Source of the DNA: Aliidiomarina soli | Lineage (GTDB): Bacteria; Pseudomonadota; Gammaproteobacteria; Enterobacterales; Alteromonadaceae | Direction of reading: 5' to 3' | Length of the DNA stretch: 64,000 bases | Assembly (NCBI RefSeq): GCF_003986975.1 | Contig: NZ_PIPO01000006.1 | Coordinates: forward strand, 124,001-188,000 | Part shown: piece by piece, positions 1-64,000 of the stretch | Numbering within the stretch: the stretch's first letter is position 1 | Layout of the letters: each line of letters opens with the position of its first letter | Notes under the pieces: model-generated | Database searches by the model: none | Told to the model about the DNA's origin: nothing | Seen by the model: the letters and a program-made list of their open reading frames with translations, nothing else | Made by a program: the position numbers and the translations under genes

Positions 1-808
1 ACTCGACCCCGAACACATTGTAAATCACCCGCACGACGCCGAAAGCGCCGGCTTTCACCACGGCCACCGCATGCAGCAGCGCGCTCACCGGTGCTGGCGC
101 GACCATGGCCGCAGGTAGCCAGCCATGCAGCGGCACAATGGCCGCTTTAACCCCGAGCCCGGCAATTAAGAGAATAAAGATGGCGGTTAACGCAGGGTAA
201 AGATCGGGCGATACATCACGCAGTACCCCGGTTTCGATAAACTCAGTATGGCCAACCAGCGCATGCAGCGAGGCGATACCAACGAGCAGGGCGACACCGC
301 CACCGATGGTGTAAAACAGGTAGGTGCGTCCAGCCCGGAGCGCCTCGGCCGTGCCCTTATGGACCACCAGCGGATAGGTCGACAGGGTGAGCATTTCGAA
401 GAAAATCAAGAAGGTAAACAGATTGCCGGCCATGGAAACGCCCATGGTACTGGCCACACAGAGGCTAAAGAAACCAAAGAAACGACTGCGCTGAGGCGTC
501 CCTTCGAGGTAACCCATGGCATAGATAGTGGTAAATAACCAGAGTAAGGATGACAGCCCGGCGAACAGCAAGGAGAGCGCGTCAGCACGTAACACAAAGT
601 CAATGTCGCCAATCAGGGTAAAGCGGGTCTCAAAGGTTTGTTGGTTGGCCACCGCTATAATCATCCACCCGACCAGGGCGATTTTAACCAGCGCGGCAAG
701 CAGGTTAAAACTGCCGCGCAGGGCATGACGTTCTTCCGGCAGGGTGAAAATGAACAGCGCCGCAACCAGCGACGTCGCCAGTACTAAGAGTGGTAACCAG
801 AAGCTCAT
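1..808 (-). CDS. Proton-conducting antiporter subunit (second MrpD/NuoL-M-like), partial
   Basis: The reading frame starts at 808 and runs off the window edge after about 269 codons. The N-terminus (MSFWLPLLVLATSLVAAL) and the hydrophobic body with LGVKAAIVPLHGWLPAAM and HAVAVVKAGAFGVVR are the conserved proton-channel helices of the NuoL/NuoM/MrpA/MrpD family. Its ATG overlaps the stop of the upstream mrpD gene (ATGA at 805-808), so it is the next cistron of the Mrp operon. A second MrpD-like subunit after MrpD is seen in rearranged Mrp operons where the MrpA C-terminal part is fused to MrpB; it may stand in for the MrpA N-terminal half. Subunit letter is uncertain because the 3' half is missing. 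Confidence 0.85.
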   Translation of the reverse strand, partial: MSFWLPLLVLATSLVAALFIFTLPEERHALRGSFNLLAALVKIALVGWMIIAVANQQTFETRFTLIGDIDFVLRADALSLLFAGLSSLLWLFTTIYAMGYLEGTPQRSRFFGFFSLCVASTMGVSMAGNLFTFLIFFEMLTLSTYPLVVHKGTAEALRAGRTYLFYTIGGGVALLVGIASLHALVGHTEFIETGVLRDVSPDLYPALTAIFILLIAGLGVKAAIVPLHGWLPAAMVAPAPVSALLHAVAVVKAGAFGVVRVIYNVFGVE

Positions 809-2247
809 AACATCTCCTCTGGCAAGGTTAACAATTCAACCGGAATGGCAGCGCCGAAGCCGAGTGCAATCGCGATGGCGGCGAGTAGCAAAGCGCTCAG
901 ATCCAAAGCCGGGTGGGTGGGTCTGATCTGTGGGTCGGCATCTTTTTGAAATGACACACTGAAAACCCTGAATACATAACTCGCGGTAATCAGGCTGCCA
1001 GCCAGCAATACCGCGACCCAATGCCATTGCCCGCTTTGAATAGCGCTCTGCATCAGCAACCATTTGGCATTAAAACCGCCACTTGGCGGCAACCCCATTA
1101 AGCTGACGCTGGCGAGCCCGAAAGCGAACAATGCGAGCGGCATTTTGGCGGAAATTCCGGCCATGTCGACAACTCGTTTTTTTCCTACCGCTAGCACCAG
1201 CGTGCCCACGGCGAGAAACATCGCGGCTTTGGCAAAGCCGTGCGAGAGCAGATGCAGCATGGTGCCTTGCCAGGCGAGTATGGCGCTCTGCTGCGATTGT
1301 CCGATGGCAAGCGGAAAGAGCAGCATTAAATAGCCGAGCTGGGCGACGGTTGAGTAAGCGACCAACATTTTAATTTCACTTTGCCTGAATGCCTGCCAGC
1401 CACCCCAGATAATAGCCAGTGCGCCGAGGGCACCAAGCAACTGAGCAGCACTGACTGGCATCAGCGCATTGCCAGCATCCATCCAGATACGGGCAAGAAT
1501 ATAGAACGAGGACTTCACCACCAACGCAGACAAGATTGCACTGACTGGGGCTAACGCACCGCCATGGGCCGGAGGTAACCAGCTATGCAACGGGAACACC
1601 GCAGTTTTCATTAGCAGACCGAAGGTCATTAATGCCAGGGCGAGCTGAGTAATTAAATTGGCTTCAAGCAAACTGCTCAGCTGGCCCAGGTCGAGTGTGC
1701 CATAGGCGCCGTAGAGTAGGGCTACCCCGAGCAGATAGGCCAGCGAGCCCAGCAAGGCAGCGTATAAATAGCGTAACCCGGCAGCGAGGGCATGGCGCTC
1801 TCCGCTTAAGGTCACCATGCCGACGGCCGCCAGGGTGACCAGTTCAAGACCGACATATAAGTTGAACAGATCGCCGGCCAACCAGATGCCGTTCAAGGCA
1901 GCCAGTAAAAACCAGAACAGCGGCCAGAAATAGCGCCGCTCTTTTTCATAGGCCCTGAGGTAAAAAATTGCATAGAAAGCGCAAACCACCGCAATCAACG
2001 CGGTCATGGCGAGCAAGGTCACGGTCAGGCCGTCGGCTACCAGGGTAATGCCAAGCGGCGCAACCCAGTCTCCGATGGCATAACGGGAGGCACCATGTAT
2101 TTGTACATCGTTCCAGAGCATGGCGGCAGTGCCCAGCTGTAACACAATACCTGCCAGCGCCAGTAAGCCAAGTGGCAACCGAGGCAGCAACAAGCTGAGC
2201 AAGGCCCAGGCGAGCGGGATAACCAGCAACAGCGGGATTAAATTCAT
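805..2247 (-). CDS. mrpD: Monovalent cation/H+ antiporter subunit D
   Basis: A 480-residue polytopic membrane protein of the NuoL/M/N proton-translocating family. Conserved channel segments are visible: FNLYVGLELVTLAAVGM (helix with the functional Glu), LMKTAVFPLHSWLPPAHGGALAPVSA (Lys and His on the proton path) and HLLSHGFAKAAMFLAVG. MrpD is one of the ion-translocating subunits of the multi-subunit Na+(K+)/H+ antiporter used for pH and salt tolerance. The start overlaps the end of mrpC by 4 bases and the stop overlaps the next gene by 4, so translation is probably coupled. Length agrees with the family (about 490 residues). Confidence 0.93.
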   Translation of the reverse strand: MNLIPLLLVIPLAWALLSLLLPRLPLGLLALAGIVLQLGTAAMLWNDVQIHGASRYAIGDWVAPLGITLVADGLTVTLLAMTALIAVVCAFYAIFYLRAYEKERRYFWPLFWFLLAALNGIWLAGDLFNLYVGLELVTLAAVGMVTLSGERHALAAGLRYLYAALLGSLAYLLGVALLYGAYGTLDLGQLSSLLEANLITQLALALMTFGLLMKTAVFPLHSWLPPAHGGALAPVSAILSALVVKSSFYILARIWMDAGNALMPVSAAQLLGALGALAIIWGGWQAFRQSEIKMLVAYSTVAQLGYLMLLFPLAIGQSQQSAILAWQGTMLHLLSHGFAKAAMFLAVGTLVLAVGKKRVVDMAGISAKMPLALFAFGLASVSLMGLPPSGGFNAKWLLMQSAIQSGQWHWVAVLLAGSLITASYVFRVFSVSFQKDADPQIRPTHPALDLSALLLAAIAIALGFGAAIPVELLTLPEEML

Positions 2248-2543
2248 TGCTGATCCTCATCCAGTTCGGTACGTCCACTAAGCTGATAGAAACGACGAAA
2301 AATAATCAAGGCCAGGGCGGTAGCGGCAACGGCGACGACGATGCCGGTTAGTACCAAAGCTTGCGGCACAGGATCGGTCTGGCGTTGATGTTGAGCCAGC
2401 CCAACCAAGATTAAAAATACCCCGGAGCCCATAATATTGAAGGCTAAAATACGGCGTAGCAAATGGGTGTGACGGATAAAGGTGAACAGCGCCATTGCGA
2501 TGAGCACCGCACCGATGCAGGCGAACCAGAAATCAGTTGTCAT
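2244..2543 (-). CDS. mrpC: Monovalent cation/H+ antiporter subunit C
   Basis: A 99-residue, three-helix protein homologous to NuoK. The stretch LLRRILAFNIMGSGVFLILVG matches the conserved middle helix of MrpC, and the second half DPVPQALVLTGIVVAVAATALAL is the usual PQALVLTAIVI-type motif of MrpC/NuoK-like subunits. It overlaps the A'/B fusion gene upstream by 11 bases and mrpD downstream by 4, keeping the conserved B-C-D order. A structural membrane subunit of the antiporter complex. Confidence 0.93.
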   Translation of the reverse strand: MTTDFWFACIGAVLIAMALFTFIRHTHLLRRILAFNIMGSGVFLILVGLAQHQRQTDPVPQALVLTGIVVAVAATALALIIFRRFYQLSGRTELDEDQQ

Positions 2544-3459
2544 GGGGCACCTCCTGACCTGGGCTTTGATTAAATAAGCTGAATAAAATCAGACCAATAG
2601 AGAATGTTAATACCGCCTCGATAAACAAAATAAATTGCCCGGCAAAGGCTTCCGGATAGGTTAAGAATGGACGGCCGCCGATCATGACACTGGTGGCTAC
2701 CGCAAGGAAAACCAGGAAGCCGAGCGCCAAACCCAGACGCAGCAGTGATTCCGCATAACGCTCAATATGGAAGTCGGCCAGTTTCAGCAGCACCAGGCCT
2801 GCCGCAAGAATGGCGCCGCCCTGAAAGGCGCCACCAGGCATGTACGAACCGGCCCATAGTACATAGACAGCAATCAGCAGAATAACCGGCGCTAAGCGAC
2901 TGGTGAATCCAGCCAGGACGGGGTCGCGGCTTGATTGTTCAGCGCTTGTCCGAGCGGTCGCTGCAAGTCCATCATTTAATGCCATGGCCACAACGGCGGC
3001 GACCAGGAGTACGGCGATTTCAAGCAGGGTGTCGTAGCTACGGAAGTTGAGCAATACAGCGGTAATTGGGTGCTCAACTCCGGATTCCGGCAGTGATTCA
3101 GCGACCAGTTCTGGCAATGAGATACTTGCTTCCGGGCGCGCGTTAAGGCTCAGGATTAATAGCAGAGCAAGTGCAATGCAACAGAGTAAAGGCAATAGCC
3201 AGTGGTTACGGGGGCTGTGCTCTTTATGCTGACGTAAGTGGCCAATCGCATCTAACAGCAATACACCGGTCAGGCCTGCGCCAATGGCCGCTTCGGCCAA
3301 GGCAAGATCAGGCGCTTCAAGCCGAACCCAGGTCAGTGCCAGTAACAGCCCGAAGGCAATAAACATAACCACGGAGCGGAACAGGTCGCGTGACCAGAAT
3401 ACGCCAGCGGCGCATGCCAGAAGTCCAAGGCCGAGCATACTATCGAAGGCAAATTGCAT
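2533..3459 (-). CDS. MrpA C-terminal (DUF4040) / MrpB fusion subunit
   Basis: 308 residues with two parts. The first roughly 170 residues resemble the DUF4040/MbhD-type domain that forms the C-terminal end of classical MrpA (RDLFRSVVMFIAFGLLLALTWVRLEAPDLALAEAAIGAGLTGVLLL). The second half is MnhB-like (SYMPGGAFQGGAILAAGLVLLKLA, then FLTYPEAFAGQFILFIEAVLTFSIGL). In standard seven-gene Mrp operons these parts lie in MrpA and MrpB; here they are one polypeptide and the large MrpA gene is absent from its usual first position. This explains the E-F-G-(A'B)-C-D-D2 order. The start abuts the mrpG stop (position 3459 shared). Confidence 0.88.
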   Translation of the reverse strand: MQFAFDSMLGLGLLACAAGVFWSRDLFRSVVMFIAFGLLLALTWVRLEAPDLALAEAAIGAGLTGVLLLDAIGHLRQHKEHSPRNHWLLPLLCCIALALLLILSLNARPEASISLPELVAESLPESGVEHPITAVLLNFRSYDTLLEIAVLLVAAVVAMALNDGLAATARTSAEQSSRDPVLAGFTSRLAPVILLIAVYVLWAGSYMPGGAFQGGAILAAGLVLLKLADFHIERYAESLLRLGLALGFLVFLAVATSVMIGGRPFLTYPEAFAGQFILFIEAVLTFSIGLILFSLFNQSPGQEVPHDN

Positions 3460-3779
3460 CAGTCCTGCTCCTCGCTTGCGGTTTCAGCGGCATGCGGCAG
3501 CGCATCCGGGGATTTTGCTTTGACGTAATGGGCAATCAGATAACTGGCGGTGGCGCTGGCTGCCAGCACTAATAACCAAATCAGGACTAGCTTGAGCGCT
3601 TGCGGCACGCTCTGGGTGCTTGGCAACAGTCCCAGCATGAGTAGCCCGAGGCCTAGATTGTCAGCCTTGGTGATGGCGTGAATACGGGTAAAGGTATCCG
3701 GAAAACGCAACAAACCTAAGGTACCGACAATAAAAAACAGGCAACCGGCACCCACCAACAGGTATTGCAGGTAAATCAT
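3459..3779 (-). CDS. mrpG: Monovalent cation/H+ antiporter subunit G
   Basis: A 106-residue, three-helix membrane protein. The segment GTLGLLRFPDTFTRIHAITKADNLGLGLLMLGLL is almost the textbook signature of MrpG/PhaG/MnhG (G-LGLLR-PD-Y-R-HA-TKA-TLG). The charged tail SPDALPHAAETASEEQD would be cytoplasmic. Overlaps mrpF by 4 bases upstream. It is a small accessory subunit needed for antiporter assembly. Confidence 0.95.
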   Translation of the reverse strand: MIYLQYLLVGAGCLFFIVGTLGLLRFPDTFTRIHAITKADNLGLGLLMLGLLPSTQSVPQALKLVLIWLLVLAASATASYLIAHYVKAKSPDALPHAAETASEEQD

Positions 3780-4045
3780 TCAGGCTCCTCCGTTTCAGGG
3801 CGGGCGCGACGCACGAATGCAACCATGGCGACCACGGCGAGTAACGCCAGCACCAGGGCGACGTCGTTTAACGCCGGCGTCTGCATTGCCTGAGCCAGGA
3901 CCAGTAAAATAGCGACGCCCGTGGTACCGAATAATTGTGCGGCGAGCATGCGGTCAGCCGGGTTTGGCCCGCGCCAGATACGGATCAGGCCCGCTAACAA
4001 GGTCACCAGCAATAGCGCGGCGACCGTCCACCAGAATGCAGTCAT
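3776..4045 (-). CDS. mrpF: Monovalent cation/H+ antiporter subunit F
   Basis: An 89-residue protein with three hydrophobic segments. IRIWRGPNPADRMLAAQLFGT matches the conserved R-GP---DR-(L/V)A-(D/Q) loop of MrpF/PhaF, and DVALVLALLAVVAMVAFVRR the conserved third helix. Lies between mrpE and mrpG with 4-base overlaps on both sides, the usual operon position. Confidence 0.94.
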   Translation of the reverse strand: MTAFWWTVAALLLVTLLAGLIRIWRGPNPADRMLAAQLFGTTGVAILLVLAQAMQTPALNDVALVLALLAVVAMVAFVRRARPETEEPE

Positions 4046-4545
4046 GACTGAGTCTCCTTGTTTCGCGACGTGGGCGGTACTGGTGTCGGAGGAAGCGAGA
4101 ACAACCGCGCGATGCGGCGCTCGAGTTTGCGGCAGTCCATAGCGATATCGGCGTTGGTGTCGAGTACGTGCAAAATGACCTGATCGTGGTCAAAGTCAGT
4201 GCATAAAGTACCGGGGAACAAACCTACGATGGAGCCAAACAGGTAGCGTGCGGTGCCTGGCGGCAGTGACGTTCGATAATACAGGGTGCCAGGATTAATC
4301 GCAGGACGGATACGAAGCGTGCGCACTGCTACATCGACCCCCGCTTTGAGTGACTGGGCCAGAAAGAACAGTGCAAACAGCGGAACCTGTAACCAGTTGA
4401 TTCGTTGGCTATCAGTGTGGTGCAAACGCGTGGCGACATAGCTGGCCAGCAATACGGCCGGGCCGCCAATCCACCAGGCCTGCGCTCCCTCGGTCAGGAT
4501 CCACCACAAACTACTTGTTAAAAGCACCGATACGAAAAAATGCAT
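4042..4545 (-). CDS. mrpE: Monovalent cation/H+ antiporter subunit E
   Basis: 167 residues, first gene of the minus-strand Mrp operon. Two N-terminal helices are followed by a soluble domain with FFLAQSLKAGVDVAVRTLRIRPAINPG and GSIVGLFPGTLCTDFDHDQVILHVLD, matching the MrpE/PhaE pattern (LTPGT-----D---L-VH-LD). In classical operons mrpE is fifth; here it leads. The 123 bases to bfd must hold promoters for both divergent operons. Confidence 0.93.
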   Translation of the reverse strand: MHFFVSVLLTSSLWWILTEGAQAWWIGGPAVLLASYVATRLHHTDSQRINWLQVPLFALFFLAQSLKAGVDVAVRTLRIRPAINPGTLYYRTSLPPGTARYLFGSIVGLFPGTLCTDFDHDQVILHVLDTNADIAMDCRKLERRIARLFSLPPTPVPPTSRNKETQS

Positions 4546-4633
4546 AGCCGCCTTGATACTTAAATTTCAACCAGTTAGCTGCTAAGCGTAGCGTAATTTG
4601 AAGTAACGGTGAAATTCAGTTTGCGAAATGTGT

Positions 4634-4652
4634 TTGATAACGATTCGTATTT
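4634..4652. promoter_or_regulatory. Possible Fur site upstream of bfd
   Basis: GATAACGATTCGTATTTG resembles a Fur box in its first nine bases (GATAACGAT against GATAATGAT), but the second half is poor. It lies 17 bases before the bfd start, in the divergent mrpE/bfd region. Iron storage genes are often iron-responsive, so the context is suitable, but the match alone is weak. Confidence 0.3.
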
Positions 4653-4668
4653 GTGCTTAAATTCAGCC

Positions 4669-4902
4669 ATGTATGTATGTTTATGTAAAGCAGTCACCGA
4701 CAAAGACATTCAGCGCGCCGTGCAAGCGGGGGCGAGCAGTATGCGTTGCCTGCGCCAGGAACATGGGGTTGCATCCCAGTGTGGCCGCTGTGCCGGGCAT
4801 GCTAAAGAGGTCCTTGACGACGCACTGCAACAACAAGCACCAGTCACCGAGGCAACGGTAACGGTTGTCACAGGTACTGGCTCAGGCGTATGCTATCCTT
4901 AA
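4669..4902 (+). CDS. bfd: Bacterioferritin-associated ferredoxin
   Basis: A 77-residue [2Fe-2S] protein if started at the ATG at 4669 (an upstream in-frame ATG at 4609 would add 20 residues that do not fit the family). Cys4-x-Cys6 and Cys38-x2-Cys41 are the expected cluster ligands of Bfd. Bfd binds bacterioferritin at the haem and donates electrons to release stored iron. It lies directly upstream of two bacterioferritin genes (26 bases to the first), so storage and mobilisation are likely co-expressed. The C-terminal tail of about 20 residues rich in Thr and Val is longer than in E. coli Bfd (64 residues). Confidence 0.92.
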   Translation: MYVCLCKAVTDKDIQRAVQAGASSMRCLRQEHGVASQCGRCAGHAKEVLDDALQQQAPVTEATVTVVTGTGSGVCYP

Positions 4903-4928
4903 CAGAAAGTTGTTAAGGAGAGCGCTTG

Positions 4929-5393
4929 ATGCAAAACGATCCCGAAATTCTCAGTGCGTTAAACCGCGTACTGACCCGCAAGTTAACCGCAATTAACCAG
5001 TATTTTCTGCATGCACGCATGTATAAAAACTGGGGTTTCTCTGAACTTAATTCCACCATTTATAAAGCCTCGATCGCTGAGATGAAGCATGCTGATGTGG
5101 TCATTGAGCGGATCCTCTTTCTGCAAGGGCTGCCCAACCTGCAAGAGCTGGGTAAACTTTATATTGGTGAAGAGCCTGCGGAAATGCTCAAGCTCGACTT
5201 AAAAGTGCAGACCGATGATTGCGCCTCGATACGCGAAGCGATGACTTTGTGTGAAGAGCACCGGGACTATGTTTCCCGTGATCAGCTTGGTGAAATCCTG
5301 GAACAACAGGAATCGCATCAGGACTGGCTAGAGACGCAGCAGGACTTGATTACGACGTTGGGCGTGGAAAAATATTTGCAGACCAAACTGTAA
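4929..5393 (+). CDS. bfr: Bacterioferritin, haem-binding subunit with degenerate ferroxidase site
   Basis: 154 residues from the ATG at 4929, 8 bases after AAGGAG; this numbering aligns residue for residue with E. coli Bfr. The haem ligand Met52 is present (EMKHAD, 51-56), as are Tyr25, Glu51, His54 and His130. Three ferroxidase ligands are replaced: Glu18 by Lys, Glu94 by Gln, Glu127 by Gln. The subunit should bind haem at the two-fold interface but not oxidise iron itself. The next gene has the opposite pattern, so the pair probably makes a mixed 24-mer, as described for Magnetospirillum Bfr1/Bfr2 and some pseudomonad and Neisseria bacterioferritins. Confidence 0.92.
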   Translation: MQNDPEILSALNRVLTRKLTAINQYFLHARMYKNWGFSELNSTIYKASIAEMKHADVVIERILFLQGLPNLQELGKLYIGEEPAEMLKLDLKVQTDDCASIREAMTLCEEHRDYVSRDQLGEILEQQESHQDWLETQQDLITTLGVEKYLQTKL

Positions 5394-5423
5394 GTTTTGC
5401 GCAGTCTGGTTTTAGGAGGAAGT

Positions 5424-5915
5424 ATGGCGAACACAATGAATGGCGCGATGAAGCAACCCGAGGAAGTGGTTAAATTACTGAATAGCTTACTGTCCTACGA
5501 GCTGACTTCAATCGATGAGTACACCGCCCATGCGGCAAAGTTTGATGACTGGGGCTTTAGTAAACTGCATGAGCGTATTGCGCATGAAGCCGACGATGAA
5601 CGCAATCACGCAAAGATGCTGATGGACCGGATTATTTTTCTTGGTGGTACCCCTGACATGCGTACCCGGGTCGAGTACCCGGTCGGTGAAAGCGTACGCC
5701 AGATGCTCGAGGTTGGTCTTGAACTGGAACGTGATAACGCACGCACCTTGAAGAAGGTGATTGCTTTTTGTGAAGAAAATCAAGACTTTGTCACCCGGCG
5801 TATGCTGGTTGAAATTCTTGCTGATACTGAAGAAGATCATGCCTATTGGCTGCGCCAGCAGCTTGAGCTGATGGAGAAACTTGGCGAGCAGGTTTACCTG
5901 CAGGCGCAGCTATAG
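5424..5915 (+). CDS. Bacterioferritin, ferroxidase subunit lacking the haem Met
   Basis: 163 residues from the ATG at 5424, which follows AGGAGGA; an in-frame TTG at 5397 lacks such a site. All ferroxidase residues are present at positions offset by 8 from E. coli Bfr: Glu26 (18), Tyr33 (25), Glu59 (51), His62 (54), Glu102 (94), then the E-E-D-H stretch supplying the 127/130 equivalents. The haem ligand is missing: Met52 equivalent is Arg60 (DERNHA). It should oxidise Fe(II) but bind no haem between identical subunits. Lies 30 bases behind the haem-type bfr gene. The two genes together make one complete bacterioferritin. Confidence 0.92.
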   Translation: MANTMNGAMKQPEEVVKLLNSLLSYELTSIDEYTAHAAKFDDWGFSKLHERIAHEADDERNHAKMLMDRIIFLGGTPDMRTRVEYPVGESVRQMLEVGLELERDNARTLKKVIAFCEENQDFVTRRMLVEILADTEEDHAYWLRQQLELMEKLGEQVYLQAQL

Positions 5916-5960
5916 GTTTTCTGTTTGCTGGTGTGCCAGGTTCCTGATTCCAGGTCCTGG

Positions 5961-6950
5961 TTAAAGCAACTCGGTGTGCTCGGCGCGGGTTTTCTCGCAC
6001 CAGACACCGGGTTGAACATAACCGATATGGGCCTCCTCCATCAGAAACATACACACCCGGGACTGCCCGATCCCACCTCCGACCGATGCCGGTAAATGCC
6101 CGTTTAATAATGCTTGATGCCAGGGTTGCTCCGCAGCCGCTTCGCGGCCAGCTAATGCGAGTTGCTTAATCAGGGCGGCGGCATCCACACGGATCCCCAT
6201 GCTTGACAGTTCAATGGCGTCGTCAAGGACGTCACTCCAGACCAGAATGTCGCCGTTTAATCCTTGTTCGCCGTCTTCATCGAGCGTCGTCCAGTCGTCG
6301 TAGTCAGGGGCGCGGGCGTCGTGGCGCTGACCGTTACTTAGAGCGGCGCCAATCCCGCTGATAAAGACTGCTTTATGGCTCCGGGTAAACTCCCGTTCGC
6401 GTTCTTTGGGCGAAAGTTGAGGGTACTTCTGCAGCAAAGCTTCGGTGCTGATAAAGGTTAGTGACTCAGGCAATTGCAGCTGGCTTGGGTAGATAGTTTT
6501 AACCTGGCGGTGAGTTTTCAGCAGTGTCTGATAAACGGCACTGGCCGCTTGTTTCAATTGGGCACTGGTTCGTCGGCTGGGGCACAACGACTGCTCCCAA
6601 TCCCATTGGTCGACATACACCGAATGCACCGCACTGAGCTGCTCTTCGTCAGGGCGCAGGGCTTTCATTTGGGTGACAATGCCTTCGCCTGGCTCAAAAC
6701 CATAGCGAGCCAGCGTGTGGCGCTTCCATTTTGCTAAAGAATGAACCACTTCATAGCGGGTTTGCAGGCTACGCACATCAACGGCCACTGCCTTTTCGTG
6801 ACCGGATAAGGTGTCCTGAATGCCGTCACGAGGATCCGTTAGCAGTGGTGCCTGAACTTCGGTCAGGTTGAGCTCGTCACACAAAAGCTCGGTAAAAAGC
6901 TGTTTGATATAGCGAATTTGTTGTTGGCGATGGAGGAATTTGCGTTTCAT
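5961..6950 (-). CDS. asnA: Aspartate-ammonia ligase (asparagine synthetase A)
   Basis: 329 residues, the family length. Opens with MKRKFLHRQQQIRYIKQLF and contains the AsnA signatures LLTDPRDGIQDTLSGHEKAV, VVHSLAKWKRHTLARYGF, VYVDQWDWE and ASVGGGIGQSRVCMFLM, a class II tRNA-synthetase-like fold. It makes asparagine from aspartate, ammonia and ATP. Divergent from asnC across 177 bases, the classic arrangement in which AsnC controls asnA. Convergent with the second bacterioferritin gene, 45 bases apart. Confidence 0.95.
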   Translation of the reverse strand: MKRKFLHRQQQIRYIKQLFTELLCDELNLTEVQAPLLTDPRDGIQDTLSGHEKAVAVDVRSLQTRYEVVHSLAKWKRHTLARYGFEPGEGIVTQMKALRPDEEQLSAVHSVYVDQWDWEQSLCPSRRTSAQLKQAASAVYQTLLKTHRQVKTIYPSQLQLPESLTFISTEALLQKYPQLSPKEREREFTRSHKAVFISGIGAALSNGQRHDARAPDYDDWTTLDEDGEQGLNGDILVWSDVLDDAIELSSMGIRVDAAALIKQLALAGREAAAEQPWHQALLNGHLPASVGGGIGQSRVCMFLMEEAHIGYVQPGVWCEKTRAEHTELL

Positions 6951-7127
6951 CTGGGTCGTCTCGCTGGTTGCTGGGTTTGAATGTTGTTCTGATTCAGCAT
7001 TGTCTATGGCGAGGATTTATTCAATAGTGTTTAATTAAAGTTCGTTTTGGTTGTTTGTATTTGTTAATAAATGACGTTATTTGTGTTTTATATCTAATTT
7101 AACCCGTTTAATGGAGAGAGATTTTAA

Positions 7128-7574
7128 ATGATCGACAATTTGGACCAGGCGATTTTGCGCACCTTGATGGGCAACGCGCGCATTTCCTACGCAGAAATTG
7201 CCAAAGAGAACCAGGTTAGCCCGGCGACGATTCACGTGCGGGTGGAGAAAATGCGTAATGCGGGGATTATTAAAGGCACCCGACTAAAAGTCGATGCGCG
7301 CAAACTGGGCTACGACGTAACCTGCTTTATTGGCATTATTCTTAAGCAGGCGGGCGACTATCCGAAAGCCCTGGCAAAGCTTGAGGCCTTGCCGGAAGTG
7401 ACGGAAGCCTTCTATACCACCGGGCAGTACAGTATTTTTATTAAAGTCATGGTGAAGAGTATTGATGATCTGCAGCAACTGCTGATCGAACGTATTCAGC
7501 CGATTGACGAAATCCAGTCCACGGATACGCTGATATCGCTGCAGAATCCTATTGCTCGTGATATTGCGGTTTAA
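7128..7574 (+). CDS. asnC: Lrp/AsnC-family regulator of asnA
   Basis: 148 residues. N-terminal helix-turn-helix (LDQAILRTLMGNARISYAEIAKENQVSPATIHVRVEKMRNAGII, about residues 4-50) and C-terminal RAM/AsnC ligand-binding domain. AsnC activates asnA when asparagine is scarce. Divergent neighbour of asnA; the A+T-rich gap 6951-7127 must contain its operator. Start at the ATG at 7128 preceded by GGAGAGAG. Confidence 0.93.
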   Translation: MIDNLDQAILRTLMGNARISYAEIAKENQVSPATIHVRVEKMRNAGIIKGTRLKVDARKLGYDVTCFIGIILKQAGDYPKALAKLEALPEVTEAFYTTGQYSIFIKVMVKSIDDLQQLLIERIQPIDEIQSTDTLISLQNPIARDIAV

Positions 7575-7649
7575 GGGGCAGGCTTTGAGGGCGGCGTCAT
7601 TGCGTTGTCATCAGGAGGGGCTATAGTTCCTTTGTGATCAGATATACAC

Positions 7650-7685
7650 ATATGCGCATATATGTTTAAATGCATATGCGCATAT
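7650..7685. promoter_or_regulatory. Twin palindromic ArsR operator
   Basis: The 12-bp perfect palindrome ATATGCGCATAT occurs twice, at 7650-7661 and 7674-7685, with centres 24 bp apart, 28 bp before arsR. Such ATA-rich dyads are the binding sites of ArsR/SmtB regulators. The surrounding sequence (CATATA, CTATATATCC) can hold the promoter, so ArsR binding would block transcription of arsR-acr3-gap. Confidence 0.8.
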
Positions 7686-7713
7686 CTATATATCCGTATA
7701 CGAGGAACTCATT

Positions 7714-8049
7714 ATGGACCCTGCAGCGACCCTTAAACTATTGGCTGATCCGACCCGGCTGGCGATTATGCTGCTGCTCGCGACAGAAAAAGAACTCTGC
7801 GTCTGTGAATTGGTCGCTGCACTGGACGAGTCTCAGCCCAAAATATCCCGCCACTTACGCCTGTTAAAAGACGCCCGATTGATCTGCGACAGACGCCAGG
7901 GTCAATGGATGTTCTACGCTTGGGCGCAGGAACTTCCGGATTGGGCAGCGCAATTGCTGGACAATCTACGTTTGCAGTATCAGCCACAAACCTGGCAACA
8001 AATGGCGCGGGTTGAACAGATGCCGTCACGCCCTGAGCGTTGTTGTTAA
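7714..8049 (+). CDS. arsR: ArsR-family arsenite-responsive repressor
   Basis: 111 residues with the winged helix ADPTRLAIMLLLATEKELCVCELVAALDESQPKISRHLRLLKDARLI. The Cys pair in ELCVCEL lies in the recognition helix region where ArsR senses As(III)/Sb(III), and a further Cys pair ends the protein (PERCC), a common third-ligand position. Sits behind a twin palindromic operator and 25 bases before acr3, so it autoregulates the operon. Confidence 0.93.
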   Translation: MDPAATLKLLADPTRLAIMLLLATEKELCVCELVAALDESQPKISRHLRLLKDARLICDRRQGQWMFYAWAQELPDWAAQLLDNLRLQYQPQTWQQMARVEQMPSRPERCC

Positions 8050-8074
8050 TTATTGAATTAGGGAAGTTTGCTTA

Positions 8075-9118
8075 ATGGGACTTTTTGAACGCTATTTGTC
8101 GCTATGGGTGGCACTGTGCATTGCAGCAGGCGTCGCCTTGGGGGTGGGTTTTCCTCAGGTGTTTGAGGCGTTGGCGCAGTTCGAATTCGCCAGTGTGAAC
8201 CTGATTGTCGCGGTACTGGTGTGGGCGATGATATTCCCGATGATGACGGCGATTGACTTAAGTTCGCTGCGGGCGGCAACCAAACAACCGCGCGGGCTGG
8301 TGTTAACGCTGGTGGTCAACTGGCTGATTAAACCATTCACTATGTTTGCGCTCGGCTACCTGTTTTTCCGCGGCTTGTTCTCCAACTTAGTCAGCGCTGA
8401 TGATGCCAGTCAATACATTGCGGGGATGATCCTGCTGGGTGTGGCACCCTGTACCGCCATGGTTTTTGTCTGGAGCCAGCTAACCCGCGGCGATGCGTCT
8501 TATACCTTGCTGCAGGTATCGGTCAATGACGTGATTCTGATTTTTGCCTTTGCACCCATTGCAGGCTTTCTACTCGGTATTACCGATCTGACGGTGCCGT
8601 GGAATACGCTGCTGCTGTCTGTGGTGTTGTATGTAGTGCTACCGCTGTTGGCTGGTGTGCTGGTACGCCGTTGGTTGCTTAAGCGTGGTGGTATGCAGGC
8701 GCTGGAAAAATTTCAGCATGGGGTCAAACCATTAGCTACCGGCGGCCTCTGTCTGACGGTACTGATGTTGTTTGCCTTTCAGGCGCAAAGCTTGATCAGC
8801 CAGCCGTTCGTTATTGTGTTAATTGCTATTCCACTGATTATACAAACCTATTTAATATTCGGCATCGGCTATGTGGGGTCCTATCTGCTGCGTTTACCGC
8901 ATCGCGTGGCAGCACCCGCATGCTTGATTGGCACCTCTAACTTTTTCGAGCTGGCGGTTGCTGTGGCCATTTCTGTGTTTGGTCTTACCTCGGGGGCAGC
9001 GCTTGCCACTGTGGTGGGTGTCCTCGTAGAAGTGCCAGTAATGCTATCTTTGGTATATCTGATGAATAAATTAGCGCCGGCAACTGATCGCCGCGCCCAC
9101 CAACAAGAAGGAAAGTGA
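8075..9118 (+). CDS. acr3: ACR3-family arsenite efflux carrier
   Basis: 347 residues, ten predicted membrane helices of the BASS superfamily. [23 protein letters not shown] and the conserved Cys in [13 protein letters not shown], with SVNDVIL and [20 protein letters not shown], are Acr3 signatures; Acr3, unlike ArsB, uses this Cys for As(III) transport. Stop at 9116-9118 and the gap start at 9120 are almost contiguous, so the two genes are co-translated. Confidence 0.94.
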
Positions 9119-9119
9119 T

Positions 9120-10133
9120 ATGAGCAAGAAAACTGTAAAAGTTGGCATCAATGGATTTGGACGCATCGGCCGCTTGGCGCTGCGGGCAGGGTTTGGTGCG
9201 GATAATATCGAGTTTGTGCAGATTAACGACCCTGGTGCGGACGCGGCGACCATGGCGCATTTACTCGAGTTTGACTCAGTCCATGGGCGCTGGGGACACG
9301 ATGTGAAAGGAGCCGGTAGCACGCTTAAAATTAACGGCCGTGAAATACACTGCACGGCGGAAAAAGAAATTAAGAAGACCGACTGGTCCGGCTGTGATTT
9401 GGTAATTGAAGCCTCAGGCGCCAATAAAACGGCTGACGTGTTGCAGGCGTATCTGGATCAAGGCGTTGAGCATGTAGTGGTAACAGCGCCAGTGAAGTCG
9501 GATGGGGTGCCTAACATTGTGGTCGGCGTGAATGACGAGGACTTCGATCCAAAAGTGCATACCATTGTCACTGCAGCATCTTGCACTACTAACTGTCTGG
9601 CGCCTGTAGTGAAAGTGGTTAAAGACAACTGGGGCATTAAGCACGGCAGCATGACGACCATTCACGCGCTGACCAACACCCAGACTATACTCGATGCCCC
9701 CCACAAAGACTTACGCCGGGCACGCGCCTGCGGTATGTCGCTAATCCCGACCACCACTGGGTCTGCCAAGGCAATTACCGCTATTTTTCCGGAGCTTACT
9801 GGTAAAATTAATGGCCATGCGGTGCGTGTCCCACTGGAATGCCCATCGTTAACCGACATGGTGTTTGAGCTAGAAAAGCCAGCCACAGTCGACGAGGTCA
9901 ATGCCGCGTTTGCCACAGCCGCCGCCGGTGAACTGGAGGGCATCCTCGGCTACGAAGAGCGGCCACTGGTCTCGATTGACTACAAAACCGACCCACGCTC
10001 GTCAATTGTTGATGCATTGTCGACCATGGTCATCAACGGCACCCAGCTAAAAGTCTACGCCTGGTACGACAACGAATGGGGTTACTCCATGCGCGTCGTC
10101 GACCTGGTCAAACGCATCGCACAAATTCAATGA
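9120..10133 (+). CDS. ArsJ-associated type glyceraldehyde-3-phosphate dehydrogenase
   Basis: 337 residues. NAD-binding start VGINGFGRIGRLALR and catalytic ASCTTNC are typical GAPDH; the segments FDSVHGRWGHD, NTQTILDAPHKDLRRARA and LGYEERPLVSIDYKTDPRSSIVDALST are those of the GAPDH subfamily encoded with arsJ. That enzyme converts arsenate plus glyceraldehyde-3-phosphate to 1-arseno-3-phosphoglycerate, which ArsJ exports. The expected arsJ gene is not downstream; a palindromic repeat and a Na/Pi cotransporter follow. The stop codon TGA lies inside the left arm of that repeat, so the repeat also encodes the last residues (IQ). Confidence 0.9.
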   Translation: MSKKTVKVGINGFGRIGRLALRAGFGADNIEFVQINDPGADAATMAHLLEFDSVHGRWGHDVKGAGSTLKINGREIHCTAEKEIKKTDWSGCDLVIEASGANKTADVLQAYLDQGVEHVVVTAPVKSDGVPNIVVGVNDEDFDPKVHTIVTAASCTTNCLAPVVKVVKDNWGIKHGSMTTIHALTNTQTILDAPHKDLRRARACGMSLIPTTTGSAKAITAIFPELTGKINGHAVRVPLECPSLTDMVFELEKPATVDEVNAAFATAAAGELEGILGYEERPLVSIDYKTDPRSSIVDALSTMVINGTQLKVYAWYDNEWGYSMRVVDLVKRIAQIQ

Positions 10134-10206
10134 TCAAGCGCGGGGCTTGATCGTTGAATCTGCCTTTTACAATTCAATGTTCAAGCCCCGCGCTCGATCG
10201 TTGAAA
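10125..10206. repeat. REP-like palindrome locus 1 (inverted pair)
   Basis: Two 35-bp units: 10125-10159 (GCGCGGGGCTTG orientation) and 10172-10206 (CAAGCCCCGCGC orientation), separated by 12 bp. The gap stop codon (10131-10133) lies inside the first unit. The second ends in TTGAAA directly before GGTGGGG, forming part of the Shine-Dalgarno of the Na/Pi cotransporter gene. Confidence 0.95.
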
Positions 10207-10213
10207 GGTGGGG

Positions 10214-11806
10214 ATGATGAGTTTTACGGACTGGGCAATGAGTTTGGGCGGGCTTGGGTTTTTGTTGCTGGGAATGGCAATGATGACCGAGGGTCTGAAA
10301 GCGGCTGCGGGGGATTCCCTGCGCAGTATTCTCGAGCGCTCGACCCAGACCCGGCCGCGTGCGTTGCTAACTGGTTTTACGCTGACCGCGGTGGTGCAAT
10401 CCTCCAGCGCGGTGATTATGACCACGCTGGGCTTTACCAACGCTGGTATGTTGACCATGCGCAAAGCCGCCTGGGTGGTATTTGGTAGTAATGTCGGCAC
10501 TACAGTCACCGCCTGGATCGTTGCCTTAATCGGACTTAAAGTGCGGGTTGATGCCGCGGCGCTGCCGATGATTGGCGTGGGCATGTTGCTCCACCTGTTT
10601 CTGCAACAGGGCAGACTGAAGCACCTTGGCTTCGCGCTGGCGGGCTTTGGTATTCTGTTTTTTGGTCTGGGTACTCTGCGCGACGCGTTTGATAACATTG
10701 CTGATGTGATCCCGGTCGAGCAGATTGCCGCTGCGGGCGGTTGGGGTATTGTACTCGGCGTTCTGGGTGGGGCGCTGTTGACGGTGTTGATGCAGTCGTC
10801 CTCCGCCTCCCTGGCGATTATTCTGACCGCGGCGGTGACCGGTGTGTTTACTCCCATGGTGGGGGCTTCACTGGTTATCGGGGCCAACCTCGGCACCACT
10901 GGCACCTCGCTGCTGGCATCAATTGGGGCGACTGCAAATGCCCGACGTCTGGCGATGGTTCATGTCAGTCAGAAGGCCTTTACCGGCCTTATTGCCTTGC
11001 TTCTGCTGTGGCCGATGTGGCTGTTAGTCGATTACATTGCTGATCACACTGGCGGTACTATCACCACCGCGCTGGCGCTTTTCCACACCCTCTTTAATGT
11101 CCTTGGCGTGCTCCTTATGTGGCTGTTTTCTGAGTATTTGTTTCGGCGCGTGGAACGCTGGATCAAACAGCCGGAACTGAGTTCAGACAAACCCAGGTAT
11201 CTGGATAAAACGGTGCTGTCGTCGCCCGCAATGGGCGTAGCAGCGATGCACTCTGAGCTGAAGCGTGTATTTAAACAGTTGCTGCGGCGCGCTCGCAATA
11301 TATTGCAGTTAAGCGAAGACGAGCGCGATGGTCACGATGAAGTGAATACGCTGGCGCTGCTTGAGCGAATCGAGGAGTTTGGTGAAGCATTGACCAGCCA
11401 GGCCAATCTGGCAGGAAGTGCCGAGACGTTTCTTAATTTAAGCTGGGCGCAGCAGGAATTGCGTGAACTCAGACTGAATTTAAACGAGCTGCGTAAACGT
11501 CCCTTTGAGCGTTTGCACAGTGCCATACCCTCTGAGTTACTGTTGCAGTTTTCAGATTTACTCGGCAGTGGCCAACTAAAGGCACTGAGCGGCGATCAAC
11601 GAGAGCAAGCACTCGCCGACATTGCCAGTGTTCGTAAGCTGACCCGGCGTCAGTTATTGGCAGAGATCGAGAATGGCACTCAGAATGCAATCCGGGTAAC
11701 CGAGTATCTGGCTATTATTGCGCTGTGCGAAGACAGCGCGAAACGGGTAATCCGGATTGCCAATATTCTTTATCCGGCGCCAACGGAACCGGCAGCAACT
11801 ACCTAG
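10214..11806 (+). CDS. Na+/phosphate cotransporter with PhoU-like C-terminal domain
   Basis: About 530 residues. Two inverted halves of the NptA/PNaS carrier each carry a QSSSA motif (VVQSSSAVIMTTLGF near residue 67 and LMQSSSASLAIILT near 200). From about residue 345 a soluble helical PhoU-like region follows (HSELKRVFKQLLRRARNILQL onward). Start choices are GTG 10208, ATG 10214 and ATG 10217; the site AAAGGTGGGG, partly made by the end of the preceding repeat, favours an ATG. It lies behind the arsenate-linked GAPDH, so it may import phosphate during arsenate stress, but co-transcription across the repeat pair is not proven. Its stop shares the tetranucleotide CTAG with the stop of the convergent gene. 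Confidence 0.88.
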   Translation: MMSFTDWAMSLGGLGFLLLGMAMMTEGLKAAAGDSLRSILERSTQTRPRALLTGFTLTAVVQSSSAVIMTTLGFTNAGMLTMRKAAWVVFGSNVGTTVTAWIVALIGLKVRVDAAALPMIGVGMLLHLFLQQGRLKHLGFALAGFGILFFGLGTLRDAFDNIADVIPVEQIAAAGGWGIVLGVLGGALLTVLMQSSSASLAIILTAAVTGVFTPMVGASLVIGANLGTTGTSLLASIGATANARRLAMVHVSQKAFTGLIALLLLWPMWLLVDYIADHTGGTITTALALFHTLFNVLGVLLMWLFSEYLFRRVERWIKQPELSSDKPRYLDKTVLSSPAMGVAAMHSELKRVFKQLLRRARNILQLSEDERDGHDEVNTLALLERIEEFGEALTSQANLAGSAETFLNLSWAQQELRELRLNLNELRKRPFERLHSAIPSELLLQFSDLLGSGQLKALSGDQREQALADIASVRKLTRRQLLAEIENGTQNAIRVTEYLAIIALCEDSAKRVIRIANILYPAPTEPAATT

Positions 11807-12243
11807 CTGACCGCTCGCTCGGATGCGATGGCAATAAACCACAGGAAGTGGGTGCCGGTAACGACAAAAGTAATCGGACGGCGCATTTTCTGATACCAGT
11901 CCTGGGTTACCGCTTCGACATCATAGCGCAGCCAGAGGATGTAGAATAAACCCAATACAACCAAGGCAACTAGCGCCGGTGCAAAGGCGACGGCAAGCCA
12001 GCCGACCAGTGAAGGTAGCATGCAAATTAGTAAGCGGCCCTGAGGTTTTTCCATTTCGCCGGCCATGATCAGACCCCAATGGATGCCACCCAGAAATGAC
12101 AGTATGACAGCGCTGTAGGCAAGAAACGCCTGCAACGCCAGCCCCTGATAAATGCCGACAACGCCCAGCGCAGCGAGCAAAATAAAAGGCGCTAAACCGG
12201 TCCAGGCAAGGCGAATCGCGGTTTGTTGAGTGACATCATTCAT
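11803..12243 (-). CDS. DUF3429 family membrane protein
   Basis: 146 residues with four hydrophobic helices (LAPFILLAALGVVGIYQGLALQAFL, SAVILSFLGGIHWGLIM, LPSLVGWLAVAFAPALVALVVLGLFYILWLRYD, FVVTGTHFLWFIAIA). The FLGGIHWG motif is typical of DUF3429 proteins, whose function is unknown. It is convergent with the phosphate transporter: both stop codons are read from the same CTAG at 11803-11806. 27 bases downstream of the yrbG-like gene, likely one transcript. Confidence 0.8.
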   Translation of the reverse strand: MNDVTQQTAIRLAWTGLAPFILLAALGVVGIYQGLALQAFLAYSAVILSFLGGIHWGLIMAGEMEKPQGRLLICMLPSLVGWLAVAFAPALVALVVLGLFYILWLRYDVEAVTQDWYQKMRRPITFVVTGTHFLWFIAIASERAVS

Positions 12244-12270
12244 AGTGGGGTCCTGTATAATTCAGCGTGG

Positions 12271-13239
12271 TTAGCTACTGACCTGAGAGGTGAACAGCCA
12301 GACCATGTACGCAACATAAAGCAGTAGCAGCACGGCACCTTCAACGCGGTTGATGCGTCCTTTGCCACCGCGGCCTAAGCCGAAAATCAGCAGCAATGCA
12401 GTCAGTACCATCATGGTCGCCCAGTCGCGGGTAAACACATCGTAATCGAACTCTATCGGCGTGATAGCACCGGCGATACCGACCACCGCCAGAGTGTTAA
12501 AGACGTTTGAGCCGAGGATATTGCCCAGTGCCAGGTCATGTTCGTTTTTGCGTACGGCGGCAATGCAGGAAGCCAGCTCAGGCAGCGAGGTACCAACCGC
12601 CACTATAGTCAGACCGATAACCAGCTCACTGACGCCAAAGGCTTCAGCGATATCTATCGCACCCCAGACGAGGATGCGTGAGCTAAGTACCAGCAGTACC
12701 AGGCCGACTACAAGCCAGATAATTGATTTAGCCAATGGCATGGGGTGACTGTCGAGTTCAGCTTCGCTTTCGTTGCTCAGAATATCATCACCCTGTTTGC
12801 TCAAACGAATCGCCCAGATTAAAAATGCGGCAAACAAACCAAGTAGTATCCATGCTTCCCAGCGGGTGATGATGCCGCTTTGCAGCTGCCAGCCAGCGAC
12901 CAGCATGACCACAAAAAGAAGTGGAATTTCGCGGCGAAGAACACCGGAAGTCACTGAAATCGGAAGAATAATTGCGGTTACGCCAAGTACCAATGCGATG
13001 TTTGCAATGTTTGAACCGTAGGCATTACCCAGGGCAAGGTTAGGCGCGTCGTCTATCGCTGCCATTGCCGAGACCACCATTTCCGGGGCCGAGGTGCCGA
13101 AACCAATAATCAGCATACCGATAAGTAATGGCGACATACCAAGGTGACGAGCCGTCGATGAGGCGCCGTCAACAAATCGATCGGCACTCCAGGCCAGTAA
13201 TGCCAGACCGACGATAATTGCAGCGATTGGAATCCACAT
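12271..13239 (-). CDS. yrbG: Calcium/sodium antiporter (CaCA family, YrbG-like)
   Basis: 322 residues, ten helices in two homologous halves. The alpha repeats are clear: GFGTSAPEMVVSAMAAIDDAPNLALGNAYGSNIAN in the first half and AVGTSLPELASCIAAVRKNEHDLALGNILGSNVFN in the second; the Glu of each (APEM, LPEL) binds the cation. An acidic loop (DDILSNESEAELDSHPM) separates the halves. Exchanges Ca2+ for Na+ across the inner membrane. First gene of a short minus-strand unit with the DUF3429 gene. Confidence 0.93.
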   Translation of the reverse strand: MWIPIAAIIVGLALLAWSADRFVDGASSTARHLGMSPLLIGMLIIGFGTSAPEMVVSAMAAIDDAPNLALGNAYGSNIANIALVLGVTAIILPISVTSGVLRREIPLLFVVMLVAGWQLQSGIITRWEAWILLGLFAAFLIWAIRLSKQGDDILSNESEAELDSHPMPLAKSIIWLVVGLVLLVLSSRILVWGAIDIAEAFGVSELVIGLTIVAVGTSLPELASCIAAVRKNEHDLALGNILGSNVFNTLAVVGIAGAITPIEFDYDVFTRDWATMMVLTALLLIFGLGRGGKGRINRVEGAVLLLLYVAYMVWLFTSQVSS

Positions 13240-13327
13240 AATAATCCATTGGTTTACTAATATATGCCCTTAACTATACTGTAAAGCCTAAAACGAACCT
13301 ATATAAAATCAACTGTTTGTTGAGTAA

Positions 13328-13418
13328 ATCAACGATCGAGCGCGGGGCTTGATCATTGAATTGGTCGCACACATGGATAGCCAATTCAATATTCAAGCCC
13401 CGCGCTGGAATGTTGAAA
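13328..13418. repeat. REP-like palindrome locus 2 (inverted pair)
   Basis: Units at about 13328-13361 (GCGCGGGG orientation, one T missing in the left end) and 13384-13418 (CAAGCCCC orientation), 22 bp apart. It lies between divergent yrbG and betT. The second unit ends TTGAAA and runs directly into GGGGG, the Shine-Dalgarno of betT. An upstream ATG at 13356 lies within the repeat and is not a credible start. Confidence 0.93.
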
Positions 13419-13427
13419 GGGGGAAAA

Positions 13428-15425
13428 ATGCAGCATGATCCGGAAAAGTCCCAAAAGGGGTTAATAATTAAACCGAACCTGGTGATGAATCCGCCAGTGT
13501 TTATTGGCTCGGGTTTGATTGCGGCGATTTTCGTTATCGTTGCGATGGTATGGTCGGATAAGTCCGAGGCCTGGTTTGAAATGATTCAGGATTGGGTGAT
13601 AGAAAAAGCAGGCTGGTTTTACATCCTGTCAGTCGCCATTTTCCTTATCTTCGTGATTGTATTGGCGCTGTCCTCGTTCGGGCGGATCAAGCTCGGGCCG
13701 GACCATTCCGAGCCTGACTACAGTTACGGTTCCTGGTTTGCCATGCTGTTTTCTGCCGGTATGGGTATCGGCCTGATGTTCTTTGGTGTCGCTGAACCCG
13801 TCATGCACTATGTGGCACCACCGACTGGCGATGCTGAAACGGTGAACGCCGCGCGCGAAGCGATGAAGGTGACATTCTTCCACTGGGGCCTGCATGCCTG
13901 GTCGATCTATGCGGTGGTAGCCTTGTCATTGGCGTACTTCGCGTTTCGCCATGGCTTGCCGCTGACAATACGCTCGGCGCTGTACCCGTTAATCGGAGAC
14001 CGTATTTACGGGCCGATTGGCCATGCAGTGGATATTTTTGCGGTGGTCGGTACCTTGTTCGGGGTGGCGACGTCACTTGGTCTGGGGGTAATGCAGGTCA
14101 ATGCGGGGCTTAACTTCCTGTTTGAAGTGCCGGTTTCGCTTTGGGTGCAGGTGCTGCTTATTATCGGTATCACCATTATCGCAACCGGCTCGGTGGTAAT
14201 GGGGCTGGATGGCGGTATCCGCCGTATTTCCGAGCTTAACCTGATTCTTGCGGTGGCATTGCTGGCCTTCGTCCTGATTGCCGGACCGACGGTGTATCTG
14301 CTGCAAACGCTGGTGCAGAACATCGGCGCCTACACCTCAGATATCGTCAATATGACTTTCAATCTGTATGCCTACGAGCAAAACGACTGGCTGGGTGGCT
14401 GGACGCTGTTCTACTGGGGCTGGTGGATTGCCTGGTCGCCGTTTGTCGGTATGTTTATCGCCCGGGTTTCACGCGGGCGCACCATTCGTGAGTTTGTAAC
14501 GGGCGTGCTGCTGGTACCAATGGGCTTCACCTTTATGTGGATGACCTTTTTTGGTAACACAGGTATCAATATGATCCTTGAACAGGGCATTAGCGAGTTG
14601 GGTACCGCGGTCATGGCCGACGAATCCCGTGCGTTGTTCCAGTTCTTCGAGTATCTGCCGTTCTCCACCATTGCCTCGGTGGTTGCCACGATTCTGGTTA
14701 TTACCTTCTTCGTGACCTCGTCGGATTCAGGTTCCCTGGTAGTGGATATGCTGACCTCCGGCGGTACCGATGACGACTCGCCAGTGTGGCAGCGCATTTT
14801 CTGGGCAGGCCTGGAAGGCTTACTGGCGATTGCCTTGCTGATAGCAGGGGGGCTGGATGCACTGCAGACCGCGACCATTGCCTCGGCGTTGCCGTTTACG
14901 GTGGTGATGCTGTTGATGTGTTGGGGGTTAATCCGCGCACTGCGCTTAGAAGTGGTGAAAAAAGTGTCACTGCGCCAGGCCACGCTAGCACCGGTTGCCG
15001 ACACCGGACACTGGAAGGCACGTCTGAAGCAAATTGTTGATCATCCGCGGCAGGACAAAGTGATCAACTTTATTCAGGGCACGGTGCGGGAAGCCATGGA
15101 GTCTGTTGCCGCAGAGCTGAAAGCACAGGATATGCGTGTCCTGCTTGGCGATGATGAAGACGGACGCTACTGGATCCAGACTGAGCACGGCGACGAAATG
15201 GACTTTTTCTATTCGGTGCGGCCACGCGCCTATAGTCCGCCAAGCTTTGTGATGCGCGATATCCGTAAAAAACGCGATGCCGAGCTGAAATACTTCCGCG
15301 CCGAGGTTCATCTGCGCGAAGGCGGTCAGGACTATGACCTCTACGGCTGGAGTAAAGACCAGGTTATCGCCGATATTGTCGACCAATATGAGAAACATAT
15401 GCACTTCTTGCACGTGGTGCGTTAA
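13428..15425 (+). CDS. betT: BCCT-family choline/glycine betaine transporter
   Basis: 665 residues from the ATG at 13428, which follows AAAGGGGG; the longer open frame from 13356 would be translated from a palindromic repeat. Twelve helices with the BCCT hallmarks GMGIGLMFFGVAEPVMHY and FYWGWWIAWSPFVGMFIARVSRGRTIREFV (aromatic betaine cage and glycine stretch). The cytoplasmic tail after about residue 515 is long, as in BetT, where it tunes activity to osmolarity. Imports choline or betaine as a compatible solute. Confidence 0.93.
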   Translation: MQHDPEKSQKGLIIKPNLVMNPPVFIGSGLIAAIFVIVAMVWSDKSEAWFEMIQDWVIEKAGWFYILSVAIFLIFVIVLALSSFGRIKLGPDHSEPDYSYGSWFAMLFSAGMGIGLMFFGVAEPVMHYVAPPTGDAETVNAAREAMKVTFFHWGLHAWSIYAVVALSLAYFAFRHGLPLTIRSALYPLIGDRIYGPIGHAVDIFAVVGTLFGVATSLGLGVMQVNAGLNFLFEVPVSLWVQVLLIIGITIIATGSVVMGLDGGIRRISELNLILAVALLAFVLIAGPTVYLLQTLVQNIGAYTSDIVNMTFNLYAYEQNDWLGGWTLFYWGWWIAWSPFVGMFIARVSRGRTIREFVTGVLLVPMGFTFMWMTFFGNTGINMILEQGISELGTAVMADESRALFQFFEYLPFSTIASVVATILVITFFVTSSDSGSLVVDMLTSGGTDDDSPVWQRIFWAGLEGLLAIALLIAGGLDALQTATIASALPFTVVMLLMCWGLIRALRLEVVKKVSLRQATLAPVADTGHWKARLKQIVDHPRQDKVINFIQGTVREAMESVAAELKAQDMRVLLGDDEDGRYWIQTEHGDEMDFFYSVRPRAYSPPSFVMRDIRKKRDAELKYFRAEVHLREGGQDYDLYGWSKDQVIADIVDQYEKHMHFLHVVR

Positions 15426-15428
15426 GGG

Positions 15429-15489
15429 TTGATTCTGCTTTTGGGCGGTGTATACTCGACCGGGTGAACGAGAACCATTATCATTTCGG
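15429..15489 (+). promoter_or_regulatory. Candidate promoter with downstream Fur site
   Basis: TTGATT at 15429-15434 and TATACT at 15451-15456 are spaced 16 bp, a plausible sigma-70 promoter just after the betT stop. The segment GAGAACCATTATCATTTCG at 15470-15488 matches a Fur box read on the other strand (AAATGATAATGGTTCTC). Fur bound there would block the early transcribed region. A transcript from here would run through the hairpin at 15528-15564 toward fbpA. Confidence 0.55.
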
Positions 15490-15527
15490 TCGGTGTGGAG
15501 TTAGCATCGCTTCTCTTCTTTAGCTAT

Positions 15528-15564
15528 GGCAGCGGCTGGCTCTCCCACGGAGCCAGCCGCTGCC
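15528..15564. other. 15-bp perfect hairpin between two Fur sites
   Basis: GGCAGCGGCTGGCTC (15528-15542) is exactly complementary to GAGCCAGCCGCTGCC (15550-15564) with the loop TCCCACG. No T-run follows on either strand, so it is not an ordinary intrinsic terminator. It may be the body of a small iron-responsive RNA, a leader structure of the fbp transcript, or a betT 3' end protector. Confidence 0.6.
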
Positions 15565-15582
15565 TGGTAGGGTATAGCGCCT

Positions 15583-15601
15583 GATAATCATTGTGATTAT
15601 C
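15583..15601. promoter_or_regulatory. Fur box upstream of the ferric iron importer
   Basis: GATAATCATTGTGATTATC is a 19-bp palindrome (GATAATCA and TGATTATC around TTG) close to the Fur consensus. It lies 48 bp before fbpA, giving iron-repressed expression of the fbpABC operon. Confidence 0.8.
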
Positions 15602-15648
15602 AACTCCATGTCTTAACATGAGCGGTAGAAAACCTAAGGATTTATGGA

Positions 15649-16689
15649 ATGAAGAACGTACTCAAAGTGGTCATTGTGGCTGGCGTTTTGCTGGCAATTA
15701 TTCTGGCCTTTAGCAGCCGCAATGGCGATGACAATGAAGTGACTGTGTATTCAGCTCGAATTGAGAGCCTGGTCAAGCCATTGTTGGATCAGTTTGAAGA
15801 TGAAACCGGGATCAAGGTCAACCTGTTAACGGGTTCTGGTGATGCACTGCTTAGCCGTTTGCAGCAAGAAGGTGAAAACAGCCCGGGCGACGTGTTTATT
15901 ACCGTGGATGCGGGACGTCTGCAACGCGCTAAAGATGCGGAATTATTTAAGGCCATTGAATCCCCTGAGTTGGCAGCCGCTATCCCGGCTCACCTGCGTG
16001 ATGTGGATAATCAGTGGTTTGGCCTGAGCCTGCGCGCTCGTCCAATTTTCTATGCCCATGACCGGGTTGATCCAAGCGAGCTGAGTGACTACCTGAGCCT
16101 GGCCGATGAAAAGTGGCGTGGTCGTATTTGTGTTCGTTCATCGGACAATGTTTACAACCAGTCGCTGGTAGCAGGCATGATTGCGCACCATGGCGAGGAA
16201 GTGACCGAAGAGTGGGCACGTGGTCTGGTAGCTAATTTCGCGCGCAGCCCGGTTGGCGGCGACCGTGACCAGTTACATGCCGTGGCCAATGGTCAGTGTG
16301 ATATTGCGATTGCTAATACCTATTACTTCGGCGGCCTGACGGCGAGTGACGATGGCAATGATCAGGCGACTGTTGAAGCCTTGTCAATTCACTGGCCAGC
16401 TCAAGGTGCCGGTGAACAGGGCGTGCACGTGAATGTCAGCGGTATTGGTGTACTACGCCACACGAAAAACGAAGAAAACGCAATTCGTCTGATTGAGTTT
16501 TTGGCTGGTCCGGAAGCGCAGGGTTCGTATGCACAGCGTAACCAGGAATATCCGGTACGCGATGACGCGCCACGCAGTGAAATTACCCAAGCCTGGGGTG
16601 AGTTCAAAGCGGACGAATTACCGGTCAGCGAACTGGGTGAAAACAATGCAGCCGCGGTACGCTTAATGAACCGTGCTGGCTGGCGTTAA
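15649..16689 (+). CDS. fbpA: Ferric iron ABC transporter, periplasmic binding protein
   Basis: 346 residues: an N-terminal hydrophobic segment (about 5-23), then a class II periplasmic binding fold. VTVYSARIESLVKPLLDQFEDETGIKVNLLTGSGDALLSRL and the late NTYYFGG match the FbpA/FutA family, in which the two adjacent Tyr bind Fe(III). The signal segment lacks an obvious cleavage site and a lipobox, so it may be membrane-tethered. First gene of fbpABC, behind two Fur sites. Confidence 0.92.
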   Translation: MKNVLKVVIVAGVLLAIILAFSSRNGDDNEVTVYSARIESLVKPLLDQFEDETGIKVNLLTGSGDALLSRLQQEGENSPGDVFITVDAGRLQRAKDAELFKAIESPELAAAIPAHLRDVDNQWFGLSLRARPIFYAHDRVDPSELSDYLSLADEKWRGRICVRSSDNVYNQSLVAGMIAHHGEEVTEEWARGLVANFARSPVGGDRDQLHAVANGQCDIAIANTYYFGGLTASDDGNDQATVEALSIHWPAQGAGEQGVHVNVSGIGVLRHTKNEENAIRLIEFLAGPEAQGSYAQRNQEYPVRDDAPRSEITQAWGEFKADELPVSELGENNAAAVRLMNRAGWR

Positions 16690-16748
16690 TGAATAGCCGC
16701 TGCTGACAAGTGCGGCAGCGGCAAAGTGCTAAGGATTGACTATTTAAG

Positions 16749-18506
16749 GTGAACACTGAAGCTAAGCTGTCTCAGTCAAGCACACAAGCCGTGAACCCGA
16801 CGTTGTCGGGCTCACGGCTTTCGCGTTTTAGCCTGCCACTGGTGGCGATGATCATCTGCCTGCCGCTGTTAGTCGTGGTGGCGGCATTCTTTCTTGGTAT
16901 TTTCTCTGTAGAACAACGCGCCAACCTGGCTCATTTATGGGACACGGTGATTGGCGAGTACGTTCGTCATTCGGGTATTTTGCTGGTTGGCGTTGGCTTC
17001 ATGGTGGTGGTAATCGGCGTGTCTACGGCCTGGCTGACGACGGCGTGTCGGTTCCCGGGCGTGCGCTGGTTACGCTGGGCATTATTGTTGCCCCTGGCAA
17101 TGCCTGCTTACATAACCGCATATACGTATACGGGTATATTAGCCTTCGAAGGGCCAGTACAAACCGCATTGCGCAGTGCATTCGGCTGGGGCTTTGGCGA
17201 CTATTGGTTCCCGGAAATACGCTCCATTGGGGGGGCTGTGCTGATGTTGGGCCTGGTCTTCTTCCCCTACGTTTACCTGATTACCCGGGCGGCTTTTATC
17301 GAGCAGTCCAGTGCTGCGATAGAAGCGGGGCGAACGCTGGGGTTAGGGCCCTGGGCGAGCTTCTGGCGCATCGCGTTACCGATGGCGCGGCCGGCGATTG
17401 CCACCGGGGTCACTCTGGCGCTTATGGAAACCCTGGCTGACTACGGCACCGTGCACTATTTTGGGGTTACTACCTTTACCACAGGTATTTTCCGCACCTG
17501 GTATGGCATGGGCGATCAGATCGGCGCCCTGCAACTGGCATCGATGTTGCTGACATTCGTGGTGGTGCTGATGGTGGTTGAACGCATTTCGCGGGCGCGT
17601 TCTCGCTACCATGGTGCTGGGCGCTCTTCGGTTCGGGCCCGACCTCATGTACTTACCGGCTGGAAAGCTGCAGGTGCCTTCTTAGCCTGCTTTTTACCGG
17701 TTTTATTTGGCTTCCTGTTCCCCGCGATTCAGCTCGGTTGGTGGTCACTGGAACGGGCCGAAATATGGCTGCAACCGACATTCTGGAGCCTGGTAGGGAA
17801 TACCGTGCTACTGGCTACTATCGCCGCGTTTGTTACTGTCTTGCTGGCGCTGTGGCTGTGTTATGGCAAACGTCGGTCGCCAACGCGGATGGTTCGCGGA
17901 AGTGTTGGAATGGCGACGCTTGGGTATGCTATTCCCGGGGTGGTGATTGCAGTTGGGGTTATGGTTCCGCTGGCATGGCTGGATAACAGGTTCATTGATA
18001 TCACTGAATTTTTATTTGGCTGGAACCCCGGGCTGATTTTGTCGGGTACTATTGTGGCGTTGATTTTTGCCTATGCGGTGCGCTTCCTCTCGATCTCGAT
18101 TCAAACTGTGGATAGCGGGCTAAGCCAAATTCGCCACAGCATGGATGAAAGTGCTCGGGTGCTGGGGCTGTCCCCGCGGGAAGTACTAAAACGGATCCAT
18201 TTTCCGCTGTTGCGGACCAGTATTTTAACCGCGTCCATTCTGGTCTTCGTCGATGTGTTGAAGGAACTGCCCGCTACAATTGTGTTGCGGCCGTTTAATT
18301 TCAATACGCTTGCGGTCAGAGCCTACGAAATGGCGGGCGATGAGCGCCTCGCGGATGCCGGGCCTCCGGCCCTGATGATTGTGTTGGCCGGGTTGATTCC
18401 GGTCATTTTACTGAGTCGCGCTATGGGTCGTCGTAACGAAGCAGAGCAAGCGGCGAACGCTGCTGAACCTAAGCCTGAGGATATTTATGAGCCTGTTAAA
18501 GCTTGA
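16749..18506 (+). CDS. fbpB: Ferric iron ABC transporter, permease
   Basis: 585 residues with about twelve helices in two fused permease halves, as in FbpB. Both EAA loops are visible: EAGRTLGLGPWASFWRIALPMARPAI and DESARVLGLSPREVLKRIHFPLLRTSIL. Start is GTG at 16749 because no upstream ATG is in frame; the site AAGGAT lies about 13 bases before it. The 3' end overlaps fbpC by 20 bases, so translation is coupled. Confidence 0.92.
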   Translation: MNTEAKLSQSSTQAVNPTLSGSRLSRFSLPLVAMIICLPLLVVVAAFFLGIFSVEQRANLAHLWDTVIGEYVRHSGILLVGVGFMVVVIGVSTAWLTTACRFPGVRWLRWALLLPLAMPAYITAYTYTGILAFEGPVQTALRSAFGWGFGDYWFPEIRSIGGAVLMLGLVFFPYVYLITRAAFIEQSSAAIEAGRTLGLGPWASFWRIALPMARPAIATGVTLALMETLADYGTVHYFGVTTFTTGIFRTWYGMGDQIGALQLASMLLTFVVVLMVVERISRARSRYHGAGRSSVRARPHVLTGWKAAGAFLACFLPVLFGFLFPAIQLGWWSLERAEIWLQPTFWSLVGNTVLLATIAAFVTVLLALWLCYGKRRSPTRMVRGSVGMATLGYAIPGVVIAVGVMVPLAWLDNRFIDITEFLFGWNPGLILSGTIVALIFAYAVRFLSISIQTVDSGLSQIRHSMDESARVLGLSPREVLKRIHFPLLRTSILTASILVFVDVLKELPATIVLRPFNFNTLAVRAYEMAGDERLADAGPPALMIVLAGLIPVILLSRAMGRRNEAEQAANAAEPKPEDIYEPVKA

Positions 18507-19542
18507 TTCAATCGAAGTTGAGTTGGGTGGCCATACCATTGTTGACCATGTCAGTTTAACCCTTGAGCGTGGCGAAATTGGTTGTTTGCTGGGGCCATCC
18601 GGCTGCGGCAAAACCACCTTGTTGCGTGCGATAGCAGGCTTTGAACGAGTTGCCGGTGGTGCTGTTTACCTTGCGGATCAGCGGGTGTCTGGTGAAGAGG
18701 TGCATCTTGAGCCGGAACACCGGGAGGTCGGTATGGTCTTTCAGGACGTGGCCTTGTTCCCACACTTGACCGTGGCCGATAACATCAGTTTCGGACTGCG
18801 TGGCGCCTCAACGGTTGAAAAACGGAGCCGGGTGGCAGAGTTGCTTGAGCACATTGGTCTTGAGGGATACGGGCCGCGTTACCCGCATCAGTTGTCCGGT
18901 GGTCAGCAGCAACGTGTGGCGCTGGCTCGGGCTTTGGCACCGCGGCCGCGACTCCTGCTGTTGGACGAACCCTTTTCATCGCTTGATGCTGAGCTGCGTG
19001 AATCCTTGGCCACGGAAGTTCGGGCGGTGCTTAAAAAAGAAAATATTACTGCATTGCTGGTCACTCATGATCAGCAGGAAGCCTTTGCGATGGCTGACAA
19101 AGCGGGCATGATGTACCGTGGTCGGCTGCTGCAATGGGACACACCATACGGGCTTTACCACCAACCGTCACACCACCTGGTGGCCAATTTTATTGGTCAT
19201 GGTGTGTTGCTGCGCGGCCACATTAATCAAAATGGATGCGTTGAAACGCCGCTCGGATGCTTGCATGGCGAGCATTTTGGCAGTGCCGGTGTTGGTGAAG
19301 TGGTTGATGTGCTTATCCGCCCGGATGACATTGTGATTGACAGTGCTGGTGAGCAGGAAGCCTCTATCGTCTCGCGCGGTTTCCGAGGCTCGCACTTCCT
19401 TTATACAGCCGAGCTGGCGGACGGCGCACAGGTGCTGTGCATGGCCCCGTCGCATTATCAGTATGACGTTGGCAGCCAGATCCGGCTGAAAATGAACCTC
19501 GATCACCTGGTGCTGTTTCACGCCGGCTACTGCGACACCTGA
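18487..19542 (+). CDS. fbpC: Ferric iron ABC transporter, ATPase
   Basis: 351 residues. Walker A GPSGCGKTT (about 37-45), signature LSGGQQQRVALARAL and Walker B LLLLDEPFSSLD are intact, followed by a C-terminal TOBE-like regulatory domain (VDVLIRPDDIVID). Energises Fe(III) import with FbpA/FbpB. The stop TGA shares its last base with the first base of the next palindromic repeat. Confidence 0.94.
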   Translation: MSLLKLDSIEVELGGHTIVDHVSLTLERGEIGCLLGPSGCGKTTLLRAIAGFERVAGGAVYLADQRVSGEEVHLEPEHREVGMVFQDVALFPHLTVADNISFGLRGASTVEKRSRVAELLEHIGLEGYGPRYPHQLSGGQQQRVALARALAPRPRLLLLDEPFSSLDAELRESLATEVRAVLKKENITALLVTHDQQEAFAMADKAGMMYRGRLLQWDTPYGLYHQPSHHLVANFIGHGVLLRGHINQNGCVETPLGCLHGEHFGSAGVGEVVDVLIRPDDIVIDSAGEQEASIVSRGFRGSHFLYTAELADGAQVLCMAPSHYQYDVGSQIRLKMNLDHLVLFHAGYCDT

Positions 19543-19632
19543 TTCAACATTCGGGCGCGGGGCTTGATCATTGAATTTGGCGTTGCTGTTTCCGCCAATT
19601 CAACGTTCAAGCCCCGCGCTCGATCATTGAAT
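19542..19632. repeat. REP-like palindrome locus 3 (inverted pair, 91 bp)
   Basis: Units 19542-19576 (GCGCGGGG orientation) and 19598-19632 (CAAGCCCC orientation) around a 21-bp spacer. The spacer differs at only two positions from that of locus 4, so loci 3 and 4 are copies of one 91-bp element lying on both sides of the M1 peptidase gene. Confidence 0.95.
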
Positions 19633-19682
19633 GCTGTGATAGAGTAGCTATATCTGACCCCAACAACAGTGTGGATATCATC

Positions 19683-21566
19683 ATGAAAACAATAAAAACG
19701 ACGCTGCTGGTAAGCGCGCCAATGTGGTTGCTTGCGTGTTCTCCTGCGCCTGAACCGGTTACTGACTTTTCCCCTTCAGAGCATTACCGGGTGCAAACGC
19801 CGACGGATGACTTGCATAGCTATGCGAATACCAACGACGTGCGCGCGCCGCACCTGCATTTAGAACTTGATGTGAACTTTGAAGAGAAGACCTTATCGGG
19901 GTTCGCCGAATATCAGCTGGAGTATATCAATAGCGAGGCGGCTGAATTTGTCCTTGATACGGATGACCTTGATATTCATCGGGTTGAGTTAAGCGATGGC
20001 GAAGGCTGGCAGGACGGTAGCTTTCGCCTTGGCGAGGACGACCCCGTGTTGGGAGCTGCACTTCGAATTGAATTGACTGATCAGCCGACGAAAGTGCGTG
20101 TTCACTACACCTCGTCACCAACGGCGACAGGTCTTGACTGGGTTGAACCCGCGGGTACTGCCGGTGGCGAGCACCCCTACTTATATAGCCAGTCGCAACC
20201 ACATTATGCGCGTACCTGGGTGCCAATACAGGATACCGCGTCATCGCGGCTGACCTTTAGTGCGCGTCTGACGACACCACCGCAACTGATTGGTCTGATG
20301 GGGGCAAATAACCCACCGAACCCGGAGCGGACCGGTGTTTATGAAATGGCCAGCGAACAGGCTATCCCGCCGTATCTGATGGCGATTGCGGTGGGTGACC
20401 TTGAGTTTCACGCGCTGAACGAGCGGATGGCCATTTACGCAGAACCTTCGGTGCTCGAAGCTGCGGTCAATGAGTTTTCCTATACCACTGATATGATGGA
20501 AGTGACTGAGTCGATGTTTGGTCCTTACGCCTGGGACCGTTACGACCAGCTGATTTTACCACCGAGCTTCCCATTCGGTGGAATGGAAAACCCGCAACTG
20601 GCGTACATTACGCCGACGGTGATTGCAGGCGATCAAAGTCTGGTGAGCCTGATTGCGCATGAGTTAGCGCATTCCTGGTCAGGAAATTTAGTGACCAATG
20701 CCACCTGGCGTGACCTGTGGCTAAACGAGGGCTTTACCTCGTACGTGCAGAATCGGATCATGGAAGCGGTGTATGGTGAAGAGCGGGCTCTGATGGAGCG
20801 TATGCTTGCAGATCAAAGTCTTAAGCGCTCAATTGAGTCGTTGACCGAACGTCAGCAAGTGCTGCATCTGGAGCTTGAGCAGCGCGACCCGGAAACTATT
20901 TTCACTTCAGTGCCCTACGACAAAGCAGCGTCGTTTCTTTTCTTCCTCGAGTCACGGGTTGGACGCGATGTGTTCGACAGTTTTGTTCGCCAGTACTTCG
21001 CCGATTATTCGTTTAAGAGTTTGAATACTAAAGAGTTTGAACAGTATTTATATGACAACCTGGTGGATTCAAACGACAACGTGAGCCGTGAGGATGTGCA
21101 GCAATGGCTGTATCAGCCGGGCTTGCCGGAAAGCATGGTGACGGTTGAAGTTGATGCTTTCTCCGAGGTTGATGACGCACGCCAGGCCTGGCTTGAAGGA
21201 GCGGCGGTTGATATGTCGCAGTGGAGTATTCACGAACGCTTGTACTTTTTACGTCATTTGCCGAATGGGATGTCGGATGACGAGTTAGCGCGCCTTGACC
21301 GTGAGCTTGGGCTGACATCCACTCAGAATAACGCGGTATTAACGAACTGGCTTGAGATTGCGATTCGCCATGATTACGAACCCGCCTTGCATCGGGTAGA
21401 GGAAATGGCGTTAGGGATGGGGCGACTGGCCTATTTAATACCTGTCTACAGCGCGTTGCTGGAAGCCGATCCGACGCGAGCTTTTGAGCTGTATGAACAA
21501 GCCAAACCAGACTACCACCAGCTGACACGCGACTCCATCGAAGCGCTATTGGCTGACGCGCGCTGA
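19683..21566 (+). CDS. M1-family aminopeptidase-like lipoprotein
   Basis: 627 residues from the ATG at 19683 (a GTG four codons upstream is less likely). Lipobox LLAC with Cys19 gives a membrane lipoprotein. The M1 signatures are complete: exopeptidase-type GGMEN (FPFGGMENPQLAY) and zinc motif HELAHSW at about 326-332 with the third ligand Glu349 in WLNEGF. After the catalytic domain there is a helical C-terminal domain like leukotriene A4 hydrolase/aminopeptidase. Cleaves N-terminal residues from peptides, probably in the periplasm. Flanked on both sides by near-identical 91-bp repeat pairs; its stop shares a base with the downstream one. Confidence 0.93.
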   Translation: MKTIKTTLLVSAPMWLLACSPAPEPVTDFSPSEHYRVQTPTDDLHSYANTNDVRAPHLHLELDVNFEEKTLSGFAEYQLEYINSEAAEFVLDTDDLDIHRVELSDGEGWQDGSFRLGEDDPVLGAALRIELTDQPTKVRVHYTSSPTATGLDWVEPAGTAGGEHPYLYSQSQPHYARTWVPIQDTASSRLTFSARLTTPPQLIGLMGANNPPNPERTGVYEMASEQAIPPYLMAIAVGDLEFHALNERMAIYAEPSVLEAAVNEFSYTTDMMEVTESMFGPYAWDRYDQLILPPSFPFGGMENPQLAYITPTVIAGDQSLVSLIAHELAHSWSGNLVTNATWRDLWLNEGFTSYVQNRIMEAVYGEERALMERMLADQSLKRSIESLTERQQVLHLELEQRDPETIFTSVPYDKAASFLFFLESRVGRDVFDSFVRQYFADYSFKSLNTKEFEQYLYDNLVDSNDNVSREDVQQWLYQPGLPESMVTVEVDAFSEVDDARQAWLEGAAVDMSQWSIHERLYFLRHLPNGMSDDELARLDRELGLTSTQNNAVLTNWLEIAIRHDYEPALHRVEEMALGMGRLAYLIPVYSALLEADPTRAFELYEQAKPDYHQLTRDSIEALLADAR

Positions 21567-21656
21567 TTCAACGATCGAGCGCGGGGCTTGATCATTGAAT
21601 TTGGCGTTGCTGCTTCTGCCAATTCAACGTTCAAGCCCCGCGCTTGAATCTTGAAA
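21566..21656. repeat. REP-like palindrome locus 4 (inverted pair, 91 bp)
   Basis: Units 21566-21600 and 21622-21656 around a 21-bp spacer nearly identical to that of locus 3. It sits exactly between the stop codons of the convergent M1 peptidase (shares its final A) and the TraF-like gene (2 bases away), so each gene is followed by a unit in the same relative orientation. Confidence 0.95.
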
Positions 21657-21657
21657 G

Positions 21658-22905
21658 TTAGAATGTGAAACCTAGTTGGGCGCCGGCGCCAAGGTTTCGG
21701 TCGTCGGCGTACATGGCTGACAGGTTGATGTGCATGCGACCAAACGGCGAGAAACCAAGGCCTGCGGTGATTGCGCTTTCATAGCTGTCTTGCATATCGT
21801 GGCGATAGCCTACACGCACCTGAATCCAGCGTGCGATATCGTACTCATAGCCAGCCCGCACAAATTGGGTTTCCCGGCTTTCACCGAACACTTGCAGCTG
21901 ACTTTCCGGGCTTAAGCCAAGGTAGTTTTGCTTGGTTAGATCCAGATCCAGGCTCAACGACATGCGACGAGTGTTGTAACCCAGACCGGCTACTGCGTGT
22001 GGCTTTATCTCGTAATCCAGTGATACCAAATCATTTAGCTGGCGAGAGTAGATGGGCTGCCCGTCTACTTCCTGGCTTATCAGGTTTTGCATTGAAACAC
22101 CGAAGCTCATACGTTCACTGAGATCCATGGTCATGCCCAGATCGACGTTGACGGCTGATGAAGAAGAGCGGTACTCGTCTGCGTCGAAGTCATCGGTGTC
22201 GATGTCGCTGAGTGCTGAAAAGTAGGTAAAGCTCTCTATTTGCTGCATTTTCGGTGCAACACCGAACGTCAGATTACGGCCAAAAAGATTAAAATCGCGC
22301 GCCAACGCGACGCCGACATCGGTAATCAAGCGACCAACCACGTAGCCTTCAGAGGTTAATTCGTTCAGCTCATTGTCGCTCTGAGCATTCAGAATACGCT
22401 CTATATCATTCTCGTCAGGCTTGGCTGAGGTGAATGCACTTAAATCACTATTTATAAAGAATGAAGCGGCGGCGAAACGGTTAGGAATAGATGCCGATGC
22501 GTGAACACCCACATCAGCGATAACGGTGCCCCGTATATTAGTGAAGTCGTCGGCGAGTTGTCCCCGGGCTTGCTCCAGTTGTTGTTCATTCACTGGAACA
22601 CCCATATCCACTTGCTCCAGCAGCCATTCCAACTGGTCGAAGCTATCCTGAAAATCATCGATTCGGTCTGTCAGTTGGTCCTGATCGGCTGCTTCAAAGT
22701 AAACAGCGGGCAGGATAAGGCCGAAATGGTCGCGCTCTTCAAAATTGGCGGCCAGCGCCGGGTTTAATGACCCTGACTGGAAGTACTTACCGTTGGCTAC
22801 GCCGGAACCGCCCATGGCGTGAGAACGGTTGTCGTTAGCTAGCGCAGGCGAGGCAATAAGCGCAAGGCCAATCAGCGATGCGAGAGTCGATCGAGTAAAT
22901 AGCAT
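21658..22905 (-). CDS. TraF_2-type outer-membrane beta-barrel protein
   Basis: 415 residues. Signal peptide MLFTRSTLASLIGLALIASPALA, then a conserved GSLNPALAANF segment followed by alternating beta strands (VRVGYRHDMQDSYESAITAGLGFSP) ending in F (AQLGFTF), the outer-membrane barrel signal. The arrangement, with MGGSGVA after the signal, matches the conjugal-transfer-TraF-like family of chromosomal barrels distantly related to FadL/UPF0164. A coiled-coil-like insert (DRIDDFQDSFDQLEWLLEQV) follows the first strand. Function unknown; conjugation genes are absent here. Confidence 0.75.
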   Translation of the reverse strand: MLFTRSTLASLIGLALIASPALANDNRSHAMGGSGVANGKYFQSGSLNPALAANFEERDHFGLILPAVYFEAADQDQLTDRIDDFQDSFDQLEWLLEQVDMGVPVNEQQLEQARGQLADDFTNIRGTVIADVGVHASASIPNRFAAASFFINSDLSAFTSAKPDENDIERILNAQSDNELNELTSEGYVVGRLITDVGVALARDFNLFGRNLTFGVAPKMQQIESFTYFSALSDIDTDDFDADEYRSSSSAVNVDLGMTMDLSERMSFGVSMQNLISQEVDGQPIYSRQLNDLVSLDYEIKPHAVAGLGYNTRRMSLSLDLDLTKQNYLGLSPESQLQVFGESRETQFVRAGYEYDIARWIQVRVGYRHDMQDSYESAITAGLGFSPFGRMHINLSAMYADDRNLGAGAQLGFTF

Positions 22906-22974
22906 AGAATTAGTCCGTTTTATTTATATGGTTGCGCGCCTAGTTTATGTATTTACGGTCGGTTACACAATCAA

Positions 22975-23042
22975 ATTCAACGTTCAAGCCCCGCGCTTGA
23001 ATCTTGAATTCAACGTTCGGGCGCGGGGCTTGAACGTTGAAT
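22975..23042. repeat. REP-like palindrome locus 5 (overlapping tail-to-tail pair)
   Basis: Unit 22975-23009 (CAAGCCCC orientation) overlaps by two bases with unit 23008-23042 (GCGCGGGG orientation) in a shared GAATTC. This is the only pair in the opposite relative order, with no spacer. It lies in the divergent promoter region between the TraF-like gene and the small barrel gene (22906-23199). Confidence 0.93.
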
Positions 23043-23122
23043 CAGGCTGCCTGAAAACCACACATATTGATTAATAATTATCTGATTTAAGTAAAGAAAC
23101 ATTAAATCAGGAGGGGGTATCC

Positions 23123-23149
23123 TTGAATAAAGGAGTCGATGCCTATAAT
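23123..23149 (+). promoter_or_regulatory. Promoter of the small outer-membrane barrel gene
   Basis: TTGAAT at 23123-23128 and a perfect TATAAT at 23144-23149, spaced 15 bp, followed by the ribosome site AAGGAAG at 23186-23192 and the ATG at 23200. Confidence 0.6.
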
Positions 23150-23199
23150 TAAGTGTCTAAGCCAATTGGTTCTACAACTGTAGATAAGGAAGTAACTCG

Positions 23200-23739
23200 A
23201 TGAAAAAGTCTATGATTGCACTTGCAACAGCAGGTTTAATGGCAAGCGCGGTAAGCTCAGCACAGGCTGACGACTTCACCTATGTGAGTGGTGGTATTTA
23301 TGATTTTGGCGATAGCGATATCTACCTTGAAGGTTCAATGCGCCTTAATCCTAACCTGGTATTAAGTGCTCAGTACACTAATGCCGCAGAATTCTCTCTT
23401 TACGCTGGCGGTAAGTACTTCGTTGATTTTGGTCAAAGCCAGGATGTAGAAACCTTTATTCAGGCGGGTGTTAGTCACTACGACTTCTCCGATGGTCCTG
23501 GCTTCTCAGGAGGCGACGACACAGGCGTGTACGCCGGTGCGGGTTTCACTACTAAATTTGACCAGTATTCACGCTTTATCGTGGATGCGCGTTACGACAC
23601 AGTGCTGGATGGCTTCTTTTCAGTAGGTGCTCGTTTCCGTTACGAATTCCTCGACCGTTTGTCAGGTGACGTAGGTTACCGAGTAAACACTAGCGGCATT
23701 GACAACGAAGTACGCGTAGGTTTGACCTACAGCTTCTAA
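23200..23739 (+). CDS. Small outer-membrane beta-barrel protein
   Basis: 179 residues with a clear signal peptide (MKKSMIALATAGLMASAVSSAQA) and about eight amphipathic strands ending in the outer-membrane signal GLTYSF. Size fits an OmpA/OmpW/YfaZ-type eight-stranded barrel. I cannot assign a specific family. Strong promoter, strong ribosome site and its own terminator at 23757 suggest an abundant, singly transcribed protein. Confidence 0.8.
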   Translation: MKKSMIALATAGLMASAVSSAQADDFTYVSGGIYDFGDSDIYLEGSMRLNPNLVLSAQYTNAAEFSLYAGGKYFVDFGQSQDVETFIQAGVSHYDFSDGPGFSGGDDTGVYAGAGFTTKFDQYSRFIVDARYDTVLDGFFSVGARFRYEFLDRLSGDVGYRVNTSGIDNEVRVGLTYSF

Positions 23740-23756
23740 TTGTCTGAACGTATAAG

Positions 23757-23782
23757 AAACCCGGCCTTGCGCCGGGTTTTTT
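23757..23782 (+). terminator. Rho-independent terminator of the barrel gene
   Basis: AACCCGGC (23758-23765), loop CTTGC, GCCGGGTT (23771-23778) and a T-run to 23782. Eighteen bases after the stop codon. The first unit of palindrome locus 6 starts immediately after the T-run. Confidence 0.92.
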
Positions 23783-23785
23783 GTT

Positions 23786-23877
23786 TCAACAATGGCTGGC
23801 GCGGGGCTTGATCATTGAATTCGGTACTTGCTAATGACGCAAATTCAATGATCAAGCCCCGCGCTCGAATGTTGAAT
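23786..23877. repeat. REP-like palindrome locus 6 (inverted pair upstream of RAYT)
   Basis: Unit about 23786-23820 has a diverged left arm (CAACAATGGCTGGCGC) but an intact conserved half (GCGCGGGGCTTGATCATTGAAT); unit 23843-23877 is complete. The pair stands 88 bp before the RAYT start, so with locus 7 the transposase gene is bracketed by the repeats. Confidence 0.92.
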
Positions 23878-23965
23878 TAAGCTATGGCGCACAGAGCTGG
23901 CAGAGCGAACAGATGCATGGAGGCTAAGGTTAGATAACTTACCAACGGTTATCGGGTTCAGGCCT

Positions 23966-24841
23966 ATGAGTCGAAAGTATCGCGCGCCCCGGAAGGGCGG
24001 TTTTTACCATGTGACCAATCGTGGCAACAATAAGGAAGTGCTTTATAGAAGTCGGGGGGACATGCAGTTCTTCCTCAAGTATCTGGCTCGCGCCTGCGTT
24101 CGCAGCAATGTAAAAGTCCATGCATACTGCCTGATGTCTAACCATTACCATCTGCTGCTAGAAACCCCTGAAGCTAACTTATCCTATGCGGTGATGCAAT
24201 TTGAGTCCGCTTTTGCCTGCTTTATAAATAAGAAGTATGAACGGGTCGGGCATGTCTTTCAGGGGCGGTTCGACTCCCAACTAATTGAAGAACAAATATA
24301 TTATCTGACAGTCGTTCGCTACATTATGCAGAACCCAGTGCGCGCGATGATGATTGGGCATCCCCGGTGGTACGAGTTCTGCAGCTATCGTATGACAATG
24401 GGGTTTGAACCAGTAGCTGAATGGTTCGCAAGGGATTATTTGCTAAACGCCTTTGAAAAACAGGGATCTATAAACGGGCTGGATGGTAAACAGGAGTTCG
24501 TGCGCTTTATTAATGAACGAGATTATGAAAATCTTTGGCATCGAATAAAGCATGGGGTTTTTCTTGGGAGCGATGAGTTTGTGCGTACTCATCTACCTAA
24601 AAAAATTCCAAAAAGTTTGCCCAAAGCGTTAGCGCGGGCACCTCAAATTACATTGAGGGATCTCAAAAAGTCCTACCCTGATAGAAACCAATTCATCGCA
24701 GCAGCTCACATTGAGGCGGGGCATAGTCAGGCCTCTATTGCGAGGTACCTGGGTGTGCATCCATCGACCGTCTGCGTCGTGCTACGTAAATTCAACATTC
24801 AAGCCCCGCGCTTGAATGTTGAATATGGCGGCGGCAGGTAG
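23966..24841 (+). CDS. RAYT: REP-associated tyrosine (Y1/HUH) transposase with C-terminal HTH
   Basis: 291 residues. Y1 transposase core: FYHVTNRGNNKEVLYR, the HUH motif His60-Tyr61-His62 in LMSNHYHLLLE, and RYIMQNPVRA with the likely catalytic Tyr119. These positions closely match E. coli TnpA-REP (His60, His62, Tyr115). A C-terminal helix-turn-helix follows (GHSQASIARYLGVHPSTVCVVL, about 250-271), DnaA-like or similar, found in longer RAYTs. RAYTs are single-copy, IS200/IS605-derived, and mobilise or maintain REP palindromes. The last 17 codons (KFNIQAPRLNVE and after) are encoded by a perfect repeat copy. No insertion-sequence ends are seen. Start at ATG 23966 with a weak ribosome site. 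Confidence 0.93.
   Translation: MSRKYRAPRKGGFYHVTNRGNNKEVLYRSRGDMQFFLKYLARACVRSNVKVHAYCLMSNHYHLLLETPEANLSYAVMQFESAFACFINKKYERVGHVFQGRFDSQLIEEQIYYLTVVRYIMQNPVRAMMIGHPRWYEFCSYRMTMGFEPVAEWFARDYLLNAFEKQGSINGLDGKQEFVRFINERDYENLWHRIKHGVFLGSDEFVRTHLPKKIPKSLPKALARAPQITLRDLKKSYPDRNQFIAAAHIEAGHSQASIARYLGVHPSTVCVVLRKFNIQAPRLNVEYGGGR
24790..24824. repeat. REP-like palindrome locus 7, inside the RAYT coding sequence
   Basis: A single unit with perfect arms TTCAACATTCAAGC (24791-24804) and GCTTGAATGTTGAA (24810-24823) around CCCGC. It is translated in frame as FNIQAPRLNVE near the end of the RAYT. Together with locus 6 it brackets the transposase gene. The only unit wholly within a coding region. Confidence 0.97.
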
Positions 24842-24861
24842 AGTTTTGCTATGATGCCCGG

Positions 24862-25857
24862 ATGCTGAAAAAAACAGAGCCAGTAGGCCACATCCACGAC
24901 ATCATCCGCGACAAGGCAGGCCCCAACCACCGGGTTTTGTGTGTCACGACGTCCATATCCGAGATTAAAACGCTCGACGAACTACTTGGCTGCAAAGTCA
25001 CTCATTCGCCTTTAATGCTCAACAATGCATGTGCGGTCATTATTCACGGCGGAGGGAAGGCTGCCCGCAAGGCTCAGTCGGCAAGTACTGCGCTTGAGTT
25101 GCCGTTGCTATATACCGATTTCGGAGCATTAAAAAGCTTCCGCCATAAAGCCCATGAGTCGTTATCGATGGGCTTCGATCACCTAGGCTTTGCCCACGAC
25201 TCAAGTCGTGAAACCCACCTTGAAGGGCTGATTAAAACCCCATTGGATGCGGCACAGTTAGAACGCACGGAGCAGATAATTCGCCAATGGAAAAGCACCC
25301 GTGCCTCGCGTTGCAATCATACGACTGGACCTCATTTACCCGGCCAGAAATTTGTCGCGGTACTCGCTGAACCCGTCAACAAAGGCGCTGATTTCCGCGC
25401 CAGTGCACAAGCAACCGTGGGCCTGTGTGAGCAAGCGAGACAAGCCTATCCCGGACATGAAATCGTTATTGTGCAGGCTGAGGATTACGCTGCGGATGCG
25501 ATTTCAGAAGCCGCCGCAGTTTTTGCTCATAGCTCGCCGGTTGGTTTTGAGGCCCTGCTGTGGGGGAAACGGGTCCATGTGAGTGGTATGCCGTTTTACG
25601 CAGGTTGGGGGCTGACTGATGACCGATTACCGGCGCCAGCCCGGCGGAGTGCACTGGAAGCGGGAGTTGCTCAGTTGACATATGCGTACCTGGTGGAATA
25701 TTCAAGATACGTGAGCCCCTATGATCATAAACGTCTGACCGTCGAAGAGGCGCTAACTCTATTGGAGAAAACGCGTCCGGACGCATTAGCCGAGGCTCAA
25801 CAAAAGGCAAAACAACGTGCAGCTGCACCACGCTGGTTACGTTGGCTGATGCGCTAA
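24862..25857 (+). CDS. KpsC-like capsule polysaccharide (Kdo) transferase domain protein
   Basis: 331 residues. The part from about 165 (GQKFVAVLAEPVNKGADFR to SPVGFEALLWGKRVHVSGMPFYAGWGLTDDR) matches the KpsC/LipB capsule-export fold, which adds beta-Kdo to the lipid anchor of group 2 capsules. KpsC has two such domains in about 670 residues; this protein is one half plus an N-terminal region. Lies 20 bases after the RAYT stop and upstream of rfaH, so surface polysaccharide is the likely context. No kpsMTED genes are in the window. Confidence 0.75.
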   Translation: MLKKTEPVGHIHDIIRDKAGPNHRVLCVTTSISEIKTLDELLGCKVTHSPLMLNNACAVIIHGGGKAARKAQSASTALELPLLYTDFGALKSFRHKAHESLSMGFDHLGFAHDSSRETHLEGLIKTPLDAAQLERTEQIIRQWKSTRASRCNHTTGPHLPGQKFVAVLAEPVNKGADFRASAQATVGLCEQARQAYPGHEIVIVQAEDYAADAISEAAAVFAHSSPVGFEALLWGKRVHVSGMPFYAGWGLTDDRLPAPARRSALEAGVAQLTYAYLVEYSRYVSPYDHKRLTVEEALTLLEKTRPDALAEAQQKAKQRAAAPRWLRWLMR

Positions 25858-25863
25858 GCGCAG

Positions 25864-25954
25864 ATTCAATGTTCAAGCGCGGGGCTTGAACATTGAATTC
25901 AGGTATTGCAAACAGGTCAATTCAACATTCAAGCCCCGCGCCGGAACGTTGAAT
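25864..25954. repeat. REP-like palindrome locus 8 (inverted pair)
   Basis: Units 25864-25898 and 25920-25954 around 21 bp, again 91 bp in total. It starts six bases after the KpsC-like stop codon, first unit in the usual GCGCGGGG orientation. The spacer is unlike that of loci 3 and 4. The second unit carries a GCGCCGGAACG right arm. Confidence 0.95.
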
Positions 25955-26032
25955 TGGTATCTGGTATTCATCAGATGTAGAATGATTCTCATACACGATT
26001 AGTGCGGGTATGTCGGTTTCAAAGGGAGTTAT

Positions 26033-26521
26033 ATGACGGACTGGTATCTTTTGCATTGTAAGGCGCGGCAGGAAGCGCGAGCGAAAATGCACATAGAAAA
26101 TCAAGGCTATACCACGTGCCTTCCTACCATTCGTTTGCAGAAAACCTTACGCGGAAAGCGTCAGGTGGTTGAAGAAGCACTGTTTCCAAGTTACCTGTTT
26201 ATTCAAATAGATATGGAAAATGCCAATTTCAATTCCATCCGCAGTACCCGCGGGGTCAACGGCTTTGTTCGGTTTGGCGGTATACCAAGTAAAATTCCGC
26301 AGTCGGTAATTGAGCAATTTCAGGCATTGGAGGGTCAACAGACAGATCCTCAGGCGCAGTTTGAAGCAGGTGCCGAAGTTGAAATTGCGGAGGGTCCGTT
26401 TGCCGGGTTGCCAGCGGTTTATAAAATAAGTAAGGGCGATGATCGTTGCCTGGTTCTATTGGAAATGATGGGTAAACAGCAGCAACTAGAACTAAAAGAA
26501 GCTGCACTTAAAAAGCGCTAA
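26033..26521 (+). CDS. rfaH: Transcription antiterminator RfaH
   Basis: 162 residues: NusG-like N-terminal domain (WYLLHCKARQEARAKMHIENQGYTTCLPT, LFPSYLFIQID, STRGVNGFVRFGG) and a short C-terminal KOW region (VEIAEGPFAGLPAVYKISKGDDRCLVLLEMMGKQQQLEL). RfaH binds RNA polymerase paused at ops elements and suppresses termination in long surface-polysaccharide operons. A well-matched ops/JUMPstart lies 16 kb downstream at 42418-42446, in front of the polysaccharide locus. The next gene follows after 21 bases. Confidence 0.92.
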   Translation: MTDWYLLHCKARQEARAKMHIENQGYTTCLPTIRLQKTLRGKRQVVEEALFPSYLFIQIDMENANFNSIRSTRGVNGFVRFGGIPSKIPQSVIEQFQALEGQQTDPQAQFEAGAEVEIAEGPFAGLPAVYKISKGDDRCLVLLEMMGKQQQLELKEAALKKR

Positions 26522-26542
26522 CACAGTAAGCGGGACGCTTAG

Positions 26543-27364
26543 ATGACAATCGAAAAGACACTACTATTGGGTGCGTCAGGCCAATTGGGACATGCATTGC
26601 TGCGTGAACTTGAGCCTGTTCGGGAAGTATTGTCACCGAACCGCCACGAACTCGATCTAACTGATCTTGAAAGTGTAGAAACCTACCTGGAACAGCGGCA
26701 ACCCGACTTGATACTGAATGCTGCGGGCCTCACCGGGACGAAGAAAAATGAAGAAAAGCCGCAACTTGCAATGCGCTTGAATAGTGAACTTCCACGTGTG
26801 CTTGCCCGATATGTGCGCGGTCGCCCTAATGCAAGCCTGGTCCATTTCTCTTGTGTGGATGTATACGGTAAGCCGAATCAGCGCGAGCGTTATTGCCATG
26901 AGGATGATCAGGCAAATCCGTTAGGTATTTATGCCCAAACGAAGTTGCAAGGCGAACAGTCGATTGTAAGTAACTGTTCTAACTATCTGATTTTCAGGCT
27001 TTGTTCGTTGTATAGCGACGCTACAAAGCACGCCCAGACAAAACCCGACCCTATAGTGGTCGGCGCTCCGACTTCGGTCCGCTACGTGGCGAGTACCGTG
27101 GTACGTACGTTGAACCGGATTGACCGCCGCGTGCTTAAAGTTGTGCCCGGCGTGTATAACCTCTGTAGTAAAGGCAGTGCTGACTGGCAGCGTTTTTTCC
27201 GCGAAGTCAGCATGCAATACAATAATCCGCAATTATTGCAGCAAGAGCCGAGCTCAAAAGTTGTCAGCCTTGGCACCTCCGTTAGTGTACAAAAAGCTGA
27301 AGATAACTTTTGTCTGTTTGTCCCATCGTGGCAGGCACAGCTTAAATCCTCCTTAAGTAAATAA
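26543..27364 (+). CDS. RmlD-like NAD(P)-dependent sugar-nucleotide reductase/epimerase
   Basis: 273 residues, short-chain dehydrogenase of the dTDP-4-dehydrorhamnose reductase type. Nucleotide-binding LLGASGQLGHALLREL at the N-terminus, ELDLTDLESVETYLEQRQPDLILNAAGLTG, and catalytic Tyr-x3-Lys in YAQTKLQGE. No rmlA, B or C is nearby, so a rhamnose role is unproven. Likely co-transcribed with rfaH, which suggests a surface-glycan function. Confidence 0.75.
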   Translation: MTIEKTLLLGASGQLGHALLRELEPVREVLSPNRHELDLTDLESVETYLEQRQPDLILNAAGLTGTKKNEEKPQLAMRLNSELPRVLARYVRGRPNASLVHFSCVDVYGKPNQRERYCHEDDQANPLGIYAQTKLQGEQSIVSNCSNYLIFRLCSLYSDATKHAQTKPDPIVVGAPTSVRYVASTVVRTLNRIDRRVLKVVPGVYNLCSKGSADWQRFFREVSMQYNNPQLLQQEPSSKVVSLGTSVSVQKAEDNFCLFVPSWQAQLKSSLSK

Positions 27365-27368
27365 AACA

Positions 27369-27448
27369 ATTCAACGTTCAAGCCCCGCGCTCGAATGTTG
27401 AATGGGCTGACAAATTCAATGATCAAGCCCCGCGCTTGAATGTTGAAT
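27369..27448. repeat. REP-like palindrome locus 9 (direct pair)
   Basis: Units 27369-27403 and 27414-27448, both in the CAAGCCCC orientation, ten bases apart. Starts five bases after the RmlD-like stop codon. It is the only two-unit locus arranged as a direct repeat, and the only gene tail followed first by a unit in the reverse relative orientation. Confidence 0.95.
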
Positions 27449-27556
27449 TCGTTGTCTTTTGGTGGGAGTTGCTTAGAATAGCGGTAATATAAGAATAAAC
27501 ACACATATCAGGATGTTGCGCGCGGTATCAGGTCGTGGCGCTGGGGTAGAATAATT

Positions 27557-30500
27557 ATGAGCAAGCTGTTGTCACGCTTTGCTCGGGTTGCGCTGTTTGC
27601 GTGTCTGAGTGGTTCCTCTTTGTCTGTTGTTGCAGCGCCGGTCGCTGAAAACAATGCAACACCAATGTCCAATAACATGGCCAAAGTGGCCGGTGGTCAG
27701 CATTATACGTTGGTGGTGCGTGATGACGGCAGCCTCTGGTCGATTGGCCGGCGTATCCGACACGGGCAGGGCTCCGAGAATATCACCGAACTCAAACCTA
27801 TTATTGGGCCATCAGGCGCCACCTATGTCAGTGCGGGCAGCGAACACAGCTATGCGCTGCTTAACGATGGGAGCGTACTAGGATGGGGCAACAACTACTA
27901 CGGCCAGCTTGGCGACGGCACCCTTTCGACCCGTAACTATCCTGTTGAAGCCATTCTTCCCGATAGCGAAAAGGTCGTCGCAATCGCAGCGGGGCACCAT
28001 TTTGGCTTATTACTGACTGACACAGGCACGGTCAGAGCAACCGGTTACAATGCGACGAACCAGCGTGCAAACGCCGCAGACGCCTGGGGCGAGATTCAGT
28101 TTCCGCCTGAAGCCGCCAGCATTACCTATATTGCCGCCGGCTACCGCCACGGTTTGGCACTGGATGAAAATGGCGTTGCCTGGGCTTGGGGTAGTAATAG
28201 CCATGGCGAACTTGGCAACGTCGCGGCTACCAATCCACAAGCTGATCCGGTCCAGGTAGAACTTCCGACCGACCGACGTTTTGTGCAGGTGGCTGCGGCC
28301 TACAGCACCAGTTACGCACTGGATGAAAATGGCAATGTATGGTCGTGGGGCAATGATATCAGTGCGCTGGGGAGAACGGGCAGTGGCGCACCCGCGATGC
28401 TGACGGATCCGGAATTAAATAACATTACATCAATCCATGCCCGCGGAACCGTTAACGTTGAGTATGGCGTTTTGTTTATGGCCCGGGCCGACGACACCTT
28501 TTGGGCGCTTGGTCACAATAGCAACGGTCAACTGGCAAACGGCACTACCATCAGCAGCCGCGATGCTGTGCAAATGCGTTTTGAAAACATCACCCCCATT
28601 GAGTTGCAGCTGGGTTATCGCAGTGCTTATGCAGTTGTGGATGACCAGCGGGTTTTTGGCTGGGGGCAGAACGATCTGAACTACAACATGCTGGCGCAAT
28701 CAGATCGATCTATGCATACGTTGCCGGTTGTGTTGCGCAGCGAAGACATATTTTCTGATGGTTTTTCGCGAACCGCGCTGGCTGACAGAGATCTGCCGTA
28801 CTACGTGCATTTGCATCGGTTGCAGAGTGGAGAGGACTCCGGATCATCCACGCCGAAATGGCGACAGCGCAAGGGTTATCTGGCGGTGCCAGCTCTGGAA
28901 GCTGGCGGGCAAGCCAGCTTTAGTGTGAGCGGAACCTTCAACGCCGGTGGCATACTTGCGTTTACCGTAGCAGAAGATGAGGTGGCGGGAACCCTTACCC
29001 TGTATGACAACGACGAAATGTTATGGGACTCGCAACAGCTGAGCAGCCCAACGCAACGAGTTGAGATAGAACTAACAGAAACGGCTCGGCGTGAGTTGCG
29101 CTGGCACTGGCAAGCGAGCAGCGCGCATGAGGCAGCAGTGGTTCAGGTGTCTGAATTATCATTGCCGGCCGGAGAGTTGTCGTTAACAAGCAGACCGGTA
29201 GTGGCCCCAGCCTTTTTCAATGGATTGAACCTGGAATCACTCATTTATCGTATCGACAGCTCGTCAGATGCCTGGCTGGAAACGCGGCGGGCCGGTGCTG
29301 ATGGCGGTGACACCAACTGGATTCAGGCTGCAGGACGGGTGGATTGGGTGACTGACGCGCCGTATGAATTCAGCCACACTCTGGCGGATTTAAGTTGCGG
29401 CGCCAGCTACCAAGCCCGGATAGCTGTGCGCAACCGCACTGGCGGCGACGTTGACTATTCCGGGGTGAGCGAGGTGGCGACGCTTAGCTGTGATAGCGCC
29501 TGGTTAAGCGAGCCTGAAGTAGGCGGCAGCCAGGTGGCGGCTTATGTCGACATCGAAAAGTTTCTTGATGTGACCCCGGATTTCAGTGCCGAAGTTTACT
29601 ATCAGGGCAGTAGCCAAGGGCAACCGGTTGAGGTCAGTTACGATCAAAGCAACCAGGCGCTACTGATCAGTCAGTTGGAGTGCGAAAGCAGTTTCGACCT
29701 CAGCGTGACAGCGCAATTAGAAGGCTTTTCACTAACCACAGATTTCAGTGACTTAACCACAACAGGCTGCAATGCAGGCTACGACATTCGTGGTGGTGAC
29801 AGGTTTGACGAGGGTGAAGTGGATGCATGCTTTATTGCCACCGCCGCCTTTGGCTCTCTACTGGACCCGAAAGTCAGCGTGCTACGCGAGTTTCGCGACC
29901 ATGTTTTGCGTGGCAACCGCGTGGGCGATGCCTTTATTGCCAGCTACTACAAACTCTCGCCGCCGGTTGCTGATCAGGTGCGTGAGCACGGCTGGCTGGC
30001 CGCGCTCATCCGGCTGTTACTACTGCCGCTGATTGGGTTTGCCTGGCTGGCGCTGCATATGCCCTGGTTGTTAGCGGTTGCGCTAATAGCCAGCGTCGCG
30101 GTCGCGGTACCTAAACTGCGCCGGGCTCTGCTAGCGGCGGCCGCGGTGGTCACCCTCAGTGCCTGCGCATCCGGGCCCAGCGAGACCTTTGAAGCCGAGC
30201 AATATATGCGTACGCAAATGGAACGATTCGCTGAGGAGCAGGGCTTTAACTATGGCCATGGCGTCGGCATGGATCAGGAAGAAGCCATTCAAAATGCGCG
30301 TTACCGCTTGGCTGAACAGGTTCTGGTGAGCGTGCGCAGTGAATCCGAGCAGCGTGTTCGCGAGGGTGATGAAGGTTTAAGCGCGTCGTTCACCCGTGCG
30401 GTGTTCTCGTGGAGCAATGTGCAGTTAGAAAACGTGCGCATCGATACTGCCGAGCAACATGGCGATGGCTGGTATGCGCGGATGAGTATGACCGACCGCG

Positions 30501-32152
30501 ATCTGCGTCGCTCTATAGAGCGGGCGCACCGCATTGCGCCGGCGCTGGACAAGGTTTTGCAGTTAGAACGCACGGCCGCGGATGAGCCGTTGCGGCGTCT
30601 GCGCCGGGCGCTTGAAGGTCTGGCTGTGGTAGCGCGCGATAGCGTGGGGGCGGAAACATTCACCACCGCCGACGGGCAGTCCGCAATCTTTAGCAACTAT
30701 TTCCAGGCGCAGGTTGAGACTAGTGTGCGGGCGATGCGCGTTCTTCCTTTACTGCAGGCGAGCGGCAATGGCTACCGCTTTGTGGTGATTGACGATGCCA
30801 GTCATCGTCCTCAGCCGGGCGCAGCAATGCTGATCAACGGTGAGGAAGTGATCACCGATGCCTCGGGGATCACAGAGACTATCAGCAGTGATGACCTGGG
30901 CGAGGCGTTTGACGTCCATATCCTCGGCTATGGTCGCGACGAAGATACGGTGCTGTGGATGCATCCACAGCTTGAGTTAATGCACAATGCGCGGTTTGCC
31001 CGAGGTGCGCTGGAACGCAGCTCGCGCGCCACTTTGTACGTTTATAAAAATCCGGATGACGCCAACATTATCCTTGATGGCAGATCCCAGGCTGCGCCAC
31101 GGGTGCTAGAAGTGGAGAGTGGGCGCACGTATAAAGTTTCTGCCGAACTGAATACCCACCGTAGCCAGCAGCAATTATTGGAAGTGCCTAAGGGCGCGGC
31201 TTTCGTGTTTCTTGATTTCCGCTTGCAGGAGCGTGAGTACGGCGCGATGAGTCTGAGTACCGAAGGGCGCGACGGACGGTTTAAAATTTATCGCAATGGT
31301 CAACTTGAGCTCACCACCGAAAGCAATGCGGTGAACCAGGATTTTGAAGTGGGTGAGTACCTGGTGCGGATCGGGCATTTACAGCGCGACGAAACGTTTG
31401 ATCCGGATTACCAGTTGATTGAAGACAGATTTCATGTGACCCAGGATGGGTTGGTCGAGCATCAGTATGTGGCGCCGGCTTATCGCAGTCCGTTTCACGA
31501 GGGATGGCGTTTTAATCTATTGTCAACGCGTAGCGGCGGCCAGCCTGAAGACGGTTTCAAGATCCCATGGGTGCAGGGGCGCGACATTGGTTACGGCGAT
31601 TTGCGAGCTATTGATAGCGTGCGGGCTGTTGATTACGTGAGTCCGCACGGAGATTTCGAGCTGCAGATTCAGCGATACTTTAACCGACTTAATTTCAGTA
31701 CCCAGTTTAGCGCGGGGACGCGCAGTCACCGCATGCGCATCGATCGGGATGGCATCGGCCCACCGGTGGAACTGGAACTGGACGCGCTGGTGGCAACCGC
31801 GGGTGCGGGCTTCTGGTACAGCGCCTGGAACGATTCAATAGTGTCATCGGTGACGGTTAACTACGCCGCGGAAGTAAATTCCTGGGACGATGCAAGCCGG
31901 GCTGAAATTCAGATGGAGCCGGGTGGCCCCTGGGAGCGCCTGCCAGGTGACAGCACCTTTAATAGTTACGCGTTTTTGGAACTGAATTCTCACTTCAGTT
32001 TTGGCGGTGGCTTCGGCTTGACCTTTGCCTTTCAGACACCACTGGAAGGTGTTGAGCCGATGTTCCGCTTCGGTATCGGCTACACCGGAATGAAGAAAGG
32101 CTACCGCATCCCAGCGAGCGTCGAAGCCCAGCGCGGACGCCACCGCCGCTAA
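27557..32152 (+). CDS. Giant RCC1-propeller / CFI-box / lipoprotein-like fusion protein
   Basis: 1531 residues. After a signal peptide there are about seven RCC1-like blades (roughly 45-390; repeated G-x-HS-AL-DDGSV-WGWN patterns), then Fn3-like beta regions. At Cys758 the motif CFIATAAFGSLLDPKVSVLREFRD with FIASYYKLSPPVAD is the CFI-box, normally a C-terminal sorting signal before a final membrane helix. Here membrane helices follow (about 805-865) and then LSACAS (Cys870), a lipobox-like start of a second 660-residue part with an LPP20-like stretch, a PEGA-like domain (NIILDGRSQAAPRVLEVESGRTYKVS, about 1165-1220) and beta-rich end. It looks like a two-protein fusion. Stop TAA shares a base with locus 10. 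Confidence 0.8.
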   Translation: MSKLLSRFARVALFACLSGSSLSVVAAPVAENNATPMSNNMAKVAGGQHYTLVVRDDGSLWSIGRRIRHGQGSENITELKPIIGPSGATYVSAGSEHSYALLNDGSVLGWGNNYYGQLGDGTLSTRNYPVEAILPDSEKVVAIAAGHHFGLLLTDTGTVRATGYNATNQRANAADAWGEIQFPPEAASITYIAAGYRHGLALDENGVAWAWGSNSHGELGNVAATNPQADPVQVELPTDRRFVQVAAAYSTSYALDENGNVWSWGNDISALGRTGSGAPAMLTDPELNNITSIHARGTVNVEYGVLFMARADDTFWALGHNSNGQLANGTTISSRDAVQMRFENITPIELQLGYRSAYAVVDDQRVFGWGQNDLNYNMLAQSDRSMHTLPVVLRSEDIFSDGFSRTALADRDLPYYVHLHRLQSGEDSGSSTPKWRQRKGYLAVPALEAGGQASFSVSGTFNAGGILAFTVAEDEVAGTLTLYDNDEMLWDSQQLSSPTQRVEIELTETARRELRWHWQASSAHEAAVVQVSELSLPAGELSLTSRPVVAPAFFNGLNLESLIYRIDSSSDAWLETRRAGADGGDTNWIQAAGRVDWVTDAPYEFSHTLADLSCGASYQARIAVRNRTGGDVDYSGVSEVATLSCDSAWLSEPEVGGSQVAAYVDIEKFLDVTPDFSAEVYYQGSSQGQPVEVSYDQSNQALLISQLECESSFDLSVTAQLEGFSLTTDFSDLTTTGCNAGYDIRGGDRFDEGEVDACFIATAAFGSLLDPKVSVLREFRDHVLRGNRVGDAFIASYYKLSPPVADQVREHGWLAALIRLLLLPLIGFAWLALHMPWLLAVALIASVAVAVPKLRRALLAAAAVVTLSACASGPSETFEAEQYMRTQMERFAEEQGFNYGHGVGMDQEEAIQNARYRLAEQVLVSVRSESEQRVREGDEGLSASFTRAVFSWSNVQLENVRIDTAEQHGDGWYARMSMTDRDLRRSIERAHRIAPALDKVLQLERTAADEPLRRLRRALEGLAVVARDSVGAETFTTADGQSAIFSNYFQAQVETSVRAMRVLPLLQASGNGYRFVVIDDASHRPQPGAAMLINGEEVITDASGITETISSDDLGEAFDVHILGYGRDEDTVLWMHPQLELMHNARFARGALERSSRATLYVYKNPDDANIILDGRSQAAPRVLEVESGRTYKVSAELNTHRSQQQLLEVPKGAAFVFLDFRLQEREYGAMSLSTEGRDGRFKIYRNGQLELTTESNAVNQDFEVGEYLVRIGHLQRDETFDPDYQLIEDRFHVTQDGLVEHQYVAPAYRSPFHEGWRFNLLSTRSGGQPEDGFKIPWVQGRDIGYGDLRAIDSVRAVDYVSPHGDFELQIQRYFNRLNFSTQFSAGTRSHRMRIDRDGIGPPVELELDALVATAGAGFWYSAWNDSIVSSVTVNYAAEVNSWDDASRAEIQMEPGGPWERLPGDSTFNSYAFLELNSHFSFGGGFGLTFAFQTPLEGVEPMFRFGIGYTGMKKGYRIPASVEAQRGRHRR

Positions 32153-32270
32153 TTCAACGATCGAGCGCGGGGCTTGAATGTTGAAAAGGGTGGATTCAAC
32201 GATCAAGCCCCGCGCTTGAATGTTGAAAAGGGTGGATTCAATGATCAAGCCCCGCGCTTGAATGTTGAAT
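32152..32270. repeat. REP-like palindrome locus 10 (three units)
   Basis: Units 32152-32186 (GCGCGGGG orientation), 32194-32228 and 32236-32270 (both CAAGCCCC orientation), separated by the identical 7-bp spacer AGGGTGG. The last two are a 42-bp tandem repeat differing by one base, evidence of local amplification. First unit begins at the last base of the stop codon of the 1531-residue gene. Confidence 0.95.
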
Positions 32271-32307
32271 TGGGCTACACTGAGGGGGTCTGTCAGGGAG
32301 AGATTGC

Positions 32308-33732
32308 ATGCTCAGTAGCCGGCTTAAACATCATGGTGCTTTTAATGGCGTGACGGGATCCTGTCACGAGTTTAAGGTTAACGACAGCTGCAGTCTGCTG
32401 GTGGATTGTGGCCTGTTTCAGGGCGCTGATACTCCTGGCGCCATCCCCGATGACAAGACTCGCACCGCTCCCACCAATACAGAACGCTCGAACGGCATTG
32501 CCGATGACCAGAGCATTCAGTTTCCGATTGCCCACATAAAGGCTTTGCTGCTGACCCATTGCCATATTGATCATGTGGGCAGGTTGCCATGGCTGCTGAT
32601 TGCGGGCTACCGGGGGCCTATTTACTGCACCGAGGCTACCGCCCATTTGTTGCCGCTAGTCATTGAAGACGCGCTAAAGGTAGGTATGACGCGCAATGGT
32701 CAGTTAATTGGCGCGGTGAAAAACCGCATTGCCAGCCAGCTGCGGCCGGTGGCCTACGACCGCTGGGAAAGTATTGAATTTGAGCAGGACAAGGTGCAGC
32801 TGCGCTTTCGTCAAGCGGGACATATTCTAGGCTCGAGTTATATTGAAATAGAGCTGAGCGATGGCCAGCGAGTGGTGTTTTCCGGCGACTTAGGGTGCAA
32901 AAACACGCCTTTGTTGCCTGACCCGACGCCACTGGAGCGAGCGGATCTGCTGGTCCTGGAAAGCACCTATGGCAATCGCAATCATGAGGCGCGCGCCGAG
33001 CGCCAACAGCGATTGCAAGCGGTGATCGAGCATTGTGTTGAGGACCGTGGCGCGGTGTTGATTCCGGCGTTTAGCATTGGTCGCACGCAGGAGCTGCTTT
33101 ACGAACTGGAAGACATTATCCATCGCCAGGGCGACAGTCATCCCGCATGGCAAGAGATCCAGGTCATTCTCGACTCGCCCATGGCAGCTAAATTCACCTC
33201 GCAATACCAGAGAATGCGCAAACTGTGGGACAACGAAGCTAAGCAGCGTCTGGCCAGCGACCGTCACCCACTGGATTTCGAACGGCTGCACACCATCGAC
33301 AGCCACGACCAGCATGCCAATCTGGTCGGCTACCTGCGCTCAAGCGCAGCACCTTGCATTGTGATTGCTGCCAGCGGCATGTGCGCAGGCGGGCGAATTG
33401 TTAATTACCTCAAAGCGTTGCTGTCCGACCCGCGCACCGATGTGCTGTTTGTCGGCTATCAGGCGCGAGGCACACCCGGTGCTGATATTCAAAAATACGG
33501 CCCGCGCGGCGGCTACGTCATGCTGGAAGGCGAACGAATCGATATTAACGCTGAAATTCACACCCTGGGCGGTTATTCAGCACATACCGACCAAAATGAA
33601 TTGCTCGAATTTGTTGGCTCCGCAGCTGAGCAGGGTAGGGTTGGGGAGGTGCGGCTGGTACATGGCGAGGAGGATGCCAAACAAGCGTTGGCCGCGGCAC
33701 TACGGGAAAAATTTAATATCGAGGTCAGCTAA
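32308..33732 (+). CDS. Metallo-beta-lactamase/beta-CASP RNA-processing nuclease family protein
   Basis: 474 residues. Zinc motif THCHIDHVGRLPWL (HxHxDH), RQAGHILGSSYIEI and FSGDLG, then the beta-CASP insert (SIGRTQELLYELE, LDSPMAAKFT) and the terminal GMCAGGRIVNYLKALL, GYQARGTPG, HTLGGYSAHTDQNELLEFV. This is the bacterial YsbP/CPSF-73-like group, RNA or DNA nucleases. Usual length is 450-470. An N-proximal loop (about 42-68) is longer than in most. Stands alone after a triple repeat. Confidence 0.92.
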   Translation: MLSSRLKHHGAFNGVTGSCHEFKVNDSCSLLVDCGLFQGADTPGAIPDDKTRTAPTNTERSNGIADDQSIQFPIAHIKALLLTHCHIDHVGRLPWLLIAGYRGPIYCTEATAHLLPLVIEDALKVGMTRNGQLIGAVKNRIASQLRPVAYDRWESIEFEQDKVQLRFRQAGHILGSSYIEIELSDGQRVVFSGDLGCKNTPLLPDPTPLERADLLVLESTYGNRNHEARAERQQRLQAVIEHCVEDRGAVLIPAFSIGRTQELLYELEDIIHRQGDSHPAWQEIQVILDSPMAAKFTSQYQRMRKLWDNEAKQRLASDRHPLDFERLHTIDSHDQHANLVGYLRSSAAPCIVIAASGMCAGGRIVNYLKALLSDPRTDVLFVGYQARGTPGADIQKYGPRGGYVMLEGERIDINAEIHTLGGYSAHTDQNELLEFVGSAAEQGRVGEVRLVHGEEDAKQALAAALREKFNIEVS

Positions 33733-33868
33733 ACGGCCTATTTATCGTCGCCGTCGCCCCAGCTTTGCAGGCGCTTTTTCAGCAGACAGAATCCTGCCTT
33801 CAACAAATCCTCTCTTCAACAAGAATATCGACCAGATATTCTCTGCTCAGCATCACCAATGCACAACT

Positions 33869-33903
33869 ATTCAACGATCAAGCGCGGGGCTTGAATGTTG
33901 AAT
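33869..33903. repeat. REP-like palindrome locus 11 (single unit)
   Basis: One unit in GCGCGGGG orientation, right before the Fur box at 33913 and 136 bp after the nuclease stop. It separates the nuclease gene from the iron-regulated operon. Confidence 0.95.
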
Positions 33904-33912
33904 CTAGGTGTT

Positions 33913-33931
33913 GATAATGAGAATGATTATC
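33913..33931. promoter_or_regulatory. Fur box of the lipoprotein/TonB/peroxidase operon
   Basis: GATAATGAGAATGATTATC agrees with the 19-bp Fur consensus at 17 positions. It lies 52 bp before the lipoprotein start, directly after repeat locus 11. Confidence 0.88.
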
Positions 33932-33979
33932 GATAAGATCCGTGGCCTGTTCATATTGGGTTTAAAACGCGGATGGATC

Positions 33980-33998
33980 GATAATGAAAATGATAAGA
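33980..33998. promoter_or_regulatory. Second Fur-like site over the start codon
   Basis: GATAATGAAAATGATAAGA overlaps the ATG at 33984. With the site 50 bp upstream it would give tight iron repression by double occupancy. Codon-driven resemblance (ATGAAAATGATAAGA encodes MKMIR) is possible. Confidence 0.5.
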
Positions 33999-36659
33999 AT
34001 GGTATGGGTAACGGCAGCGGCGTTGCTGGTGCTAGCTGGTTGTAACTCTGACGATTCGGGGTTACGTGAAGAGGCTATCAGTGCCGAGCTGAACCAGGGC
34101 GGGCAGTGGCAGCAAAGTCTGGCGCTGGGGCAATTTGCCAGTGTCATAGAAAGCCCGCAACATGGTCAGTTGCAGGTAGCCAGCGACAGCCTGACCTATA
34201 CGCCGGAGCCTTCGTTCCGTGGCACCGACAGTGCGCGGGTGGAAGGCAGCAACGCAATCTACTCGCTGACGTTTAGCGTTTTGGCGGTTAATCAGCCGCC
34301 GCAACTACTCAACGCGCAAATCGAAGTCGTCGCCCATCGTGAGATCCGCGGTCAGCTCGAGGTTTACGACCAGGATGACGACCCGATTCAGTTTGAAGTT
34401 ATCGAAGCACCAGAGCAGGGGAATTTCAGCCTCAACAACAGCGGTGGTTTCGACTACCAGCTTGGCGAACTGGCGCTACCCAATGCCTCCTTCACTGTGT
34501 CTATTTCAGACAACGTGAATGACCCGGTTATTGAAACCGTCACCTTACTGCCGGCATATAGCAGCAATGAGGAAAAGGCGGCGTATTACTATCACTCGCG
34601 TCACTCCCATCTGGTCCAGGCGGAGCAACGTCTGCAGCAAATCAATTCAGACCGGGATACGGTCGGCGGCTACCAGCGGCTGGCCGAGGGCTATCTGTAT
34701 GCGAGCATGGATGGTGAAATGCAGCGCCTGCTCGACGCACGGATTACAGGCCAGGAGGATAGGGCCTATACGCTGGCTGATCTGGCTACCATTTACAACA
34801 GACGCAACGAGCCGGAACACGCCGCTGAGTTCAGACGCGAGGCCTTAACGACTCACGCTCAAATGGTGCTCGACAACGGCATCGAAAACATGACCAACAG
34901 CAACGGCAGCTTTTACTGGACTTTACGCATCCGAGCGCTCGAAGCTGGTGATGACGAACTTGCTGAGCGGATTGACAGACAAACCCGGTCATATGTCGAC
35001 GCTCTCGGCGGTGGTGAATACATGAAGGCGAGTGGCTATATTATTCAGGGCCTGCGCGCAGCGGCACAAAGTAGTACTGAAGACGCCCTGACGAGTGGAC
35101 GGTCAAGTGATTACGAGAGCGCATTAGCGGCTATTGACCAAATCTCGTATACGGTGACCCAGACGGGTTACCAAACCACCCGGGACGACGAACGCCTGTT
35201 CAAAATCGCACCGCTTTATAGCGGCTGGGCGACAGAGCTGTACTATTTTATCGGCGACCGTGAATCGGCTAAGCGGCAGCTCGCTTATACCATCTCGTTT
35301 TATCAGGCCACCGATTACGACCCGGATTATCAGTTCGACGCACTCCCCTATGCTGATATTACTCTGCGCGATTATGCCATTCCGTTGAAAGACGCGGCGG
35401 GTGTTTTCGCTTTGCTGTATCCGGATGCCGATAATAATGTCCCGCTCGATATACTCGAAGCAGTGGACTCAAATCAATATGACAGGGCGCTGGCCGTGAT
35501 CGAGGATATGCAGTTCCTCAGGCGAACCATGGAAGGCGAGCCGGTAGCGACTGTTATCAACGACTTACTGGCTTACTACGACGGCAGCACCCGCAACCAG
35601 ATAGCAATGCTGACTGAGTCCGGTTCGAGCAACCCTAACTTCGGCAGCCTGCTGCGCCGGTTCGGTTACAGCGTGCAGGCGGACGCGGCGGTAGATGCTG
35701 CCTTTGATATTGTTAACTCAAACCTGTTTGCTACAGAGCAAGGGCATTCGGCGCAGTATTTAACCGGCTCCAGCGGCTGCTTCAAAGTGATTAATATTAT
35801 CCATCGTGATGTAAGCGCGGAGCTGGCGCGTGAGCGCGCTGCAGCCTGTGAAAACCTGCTTGGCAGAGCTTCAGCGCAACGTGTGGCGAATATCCACAAC
35901 GTGATCAGCACCTACCTGCTGGTCGACCGGGTAGAAGATGCGATTAGTCTGTATCCTCAGGCCATCTACCAGCTAGATATCAGTGAAGAAAGCGCACTGA
36001 GTAAAGCTGGTGACTGGTTTTATCTGGCGAAATTGATGGCGCGGGCACGAAGCTACGAGCATGCGATGGAAGCTGCTGAAAAGGGCTTCGCCCAGCTTAG
36101 CCTGGCACCCACAACGACCCCGAGTGAGATCAAGGCGGTGCTGACGGAGCTGGAGAATGTATCGGGCCTGTCCAAGAAGACCAGTATTTACAATATCACT
36201 AACTCACTAATGGTGGAGCTGCGCTCCCACGCCTATACCCAGCCTGAGTACCAAAGCTGGATGCAACAGCTGAACCAGCTTAGCGGGAATCTGCTGGATA
36301 CGCTGACTGCTGAGGTGATGGCACAACCAGACCCGGAACATGAAGGACTCAGCGAGGAGCTGGTGGAGGCACTCAGTGCAGCCCGTCTGTATAGCAAAGC
36401 CGAGCAGGTCGCGGCGTCGCTGGCAGTGGGTGATGCAGAACGCCTGCAGCTAAATGCGCTGATATCGGAAATTCAGGCAGTGCAGGATGATTTCCCGGCT
36501 AGCGTAATCGCAACGGTGGATACGGATGTGGATGGCCGCGCCAACTTCTTCGCGGTGTCGGCTACCACTGAGCAACTGGCAGAGACCGATATCGAACTGG
36601 ATGACGACGCAGACGGCGATGGGGTGAGGGATGAAAATGATCCGCAACCATTGGGTTAG
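33984..36659 (+). CDS. Iron-regulated giant lipoprotein with Ig-like start and helical-repeat body
   Basis: 891 residues. Lipobox VLAGC with Cys20. Residues about 45-190 form two Ig/cadherin-like modules (GQLQVASDSLTYTPEPSFRGTDSARV; VNQPPQLLNAQIEV to NDPVIETVTLLP). The middle (about 195-840) is alpha-helical and TPR-like, suited to a protein-protein scaffold. The end DDDADGDGVRDENDPQP is a thrombospondin type 3-like Ca-binding repeat. Overlaps the TonB receptor gene by 29 bases, so both are coupled. I cannot name a family. A surface- or periplasm-facing partner of the receptor is the simplest inference. RBS GGATGG, 7 bases before ATG. Confidence 0.75.
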   Translation: MKMIRMVWVTAAALLVLAGCNSDDSGLREEAISAELNQGGQWQQSLALGQFASVIESPQHGQLQVASDSLTYTPEPSFRGTDSARVEGSNAIYSLTFSVLAVNQPPQLLNAQIEVVAHREIRGQLEVYDQDDDPIQFEVIEAPEQGNFSLNNSGGFDYQLGELALPNASFTVSISDNVNDPVIETVTLLPAYSSNEEKAAYYYHSRHSHLVQAEQRLQQINSDRDTVGGYQRLAEGYLYASMDGEMQRLLDARITGQEDRAYTLADLATIYNRRNEPEHAAEFRREALTTHAQMVLDNGIENMTNSNGSFYWTLRIRALEAGDDELAERIDRQTRSYVDALGGGEYMKASGYIIQGLRAAAQSSTEDALTSGRSSDYESALAAIDQISYTVTQTGYQTTRDDERLFKIAPLYSGWATELYYFIGDRESAKRQLAYTISFYQATDYDPDYQFDALPYADITLRDYAIPLKDAAGVFALLYPDADNNVPLDILEAVDSNQYDRALAVIEDMQFLRRTMEGEPVATVINDLLAYYDGSTRNQIAMLTESGSSNPNFGSLLRRFGYSVQADAAVDAAFDIVNSNLFATEQGHSAQYLTGSSGCFKVINIIHRDVSAELARERAAACENLLGRASAQRVANIHNVISTYLLVDRVEDAISLYPQAIYQLDISEESALSKAGDWFYLAKLMARARSYEHAMEAAEKGFAQLSLAPTTTPSEIKAVLTELENVSGLSKKTSIYNITNSLMVELRSHAYTQPEYQSWMQQLNQLSGNLLDTLTAEVMAQPDPEHEGLSEELVEALSAARLYSKAEQVAASLAVGDAERLQLNALISEIQAVQDDFPASVIATVDTDVDGRANFFAVSATTEQLAETDIELDDDADGDGVRDENDPQPLG

Positions 36660-39333
36660 AGCCTCGCTGCTGGCGCTGACATGGATGTTTTGCGGTACGC
36701 TGCTGGCGCAGTCAGAGCAAGAGTCTGAGGTAGAGGCATTGCAAACCAGTGACAGTGCGACGGAAGCGGACACTGAGGCAGACCCACGTATCGAACGGAT
36801 TGAAATACGCGGCAGACGCTGGTTGCCGGAGACCACCACAGCTGAGGGCAGCTTTACCCTCAGCCGTGAGTTTCTCGACAACGCCCTGAAAGGCAACGGC
36901 AATGTCACTGATATGCTGTTATTTTTACCGGGCGTGCAGGGTGCTGAAGGGGCGTTAAGTGCAGATCGGCAAGGCGAAATCAAAAGCCAGCTGATTTCAG
37001 TGTCCGGGGCACAACCCTGGCAGACCTCGTTTGTGCTTGACGGGCTGGACAACAACTCGTACCTCGACCCTGGTAGTTCCGGGCGCTCCGTGACGGCGAT
37101 TAACGATGTTCAGGGGCATCCAGAAGCGTCCTTTGTGAACCATGAGCTGATTGGCAGCGTCACCCTGTATGACAGCAACGTGCCTGCGCGATTCGGTGCT
37201 TTTAACGGCGGCGTTGTTGATATGGAGTTGCGCTATGCGCAGTCGGCACCGACGTTTACCCTTGATTACCGGCGTTCGAACAGCGGGTGGGGCAGCTATC
37301 ACTACATTGACGACCGTCGCTACAACGAAGACGCTGAAGCAGCTGCGCAACAGATAGACTGGCCGCGTGAACCCGAATTCGATAAGGAAAGCCTGACCTT
37401 CAGCCTGAGCCACCAGCTCAGCGACCGGCAGTCATTAATGCTGTCGGTGGCCCGCACCACTTCAACCATTACCGACATCAGTTTAAATGAAGCGGTGCAA
37501 ACCGAGCGCGAGTCAGTCAGTACATCGCTTAGCTATCAATTGGACGACCTGCTATTTGACCGCTTGCGCTTCAATCTGGGCTATTCACCCTATAGCGGCC
37601 GTCATTTGATCAAAGACGTCCTGGACTCAGAATTCGATCTCGACGGCGGCGGCATGCGGGCAAGTGTGGGCGCATGGAACTCGTTGTGGGGTGGGCAGTG
37701 GCAGGCGAAACTGGCCTGGAGCCAGAGCGAAAATAGCCGTCAGGCGCCGAATGTATTTTTACCCTGGTATCGGGCAGCGGGAAAAGACTGGGGCATCGAT
37801 CAGGGGTCGCCGCCATTTAGCATGCAAGGCGGTTACGGCGATTTGGATAAAACCCAGACCAGTTGGTCGGCGACAACGGACTTTAGTCGCGAGCTGGATG
37901 CTCAGTGGCTAGGGGCGCGGCACAGCTTTGAACTAGGGCTCGGTGTTGAGCGTATGCTACTGCGTCGCCAGCGGCCACAGACATCGGCGGTTTATTCTGC
38001 TCCGTTTCGCGACGCCAGTGTGCAGTGTGGCGGGCAGACCCTGGACTGTATCGAGCAAAGTTACCGTATGTCACTGGACGAACTGGCGGCAGAACTGGGC
38101 GGGCAAATTGATTTTAGCAACCCTGACCATATTCAGGCGTATCAAGATAACTTACTGACACGTGGTCAGTTCATGCGCTACCGGCGGCTGTACCTCAGCG
38201 AAGACATCGAAGTGATACTGAATCAAGCGAACGCCTATGCAGAGTACCATTTTGACTGGCCGCGCCTGCAACTGACGCTTGGTGGTCGTAGTGACTATGA
38301 CGATTTTCTTGAGAACCTTAACCTGGCGTATCGAACCCGTGCCTCCTGGGATCTGTTTGGCAACGACATGACGCGGCTGAATGCCGGCTTCAATCGTTAC
38401 TATGCGGCCAATTTAGTGACTTATCAGTTACGTGAGGCGCAACGGCCTTACCTGACCCAGTATCGTCCTATTAGCAACGGTGAGGTAGCGGGCTGGATTA
38501 CCTCGTCGTCGGCGGCCCGCTATCGCTATCGGTTCGATGATGTGCGCACTCCCTACAGTGACGAGGTGAGTGTTGGCATTAACCAGCGGCTTTGGCACAA
38601 CGCTATGCTGACGCTGCGCTACGTGCAGCGACGGGGTTATGACCAGATCACCCGAGGCCCGCAGGAGTATATTGATGGTTACACCTATCTGTACCAGACC
38701 AATGAAGGCTCGAACCGGCATGACCGGGTGTCACTGTCGCTTAACCAGGCGTGGCAGAACCATTCGCTGACGTTCAACATTAATTACACCGACAATGAAA
38801 GCAGTGCAGAGTCGTATGACGACACGGTGCTGGGCGTACCCGAAGACGAGTTGGTGGTGTTGCGGCGGCAAATTGAAGTGGGTGATGAAGCGGGGACGAT
38901 GTACCAGTTGATGAGCTACGACGACCTGACCCGGCGGCAGATGGACTTTAGCCGTCCGTTAACCGCAAACCTGGTGTGGAACGCGAGCTGGCTGGAGGCA
39001 TTCAGCTCAACACTGAGCCTGGCCTATGTCGGCGAGTTTGAATCGGTCATTGATACCGGCATTTTGTACGAGATGTCGCGCGGCGACGTCGTGTGTGACG
39101 ACTGTGATTTGCAGAATTTGACCTACCCGTTGTTCGACGAGTACGAAAGGCCTGCCCGGGTGAGCACCAATGCGCGGCTGGAGTATCGCTTAGGCCTGAG
39201 TAAGGACTGGAGCGCGGCGCTGAACCTGGAAATCAATAACCTGTTTAACCAGCGTACTCACCTGGTGTCACCGGGGTCCGCCGGAATCGAAGTGGGCCGG
39301 GAGTTCTGGCTGGGAGTGAATGTACGGTGGTAA
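36631..39333 (+). CDS. TonB-dependent outer-membrane receptor
   Basis: 900 residues. Signal peptide ending near LLAQS, a short acidic linker, TonB-box-like IERIEIRGRR, then a plug domain (LDNALKGNGNVTDMLLFLPGVQGAEG, FVLDGLDNNSYLDPG, VTLYDSNVPARFGAFNGGVVDMEL) and a 22-strand barrel ending LGVNVRW with the aromatic terminus. Substrate not evident; Fur sites suggest an iron source (siderophore, haem or protein-bound iron). Start may be ATG 36631 or ATG 36637; GGTGAGGG fits the latter spacing better. Overlaps genes on both sides. Confidence 0.88.
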   Translation: MKMIRNHWVRASLLALTWMFCGTLLAQSEQESEVEALQTSDSATEADTEADPRIERIEIRGRRWLPETTTAEGSFTLSREFLDNALKGNGNVTDMLLFLPGVQGAEGALSADRQGEIKSQLISVSGAQPWQTSFVLDGLDNNSYLDPGSSGRSVTAINDVQGHPEASFVNHELIGSVTLYDSNVPARFGAFNGGVVDMELRYAQSAPTFTLDYRRSNSGWGSYHYIDDRRYNEDAEAAAQQIDWPREPEFDKESLTFSLSHQLSDRQSLMLSVARTTSTITDISLNEAVQTERESVSTSLSYQLDDLLFDRLRFNLGYSPYSGRHLIKDVLDSEFDLDGGGMRASVGAWNSLWGGQWQAKLAWSQSENSRQAPNVFLPWYRAAGKDWGIDQGSPPFSMQGGYGDLDKTQTSWSATTDFSRELDAQWLGARHSFELGLGVERMLLRRQRPQTSAVYSAPFRDASVQCGGQTLDCIEQSYRMSLDELAAELGGQIDFSNPDHIQAYQDNLLTRGQFMRYRRLYLSEDIEVILNQANAYAEYHFDWPRLQLTLGGRSDYDDFLENLNLAYRTRASWDLFGNDMTRLNAGFNRYYAANLVTYQLREAQRPYLTQYRPISNGEVAGWITSSSAARYRYRFDDVRTPYSDEVSVGINQRLWHNAMLTLRYVQRRGYDQITRGPQEYIDGYTYLYQTNEGSNRHDRVSLSLNQAWQNHSLTFNINYTDNESSAESYDDTVLGVPEDELVVLRRQIEVGDEAGTMYQLMSYDDLTRRQMDFSRPLTANLVWNASWLEAFSSTLSLAYVGEFESVIDTGILYEMSRGDVVCDDCDLQNLTYPLFDEYERPARVSTNARLEYRLGLSKDWSAALNLEINNLFNQRTHLVSPGSAGIEVGREFWLGVNVRW

Positions 39334-40481
39334 GGCGGTTTGTTTGTGGTGTTGCGTTGCTTGGGGTGTTGGCGGGGGCGGTTGCCGCTGAAGCTGACAT
39401 TGGTGCTAATGGTGCTGATGTACGGCAGTTTGCAGATGGCTTTAGCAGCGCAGACTACCTGCAGGCTCAGGATGCGTGGCCGCCTTTGCATCCGCAGGCT
39501 TTAGATGATGTGCAGGCAGTGCCCGATTCATCGGGGGTTGATGCGTTGTTAGCGGAACTTGGCGAGCAGCTGTTCTTTGACCCGGGGCTATCAGGCGATG
39601 GCAGCGTCCGCTGCGGTAGTTGCCACCGGCCTGAGCAGCACTTTGCCGATAGCGACAAGCTGTCGCCCGGTGTCGAAGGACGATTAGGCAAGCGCACCAC
39701 GCCGATGCTGCGTTTAATTGAACACTGGGACGTGCTGTTCTGGGACGCTCGGGTGGATAGCCTGGAAGCGTTGGTGGAGCAGCCACTGACCGCGGCGCAT
39801 GAAATGAACAATAGTACAGAGGCGGCGGTGGAGTATGTGCGTGGTCAACCTCGTTATGTTGAGCAGTTTGCGGCAGTGGCCTTCGGCGATGTTGGTTCAG
39901 GTCATGTTGCTGAAGCAAATAATGCCGACAGCGAAGACGTCAGCTGGTGGCATATTGCGCGTGCGATAGCGGAGTTTATGCGCAGTATTGAAGCGCCCGA
40001 GCGACCGTTCGACCATTTTATGCGTGCTGTGGATGCCTCGGACTACGCGGCGGCTACTGAGGTATTCACCGCTGAGGAGATAGAAGGCTTGCACCTGTTT
40101 CGTGGTAAAGCCGGCTGCGTGCAATGCCATAGCGGGGTTTTGCTATCAGATCAGCGACTGCACAATATCGGCCTGACTTACTATGGCCGACGGCACGAAG
40201 ATCTGGGCCATTACCTGATAAGCGGCGAAGCCAGCGACGTCGGCAAATTCCGTACCCCGTCCTTACGCTACCTGGGTGAACGCAATCATTTTATGCACAA
40301 CGGCCTGTTTAACGATCTGCTTGGCATTATCCGCATGTACAGCCACGGTGGAGCAAGACCGCGCCCACGAGGTGAGCAGGTGGACGACCCACTGTTCCCC
40401 GTCACCTCCGAACTATTGCAACCATTCCCTTTAACCCCCGACGAAGAGCAGGCACTGCTAGCCTTCCTGCAAACGTTGTGA
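39327..40481 (+). CDS. Di-haem cytochrome c peroxidase / MauG-family protein
   Basis: 384 residues with a signal peptide (VCGVALLGVLAGAVAA) and two haem c sites: Cys96-x2-Cys99-His100 and Cys264-x2-Cys267-His268. KFRTPSLRYLGERNHFMHNG is the conserved late segment of the CcpA/MauG group. Starts with GTG at 39327 inside the last codons of the receptor gene (7-base overlap). Known roles of the family are H2O2 reduction and oxidation of protein Trp/Tyr residues (MauG, MbnH). In an operon with receptor and lipoprotein, modification of a partner protein is worth considering. Stop TGA shares its A with locus 12. Confidence 0.88.
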   Translation: MVRRFVCGVALLGVLAGAVAAEADIGANGADVRQFADGFSSADYLQAQDAWPPLHPQALDDVQAVPDSSGVDALLAELGEQLFFDPGLSGDGSVRCGSCHRPEQHFADSDKLSPGVEGRLGKRTTPMLRLIEHWDVLFWDARVDSLEALVEQPLTAAHEMNNSTEAAVEYVRGQPRYVEQFAAVAFGDVGSGHVAEANNADSEDVSWWHIARAIAEFMRSIEAPERPFDHFMRAVDASDYAAATEVFTAEEIEGLHLFRGKAGCVQCHSGVLLSDQRLHNIGLTYYGRRHEDLGHYLISGEASDVGKFRTPSLRYLGERNHFMHNGLFNDLLGIIRMYSHGGARPRPRGEQVDDPLFPVTSELLQPFPLTPDEEQALLAFLQTL

Positions 40482-40561
40482 TTCAACATTCAAGCGCGGG
40501 GCTTGAATGTTGAATCCAGGCGGCAGATTCAATGATCAAGCCCCGCGCTCGATCGTTGAAT
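40481..40561. repeat. REP-like palindrome locus 12 (inverted pair)
   Basis: Unit 40481-40515 has perfect arms; unit 40527-40561 is in CAAGCCCC orientation; 11 bp between. It begins at the last base of the di-haem peroxidase stop codon and ends 43 bp before the serine hydrolase start. Confidence 0.95.
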
Positions 40562-40604
40562 TCGGTCTATTATCATTAGTAGGTGATGATATTAGGGGAA
40601 GACT

Positions 40605-41966
40605 ATGAAGCGATTAGCTTGGGTGGTTGGAACGATGCTGGCGAGTGGTGTTGCGGTAGTGGCATTGGCGGAGCAGATGGATGCGCAGCAGTCGGACCCA
40701 CAAGAGCTTGGTTGGATGCAGGGGTTCCCGCCGCCGGTGGATAAACGCATTATGCAGCCGGAATCTGACTTTTTTAGTTTTCCTAAATTGCGCTGGACGG
40801 TGTGCCACATTCGTGAACTGATGCCGACCACACAAGTGTCACGCGGATTAGCGGCGCCCTCTTCTTTGGACTACGCAATGCCAGACGCTGCTGAAGAGCG
40901 GACCGGATCCGACGTGGGGGCCGTGGTTAACTCCATGTTGCGCGATGAAATCAATAACCTGACCTTTACCCCACTCAACAGCGAAACTGAAATGAGCTGG
41001 CGCGAGTCGCTGGATGCGAATTACACCGATGGCCTCCTGGTCATGCATAAGGGGCAGGTGGTGTATGAGTACTATTCAGGGTGCCTGGATGAAAGCCGAC
41101 AGCACGCAGCGATGTCGATGACGAAATCGCTAACCGGGCTACTGGCGGAGATTCTGGTCGCCGAGGGTACGTTGGATGATACTGCTCGGGTCGACACATT
41201 CGTACCGGAACTTGCGGACAGTGCGTTTGGTGACGCCACAGTGCGGCAAGTAATGGATATGACAACGGCGCTGCAGTTTAGCGAAAACTACGCCGACCCT
41301 AATGCCGATATCTGGCAGTATTCGCGAGCAGCAAGTCCACTGCCGAAGCCTGCTGACTACACTGGGCCGAATGGCTATTTTGAGTATCTGCAAACGGTAG
41401 AAAAAGACGGCGAACACGGCGAGGCGTTCGGTTACAGGACCGTAAACTCAGACGCGTTGGGCTGGATTATCTCCCGTACGAGTGGCGACGCTGTCAGCAC
41501 CCTATTATCAGAACGGATATGGCAGCATATCGACGCAGAACAAGACGCCTACATGACAGTGGATGCGCTAGGCACCCCGTTTGCTGGCGGTGGTTTAAGT
41601 GCAGGACTACGCGACCTGGCTAGAATCGGTCAGTTGATGCTGAATCAAGGCCAAGCAGGCGATCGCCAGGTGTTCCCGGCTGATGTGGTAGCGTCAATTG
41701 AGGGCGGCGGTAACCAGGAAGCCTTTGCCAAAGCTGAATACAGTACCTTGCCTGGCGCCAGTTACCGCAGCATGTGGTGGGTGTTGCACAATGAAAACGG
41801 AGCCTATGCCGCACGTGGCGTACACGGGCAAACTATCTACGTAGACCCCACCGCTGAAATGGTGATCGTGCGTTTCGCTTCCTTCCCCCAGGCTAGCAAC
41901 AGCCTGATAGACCCCACGTCCTTACCTGCATATGCCGCATTGGCAGATTGGTTGCTTCAACGGTAA
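40605..41966 (+). CDS. Serine beta-lactamase-like hydrolase (class C / 6-aminohexanoate-dimer hydrolase fold)
   Basis: 453 residues. Signal peptide to about residue 22. Nucleophile motif Ser171-Met-Thr-Lys174 (SMTKS), the Tyr-containing GYRTVNSDALGWII and the late HGQTIYVDP in place of KTG, together typical of the 6-aminohexanoate-dimer hydrolase/esterase branch of penicillin-binding-like serine hydrolases. Substrate unknown. ATG preceded by AGGGGAAG. The upstream ATTATCATTAGTAGGTGATGATA resembles a weak Fur site, so it may share iron control with the preceding operon. Stop TAA shares its last A with locus 13. Confidence 0.85.
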   Translation: MKRLAWVVGTMLASGVAVVALAEQMDAQQSDPQELGWMQGFPPPVDKRIMQPESDFFSFPKLRWTVCHIRELMPTTQVSRGLAAPSSLDYAMPDAAEERTGSDVGAVVNSMLRDEINNLTFTPLNSETEMSWRESLDANYTDGLLVMHKGQVVYEYYSGCLDESRQHAAMSMTKSLTGLLAEILVAEGTLDDTARVDTFVPELADSAFGDATVRQVMDMTTALQFSENYADPNADIWQYSRAASPLPKPADYTGPNGYFEYLQTVEKDGEHGEAFGYRTVNSDALGWIISRTSGDAVSTLLSERIWQHIDAEQDAYMTVDALGTPFAGGGLSAGLRDLARIGQLMLNQGQAGDRQVFPADVVASIEGGGNQEAFAKAEYSTLPGASYRSMWWVLHNENGAYAARGVHGQTIYVDPTAEMVIVRFASFPQASNSLIDPTSLPAYAALADWLLQR

Positions 41967-41997
41967 TTCAATGATCAAGCGCGGGGCTTGAATGAAT
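41966..41997. repeat. REP-like palindrome locus 13 (single shortened unit)
   Basis: In GCGCGGGG orientation, starting at the last base of the hydrolase stop codon. The right arm lost GTT (GAATGTTGAAT became GAATGAAT). It is the last unit in the window; none occur in the following 22 kb. Confidence 0.9.
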
Positions 41998-42175
41998 AAG
42001 CAGAGCAGTCGCGGAATCATCAGACGCTGTTGGAGAAAGAGATCGAGCGAGTGGTCGGCAGCTCTTTACTGGGGCGGGCCGGTCCTTAGAAAACGTCGGA
42101 TCGCTGGCGAGTTTTTGCGGCAAGCAGGGCAGGGCAACTGAAATTATTTATAGGGCTATAAGCGACATTTGTGTA

Positions 42176-42205
42176 TTGAAGGTTTACTGACTGTTAAGTT
42201 ACACT
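42176..42205 (+). promoter_or_regulatory. Candidate promoter upstream of the polysaccharide locus
   Basis: TTGAAG (42176-42181) and TACACT (42200-42205) at 18-bp spacing. Transcription would start near 42212, just at the inverted repeat. It could drive the long operon or a small RNA ending at 42356. Confidence 0.4.
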
Positions 42206-42321
42206 TAGTCGCTGGTTTAGGGCCGTTTTCCGATACATGCCTTCTTTTTCGCTCTAAACCACTGATAAGGATGTTGTTGCCGTATGTCAGCGCGCGAAGT
42301 AACCAATAACTAACAAGACAT

Positions 42322-42356
42322 AAAGGCCTCGGCGTATTGGTGCGCGGAGGCTTTTT
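42322..42356 (+). terminator. Terminator-like hairpin in the leader
   Basis: AAAGGCCTCGGCG and CGGAGGCTTTTT bracket a short loop; GCCTC (42326-42330) pairs with GAGGC (42347-42351), inner GCG/CGC pairs extend it, and a run of five T follows. It may end a small leader RNA between the promoter and the ops element. Confidence 0.6.
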
Positions 42357-42417
42357 ACGTTACACGAGTGGAGATATATTTCCTCTGAAAGATTACGCAA
42401 AACCTTGATGGCTAATT

Positions 42418-42446
42418 GGGAGCCGTAACCTAAGGGCGGTAGCGTA
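42418..42446 (+). promoter_or_regulatory. JUMPstart with ops element (RfaH recruitment site)
   Basis: The 11-base ops core GGCGGTAGCGT is exact at 42435-42445, preceded by GGGAGCCGTAACCTAA, which parallels the rest of the JUMPstart consensus. AGCG and CGCT at 42441-42455 can form the small non-template hairpin that RfaH reads. It lies 149 bp before the Wzz gene, in the leader of the polysaccharide operon. Confidence 0.9.
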
Positions 42447-42593
42447 TCTATCGCTTAAGAAATATGCCGCAGTATAGTAATATTGATCGATAGTTTAGAA
42501 TCACTAAATCAGCAGAAATGTTTAATTTGCCAACTCAGCATATATGTAGTCAAGTGAGTGCAAATAGTAAAATTATTAATGGAAAGAAATACG

Positions 42594-43535
42594 ATGACTG
42601 AGCAGCAAACGATAAACCGTCAAGTCGCTGACAATGAAATTGACTTACGCGAATTATTTATGATTCTTTGGAAAGGCAAATGGATAATTGTATCCATTAC
42701 TTTTCTTTTTGCAGTTGGCTCAGTGATCTATGCCCTTAGTTTACCGGATATCTATGCTGCAGAAGCCAAACTAGCGCCTACAGAAGAAGCGCAAGGACGA
42801 GGTAGCATGGGTGATATGGGGGGGCAACTAGGCGGATTGGCTAATTTAGCGGGTCTAAATATGGGGGCTAATCAGATAACCCCCGCGATGCTAGCAATGG
42901 AAATTTTACGTTCACGCAAATTTATTGCTGGATTTGTTGAACGTCATGATATTGCTCCAGAGTTATTGGCCGTCGAGAAGTGGGATAAGAGTTCAGGTGA
43001 ACTATTATTTAATCGTGAGATCTATAATCCAGATAGCAAAAAGTGGTTGAGGGAGGTTAGCTCCCCAAGACAACAGGAACCAACTGCTTGGGAGTTGGTT
43101 GGTGCTTTTAGATCTCATCTAAGTGTAGAATCGGGAGAAGGATCTCCACTTACTGTGATTCGAATTGAGCATCGGTCGCCAATAGTGGCCAAGAGATGGC
43201 TGGATTTACTAATAGAAGACATAAATGATGAAATGCGAGAGCGCGATATTGAAGAAGCTCAGAGAAGTATTGAGTATATCGAGAAAGAAATGGTGAATGC
43301 TACGCTACGGAGCACTCAACAAATTTTTTCAGGGCTGATGGAAAAGCAAACTCAAACTATTATGCTGGCAAATGTTAGACCTGAGTACATCTATCGCGTT
43401 GTCGACCCTGCCGTGGTACCAGAGCAGCGCGCAAAGCCCTCTCGTGCGCTAATAGCTATGGTTGGCACATTCTTAGGCGGGTTATTATCATTATTCGTAG
43501 TTTTACTACTTCACGTGGTCAAAAAACAGCGATAA
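42594..43535 (+). CDS. wzz: Wzz-type polysaccharide chain-length regulator
   Basis: 313 residues from the ATG at 42594, 7 bases after GGAAAG; longer starts (42558, 42579) lack a ribosome site. Wzz domain: EIDLRELFMILWKGKWIIVSITFLFAVGSVIYAL (first helix) at the N-terminus, periplasmic coiled region, and VPEQRAKPSRALIAMVGTFLGGLLSLFVVLLLH with the conserved Pro-rich second helix. No kinase domain is present, unlike Wzc. First gene after the ops element; sets polymer length with Wzy. Confidence 0.9.
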   Translation: MTEQQTINRQVADNEIDLRELFMILWKGKWIIVSITFLFAVGSVIYALSLPDIYAAEAKLAPTEEAQGRGSMGDMGGQLGGLANLAGLNMGANQITPAMLAMEILRSRKFIAGFVERHDIAPELLAVEKWDKSSGELLFNREIYNPDSKKWLREVSSPRQQEPTAWELVGAFRSHLSVESGEGSPLTVIRIEHRSPIVAKRWLDLLIEDINDEMRERDIEEAQRSIEYIEKEMVNATLRSTQQIFSGLMEKQTQTIMLANVRPEYIYRVVDPAVVPEQRAKPSRALIAMVGTFLGGLLSLFVVLLLHVVKKQR

Positions 43536-43544
43536 GAGGTCGAG

Positions 43545-44714
43545 ATGCAGAAAATCGCAGTAGCAGGAACTGGGTATGTCGGACTATCAAATGCGGTACT
43601 GTTAGCGCAATACAATCAAGTTATAGCGGTCGATATTTTAGAAGATAAAATCAACCTACTAAATAATAAAAAGTCTCCAATTTCAGACAATGAAATAGAG
43701 TTATTTTTAAGCGAGAAAAAACTGAACCTAAGGGCGACTACAGACGGAAAAGAAGCCTATAAAAATGCTGATCTGGTAGTAATTGCAACCCCTACAGACT
43801 ACGATGCAAAAACTAATTACTTTAATACAAAATCAGTAGAAGACGTTATATCGTTGGTAATGGAAGTAAACCCGGACGCGCTTATGGTTATTAAATCAAC
43901 AATACCTGTTGGCTTTACTCAAGCGTTAAAAAAAAAGTTTGGTACCGAGAATATAATTTTTTCACCGGAATTCTTACGTGAAGGGAAAGCTCTTTACGAT
44001 AATTTACATCCTTCTAGAATTATCGTTGGAGAGCAAAGTTCTAGAGCTAGAGTCTTTGCGAAGTTACTCCAGCAGGGAGCTGAGAAAAGCGATATTCCGG
44101 TATTGTTTACTAATAGTACGGAAGCAGAGGCCATAAAGCTTTTTGCTAATACTTATCTTGCTATGAGAGTAGCGTATTTCAACGAGCTTGATACCTATGC
44201 TGAAGTACATGGGTTAAGCACCCGGGAAATTATTCAAGGCGTATGTTTAGATCCACGAATAGGTAACCACTATAATAATCCTAGTTTTGGATATGGCGGA
44301 TACTGTTTACCTAAAGATACGAAACAACTATTAGCAAATTATCAAGACGTACCGCAGAACATTATGCGCGCGATTGTCGACGCTAATTATACTCGTAAAG
44401 ACTTTATAGCGGACGCGATTATAGCCAAGAATCCAGAGGTGGTTGGGATATATCGGTTAGTGATGAAATCTGGGTCTGATAACTTTAGAGCCTCTGCTAT
44501 CCAAGGAATCATGAAGCGAATCAAAGCTAAAGGTATTAAAGTTATTGTTTATGAACCAGAATTAGATGAAGACTCTTTCTATAATTCAGAGGTGTTTAAA
44601 AATTTAGATTTGTTTAAAGTGAAAAGCCAAATTATAGTATCCAATCGAATGTCTTCGGAGTTAGTCGATGTAGCCGATAAAGTGTATACTCGGGACTTGT
44701 TTAATAGTGATTGA
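43545..44714 (+). CDS. ugd: UDP-glucose 6-dehydrogenase
   Basis: 389 residues. Rossmann start [53 protein letters not shown] and the catalytic Cys in [12 protein letters not shown]. Makes UDP-glucuronate, the substrate of the CapI-like epimerase at 55359. Begins 9 bases after wzz. Ends [11 protein letters not shown] as in other short Ugd proteins. Confidence 0.94.
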
Positions 44715-44784
44715 TGAATGCTTATTATACTTACTGTCTAGACCAAAAAGTCCAATGACTTTGAATTAAGAGTTTATACTTCAA

Positions 44785-46089
44785 GTGATACCCAAAAAAA
44801 TTAAAAAATACATTGCGAATACTTCATGGTTGTTAAGTGAAAAAGGCATCACGGTTATTGTTGGTTTTCTTGTTTCAATTGTCGTTGCACGCTTTTTAGG
44901 ACCAGAAAATTACGGAGTTCTCGGGTATGTAATCTCATTGACCACACTTTTTTCGGTGGCCGGTCACATGGGGTTGAGTGGTCTTGTAATTCGAGAAATC
45001 GTGAGAGACCCCAACGGGCGTGGTGAAGTTCTCGGTACCACATATTTAATTAAGCTAGCCGGGATGGCGATAGGGGTTATTTTAATTCTCCTCTATGCAT
45101 CTATAATAGAAACGCCTGGGACGCAAGTATTCTATATGCTTTTAATAGCCGCATCGGCTATGTTAATCCAGCCAGTAAATGTTATTGACTTTTGGTTTCA
45201 GTCTCAGGTTCAAGCAAAATACTCTGCTATTGCTCGAACAGTAGGCTTACTAGTTTCATCTTTTTATAAACTTCTGCTAGTTTTTTCTGGTTTAGGGCTC
45301 GTTTATTTTGCTCTATCTGGGGTGGTCCAAGCAGTAGTGAGTGCGATGGTATTGCTGATCTTGTATCGGCATAAAGCCACAGTCACTGTCTCACAGTGGC
45401 GTTTCAATTTTGCCCGAGCTATAACACTTCTAAAACAAAGCTGGATGGTTTTTGCTGGTGCAATTTTTGCTGTTATCTATATGAAAATAGATATGGTAAT
45501 GCTCAAACTTATAGCTGGTGCTGAAAGTGCGGGGGTATACTCTGTTGCAGCGCAACTATCTGAGGCATGGTATTTTGTACCCACGGCTATAGTGGCATCA
45601 CTCTTCCCGAAACTAATTAAGTTAAGGGAGCAGGATGAAGGGATTTTCTACAAAAGACTTCAACAACTATTTGATTTACTTTTTATGATGGCGGTAGCCG
45701 TCGCTGTTGTTGTCACTTTGTTAGCACCTTTTGTTGTAGATACTTTGTATGGTCAGGCCTATAGTGAAAGTTCGAATGTTCTCGCAATTCATATTTGGGC
45801 CGGAGTTTTTATCTTTATGCGTGCCGCGTTCTCAAAGTGGATCTTAATTGAAAACGCGTTAGTATTTTCGCTCATAACCCAAGGTTGTGGTGCATTAATG
45901 AATGTTTTTCTCAATTATTTACTTATTCCCTATTACGGTGCAACTGGAGCTGCCATTGCAACCTTAGTGTCGTACGGAGCCGCGTCTTATTTTGCATTAT
46001 TGTTTAACAAAAGAACTCGTCCAATCTTTTGGATGATGACAAAATCTTTTTTGTTTCCCGCTAGATATATATATTCTCTACGAACTTAG
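44785..46089 (+). CDS. wzx: Wzx-like lipid-linked oligosaccharide flippase
   Basis: 434 residues, twelve or more helices of the polysaccharide transporter (MOP) family: SEKGITVIVGFLVSIVVARFLGPENYGVLGYVISL at the start, AGAESAGVYSVAAQLSEAWYFVP and MRAAFSKWILIENALVFSLITQGCGALMNVFLNYLLIP in the body. GTG start at 44785. Flips the undecaprenyl-linked repeat unit to the periplasm. Confidence 0.88.
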   Translation: MIPKKIKKYIANTSWLLSEKGITVIVGFLVSIVVARFLGPENYGVLGYVISLTTLFSVAGHMGLSGLVIREIVRDPNGRGEVLGTTYLIKLAGMAIGVILILLYASIIETPGTQVFYMLLIAASAMLIQPVNVIDFWFQSQVQAKYSAIARTVGLLVSSFYKLLLVFSGLGLVYFALSGVVQAVVSAMVLLILYRHKATVTVSQWRFNFARAITLLKQSWMVFAGAIFAVIYMKIDMVMLKLIAGAESAGVYSVAAQLSEAWYFVPTAIVASLFPKLIKLREQDEGIFYKRLQQLFDLLFMMAVAVAVVVTLLAPFVVDTLYGQAYSESSNVLAIHIWAGVFIFMRAAFSKWILIENALVFSLITQGCGALMNVFLNYLLIPYYGATGAAIATLVSYGAASYFALLFNKRTRPIFWMMTKSFLFPARYIYSLRT

Positions 46090-46142
46090 CGAATGATTGC
46101 TTTATGCGTTTAATTAGGATTAGAAGGTATGGAGGTTTATAG

Positions 46143-47237
46143 TTGAAACAACTTTTAAGAAAGCTAGTGCCGAGCATTTTAGTCGTCGCATTATTAAGAT
46201 TTAAAGCAACTCTCGGCTATCTTTTGCTTAAAGCATGTTCTAAAAGTGCCTTCCTTACTTCTTTTCATTATGCTTTTTTTAATAGACGATTTTATCGGGA
46301 GCATCAAAGTGTTCTTCTAGGTCGATTGGCTTATGGAGATTCGTTGAAGGGAGATGTTAGAACAAGTTATTTGCTTCGTCGAAATATTCATAGACTTGAA
46401 AAAGGCCTTATTATGAAGCCTCGTAGACCGATATTTGCGCTTAATTATATTGAAGAGACTATCGATTGTTACGAGACAGCTGCATCTAATGAAAATGTAT
46501 GCTTAGATGAATTGAAATGGGCGACTGATGTTCTTGTTTCGTATTTTGAGGTTATAGAGTCGACTTCTATAACCGCTCCCCTTCGCTTTCGTTTTAACAA
46601 GGCGAGAAAGTATGAAAAGCCTAAAGAAGATATTTTAGATAACGCGAGCGACACTGAGAATTTTATTCCTTATCCGTCAAAAGATCTTCCAGATTTAGAA
46701 GTTACGACCGAAGAGCTGAGTAAACTCTATATGCGCAGACGTTCTACTCGTTGGTTTGAGTCTAGGCCGGTACCAAGTGACTCGCTTCTGCGCGCTATTG
46801 AAATGGCGTCTACGGCACCGTCAGCTTGTAATAGGCAGCCGTACTCCTTTAAAATTTGTACCCATCCGGAGACGGCTCAGAAAATATCTAAACTGGCAAT
46901 GGGGACTTCAGGATTCTCCGATAATATTCAGTCGCTTATTGTGGTTGTGGGTGATTTAAGTGCATATCCATTGGAACGAGATCGTCATTGTATCTATATA
47001 GATTCGTCTTTGGCTAGTATGCAGCTTATGTTAGCTTTAGAAACCATGGGTTTAGCAACATGTCCAATTAACTGGCCGGACATCGAGGAAAGGGAGCAAG
47101 CAATGCAAGATACATTGAATCTACCTAAATATCTCAGACCTGTAATGTTAATCGCTGTGGGTTATCCTGATTTAGAGGGAGGAATCCCGTACTCTCAGAA
47201 AAAACCGAAAGAAATACTGGCTGAATTTTTAAATTAG
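46143..47237 (+). CDS. Nitroreductase-family protein with N-terminal extension
   Basis: 364 residues. The C-terminal half (from about 195: YMRRRSTRWFESRPVPSDSLLRAIEMASTAPSACNRQPYSFKI, then SLASMQLMLALETMGLATCPINWPD) is a flavin-binding nitroreductase fold. The first 190 residues form a membrane-proximal region with LLRRNIHRLEKGLIMKPRRP, unknown to me. TTG start at 46143, seven bases after GGAGG. It stands before a pyruvyl transferase; nitroreductase-like genes occur in such clusters but their role is unclear. Confidence 0.8.
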   Translation: MKQLLRKLVPSILVVALLRFKATLGYLLLKACSKSAFLTSFHYAFFNRRFYREHQSVLLGRLAYGDSLKGDVRTSYLLRRNIHRLEKGLIMKPRRPIFALNYIEETIDCYETAASNENVCLDELKWATDVLVSYFEVIESTSITAPLRFRFNKARKYEKPKEDILDNASDTENFIPYPSKDLPDLEVTTEELSKLYMRRRSTRWFESRPVPSDSLLRAIEMASTAPSACNRQPYSFKICTHPETAQKISKLAMGTSGFSDNIQSLIVVVGDLSAYPLERDRHCIYIDSSLASMQLMLALETMGLATCPINWPDIEEREQAMQDTLNLPKYLRPVMLIAVGYPDLEGGIPYSQKKPKEILAEFLN

Positions 47238-47280
47238 CCAATTTATTACATAAACATTATTATTGAGAATAGCTAAACTC

Positions 47281-48411
47281 ATGAGCATCTTTATAGAAGT
47301 AAAAGGAATAGGGATCCCTAATAAAGGGGCGGAGTTAATGCTGGTAGCATTGATGGAGCATTTCGCCCAAAAGGGAACCGACGTAAAGTTTGTGAGCGAA
47401 CCTTATACTGATTATTTCAATCGCGCACGCTACGGTTTATATCAAAGAGCGTCATTTGCAGTCAAGGGGATACGTTTGGATTGGATCTGGAGTTTGGTCC
47501 CTGCTCGTCTACGCAAACAATATGGAATTGTACTTGATAGAGAAATAAACGTAATTCTGGATGCTTCGGGCTTTGCTTATGGAGACCAGTGGGGAGTTGA
47601 CAAACTGGTTAGTCGGCTTTCCAAGCGTTTAAAAAAATACAAGCTGAATGGCACTAAAGTCATTTTGATGCCCCAGGCGTTCGGTCCATTCAAGAATGCA
47701 GGTTTTGAGTCTGCACTTAAAGACTTGGCAGAACATGCTGATCTTATTTGTGTAAGAGACCGGGAATCTTATCAGCATTTGACCTCTATAGTGGGTAAAA
47801 GTGAGAATATTGAGCAGTTCCCAGATTTTACCGGGCTTGTTCTTCCTTCAGAGCATTCAGTTCATAATGATATGAATTACGGCATTTGTTTTATTCCAAA
47901 CGCTAAAATGATTGAAATGCGTGACGATGGCGAACGCTATAAAGCAGAAATGACTAAAGCAGCACGTTGGGCTTATCAGAATGGATACAAAGTAACATTA
48001 CTTGTACACGAAGGAATAAAAGACATGAACTTAGCTAAGGAAATCAAAGCTAAGGTTGATGATAAAATTTTAATACTGGGTGCTTCTGACCCTAAAGAAA
48101 TAAAACAAATAATTAGCCGGTCTTGTATTGTGGTGAGTTCTCGGTTTCATGGTCTAGTAAGCGCGTTAAGTCAAGGAGTTCCGGCAGTAGCTACCGGGTG
48201 GTCGCATAAATATATGGAACTTATGCACGATTATAACGTTGAAGAGATGATGGTAGAAGACCTTCAAGATATAAGTAAAAAGCTACAATGGGTTTGTATA
48301 GAAGAGAACGCGGAATCTATAAAAGCAAAGCTAAATAAAAGCGCTATCTCTCAGAAGCAGCACATAGCGTTAATGTGGGATAAAATAGATTCTATTCTCA
48401 AGCTTAATTGA
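47281..48411 (+). CDS. Polysaccharide pyruvyl transferase family protein
   Basis: 376 residues from ATG 47281 (an in-frame TTG at 47263 is possible). N-terminal GIPNKGAELMLVALMEHF and the later LMPQAFGPFKN, CVRDRESYQHL, VSSRFHGLVSALSQGVPAVATGWSHKY are the CsaB/WcaK-type fold that transfers pyruvate from PEP to sugar hydroxyls. Would give the polymer acidic pyruvate ketals. Confidence 0.85.
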   Translation: MSIFIEVKGIGIPNKGAELMLVALMEHFAQKGTDVKFVSEPYTDYFNRARYGLYQRASFAVKGIRLDWIWSLVPARLRKQYGIVLDREINVILDASGFAYGDQWGVDKLVSRLSKRLKKYKLNGTKVILMPQAFGPFKNAGFESALKDLAEHADLICVRDRESYQHLTSIVGKSENIEQFPDFTGLVLPSEHSVHNDMNYGICFIPNAKMIEMRDDGERYKAEMTKAARWAYQNGYKVTLLVHEGIKDMNLAKEIKAKVDDKILILGASDPKEIKQIISRSCIVVSSRFHGLVSALSQGVPAVATGWSHKYMELMHDYNVEEMMVEDLQDISKKLQWVCIEENAESIKAKLNKSAISQKQHIALMWDKIDSILKLN

Positions 48412-48497
48412 ATAGAATATCTAAATGTTTTTACCTTCCTCCCCAGAATATCTTTATATAGATTTTTTAATTGTTAGAAAATTTTAGGTGATTTGAA

Positions 48498-49385
48498 ATG
48501 AAATCTCATGATACTGACGAGGGTGTGAATACTTTTGTAACAGTTATAGTACCGACTTATAATGATTGGGAGGACCTTTCTCGTTGCATTAAAGCTCTAG
48601 AAGAACAAACATACCCTCTGAATGAGTTCGAAATTATTGTTGCTAACAATAATCCGGATAATAAATTACCTAAAAATTTATCTATGCCATCTAACGCCCG
48701 CTTAATTGAAGTTGAAGCTCCAGGGTCCTATGCAGCGAGAAATGCGGCATTGAATATAGCTAAGGGCGAAGTTATAGCTTTTACCGATTCCGACTGCACG
48801 CCTGCAAGTGATTGGATAGAGAATGGGATGAAAAGTTTAACGAGCGGAGTTGATAGAGTCGCGGGTAAGGTAACTTTGTATTTTAGAAAGGGGAAATTAT
48901 CTCTTGCTGAAATGTATGAAAAAGCATTTGCCTTCAGACAGGAAAGAAATGTAAGCGAGGGTCGATCTGTAACTGCTAATTTATTTGTACGACGTTGGGT
49001 TTTTGAAAGTGTAGGGCCTTTTGATGCGACACTAATGTCAGGAGGGGATATGGCCTGGAATCGATTAGCAACGAGTGAAGGCATTTCACTAACTTATGCT
49101 GCTGATTGCGTGGTATATCACCCAGCCAGACATTCAATGGAGTTGCTGAAAAAGAAGAAGAAGCGGGTTAGCGGAGGTGTTGCAAGTATTGGTAAAGTTT
49201 CTAAGAAAGAGATTTTAAGAAGGTTTTTACCTCCAATGTTTGCACTTTCAGATCTTAGAAAACGAAGTGATTTAAGTGGTAAAGAGAAAATGGCTGCTTT
49301 TTTTATTCTTTACTATCTAAAAATTTTTAGTGCGGTGAGTATGATTAAAGTTATTACTGGTATAGAAAAAGCGAGTAGAGATTAA
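48498..49385 (+). CDS. Glycosyltransferase family 2
   Basis: 295 residues, GT-A fold. Start VTVIVPTYNDWEDLSRCIKALEEQTYPLNEFEIIVANNN and the DxD-type FTDSDCTPASDWIENG are GT2 hallmarks; GPFDATLMSGGDMAWNRLATSEG is the acceptor-side motif. Adds one sugar of the repeat unit at the cytoplasmic face; donor unknown. Confidence 0.88.
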   Translation: MKSHDTDEGVNTFVTVIVPTYNDWEDLSRCIKALEEQTYPLNEFEIIVANNNPDNKLPKNLSMPSNARLIEVEAPGSYAARNAALNIAKGEVIAFTDSDCTPASDWIENGMKSLTSGVDRVAGKVTLYFRKGKLSLAEMYEKAFAFRQERNVSEGRSVTANLFVRRWVFESVGPFDATLMSGGDMAWNRLATSEGISLTYAADCVVYHPARHSMELLKKKKKRVSGGVASIGKVSKKEILRRFLPPMFALSDLRKRSDLSGKEKMAAFFILYYLKIFSAVSMIKVITGIEKASRD

Positions 49386-49435
49386 TCCAGTAAAGCAAGA
49401 AACTTTCCAGGCATTAAATAGAGCTAATTAAATTA

Positions 49436-50578
49436 ATGTATACTAGTGCAATTCTACTATCAATTTACGTAAGGCTATTAGGTCTGATGTCAGCGGAACC
49501 GAAAGTCGTGCTTTCTCAGCGCTTTTTGATTTCAGCATTTCTAGTATTTATTGCTTTATCACTAGTGTACATTGGTTCCGTATCTGGAATATTTTCTTCA
49601 TATCTTGGTTCTACTTATTTTTCGATGATGTCACCTGACAGTTATCGATATTATGAAGAGGTTCAGCTATTTTCTGGAAAAACAATTTTTGTTAACGAGT
49701 TCTCCGGTGAATTTGAGGGTTATAAAACCACACCAAAATTTGGTCTTCCAGCTTTGCTTTCAGTTTTTAATCCTTTGGCATTGGATTTCTCTTATCAGTT
49801 TTACTACTCTGTTTCATGTCTTCTTATATTCTTTTGTGCGCTGATTAATTTAAATTTACTCGAAAAATCGATATCCGGCTATAAACTTTCCACCCTAGCA
49901 TATTTTCTCGTGTTCTTTGCTGTAATATTATTTCCTACTGATGTGTATTGGGTGGCGAGGTTTTTAAGGGAGGGACTAGCGAACAGCTTCTTTGTCATGT
50001 CGATGCTAGCGACATATTGCTACTTTAGGTTTGGCTCCAAGTACATTCCAGTACTGGCGGCTTCTCTTCTCTTTTTGTTTTTTCTTAGACCTCAATTAAT
50101 ATTGCTGACACTAGTTTTTGTTCTTTTATGTTTTCATGCATTTAGAAAACTTGATATGCGAATTTTCTTCCTCATGACGCTATTGGTTTCTGCCGCAGTT
50201 TTTCAGATTATACAGGCCTCCGGTTTGGCATTTTTTGCCACGATACTTGGTATATTTGGACTTGAAAGCCTAGTGCGTTTCCTCGCTGGTTTCAATTATG
50301 CTTTCTTTGGTCAAGCCGTTTTGTGGTTTGTAATTTCATTTAGCGTGGTTTTCGGAACATTTAGAAAGTCGAATCTGCAAAATAACATTCCTCGATTCAG
50401 TATGCTTTTAATTGGTGGTTTGGTTTTATTTTTGGCGGTGGTGATCGCCTTGTTAGGAATGCAAATCAGGTTTGTGTACCCAATATTTATATTGATTAAG
50501 TTTATTTTATTAATGTGGTTTATTCAGCAATACAAGCCCGTTTCTGATCAGAAATATCCGCCGATCTCAACCTTATAA
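49436..50578 (+). CDS. Wzy-like polysaccharide polymerase (inferred)
   Basis: 380 residues, about ten to eleven hydrophobic helices and a hydrophilic loop of about 40 residues after helix 2 (YFSMMSPDSYRYYEEVQLFSGKTIFVNEF). FLREGLANSFFVMSML and FFLRPQLILLTL resemble the polymerase-like proteins seen in wzx/wzy loci. Wzy proteins share little sequence, so the call rests on topology and place. Confidence 0.55.
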   Translation: MYTSAILLSIYVRLLGLMSAEPKVVLSQRFLISAFLVFIALSLVYIGSVSGIFSSYLGSTYFSMMSPDSYRYYEEVQLFSGKTIFVNEFSGEFEGYKTTPKFGLPALLSVFNPLALDFSYQFYYSVSCLLIFFCALINLNLLEKSISGYKLSTLAYFLVFFAVILFPTDVYWVARFLREGLANSFFVMSMLATYCYFRFGSKYIPVLAASLLFLFFLRPQLILLTLVFVLLCFHAFRKLDMRIFFLMTLLVSAAVFQIIQASGLAFFATILGIFGLESLVRFLAGFNYAFFGQAVLWFVISFSVVFGTFRKSNLQNNIPRFSMLLIGGLVLFLAVVIALLGMQIRFVYPIFILIKFILLMWFIQQYKPVSDQKYPPISTL

Positions 50579-50627
50579 TATGACGGTTAGTTAGCTGAAT
50601 AACTAACCTATCTATTTGATTAAATAT

Positions 50628-51749
50628 ATGGGTAATTTCTTGAAGATCTTTTATATAGCGCCATTTGCAACAAAGTTTCCATCTACAAGCGCAAGTAGCA
50701 TTCATATGATTCGAATGTGTGAAGCTTTAGCGTTTATGGGGAATGACGTTACCCTTTGTATCGGTAACTCTGAAATTGTAGAAGAAGAGATACTCGAGTT
50801 CTACGGTGTTCTGAATCGTTTTAAGTTAGTCTCTGTTAAAGGTATAGTACCGAAAGCGGACAGAGTTATATACTCTTATCGGGCAGCCAGCCTAGCCAAG
50901 TGTAATGGTGCCGAGCTCGTAATTAGCCGCTCATCTATTCCAAGCCTATTTTCCGCCAAGAGGTTTTTACCGACTGTCTATGATACCCATGGCCCGGTAT
51001 GGGAGAAAAACTTCATTGAATACCAAGCGTACAAATTATTAAGAAAGAGTCGGTACCTTAAGCGAGTTACAACAAATTCTGGAAAGCTGAAAGAGATGTA
51101 CGAGAAAGCTAATCTTGCTCCCATTTTTGCTCCAATTATTGCTGCCTTTAACGGAGCTACCAAACACAAGGTAAAAAATGGTGAGATTCCCGAACTTCCT
51201 GGACGCGCTTTTTTAAAAGTCGGCTATACTGGCCATCTTTATGAGGGCAGAGGAATCGATGTTTTGTTAGATGTTTCGAAGTCATTACCGGATGTTGATT
51301 TCCATTTTTTTGGGGGAACGCCGGAAGACCTAAAGTTTTGGCGGTCGAAAATAGAAAATGCGAAGAATGTCTTTTTCCATGGATTCATTCAGCCCGGTAA
51401 ATTGCATGTTTACCGGGAGGCCTGCGATGTGTTGGTAGCTCCTTATCAAGCAGGTAAAGTTGCAGTATCTGGGGGGAAGGGGGACACCAGCGGGTATATG
51501 AATCCTATCAAGGTTATTGAATACTTGTCGTCCGGTAAGGCATTAGTTTTATCAGATTTGCCCGCTATCAGGGAGGTAGTTCCGGAAGGGGTCGCTTTTT
51601 TTGTAAAGTTTGATGATGTGGATGCATGGGTTGATGCTATTGAAAAGCTAAAAAATAACAGTCTGAGAACCGAACTAGCGAATAGAGCTTCAGCTATTTT
51701 TTCAGATAGCCTGACTTGGACTGCTCGTGCGAGAAAACTAGTAGAATGA
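50628..51749 (+). CDS. Glycosyltransferase family 4
   Basis: 373 residues from ATG 50628 (TTG 50616 possible). GT-B fold: N-terminal STSASSIHMIRMCEALAFMGNDVTL and C-terminal nucleotide-sugar site VGYTGHLYEGRGIDVLLDVSKSL, then MNPIKVIEYLSSGKALVLSDLPAIREV with the EX7E-like motif. Its stop overlaps the next glycosyltransferase start (ATGA, 51746-51749). Confidence 0.85.
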   Translation: MGNFLKIFYIAPFATKFPSTSASSIHMIRMCEALAFMGNDVTLCIGNSEIVEEEILEFYGVLNRFKLVSVKGIVPKADRVIYSYRAASLAKCNGAELVISRSSIPSLFSAKRFLPTVYDTHGPVWEKNFIEYQAYKLLRKSRYLKRVTTNSGKLKEMYEKANLAPIFAPIIAAFNGATKHKVKNGEIPELPGRAFLKVGYTGHLYEGRGIDVLLDVSKSLPDVDFHFFGGTPEDLKFWRSKIENAKNVFFHGFIQPGKLHVYREACDVLVAPYQAGKVAVSGGKGDTSGYMNPIKVIEYLSSGKALVLSDLPAIREVVPEGVAFFVKFDDVDAWVDAIEKLKNNSLRTELANRASAIFSDSLTWTARARKLVE

Positions 51750-52885
51750 AAAGTTGCCATGTTATACACATAATTATTGGTTTAAATCCAGGCGGAGCTG
51801 AGTTAACTTTAAAGAAACTTCTTGAGTTGCATAATGACAGCTATAAGGATACTAGCCATTCAGTAATTTCCTTAACTGATATTGGAGTAGTGGGGCGGCA
51901 GTTACAGGAAAAGGGCTTTCGAGTAGAAAGCCTTGGTGTGAAAAAAAATTTTCTGTCTTTTTTTAATGTCTTCAAGTTAATACCTATTATTCGCTCTCGT
52001 CGACCTGACATTATTCATACGTGGATGTATCATGGTGATTTTATTGGTGGTTTATTTGCTAAGTTATTTAGTAAAGCACGCATTATTTGGTGCATACGAA
52101 GCACAGACATTAGCAAAGGCGGGTCTAAATCTACGCTGATTGTTAGAAGGCTGTGCGCGTTATTATCTAGTTTTATTCCAGACTCTATAGTTTGCGCGGC
52201 TGAAAAGTCAAAAAAAGTCCATGAGAAAATCGGCTACTCGAAAGAAAAAATATGTGTAGTACCAAATGGTTTTGAGATTCCTTGTGATGAAAATAAGGAA
52301 GAAAAGTCTCTGCGTATTAGAAATGACCTCGGTATCTCACCTAGGTGTATAGTAGTCGGAAGTGTAGCCAGGTATCATGAAATTAAAGATCACCCAGGCT
52401 TTATATTGGCGATTACACCTATTCTGAGGAGTAATGAACTGGTTAATGTTGTTTTAGTCGGGCGTGATACTCAACGGATAAAAGAACTCGATTTATACAC
52501 GTGCCTGGATGATTCGGTTAAAAAGCGGATACACACGGTTGGTGAGCAAGAGTGTGTTCAAGATTATATGTTTTCTTTTGATGTTTTCTGTTTACATTCA
52601 AAATCAGAAGGATTCCCGAATGTTTTGGCTGAAGCAATGGCCTGTGGAGTGGCTTGTGTTTCCACAAATGTGGGTGATTCAAACCTTCTTATCTCTGACA
52701 CTCAGTTTCTTCCATCTCCAGAAGCCCCCACTGAGTTGTCTGCTAGTCTATTAAGAATGATAAGTCTTACAAAAGCAGAAAGAGAAGAGATAGGGTTGGA
52801 AAATCGAAATACTATTTTTTTTCAATTCTCTTCTAAGCGAATGGCTGATGAATATCATTCACTCTATCTTTCCGTGATGTCGTAA
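51746..52885 (+). CDS. Glycosyltransferase family 4
   Basis: 379 residues from ATG 51746, coupled to the previous gene; a start at 51716 would lie deep inside it. Typical HIIIGLNPGGAELTLKKLLELH start, PDIIHTWMYHGDFIGGLFAKL, and C-terminal HSKSEGFPNVLAEAMACGVACVSTNVGDSNLL (the EX7E motif). Two bases before the next gene. Confidence 0.87.
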   Translation: MKSCHVIHIIIGLNPGGAELTLKKLLELHNDSYKDTSHSVISLTDIGVVGRQLQEKGFRVESLGVKKNFLSFFNVFKLIPIIRSRRPDIIHTWMYHGDFIGGLFAKLFSKARIIWCIRSTDISKGGSKSTLIVRRLCALLSSFIPDSIVCAAEKSKKVHEKIGYSKEKICVVPNGFEIPCDENKEEKSLRIRNDLGISPRCIVVGSVARYHEIKDHPGFILAITPILRSNELVNVVLVGRDTQRIKELDLYTCLDDSVKKRIHTVGEQECVQDYMFSFDVFCLHSKSEGFPNVLAEAMACGVACVSTNVGDSNLLISDTQFLPSPEAPTELSASLLRMISLTKAEREEIGLENRNTIFFQFSSKRMADEYHSLYLSVMS

Positions 52886-52887
52886 AT

Positions 52888-54018
52888 ATGAAAAAGAGAA
52901 TATTTATCCTAGCATCTTCTTCAGGGTCGCTTGTTAACTTCAGAGGCGAATTGATTACGAAATTAATTGATATTGGATATGAAGTTCACTCATGCGCTCC
53001 CGGACTTTCCCAGGATGTTGGAGCGTTAGACTGGTTGTGTGCTAGAGGAGTATCCTGCCATGATATCCCTATGTCGAGAACAGGAATCAACCCATTTTCT
53101 GATTTCATATGGGCTATTAAGCTTAGGGGGCTAATTAACAAGGTAAAGCCCGACGTTATGTTTAGTTATACTATAAAACCTGTTATCTGGGGTACTCTCG
53201 TCGCTGCCTCATGTAAAGTCCCTAAGCGCGTCGCTTTAATTACAGGCCTGGGTTATGCGTTCACCGGTGAGGCAAAAGGTAAAAGAAAACTGATTAAAGG
53301 CATTGCCTGTAACTTGTATCGACAGTCATTGAGATGGGCTCATTGTATTTTTTTCCAGAACCCAGATGACAAAGCAGACTTTGAAACCCTTGGTCTGCTT
53401 CCTTCAAACTCATTAATTAAAGTGGTGAACGGTTCCGGGGTTGATACTAACAGGTTCGCTCCACAACCAGTCAATCCTGACCCTTTGAAGTTCTTAATGA
53501 TTGCTCGACTATTAGCTGACAAGGGCGTCAGAGAGTATGCTGCGGCTGCGAAGGTGCTTCAGGACAAATATAGTAATGTAGAATTTCATCTCGTTGGTGG
53601 GCTAGACCCAAACCCAGTTGGGCTCCAAAAAGACGAGATACTTGAATGGGTTGAGAACGGATTTCTGAAGTGGTGGGGTGCACAAGGAGATGTACGGCCT
53701 TTCATAACTGATTGTTCTGTCTATGTGTTGCCTAGTTATAGAGAGGGGACACCTAGAACAGTATTAGAGGCGATGGCAATTGGCAGAGCTGTCATTACAA
53801 CGGACGCACCTGGTTGTCGAGAGACGGTTTACGAAGGTGATAATGGCTTTTTAGTTCCCGTTCGATCGGTAAATAGATTAGTTATAGCGATGGAAAAGTT
53901 TATTCACAGTCCAGAGCTAATAGAGTCGATGGGTTCTCGGTCCAGGGAAATCGTCGTTGAAAAATATGATGTCCATAAAGTTAACCTATCGATGTTTAAA
54001 GCGATGGGTATTGATTAG
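52888..54018 (+). CDS. Glycosyltransferase family 4 (PglA-like)
   Basis: 376 residues. [54 protein letters not shown] and [34 protein letters not shown] match the GT4 subgroup of PglA and WbpX-like enzymes that add HexNAc to a lipid-linked bacillosamine-type sugar. This fits the PglC-F genes downstream, making it a candidate second-sugar transferase. Confidence 0.83.
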
Positions 54019-54050
54019 TATTGTTAAAAAATTCAGAAAGCGGAGTAATC

Positions 54051-55331
54051 ATGCATCAGGATATAAACTCTACCCGTATTGCCATCATTGGCCTTGGGTA
54101 TGTTGGTTTGCCACTAGCGGCTGAGTTTGGAAAGAAATTTAACACCGTTGGTTTTGACATAAATGAAAAGCGTATTGGCCAACTCCAGGATGGTTTCGAC
54201 TTTACCCTTGAAATGTCAGCTGAAGAGCTCGCAGAGGCTACCCATCTTTCCTATACATGCAGCATAGATGACCTACATGACGCGAATGTGTATATAGTCA
54301 CTGTTCCCACACCCATAAATAAAAATAAGCAACCTGATTTAACACCGTTGTTCAAAGCTAGTGAAACCATTGGTAAGGTCTTAAAAAAGGATGACACTGT
54401 TATATATGAAAGTACAGTTTACCCTGGTGCGACTGAGGAAGACTGCGTACCAGTACTTGAGCGAGTCTCTGGTTTGCGACTGAACGTCGACTTCTTCGCT
54501 GGTTATAGCCCAGAACGTATTAACCCCGGAGATAAAGAGCATCGGGTCGCCAGTATTCTGAAAGTAACCTCAGGCTCTACCCCCGAGGTTGCTGAGTTTG
54601 TTGACCAGCTCTATAAATCCGTAATTACAGCTGGAACCCATAAAGCCGACAGTATTCGAGTTGCAGAAGCTGCAAAAGTCATCGAAAACACTCAACGTGA
54701 CGTGAATATTGCGCTTATCAACGAACTGTCGATGCTTTTTAATCGGATGGGCATTGATACTGAAGCAGTGCTTGAAGCTGCTGGTACGAAATGGAACTTC
54801 CTACCGTTCCGCCCCGGTCTGGTTGGTGGTCATTGCATAGGTGTAGACCCTTACTACCTAACCCATAAAGCACAAGAAATTGGTTATCATCCGAACATGA
54901 TTCTTGCTGGGCGACGAATTAATGACGGTATGGGTGAGTACGTATCTGAACAACTGGTCAAGGCCATGTTGAAGAAACGTATTCATGTGAATGAAAGCCG
55001 AGTGCTAATTATGGGCTTTGCTTTTAAAGAAAACTGCCCGGATTTACGAAACACTCGGGTAATAGATATTGTCAGAGAATTAAGCTCATTTGGTGTTAAC
55101 GTCGATGTACACGATCCTTGGGTTTCGGCTGACGAAGCTTCAGCTGAATATGGAATCAATCTTACTCAAACTCCTGAGAACGGCGCATACGACGCTATTA
55201 TCTTGGCCGTGGCACATGATGAATTTAAGAGCATGGGTGTAGACGAGATTCAGTCGCTAGGAAGAAGTGAGTCGGTTCTATACGACTTAAAATATGTATT
55301 GCCCCGCGACATAGCAGATCTGCGCTTGTAA
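54051..55331 (+). CDS. tviB: UDP-N-acetylglucosamine 6-dehydrogenase (TviB/WbpA type)
   Basis: 426 residues from ATG 54051, which follows GGAG; the longer frame from 54021 is not supported. [64 protein letters not shown] and catalytic Cys in [16 protein letters not shown] are those of TviB/WbpO/WbpA. Oxidises UDP-GlcNAc or UDP-GalNAc to the uronic acid. It is distinct from ugd in the same locus. Confidence 0.92.
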
Positions 55332-55358
55332 GGTTTCAAAAAAAGGTTAGCAACGAAC

Positions 55359-56411
55359 ATGAAGATATTAATTACCGGTACGGCAGGGTTTATTGGTTCA
55401 CACTTGGCTAAGCGCCTGGTTGCCCGCGGTGACGAAGTGGTTGGTTTGGATAGCATCAACGACTATTACGATCAGCGCGTTAAGTATGGTCGGCTCGAAC
55501 GTGCTGGCATAAACGAAGATGTGATTGAATATGGAAAGTTAGTTCAGTCGAGTCAGCACGCGAACTATCGGTTTGTTAAGCTTCAACTTGAAGACAAGAG
55601 CTCGCTTGATACTCTTTTTTCTGAAGAGAAGTTTGACGCCGTCTGCAACCTGGCGGCGCAAGCGGGTGTTCGTTACTCCCTGCAAAATCCACAAGCGTAT
55701 ATTGATGCAAATATTGTAGGGTTCTTGAATATTCTGGAAGCATGCCGCCACTACAGTGTCGATAATCTGAGTTATGCTTCAAGCTCGTCAGTGTATGGAC
55801 TAAATGAGTCATTGCCTTTCTCAACGTCCCATAACGTGGACCACCCCATTAGTCTGTATGCAGCAAGTAAAAAATCTAATGAATTAATGGCCCATACGTA
55901 CTCCCACCTGTTCGGGATCCGCACTACAGGGCTAAGATTCTTTACGGTTTACGGACCCTGGGGTCGGCCAGACATGGCGTTGTTCCTGTTCACCAAAGCT
56001 GCTTTAGAAGGCCGGGAAATTGAAGTATTTAACAACGGCAATATGTTGCGGGACTTCACGTATATTGACGATATCGTTGAAGGTATTGTTCGGGTGATAG
56101 ATAACCCCGCAATCGGTCGCAGTGAATGGAGTGGTAAACAACCGGATCCTTCGACCTCGTCAGCTCCTTACAAAGTTTACAATATTGGCAACAACAACCC
56201 AGTGAAATTGATGGATTTTATTTCAGCTATTGAGAAAGCTATTGGTAAAGAGATCCCCAAGAAATTAATGCCTCTACAAGCAGGCGATGTGCCAGCTACG
56301 TATGCAGATGTTACTGATCTTGTTGAAGACATGGATTACAAACCAGCGACGCCAGTGCAGGAAGGGATAGATAAATTTGTTGCCTGGTATCGGGAATTTT
56401 TTAAAGTGTGA
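55359..56411 (+). CDS. UDP-glucuronate 4-epimerase-like (CapI family)
   Basis: 350 residues, extended SDR. KILITGTAGFIGSHLAKRLVARGDEVVGLDSINDYYD, catalytic Tyr-x3-Lys in YAASKKSNELMAHTYSHLFG, and the substrate loop TVYGPWGRPDMALFLFTKAALEG are the CapI/LspL signature. With Ugd it would supply UDP-galacturonate. Substrate could alternatively be the TviB product. Overlaps the following gene by four bases. Confidence 0.88.
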   Translation: MKILITGTAGFIGSHLAKRLVARGDEVVGLDSINDYYDQRVKYGRLERAGINEDVIEYGKLVQSSQHANYRFVKLQLEDKSSLDTLFSEEKFDAVCNLAAQAGVRYSLQNPQAYIDANIVGFLNILEACRHYSVDNLSYASSSSVYGLNESLPFSTSHNVDHPISLYAASKKSNELMAHTYSHLFGIRTTGLRFFTVYGPWGRPDMALFLFTKAALEGREIEVFNNGNMLRDFTYIDDIVEGIVRVIDNPAIGRSEWSGKQPDPSTSSAPYKVYNIGNNNPVKLMDFISAIEKAIGKEIPKKLMPLQAGDVPATYADVTDLVEDMDYKPATPVQEGIDKFVAWYREFFKV

Positions 56412-57022
56412 AGCGTTATACAATGGTAAAACGAGGTTTTGATGTTTTTGTATCGGCGATAGCACTGATCGTGCTGCTGCCGATATTATTACTGCTTATT
56501 GTTCTGGTTAGGTTCAAACTTGGCAGCCCTGTATTGTTCAAACAAACACGTCCTGGACTTCACGGTATTCCTTTTAACATGCTTAAATTCAGAACAATGA
56601 CGGATAAAAGAGACCCCCAAGGGAATCTGTTACCAGATTCGGAACGATTGAATAAGTTCGGTATGCTTCTTCGCTCAACGAGTCTTGACGAGTTACCGGG
56701 ACTCTGGAATGTGCTTAGAGGTAACATGAGCTTGGTGGGACCCCGTCCGTTGCTAATGGAGTATCTCGAGCTTTATTCACCAGAGCAGGCACGTCGGCAC
56801 AATGTTCGCCCCGGTATAACGGGATGGGCTCAGGTGAATGGTCGAAATGCTATTAGTTGGGAAGAAAAGTTTAAGCTAGATGTCTGGTACGTAGACAACC
56901 GCACGTTTTGGCTTGATATGAAAATACTTTTCCTAACTGTGAAGAAAGTATTTGTGCGAGAGGGGATTTCTGCTTCAGGTCAGGTGACGACTTCTAAATT
57001 TAAAGGCAGTGAAAAACATTGA
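56408..57022 (+). CDS. pglC: Initiating phosphoglycosyltransferase (PglC-like)
   Basis: 204 residues, small monotopic PGT. N-terminal membrane segment FDVFVSAIALIVLLPILLLLIVLV, then GSPVLFKQTRPGLHGIPFNMLKFRTM, RSTSLDELPGLWNVLRGNMSLVGPRPLLMEYLELY and RPGITGWAQVNGRN. Transfers a sugar phosphate to undecaprenyl phosphate. With PglD/E/F next to it the donor is probably UDP-diNAcBac. GTG 56408 (overlaps the epimerase stop) or ATG 56423. Confidence 0.92.
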   Translation: MKRYTMVKRGFDVFVSAIALIVLLPILLLLIVLVRFKLGSPVLFKQTRPGLHGIPFNMLKFRTMTDKRDPQGNLLPDSERLNKFGMLLRSTSLDELPGLWNVLRGNMSLVGPRPLLMEYLELYSPEQARRHNVRPGITGWAQVNGRNAISWEEKFKLDVWYVDNRTFWLDMKILFLTVKKVFVREGISASGQVTTSKFKGSEKH

Positions 57023-57630
57023 GTTTAATCGTTATCGGAGCAAGTGGGCACGGCAAAGTGATAGCCGAGATTGCGGAGTATAATGGATTTAGCGATATTC
57101 GGTTTTACGATGATAAATTTCCGAACTTACGAAATATCGGCAAGTGGCAAGTTGAAGGTACCGTTGCCGAATATTTAGCTAATCAGGAGCTTCACTCTTT
57201 AACTGTTGTTGCTATCGGCAACAACGGCGTGCGGGAGCGAATTCAGTCAAAGTTACCATTAGTATGCGATCCTCTTATTCATCCTAGAGCGATTATTAGT
57301 CCTTCTGTAGCGATTGGTAAAGGCTCAGTAGTGATGGCCGGAGCAGTTGTTAATGCAGATTGTAAGATTGGTGACGGCGTTATTATTAACACTGGCGCGA
57401 TAGTGGACCACGATTGTGTGATTGAAAATTTTGCTCATATTTCCCCTCAGGTGGCTCTTGCAGGTGCCGTAAAAGTTGGTTGTTCTTCGTGGGTCGGAAT
57501 AGGTGCATGTGTCAAACAATCGATAGTAATAGGTCAATGCGCGATTGTTGGAGCGGGTGGAGTTGTTGTGAAGAACGTCGCTGACTCCACGACTGTTGTC
57601 GGCAATCCAGCCACGCTCCTTGTTAAATGA
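57019..57630 (+). CDS. pglD: UDP-4-amino sugar N-acetyltransferase (PglD-like)
   Basis: 203 residues. N-terminal Rossmann-like SLIVIGASGHGKVIAEIAEYNGF, then a left-handed beta helix of hexapeptide repeats (IGKGSVVMAGAVVNADCKIGDGVIINTGAIVDHDC) with the catalytic His in DHDCVIENFAHISP. TTG start overlapping the pglC stop. Acetylates the 4-amino group to yield UDP-diNAcBac. Confidence 0.92.
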   Translation: MSLIVIGASGHGKVIAEIAEYNGFSDIRFYDDKFPNLRNIGKWQVEGTVAEYLANQELHSLTVVAIGNNGVRERIQSKLPLVCDPLIHPRAIISPSVAIGKGSVVMAGAVVNADCKIGDGVIINTGAIVDHDCVIENFAHISPQVALAGAVKVGCSSWVGIGACVKQSIVIGQCAIVGAGGVVVKNVADSTTVVGNPATLLVK

Positions 57631-57672
57631 AATTCAAAATCAGTTAATGTTAAATAAGGACTCTAGCGCTTT

Positions 57673-58851
57673 ATGCTAAACACCCCATTTTCCGCTTGGC
57701 CTTCGTATTCAGAAGAAGAAGGTAAGGCTGTTCACGACGTGTTGTTATCAAACCGTGTCAATTATTGGACTGGTACTGAGTGCAGAGAGTTCGAAAAGGA
57801 GTTTGCGATATGGGCAGACTCAACGTACGCGGTCGCCTTAGGGAATGGCACACTGGCGCTTGACGTGGCTTTAAAAGCGTTGTCTATTGGGGATGGTGAT
57901 GAAGTCATTGTTACTCCTCGAACTTTCATCGCTTCTATTTCGACGGTCGTTTCTTCAGGTGCGAGACCTAGGTTTGCAGATGTTGACCTTGATAGTCAGA
58001 ATATTGAAACTAAATCGATTGAGTCCGTAATCTCGCCCCGCACTAAAGCCATTATTGTGGTTCATCTGGCTGGAAGACCAGCGGATATGGATTCAATAAT
58101 GGAACTCGCTGATAAGCACGGTATTTATGTGATAGAAGACTGTGCTCAAGCCCACGGCGCCAAATACAAAGGCCGCTCCGTTGGCTCTATCGGGCATATC
58201 GGTGCATGGTCGTTTTGTCAGGATAAGATCATGACCACTGGTGGAGAAGGCGGCATGGTCACCACCAATGACGAACAACTTTGGCGTAAAATGTGGTCTT
58301 ATAAAGACCACGGTAAAAGTTACGAAGCGGTTTATGAGCGGGAACACCCACCGGGTTTTCGTTGGTTGCATGAGAGCTTTGGCACGAATTGGCGGATGAC
58401 AGAAATGCAGGCTGTGATAGGTCGTATTCAACTCACACGTATGCCAGAGTGGACACGAAAGCGGCAAGCAAATGCTGCGGCCATTGTTAATGTATGCAAC
58501 AGTTTTCAGGTTGTTCGCACACCAGACGTTCCTGAATATATGGAGCACGCCTGTTATAAACACTATTGTTTTGTGCGCCCTGAGTTTTTAGCTGATGGCT
58601 GGACACGTGATCGTATTGTGGAACAAATCAATGCTGCTGGTGTCCCTTGTTTTCAAGGTTCTTGTTCAGAAGTATATCTTGAAAAAGCATTCGACGGCAC
58701 TGGATGGCGACCTGAACAGCCATTACCGAATGCTAAAGCGCTCGGAGAGACGAGCCTTATGTTTTTAGTGCATCCTACGTTAACTGAGCAGGAAATTAAT
58801 AAAACGTGCGATGTTATTCGCGACGTATTGAATCAGGCAGAAAAAAAATAA
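57673..58851 (+). CDS. pglE: UDP-4-keto-sugar aminotransferase (PglE-like, DegT family)
   Basis: 392 residues, PLP enzyme. ALGNGTLALDVALKAL, VIEDCAQAHGAKYKGRSVGSIGHIGAWSFCQDKIMTTGGEGGM with the Schiff-base Lys in CQDKIMTTGG, and NWRMTEMQAVIGRIQL. Converts the 4-keto product of PglF to the 4-amino sugar. It is separated from pglD by 42 bases and from pglF by one. Confidence 0.92.
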   Translation: MLNTPFSAWPSYSEEEGKAVHDVLLSNRVNYWTGTECREFEKEFAIWADSTYAVALGNGTLALDVALKALSIGDGDEVIVTPRTFIASISTVVSSGARPRFADVDLDSQNIETKSIESVISPRTKAIIVVHLAGRPADMDSIMELADKHGIYVIEDCAQAHGAKYKGRSVGSIGHIGAWSFCQDKIMTTGGEGGMVTTNDEQLWRKMWSYKDHGKSYEAVYEREHPPGFRWLHESFGTNWRMTEMQAVIGRIQLTRMPEWTRKRQANAAAIVNVCNSFQVVRTPDVPEYMEHACYKHYCFVRPEFLADGWTRDRIVEQINAAGVPCFQGSCSEVYLEKAFDGTGWRPEQPLPNAKALGETSLMFLVHPTLTEQEINKTCDVIRDVLNQAEKK

Positions 58852-58852
58852 C

Positions 58853-60796
58853 ATGATACGACGCCTCTTTTCGCTTCCACGCGAGACCAAACGTGTAGTC
58901 TCGCTGGTTATTGATGTCCTTGCGCTGCTCTTCGCCTACCTGTTTGCGTTATCAGTTCGCTATGAAACCTGGTACTTGCCGCCCGATGCTGATGTATGGG
59001 GCGCAATTATTATAGCGATCGTAGTTTCGCTGGGCTTATTCGCTAAGTTTGGGCTCTACCGAGCGGTTGTCCGCTACATGGCACTTTCCGCATTAATGAC
59101 GGTTTTCTTTGGGGTGGTTTCTTCCAGTGTGGTGCTGGCCCTGGCAGTGTATGTGCTTGGCGCGTCGGTCCCTCCCAGTGTGATAGTTAACTACACCCTA
59201 ATGTCGCTGGTGCTGATTGGCGGCCTTCGTTTGTTAATGCGCGCTCTGTATGAACAACACGCGAATAAGCGCAAAGAGCGGGTGATTATTTACGGTGCCG
59301 GCTCGGCAGGCCGACAGTTAGCACAGGCTATTAGCAACGGGGCCGAGTACCACCCGGTTTGTTTTGTTGATGATGACACTACCTTGCATGGTTCAACCAT
59401 GCTCGGCCTTCGCGTGCGTAGCCCGAATGAACTGGCTCACTGCATCGACGAGTGCGAAGCGGGCAGGGTGTTGCTGGCTATGCCGCGTATTTCACGTGCT
59501 CGGCGTAAACAAATTCTTGATTTTCTTGAACCGTTAAAAGTTCAGGTGCAAACCGTGCCGGGCATGGCAGATATGGTCGACGGCAATGTCTCAATAGATG
59601 ACCTTCAGGACGTCAATATCGAAGACTTATTGGGACGTGACCCGGTGCAACCGCGCCAAGCACTGATGAACACCAATATTCGTGGTAAACGGGTGCTGGT
59701 GACCGGCGCAGGCGGTTCGATAGGGGCCGAACTTTGTCGGCAAATTATCCGGTGTGAACCCGAGACCTTAGTACTGGCGGAAGTGTCAGAATTTAATCTG
59801 TACCGGATTGAGCGTGAACTTTCTCAGGCTATTGCCGAGGGGCAACTGATGGTTCAGCTACGACCGGCGCTATGTTCAGTGCAGGACCGCAAACGCCTGA
59901 CCGAGCTGATGCAGATTTTCAAGATCGATACGGTTTACCACGCCGCGGCGTATAAACACGTACCTATTGTGGAATACAATATTGTCGAAGGCGTGCGTAA
60001 CAATGTGTTTGGGACCTGGAACGCTGCTGAGGCGGCAGCGACCGCGGGGGTGTCGGATTTTGTTCTGATATCAACGGACAAAGCGGTGCGCCCGACCAAT
60101 GTAATGGGCGCTACCAAGCGTATGTCTGAGCTGGTTTTACAGGCTCTGGCAAAACGAGAAGAAAGCAAACGTGACCAGCAGCTAGAGGGGAACCATGTGA
60201 CTTTTTCGATGGTCCGTTTTGGGAATGTGCTGGGCTCATCCGGTTCCGTAGTGCCCCTGTTTCGGGAACAGATTATCAACGGTGGCCCGGTGACGGTGAC
60301 CGACCCTGAGATCACCCGCTATTTTATGACTATTCCTGAGGCCGCACAGCTGGTGATTCAGGCCGGCGCCATGGGCAGCCTGACTGCACGCGAGCTGAAA
60401 AACAACGGTGGCAGCGTATTCGTATTGGACATGGGTGAGCCTGTTAAAATCGATTACCTGGCACGCAAACTGATCCGCCTGATGGGCCTTGAGGTTAAAG
60501 ACCAAAATAATCCGGAAGGTGATATTGAGATTACCTACAGCGGGTTACGCCCCGGCGAAAAGCTTTATGAAGAATTACTGATTGGCGATAACGTGCAACC
60601 GACTGATCATCCTCGGATAATGACGGCCTGCGAGGCCGACTTACCCTGGGCGGATGTAAAAGAGATACTGGAACTACTGGACAGTTATTGTCATACGCTT
60701 AAAATACGCGACATTCACGACTTATTACAACGAGTCCCGCTGGGCTTTACGCCTTCAAGCGGGATCAACGATTTGCTTTGGCTGGCACAGGACTAG
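58853..60796 (+). CDS. pglF: UDP-N-acetylglucosamine 4,6-dehydratase (PglF/CapD type)
   Basis: 647 residues. Four N-terminal membrane helices, then the first Rossmann domain (VIIYGAGSAGRQLAQAI) and the catalytic SDR domain (RVLVTGAGGSIGAELCRQIIRCEP; YHAAAYKHVPIVEYN; STDKAVRPTNVMGATKRMSEL; FGNVLGSSGSVVPLFREQI). The catalytic Thr-Asp-Lys triad (STDKA) with the Met of TNVMG matches PglF/WbpM. First step to UDP-diNAcBac. G+C content rises again here. Confidence 0.93.
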   Translation: MIRRLFSLPRETKRVVSLVIDVLALLFAYLFALSVRYETWYLPPDADVWGAIIIAIVVSLGLFAKFGLYRAVVRYMALSALMTVFFGVVSSSVVLALAVYVLGASVPPSVIVNYTLMSLVLIGGLRLLMRALYEQHANKRKERVIIYGAGSAGRQLAQAISNGAEYHPVCFVDDDTTLHGSTMLGLRVRSPNELAHCIDECEAGRVLLAMPRISRARRKQILDFLEPLKVQVQTVPGMADMVDGNVSIDDLQDVNIEDLLGRDPVQPRQALMNTNIRGKRVLVTGAGGSIGAELCRQIIRCEPETLVLAEVSEFNLYRIERELSQAIAEGQLMVQLRPALCSVQDRKRLTELMQIFKIDTVYHAAAYKHVPIVEYNIVEGVRNNVFGTWNAAEAAATAGVSDFVLISTDKAVRPTNVMGATKRMSELVLQALAKREESKRDQQLEGNHVTFSMVRFGNVLGSSGSVVPLFREQIINGGPVTVTDPEITRYFMTIPEAAQLVIQAGAMGSLTARELKNNGGSVFVLDMGEPVKIDYLARKLIRLMGLEVKDQNNPEGDIEITYSGLRPGEKLYEELLIGDNVQPTDHPRIMTACEADLPWADVKEILELLDSYCHTLKIRDIHDLLQRVPLGFTPSSGINDLLWLAQD

Positions 60797-60865
60797 CTTG
60801 CTGGTACTGTTATTTAGGCATGGAATTTGAACACGGGAATTGAACATGGGAACGGGAGCATGCAG

Positions 60866-63628
60866 GTGAAGTTTGGATATTTAGTTGGAGCGGCAGGTAA
60901 GACTATCGCTGCGGTTGGAATTACTGCTGCGTTAGCGTTGGGAGCCTTTGGTTCAGGGTTGCTGTTGCCTTTCTCTGCCCATGCGCAAGCGATGCCAAGT
61001 CAGGAGCAAATCGAACAGCTGCGGGCGTTACCACGAGAACAGCAGGAGCAACTGGCGCGTCAGTTTGGTATTGATGCTGAAGCACTGCAGTACCTGGGGC
61101 AGGATGAGCGTGATACCCAGCAGTCTGTAGCAGACGACGAACCCGTTACCCAAGACCGCAGCACACAACAAGGGCAAGTACGCGGAGCGCTGTTACCAAA
61201 CGAAGTCGAAGCCCAGTTTGATTCCCTGGAAAGCAAACTTGAGCATTTTGGTTATGACATGTTTGCTGGCGAGCCTAGTACCTTTGCGCCGGTGACAGGA
61301 ACACCGGTGCCGTCCAGTTATATTATTGGCATTGGCGATATGGTGCGGGTGCAGCTGTTTGGTCAGCGCACTGTATACCATTACCTTGCGGTTAACCGTG
61401 AAGGTTATCTGATTATTCCTGATGTTGGTCAGGTGCAGGTCGCAGGGCTTACATACAGTTCGATGCAGGAACTGATAAAGCATACAATTGATGAGCGGAC
61501 AATTGGCCAGCAGGTCGCCGTATCGATGGGTGCTACCCGTTCAATCCAGGTTTACATTGTGGGTGAATCCTATAAGCCGGGAGCTTATATGGTCAGCTCT
61601 TTCGCCACAGTAAGCCAAGCTTTGCACGTGAGCGGTGGTTTTTCAGATATTGCGTCGCTGCGTGACGTACAATTAGTTCGCGGCGGTAATGTTGTCACCA
61701 ATTTTGACCTCTATGACTTATTGATTAAAGGCGACAGCTCGGCTGATCGTATTTTGCAGAATGGCGATGTGATCTTTATTCCGCCACGCGGTAATACGGT
61801 CGCGGTTGAAGGTGAAGTAAACCGCCCGGCGATCTATGAAATTAAAGGCGATGAAACCTTTGCCGACCTGCTCGAATTTGCAGGAGGGACCAAGCCTGAC
61901 GCCTATATGGGCGACGTGACTGTACGCCGGGTACGAGAAGGCCGCCGCAGCGTGCGCAACCTGGACTTAAGTGACGAGTCGACATTGCAGGCAGGTGTTC
62001 AGGGCGGTGACCATATTGTGCTGCGGACGACCCCGGAAACCGTGGATGATGCAGTGATGCTGGTTGGTGCGGTAAACCGCCCGGGCCGCTATGAATGGCA
62101 GCCGGGTATGCGCATTAGTGACATGCTGAAAAGTAGTCGCCATGACCTGCTCGAATACGCTGACTTAAGCTATGGCCTGGTGGTTCGTGAAGAGGGCACC
62201 CGACGGCGGCTGCAGGTGTGGCAGTTTGACGTGGCCAATGCGATAGAAGGTCAGGCAGAAGATGACCTTGAGCTGAATGAACGTGATTACGTTTTGATTT
62301 TCAGTCGTTACCAGACTGAAGAGGAAGAACGGCAGAATATTTCAGATTTGTCACTGACCCAGGACGAGCGTCGCCGAGCCGAACGCCGTCGCAGCCTGGA
62401 TGCATATCGCCAAGCCTACATTGAGGGGATGACCCAGGTTAGTACAACTGCCAACAACGGCAGCAGAAACGGCGGAGAAGTGCCGATCCGTGAACTCTTT
62501 GGTACCCCGGACGATGACGATGCCATCAGCCCGGATGAGCTGGCTGAATACTCGCGCGACCGTATGCTGGAACCACTGATGCAACGCCTGCAACGCCAGC
62601 GCACTGAGCGCGGTAACACGCCGTTCGTTTATGTGGCCGGTGAGGTAAACCACCCGGGCGTCTATCCGCTGGTGCAAAATGCAACAGCACGACGGCTGGT
62701 GGCTGCTGCTGGTGGTCTGCGTGATTCTGCTTATCTGCAGCGTGCAGAAATCACCCGGATTAACCTGGACGCTGGTGAAGCAGAAACTGAATACAAAGCC
62801 TTTGATCTGATGGATGTGATTCTGGGCAACCGCGATATTGAACTGCAGGGGCGTGACCGATTAAACGTCTTGAGCATTCCTGAGTGGCAGAACACCTATG
62901 AGGTTACTTTGCGCGGTGAGGTTAGGTTCCCAGGGACTTATGCCATTCGCCGTGGCGAGGACTTAAGCGCTTTGATTGAGCGCGCCGGTGGTTTTACGGA
63001 CTTTGCCTTTCTGGAAGGGGCAGTATTTACCCGTCAAGAGTTAAGAGAGCAGGAACGCCGCCGGATGACCATGCTGGCTGAAGAGCTGCAGCGTGAGATT
63101 GCCAGCAATTCGATTACTGGCACCGGGGGCAGTAACCAAAGCTATGACCAGATGCGGACCTTGCTGGCGGACTTAATGTCTGTTGAACCAGTAGGTCGCT
63201 TGATTGTTGACCTGCCGCGAATTCTTAACGGTCAAAGCCAGGCGGGCGACATCCAGTTGAAAGACGGGGATGTGCTGCATGTGCCGTCGCGGATGGACTC
63301 GATCAGCATTATGGGTGAAGTACAGATGGCAACATCGTACCGCTTTGACCGTGACCTGACTGTGACTGATTACATTAATATGAGTGGTGGTACCAAGCAA
63401 AAAGCAGATACCGATCGCATCTATGTAGTGCGGGCAAACGGGTCGCTTGAACCGCACCGTCAGCGCCGTGGCTGGTTCAGCACCAGTGGCTCAGCGCAGC
63501 TGAGACCAGGTGACGCAATTGTTGTACCGCTGGATACCACCTATACCGAGAACCTCGAATTGTGGTCACAGGTGACTAGCATTATTTATAACTCGGCGGT
63601 TGCTCTTGCTGCTATCAATGGTATTTAA
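60866..63628 (+). CDS. Outer-membrane polysaccharide export protein (Wza-like, multiple SLBB)
   Basis: About 920 residues. Signal peptide ending FSAHAQA, a Gln-rich linker, a Poly_export domain (YIIGIGDMVRVQLFGQRTVYHYLAVNREGYLIIPDVGQVQVAG) and a series of SLBB domains (e.g. VEGEVNRPAIYEIKGDETFADLLEFAGG; VAGEVNHPGVYPLVQNATARRLVAAAGG; LRGEVRFPGTYAIRRGEDLSALIERAGG). More than twice the length of E. coli Wza. No Cys follows the signal, so it is not an obvious lipoprotein. Start GTG 60866, seven bases after GGGAG; ATG 60860 and 60845 are alternatives with poor spacing. Confidence 0.88.
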   Translation: MKFGYLVGAAGKTIAAVGITAALALGAFGSGLLLPFSAHAQAMPSQEQIEQLRALPREQQEQLARQFGIDAEALQYLGQDERDTQQSVADDEPVTQDRSTQQGQVRGALLPNEVEAQFDSLESKLEHFGYDMFAGEPSTFAPVTGTPVPSSYIIGIGDMVRVQLFGQRTVYHYLAVNREGYLIIPDVGQVQVAGLTYSSMQELIKHTIDERTIGQQVAVSMGATRSIQVYIVGESYKPGAYMVSSFATVSQALHVSGGFSDIASLRDVQLVRGGNVVTNFDLYDLLIKGDSSADRILQNGDVIFIPPRGNTVAVEGEVNRPAIYEIKGDETFADLLEFAGGTKPDAYMGDVTVRRVREGRRSVRNLDLSDESTLQAGVQGGDHIVLRTTPETVDDAVMLVGAVNRPGRYEWQPGMRISDMLKSSRHDLLEYADLSYGLVVREEGTRRRLQVWQFDVANAIEGQAEDDLELNERDYVLIFSRYQTEEEERQNISDLSLTQDERRRAERRRSLDAYRQAYIEGMTQVSTTANNGSRNGGEVPIRELFGTPDDDDAISPDELAEYSRDRMLEPLMQRLQRQRTERGNTPFVYVAGEVNHPGVYPLVQNATARRLVAAAGGLRDSAYLQRAEITRINLDAGEAETEYKAFDLMDVILGNRDIELQGRDRLNVLSIPEWQNTYEVTLRGEVRFPGTYAIRRGEDLSALIERAGGFTDFAFLEGAVFTRQELREQERRRMTMLAEELQREIASNSITGTGGSNQSYDQMRTLLADLMSVEPVGRLIVDLPRILNGQSQAGDIQLKDGDVLHVPSRMDSISIMGEVQMATSYRFDRDLTVTDYINMSGGTKQKADTDRIYVVRANGSLEPHRQRRGWFSTSGSAQLRPGDAIVVPLDTTYTENLELWSQVTSIIYNSAVALAAINGI

Positions 63629-63692
63629 GCGGCCTGGCTTTGTTAGTCAGAATGGCAGTAAGTATGTTAGTGGTTGAGGCAGGGATTGTCCT

Positions 63693-64000
63693 ATGAAGTT
63701 CGCTCGTAATGGGTTGATGGCTGTTATACTCGCAGGCCTGAGCGGCAGTTTTTCTGCCCACGCCGGGCCCTGGATTGACGCTGACGATGTCTATTTGCGC
63801 GCCAGTATTCAGCAATTGGCGGACGCCGGCTTTTTACGTGGCCATGTGACGACCTACCCCCTGATGTGGAGTGGCATTGCCCGTGATATGAGCGAGATTG
63901 ACGTTAGCTGGCTAACGGCCGATCAGACGCTTGCTTATTATCGCATTCGCTCGGCGTTGCAGTTCGCTCAGCAGCCGCGTGTTAACGGGATTAAGCTGAG
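63693..64000 (+). CDS. Wzi-family capsule assembly protein, partial
   Basis: Starts at ATG 63693 with a signal peptide (MAVILAGLSGSFSAHA) followed by GPWIDADDVYLRASIQQLADAGFLRGHVTTYPLMWSGIARDM, the N-terminal region of capsule-assembly Wzi outer-membrane proteins. Runs off the window after about 102 codons. Wzi anchors surface polysaccharide, consistent with its place behind the Wza-like gene. Confidence 0.85.
   Translation, partial: MKFARNGLMAVILAGLSGSFSAHAGPWIDADDVYLRASIQQLADAGFLRGHVTTYPLMWSGIARDMSEIDVSWLTADQTLAYYRIRSALQFAQQPRVNGIKL

Follow-up and report, generated by a model that had tools for sequence, protein, structure and literature searches.

What is accomplished by a giant lipoprotein, a TonB-dependent receptor and a di-haem enzyme that are encoded together, behind a candidate Fur site, in Aliidiomarina soli? 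We examined this locus within a 64,000-nucleotide stretch of contig NZ_PIPO01000006.1 (hereafter the window, to which all positions refer). The initial annotation had proposed an uncharacterised operon that may acquire iron, behind a Fur-type promoter; the promoter and a probable role in gaining iron are supported. The relevant features are as follows.

33913-33931, + strand: Fur box GATAATGAGAATGATTATC in the operon promoter region, 17/19 consensus bases
33980-33998, + strand: second Fur-like site, overlapping the start codon, 14/19
33984-36659, + strand: giant lipoprotein, 891 aa; lipobox Cys (residue 20) at 34041-34043, with Asn and no Asp at +2
34065-34553, + strand: two Ig/cadherin-like domains, residues 28-190 (Pfam, AlphaFold2 model, fold searches)
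34566-36479, + strand: alpha-helical TPR-like solenoid, residues 195-832 (AlphaFold2 model; generic TPR/solenoid matches)
36480-36656, + strand: acidic DxDxDG tail, residues 833-891, the best-conserved part of the lipoprotein
36631-39333, + strand: FusA/YddB-type TonB-dependent receptor, 900 aa (profile and fold)
39327-40481, + strand: MauG/MbnH-type di-haem enzyme, 384 aa (Pfam CCP_MauG 2.6e-39; signal-peptide-like start, by eye)
39612-39626, + strand: first CXXCH haem motif, residues 96-100 (motif and alignment)
39741-39743, + strand: Trp139 of FWDGR, invariant in the alignment
40116-40130, + strand: second CXXCH haem motif, residues 264-268 (motif and alignment)
40338-40340, + strand: Tyr338, aligned with the axial Tyr294 of MauG (chain position 294)

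The three genes belong together. They are consecutive on the + strand, and their coordinates confirm the overlaps of 29 and 7 bases that had been reported. We compared 38 gammaproteobacterial loci in which the lipoprotein gene is full-length and its flanks are readable: the receptor gene adjoined the lipoprotein gene in all 38, and the di-haem gene was present in identical order in 36. Co-occurrence, which had been proposed as a check, was strong: all three genes occur in one and the same set of 20 genomes out of 246 in the family, at bit cut-offs placed at score gaps and chosen after these were seen (lipoprotein, 796 to 128 bits; di-haem enzyme, 441 to 338; receptor, 1082 to 201, the latter a second partial match in genome G632, with the next at 133). 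In a smaller set of relatives, the three genes occurred in an identical 9 of 58. Distance matrices of the three proteins were correlated across 30 loci (Mantel r 0.91, 0.82 and 0.78; 0/1000 permutations), partly through shared ancestry. The receptor was also detected in at least 4 of 369 genomes of a class sample at E 1e-30; genome counts in the large samples are lower bounds because only the top candidates per genome were scored.

Free separation of the genes in relatives had been named as what would refute the proposed iron-acquisition system. Gammaproteobacterial loci with the lipoprotein do not show it (36 of 38 are intact), but in more distant relatives the genes come apart: receptor and di-haem genes occur without the lipoprotein at L093, L097 and L141, and lipoprotein and receptor genes occur with no di-haem gene within the read stretch at L092, L057, L110 and L117. 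Some relatives have larger operons with an additional M16 protease, an ABC-2-type transporter, and PepSY and DUF4920 proteins. Repeats were left out of the counts (L040 and L042, of L031 and L034, among 18 loci; L100 and L101, of L050 and L044), as was L052, which ends just past the lipoprotein gene. Desulfobacterota loci L055-L057 were counted separately, and L115 begins within the receptor gene, so that a lipoprotein there is not judgeable. Eight added lipoprotein genes are distinct from the earlier ones and from one another (best pair, 82% identity).

The predicted regulation points to iron. The near-consensus Fur box that had been placed ahead of the operon was recovered, and a search at three or fewer mismatches gave a mean of 0 matches in 100 shuffles. 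The one other window site at this threshold (15583-15601) lies ahead of an FbpA-type iron transporter operon and serves as a natural positive control. A second Fur box had been claimed over the start codon; a site is there, but alone it is no better than chance because six unrelated places in the window also score 14/19, and we rejected it as evidence. In relatives, sites of 14/19 or better preceded 13 of the 30 lipoprotein genes, compared with 4 among 204 control ORFs (Fisher p 3e-10) and 1 among 58 receptor and di-haem genes; upstream of 9 of the 30 lipoprotein genes the match was weak (12/19 or less). These 30 genes come from 29 loci, L046 contributing two and L031 being omitted because it nearly duplicates the window. 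Together, the Fur box and its enrichment suggest that the operon is a candidate for Fur control. No siderophore genes had been noted nearby, and none was recognised by eye among 47 chosen ORFs of the window. A paper on a P. lipolytica mutator (PMC10634453) was discarded as a Fur source, the "fur" matches in its available text being "further" and "furthermore".

The annotated TonB-dependent receptor was upheld as a receptor; its kind, which had not been visible from the letters alone, is the FusA/YddB type of protein importer and not the siderophore type. A profile built from 21 receptors matched FusA at 6.2e-131 and YddB at 3.6e-97, with the next matches at 9e-4. When the receptor model was compared with known structures, FusA ranked first (Foldseek 1.7e-55) and YddB second, enterobactin receptors being well behind. 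The Pfam Plug domain match was weak and below cut-off. By sequence and fold, the receptor is assigned to the FusA/YddB importer family, for which protein import is here a prediction; therefore, the likely cargo is a protein and not a siderophore.

Most TonB receptors take up small ligands, and this system might likewise take up a xenosiderophore, haem or a copper peptide instead of a protein. PepSY proteins, as in the larger operons, adjoin Fe-responsive receptors in the available text of the Alteromonas macleodii iron transcriptome (PMC7190382), whose main text contains no peroxidase, ferredoxin, FusA or lipoprotein. Against a small ligand stand the family placement of the receptor, far from the enterobactin receptors, and the PqqL/FusC-type protease of some related operons, and we consider this alternative quite improbable.

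In Pectobacterium, the Fus system for ferredoxin uptake consists of the FusA receptor, the M16 protease FusC, the TonB homologue FusB and the inner-membrane transporter FusD. The window operon resembles it in receptor family and iron theme, and larger relatives carry an M16 gene (L096 also an ABC transporter gene). However, no M16 or ABC gene was found beside the window operon, which instead has the 891-aa lipoprotein and the MauG-like enzyme. Around FusA-type receptors, genes for the di-haem enzyme and for a FusC/PqqL-type M16 protease are nearly mutually exclusive: among 51 such loci in 394 genomes of the order, a di-haem gene was present at 15, an M16 gene at 35, both at 1 and neither at 2, with absence judged in read stretches of about 8 kb on each side. 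This exclusion could largely reflect descent, the lipoprotein branch having mostly the di-haem enzyme and other branches mostly M16; independent enzyme swaps are few (L117 in one direction, L097 and L141 in the other).

M16 genes were present at the related loci L037, L096, L099 and L117. The first three carry both enzymes, and therefore the di-haem enzyme is not a simple substitute there. The operon-linked M16 protein of L037 is PqqL/FusC-like (PqqL 5.6e-81), and those of L096 and L099 match the same profile. These proteases, together with a YddB-type receptor, recall the YddB-PqqL system of Escherichia coli, which is not known to include a lipoprotein or di-haem gene. Two M16 genes elsewhere in the A. 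soli genome (contigs C4 and C1) could serve the system.

The lipoprotein, which ranges from Aliidiomarina to Shewanella, is dedicated to one branch of the FusA/YddB receptor family. Its lipobox Cys and the lack of Asp at +2 predict an outer-membrane location; a lipobox was present in 29 of 30 family loci, with Gly or Asn at +2, and the start of L051 was not found. Ig-like modules and a helical-repeat body had both been described from the sequence, and both hold (Big_9 7.4e-9 and Cadherin_4 3e-8 in Pfam; helices at residues 195-832 in an AlphaFold2 model of mean pLDDT 87). Of the proposed TSP3-like end, the acidic DxDxDG pattern stands, but Pfam TSP3 gave no match at E up to 1. This tail has a mean modal identity of 0.65 and 14 invariant residues across 30 loci, and is possibly calcium-binding. 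In remote relatives the Ig/cadherin-like part is exchanged for a different N-terminal region, and in Desulfobacterota relatives, beside FusA-type receptors, the lipoprotein profile matches the helical body and tail.

Fold searches with the lipoprotein returned generic TPR/solenoid and cadherin/Ig matches only, with no functional clue; the VIA-align comparison covered mainly residues 25-192 and 331-498. A PDB sequence search with the single lipoprotein gave no match, and the profile matched mostly designed or generic TPR chains, again with no functional clue. SusD is a TPR protein, and the SusCD and RagAB systems of Bacteroidota, in which a helical-repeat lipoprotein is coupled to a TonB receptor, offer a comparison of how the parts may work; in contrast to them, the lipoprotein has no SusD-type Pfam match and the receptor is nearer FusA than SusC.

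For the third gene, a MauG/CcpA-type di-haem protein had been proposed, and the alignment favours MauG type over classic peroxidase. Trp139 presumably occupies the position of the inter-haem Trp. The nearest solved relative by single sequence was 6e1c, which we take to be MbnH. The NCBIfam equivalogs for MbnH (TIGR04039, 141.5 bits) and MauG (TIGR03791, 137.7 bits) matched far below their curated cut-offs of 362.85 and 443.85. Tyr occupied the position of Tyr338 in 39 of 39 di-haem sequences, whereas classic bacterial CcPs have Met or His there, the Tyr-ligand criterion being that in the available text of PMC7567364. With its two CXXCH haems and a predicted Tyr axial ligand replacing Met/His, the enzyme is placed in the MauG/MbnH group. 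An ordinary periplasmic peroxidase, clearing hydrogen peroxide during iron entry, would belong to the same superfamily; Glu159 is invariant, and bacterial CcP structures score as high as MbnH with the family profile. The universal Tyr, the tie to one receptor branch and the near exclusion with a protease nevertheless make such a role unlikely.

Other di-haem genes were encountered. A Leptospira gene was rejected as the same enzyme because, according to the available text of PMC7567364, the Tyr ligand is absent. A related gene in genome G432 (L098, 300 bits) has no receptor or lipoprotein gene in its stretch, and in G034 (L087) a di-haem domain is fused to a lipoprotein; neither is the three-gene system, and both were rejected as further copies.

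The lipoprotein itself had been suggested as one possible target of the enzyme, on the model of MADH with MauG and MbnP with MbnH. In such a reading it would be oxidised into a metal or ligand site, the receptor taking up what is bound there. Modification of the MbnH/MbnP kind involves a conserved Trp in the partner protein. Tight co-occurrence, the Tyr ligand, the similarity to 6e1c and the invariant Tyr202, Tyr203, Tyr479 and Cys599/Cys622 of the lipoprotein (30 loci) are consistent with this suggestion, and a Tyr-based change is conceivable. However, in the same 30 loci the best lipoprotein column for Trp was conserved to 0.53 and its commonest residue was Leu. Because no Trp is conserved and each gene is found without the other at the seven loci named above, this target is not supported, and we regard it as decidedly unlikely.

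We favour a Fus-like importer of metalloproteins under Fur control, with a MauG-like enzyme taking the place of the protease in cargo processing, a reading with about even chances of being correct. The three-gene machine, found linked in many marine bacteria, probably imports whole iron-containing proteins across the outer membrane. Under iron limitation, the receptor would bring in a small ferredoxin- or cytochrome-like iron protein made by other organisms. From its outer-membrane anchor, the lipoprotein may capture cargo outside or receive it inside through its TPR-like solenoid; its conserved body and acidic tail would be the receptor-working part, and its exchangeable N-terminal modules the cargo-facing part. 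MauG-like enzymes are a type capable of long-range oxidation, and the exported di-haem enzyme may oxidise the cluster, the haem or the ligand residues of the cargo and so free iron without a dedicated protease. The fullest form of this proposal, a protease-free iron piracy in which a FusA-type receptor and a dedicated TPR-like lipoprotein supply foreign proteins whose metal site is broken by the MauG-like enzyme, is tentative and rather doubtful.

The idea that a redox enzyme may release iron survives, and a similar form was published for FusA clusters in 2019. Grinter et al. (PMC6793856, available text) described cytochrome c peroxidase genes beside FusA homologues in an Achromobacter/Bordetella cluster and others, and suggested that the cargo is reduced rather than oxidised. 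As at our locus, FusC is lacking and a di-haem gene of the CcP family lies next to a FusA-type receptor, but MauG-type and CcP-type enzymes are not told apart there. The word "lipoprotein" is absent from the main text of that paper, and the protein may be in its Fig 2 drawing or S1 Table. The same text reports the E. coli YddB-PqqL operon to be Fur-controlled, and regards most substrates of FusA-type importers and the role of di-haem partners as open questions. Among the literature matches listed, which include several Fus papers, no title or abstract opening describes such a lipoprotein with FusA-type receptors, and the available text of a review (PMC11658791) does not contain "peroxidase".

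To the known FusA/di-haem pairing the locus adds a lipoprotein component, in a compact three-gene form and in environmental marine bacteria. The compactness of the operon makes the substrate and di-haem questions approachable by single deletions. If the di-haem enzyme does free iron from imported proteins, MauG-type chemistry would have a new role, dismantling imported proteins instead of maturing the cell's own, and marine bacteria would have a route to recycle the iron of other organisms' proteins.

The three genes overlap by 29 bases (lipoprotein and receptor) and 7 bases (receptor and di-haem protein), as the initial annotation had stated, and the strong Fur box it placed before them was recovered at 17/19.

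15583-15601, Fur-like site, 16/19, ahead of an FbpA-like gene
33913-33931, Fur box, 17/19
33984-36659, + strand, lipoprotein gene, 891 residues
36631-39333, + strand, TonB-dependent receptor gene, 900 residues
39327-40481, + strand, di-haem protein gene, 384 residues

A second Fur box proposed over the start codon carries little weight, being a 14/19 match equalled by six unrelated places in the window. The sole comparable box elsewhere in the window (15583-15601) lies ahead of an FbpA-like gene, whose predicted iron-binding product has an iron transport protein as its top PDB match (1.2e-89), suggesting that Fur-type boxes mark iron genes in this 3.1 Mb genome. With the permease and ABC ATPase genes that follow (15583-19539), this gene probably forms an FbpABC-type ferric iron transporter, matched by NCBIfam models under cut-off. 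Two bacterioferritin genes, both over the NCBIfam cut-off, lie side by side at 4926-5912.

In related loci, each lipoprotein gene was scanned between -200 and +60 for its best match to the Fur consensus, and 204 ORFs from the same loci served as controls. Fur-like sites of at least 14/19 were present at 13 of 30 lipoprotein genes versus 4 of 204 controls (Fisher p 3e-10, which overstates independence because the loci share ancestry), and sites of at least 13/19 at 21/30 versus 26/204; nine of the 30 reached only 12/19 or less. This enrichment, together with a 14/19 match at only one of 58 receptor and di-haem genes, fits a single Fur promoter before the lipoprotein gene.

Co-occurrence of the three families was pronounced. 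In a set of 58 relatives, the full-length lipoprotein was confined to 9 genomes, and exactly these also had the receptor and a high-scoring di-haem protein; di-haem relatives of lower score were widespread (30/58 at E 1e-30), and 13 more genomes had only a partial lipoprotein match, mostly to the Ig region. Among 246 genomes of the family, each of the three occurred in the same 20 (at least 796, 1082 and 441 bits for lipoprotein, receptor and di-haem protein, respectively). Outside these 20, one genome (G503) had a remoter receptor and a di-haem gene without the lipoprotein, another (G432) had a lone di-haem gene, and in four the match to the lipoprotein profile was limited to the region near its N-terminus. 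The order lipoprotein, receptor, di-haem gene on one strand was found in 30 distinct loci, 28 of them without another recognised gene between and two (L096 and L099) with accessory genes ahead of the di-haem gene. The sample of the order contributed eight further loci with a judgeable lipoprotein, and six followed the standard order; in L110 lipoprotein and receptor genes were divergent, with no di-haem gene within the stretch read, and in L117 an M16 protease gene stood at the di-haem position. In all, the receptor adjoined the lipoprotein in 38/38 loci and the di-haem gene was present in 36/38; the three genes form a genuine unit. A Pseudoalteromonas locus (L046, 2948-12715) has a second lipoprotein gene after the standard three.

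Flanking genes were mostly unlike, some being shared by close pairs (the window and L031, L036 and L107, L104 and L105). Of the 17 genomes sampled from the window's genus, no more than 5 had the full set, indicating that the operon comes and goes as a block. A serine beta-lactamase-fold hydrolase gene (40605-41966) directly follows the operon, likewise in A. sedimenti (L031), and was not found by tblastn in L032-L039. In a 1531-residue ORF (27557-32152), an RCC1-repeat protein is continued by another half, which starts like a separate lipoprotein (LSACAS, weak LPP20 match), so that the ORF perhaps represents two fused genes.

Pfam detected only a weak Plug domain in the receptor. A profile built from 21 receptors (the window's and its relatives) matched the ferredoxin receptor FusA (6.2e-131) and YddB (3.6e-97) among PDB sequences, the next ones scoring 9e-4. 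An AlphaFold2 model (mean pLDDT 78) gave FusA (1.7e-55) and YddB (7.6e-47), followed by enterobactin receptors (6.5e-30). As the Fus system takes ferredoxin into the cell as a protein and then processes it proteolytically (PMC6793856), these matches place the receptor in a family of protein importers, and its cargo would be a protein.

The di-haem protein contains a CCP_MauG domain (2.6e-39), and its best single-sequence PDB match was 6e1c (2.1e-24), listed as 'Di-heme enzyme', which we take to be MbnH. With the family profile, the classic peroxidase 1iqc (2.4e-60) scored as high as 6e1c (4e-56). NCBIfam MbnH and MauG models matched far under their cut-offs, and the enzyme is therefore MauG-like, yet neither MauG nor MbnH by these models. 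Tyr338 aligns gap-free with MauG chain position 294, where Tyr is described as kept in MauGs, with Met or His in peroxidases (PMC7567364). Tyr338, Trp139 and Glu159 were each present in 39/39 aligned enzymes. In a separate locus (L087, 8371-12632), an 867-residue lipoprotein ends in a fused di-haem domain, with a 553-residue lipoprotein-like gene upstream and no TonB receptor recognised beside the pairing.

FusA-type receptors (E 1e-20) occurred in 48 of 394 genomes of the order, in 51 loci, and enzymes were judged within about 8 kb. In the 15 loci with a receptor of at least 1000 bits, the lipoprotein was present in 14/14 judgeable cases, the di-haem enzyme in 13 and M16 in 2 (one locus with both enzymes, one with neither). 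In the 36 remoter loci, where the lipoprotein profile had no match even at E 10, M16 was present in 33, the di-haem enzyme in 2, neither in 1 and both in none. Within about 8 kb, the two enzymes thus nearly exclude each other. The exceptions are complementary: M16 without di-haem enzyme in L117, and the reverse in L097 and L141. Both enzymes occur in three lipoprotein loci (L037, L096 and L099); the M16 of L037 is PqqL/FusC-like (5.6e-81 to PqqL), and that of L117 lies further away, scoring 187 bits against the cassette M16 profile.

Larger versions of the operon add DUF4920 and PepSY_TM proteins (L096, L099, L037 and L117; divergent alongside in L102), and L096 also encodes a DUF4857 protein along with an ABC ATPase and an ABC-2 permease. 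The window carries the operon in its minimal form. DUF4920 genes recur next to FusA-type receptors whether or not the lipoprotein is there (the same five loci and L122, L121, L033 and L034, the L033 match being narrowly below the Pfam cut-off), accompanied by PepSY_TM in all except L033 and L034. DUF4920 is likely an accessory of this receptor family. In Alteromonas macleodii, PepSY genes are described as adjoining six Fe-responsive receptors (PMC7190382). In L121 (735-10864), the receptor lies opposite an M16-DUF4920-PepSY set and a 714-residue lipoprotein, which had no match to the present lipoprotein profile.

The lipoprotein starts with two Ig/cadherin-like domains, continues as a helical solenoid and ends in an acidic tail. 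Over 30 loci, the tail was best conserved (mean modal identity 0.65, 14 invariant residues; other segments 0.33 to 0.52), and Cys599 and Cys622 were invariant. In 29/30 a lipobox was present, the residue at +2 being Gly or Asn, and by the E. coli rule on this residue the protein would be anchored in the outer membrane. Relatives were found in three Desulfobacterota records and a remote class member (L092), in which the profile covers helical body and tail (positions about 209 to 918) and the first ~390 residues differ. A FusA-type receptor directly follows in L092, L057 and L055, and the L056 record stops within the lipoprotein. Body and tail thus travel with the receptor, and the N-terminal modules are exchangeable. 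The Desulfatibacillum locus (L057, 7124-19818) also encodes an ABC transporter similar to the one in L096, DUF4857 and then ORFs resembling, by eye, ExbB/ExbD/TonB, with no di-haem gene within the stretch read; it is possibly an anaerobe version of the operon.

The initial annotation had suggested that the di-haem enzyme may oxidise the lipoprotein or a ligand, or that iron is released oxidatively. A Tyr-based change of the lipoprotein is conceivable, but no Trp conserved above 0.53 was found over the 30 loci, and lipoprotein and enzyme each occur without the other, the receptor being the constant partner. The lipoprotein is thus less likely as target, and we favour the cargo.

The pairing of FusA-type receptor and di-haem enzyme has been published before. 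The literature covered, including main-text passages of PMC6793856, contained no report of a giant lipoprotein dedicated to and linked with this system, of the Tyr of MauG type or of a counted M16 exclusion. Grinter et al. 2019 noted cytochrome c peroxidase genes in multiple cases without FusC, giving no numbers in the section concerned, and proposed that these peroxidases reduce cargo, leading to iron release (PMC6793856). Oxidation is preferred here, since the Tyr-ligated di-haem type is the one known to act oxidatively on other proteins over a distance, although reduction may equally fit the present data. We infer that the system would import a protein cargo, that the lipoprotein may serve as capture or hand-over partner for it, and that the di-haem enzyme would process it by oxidation.
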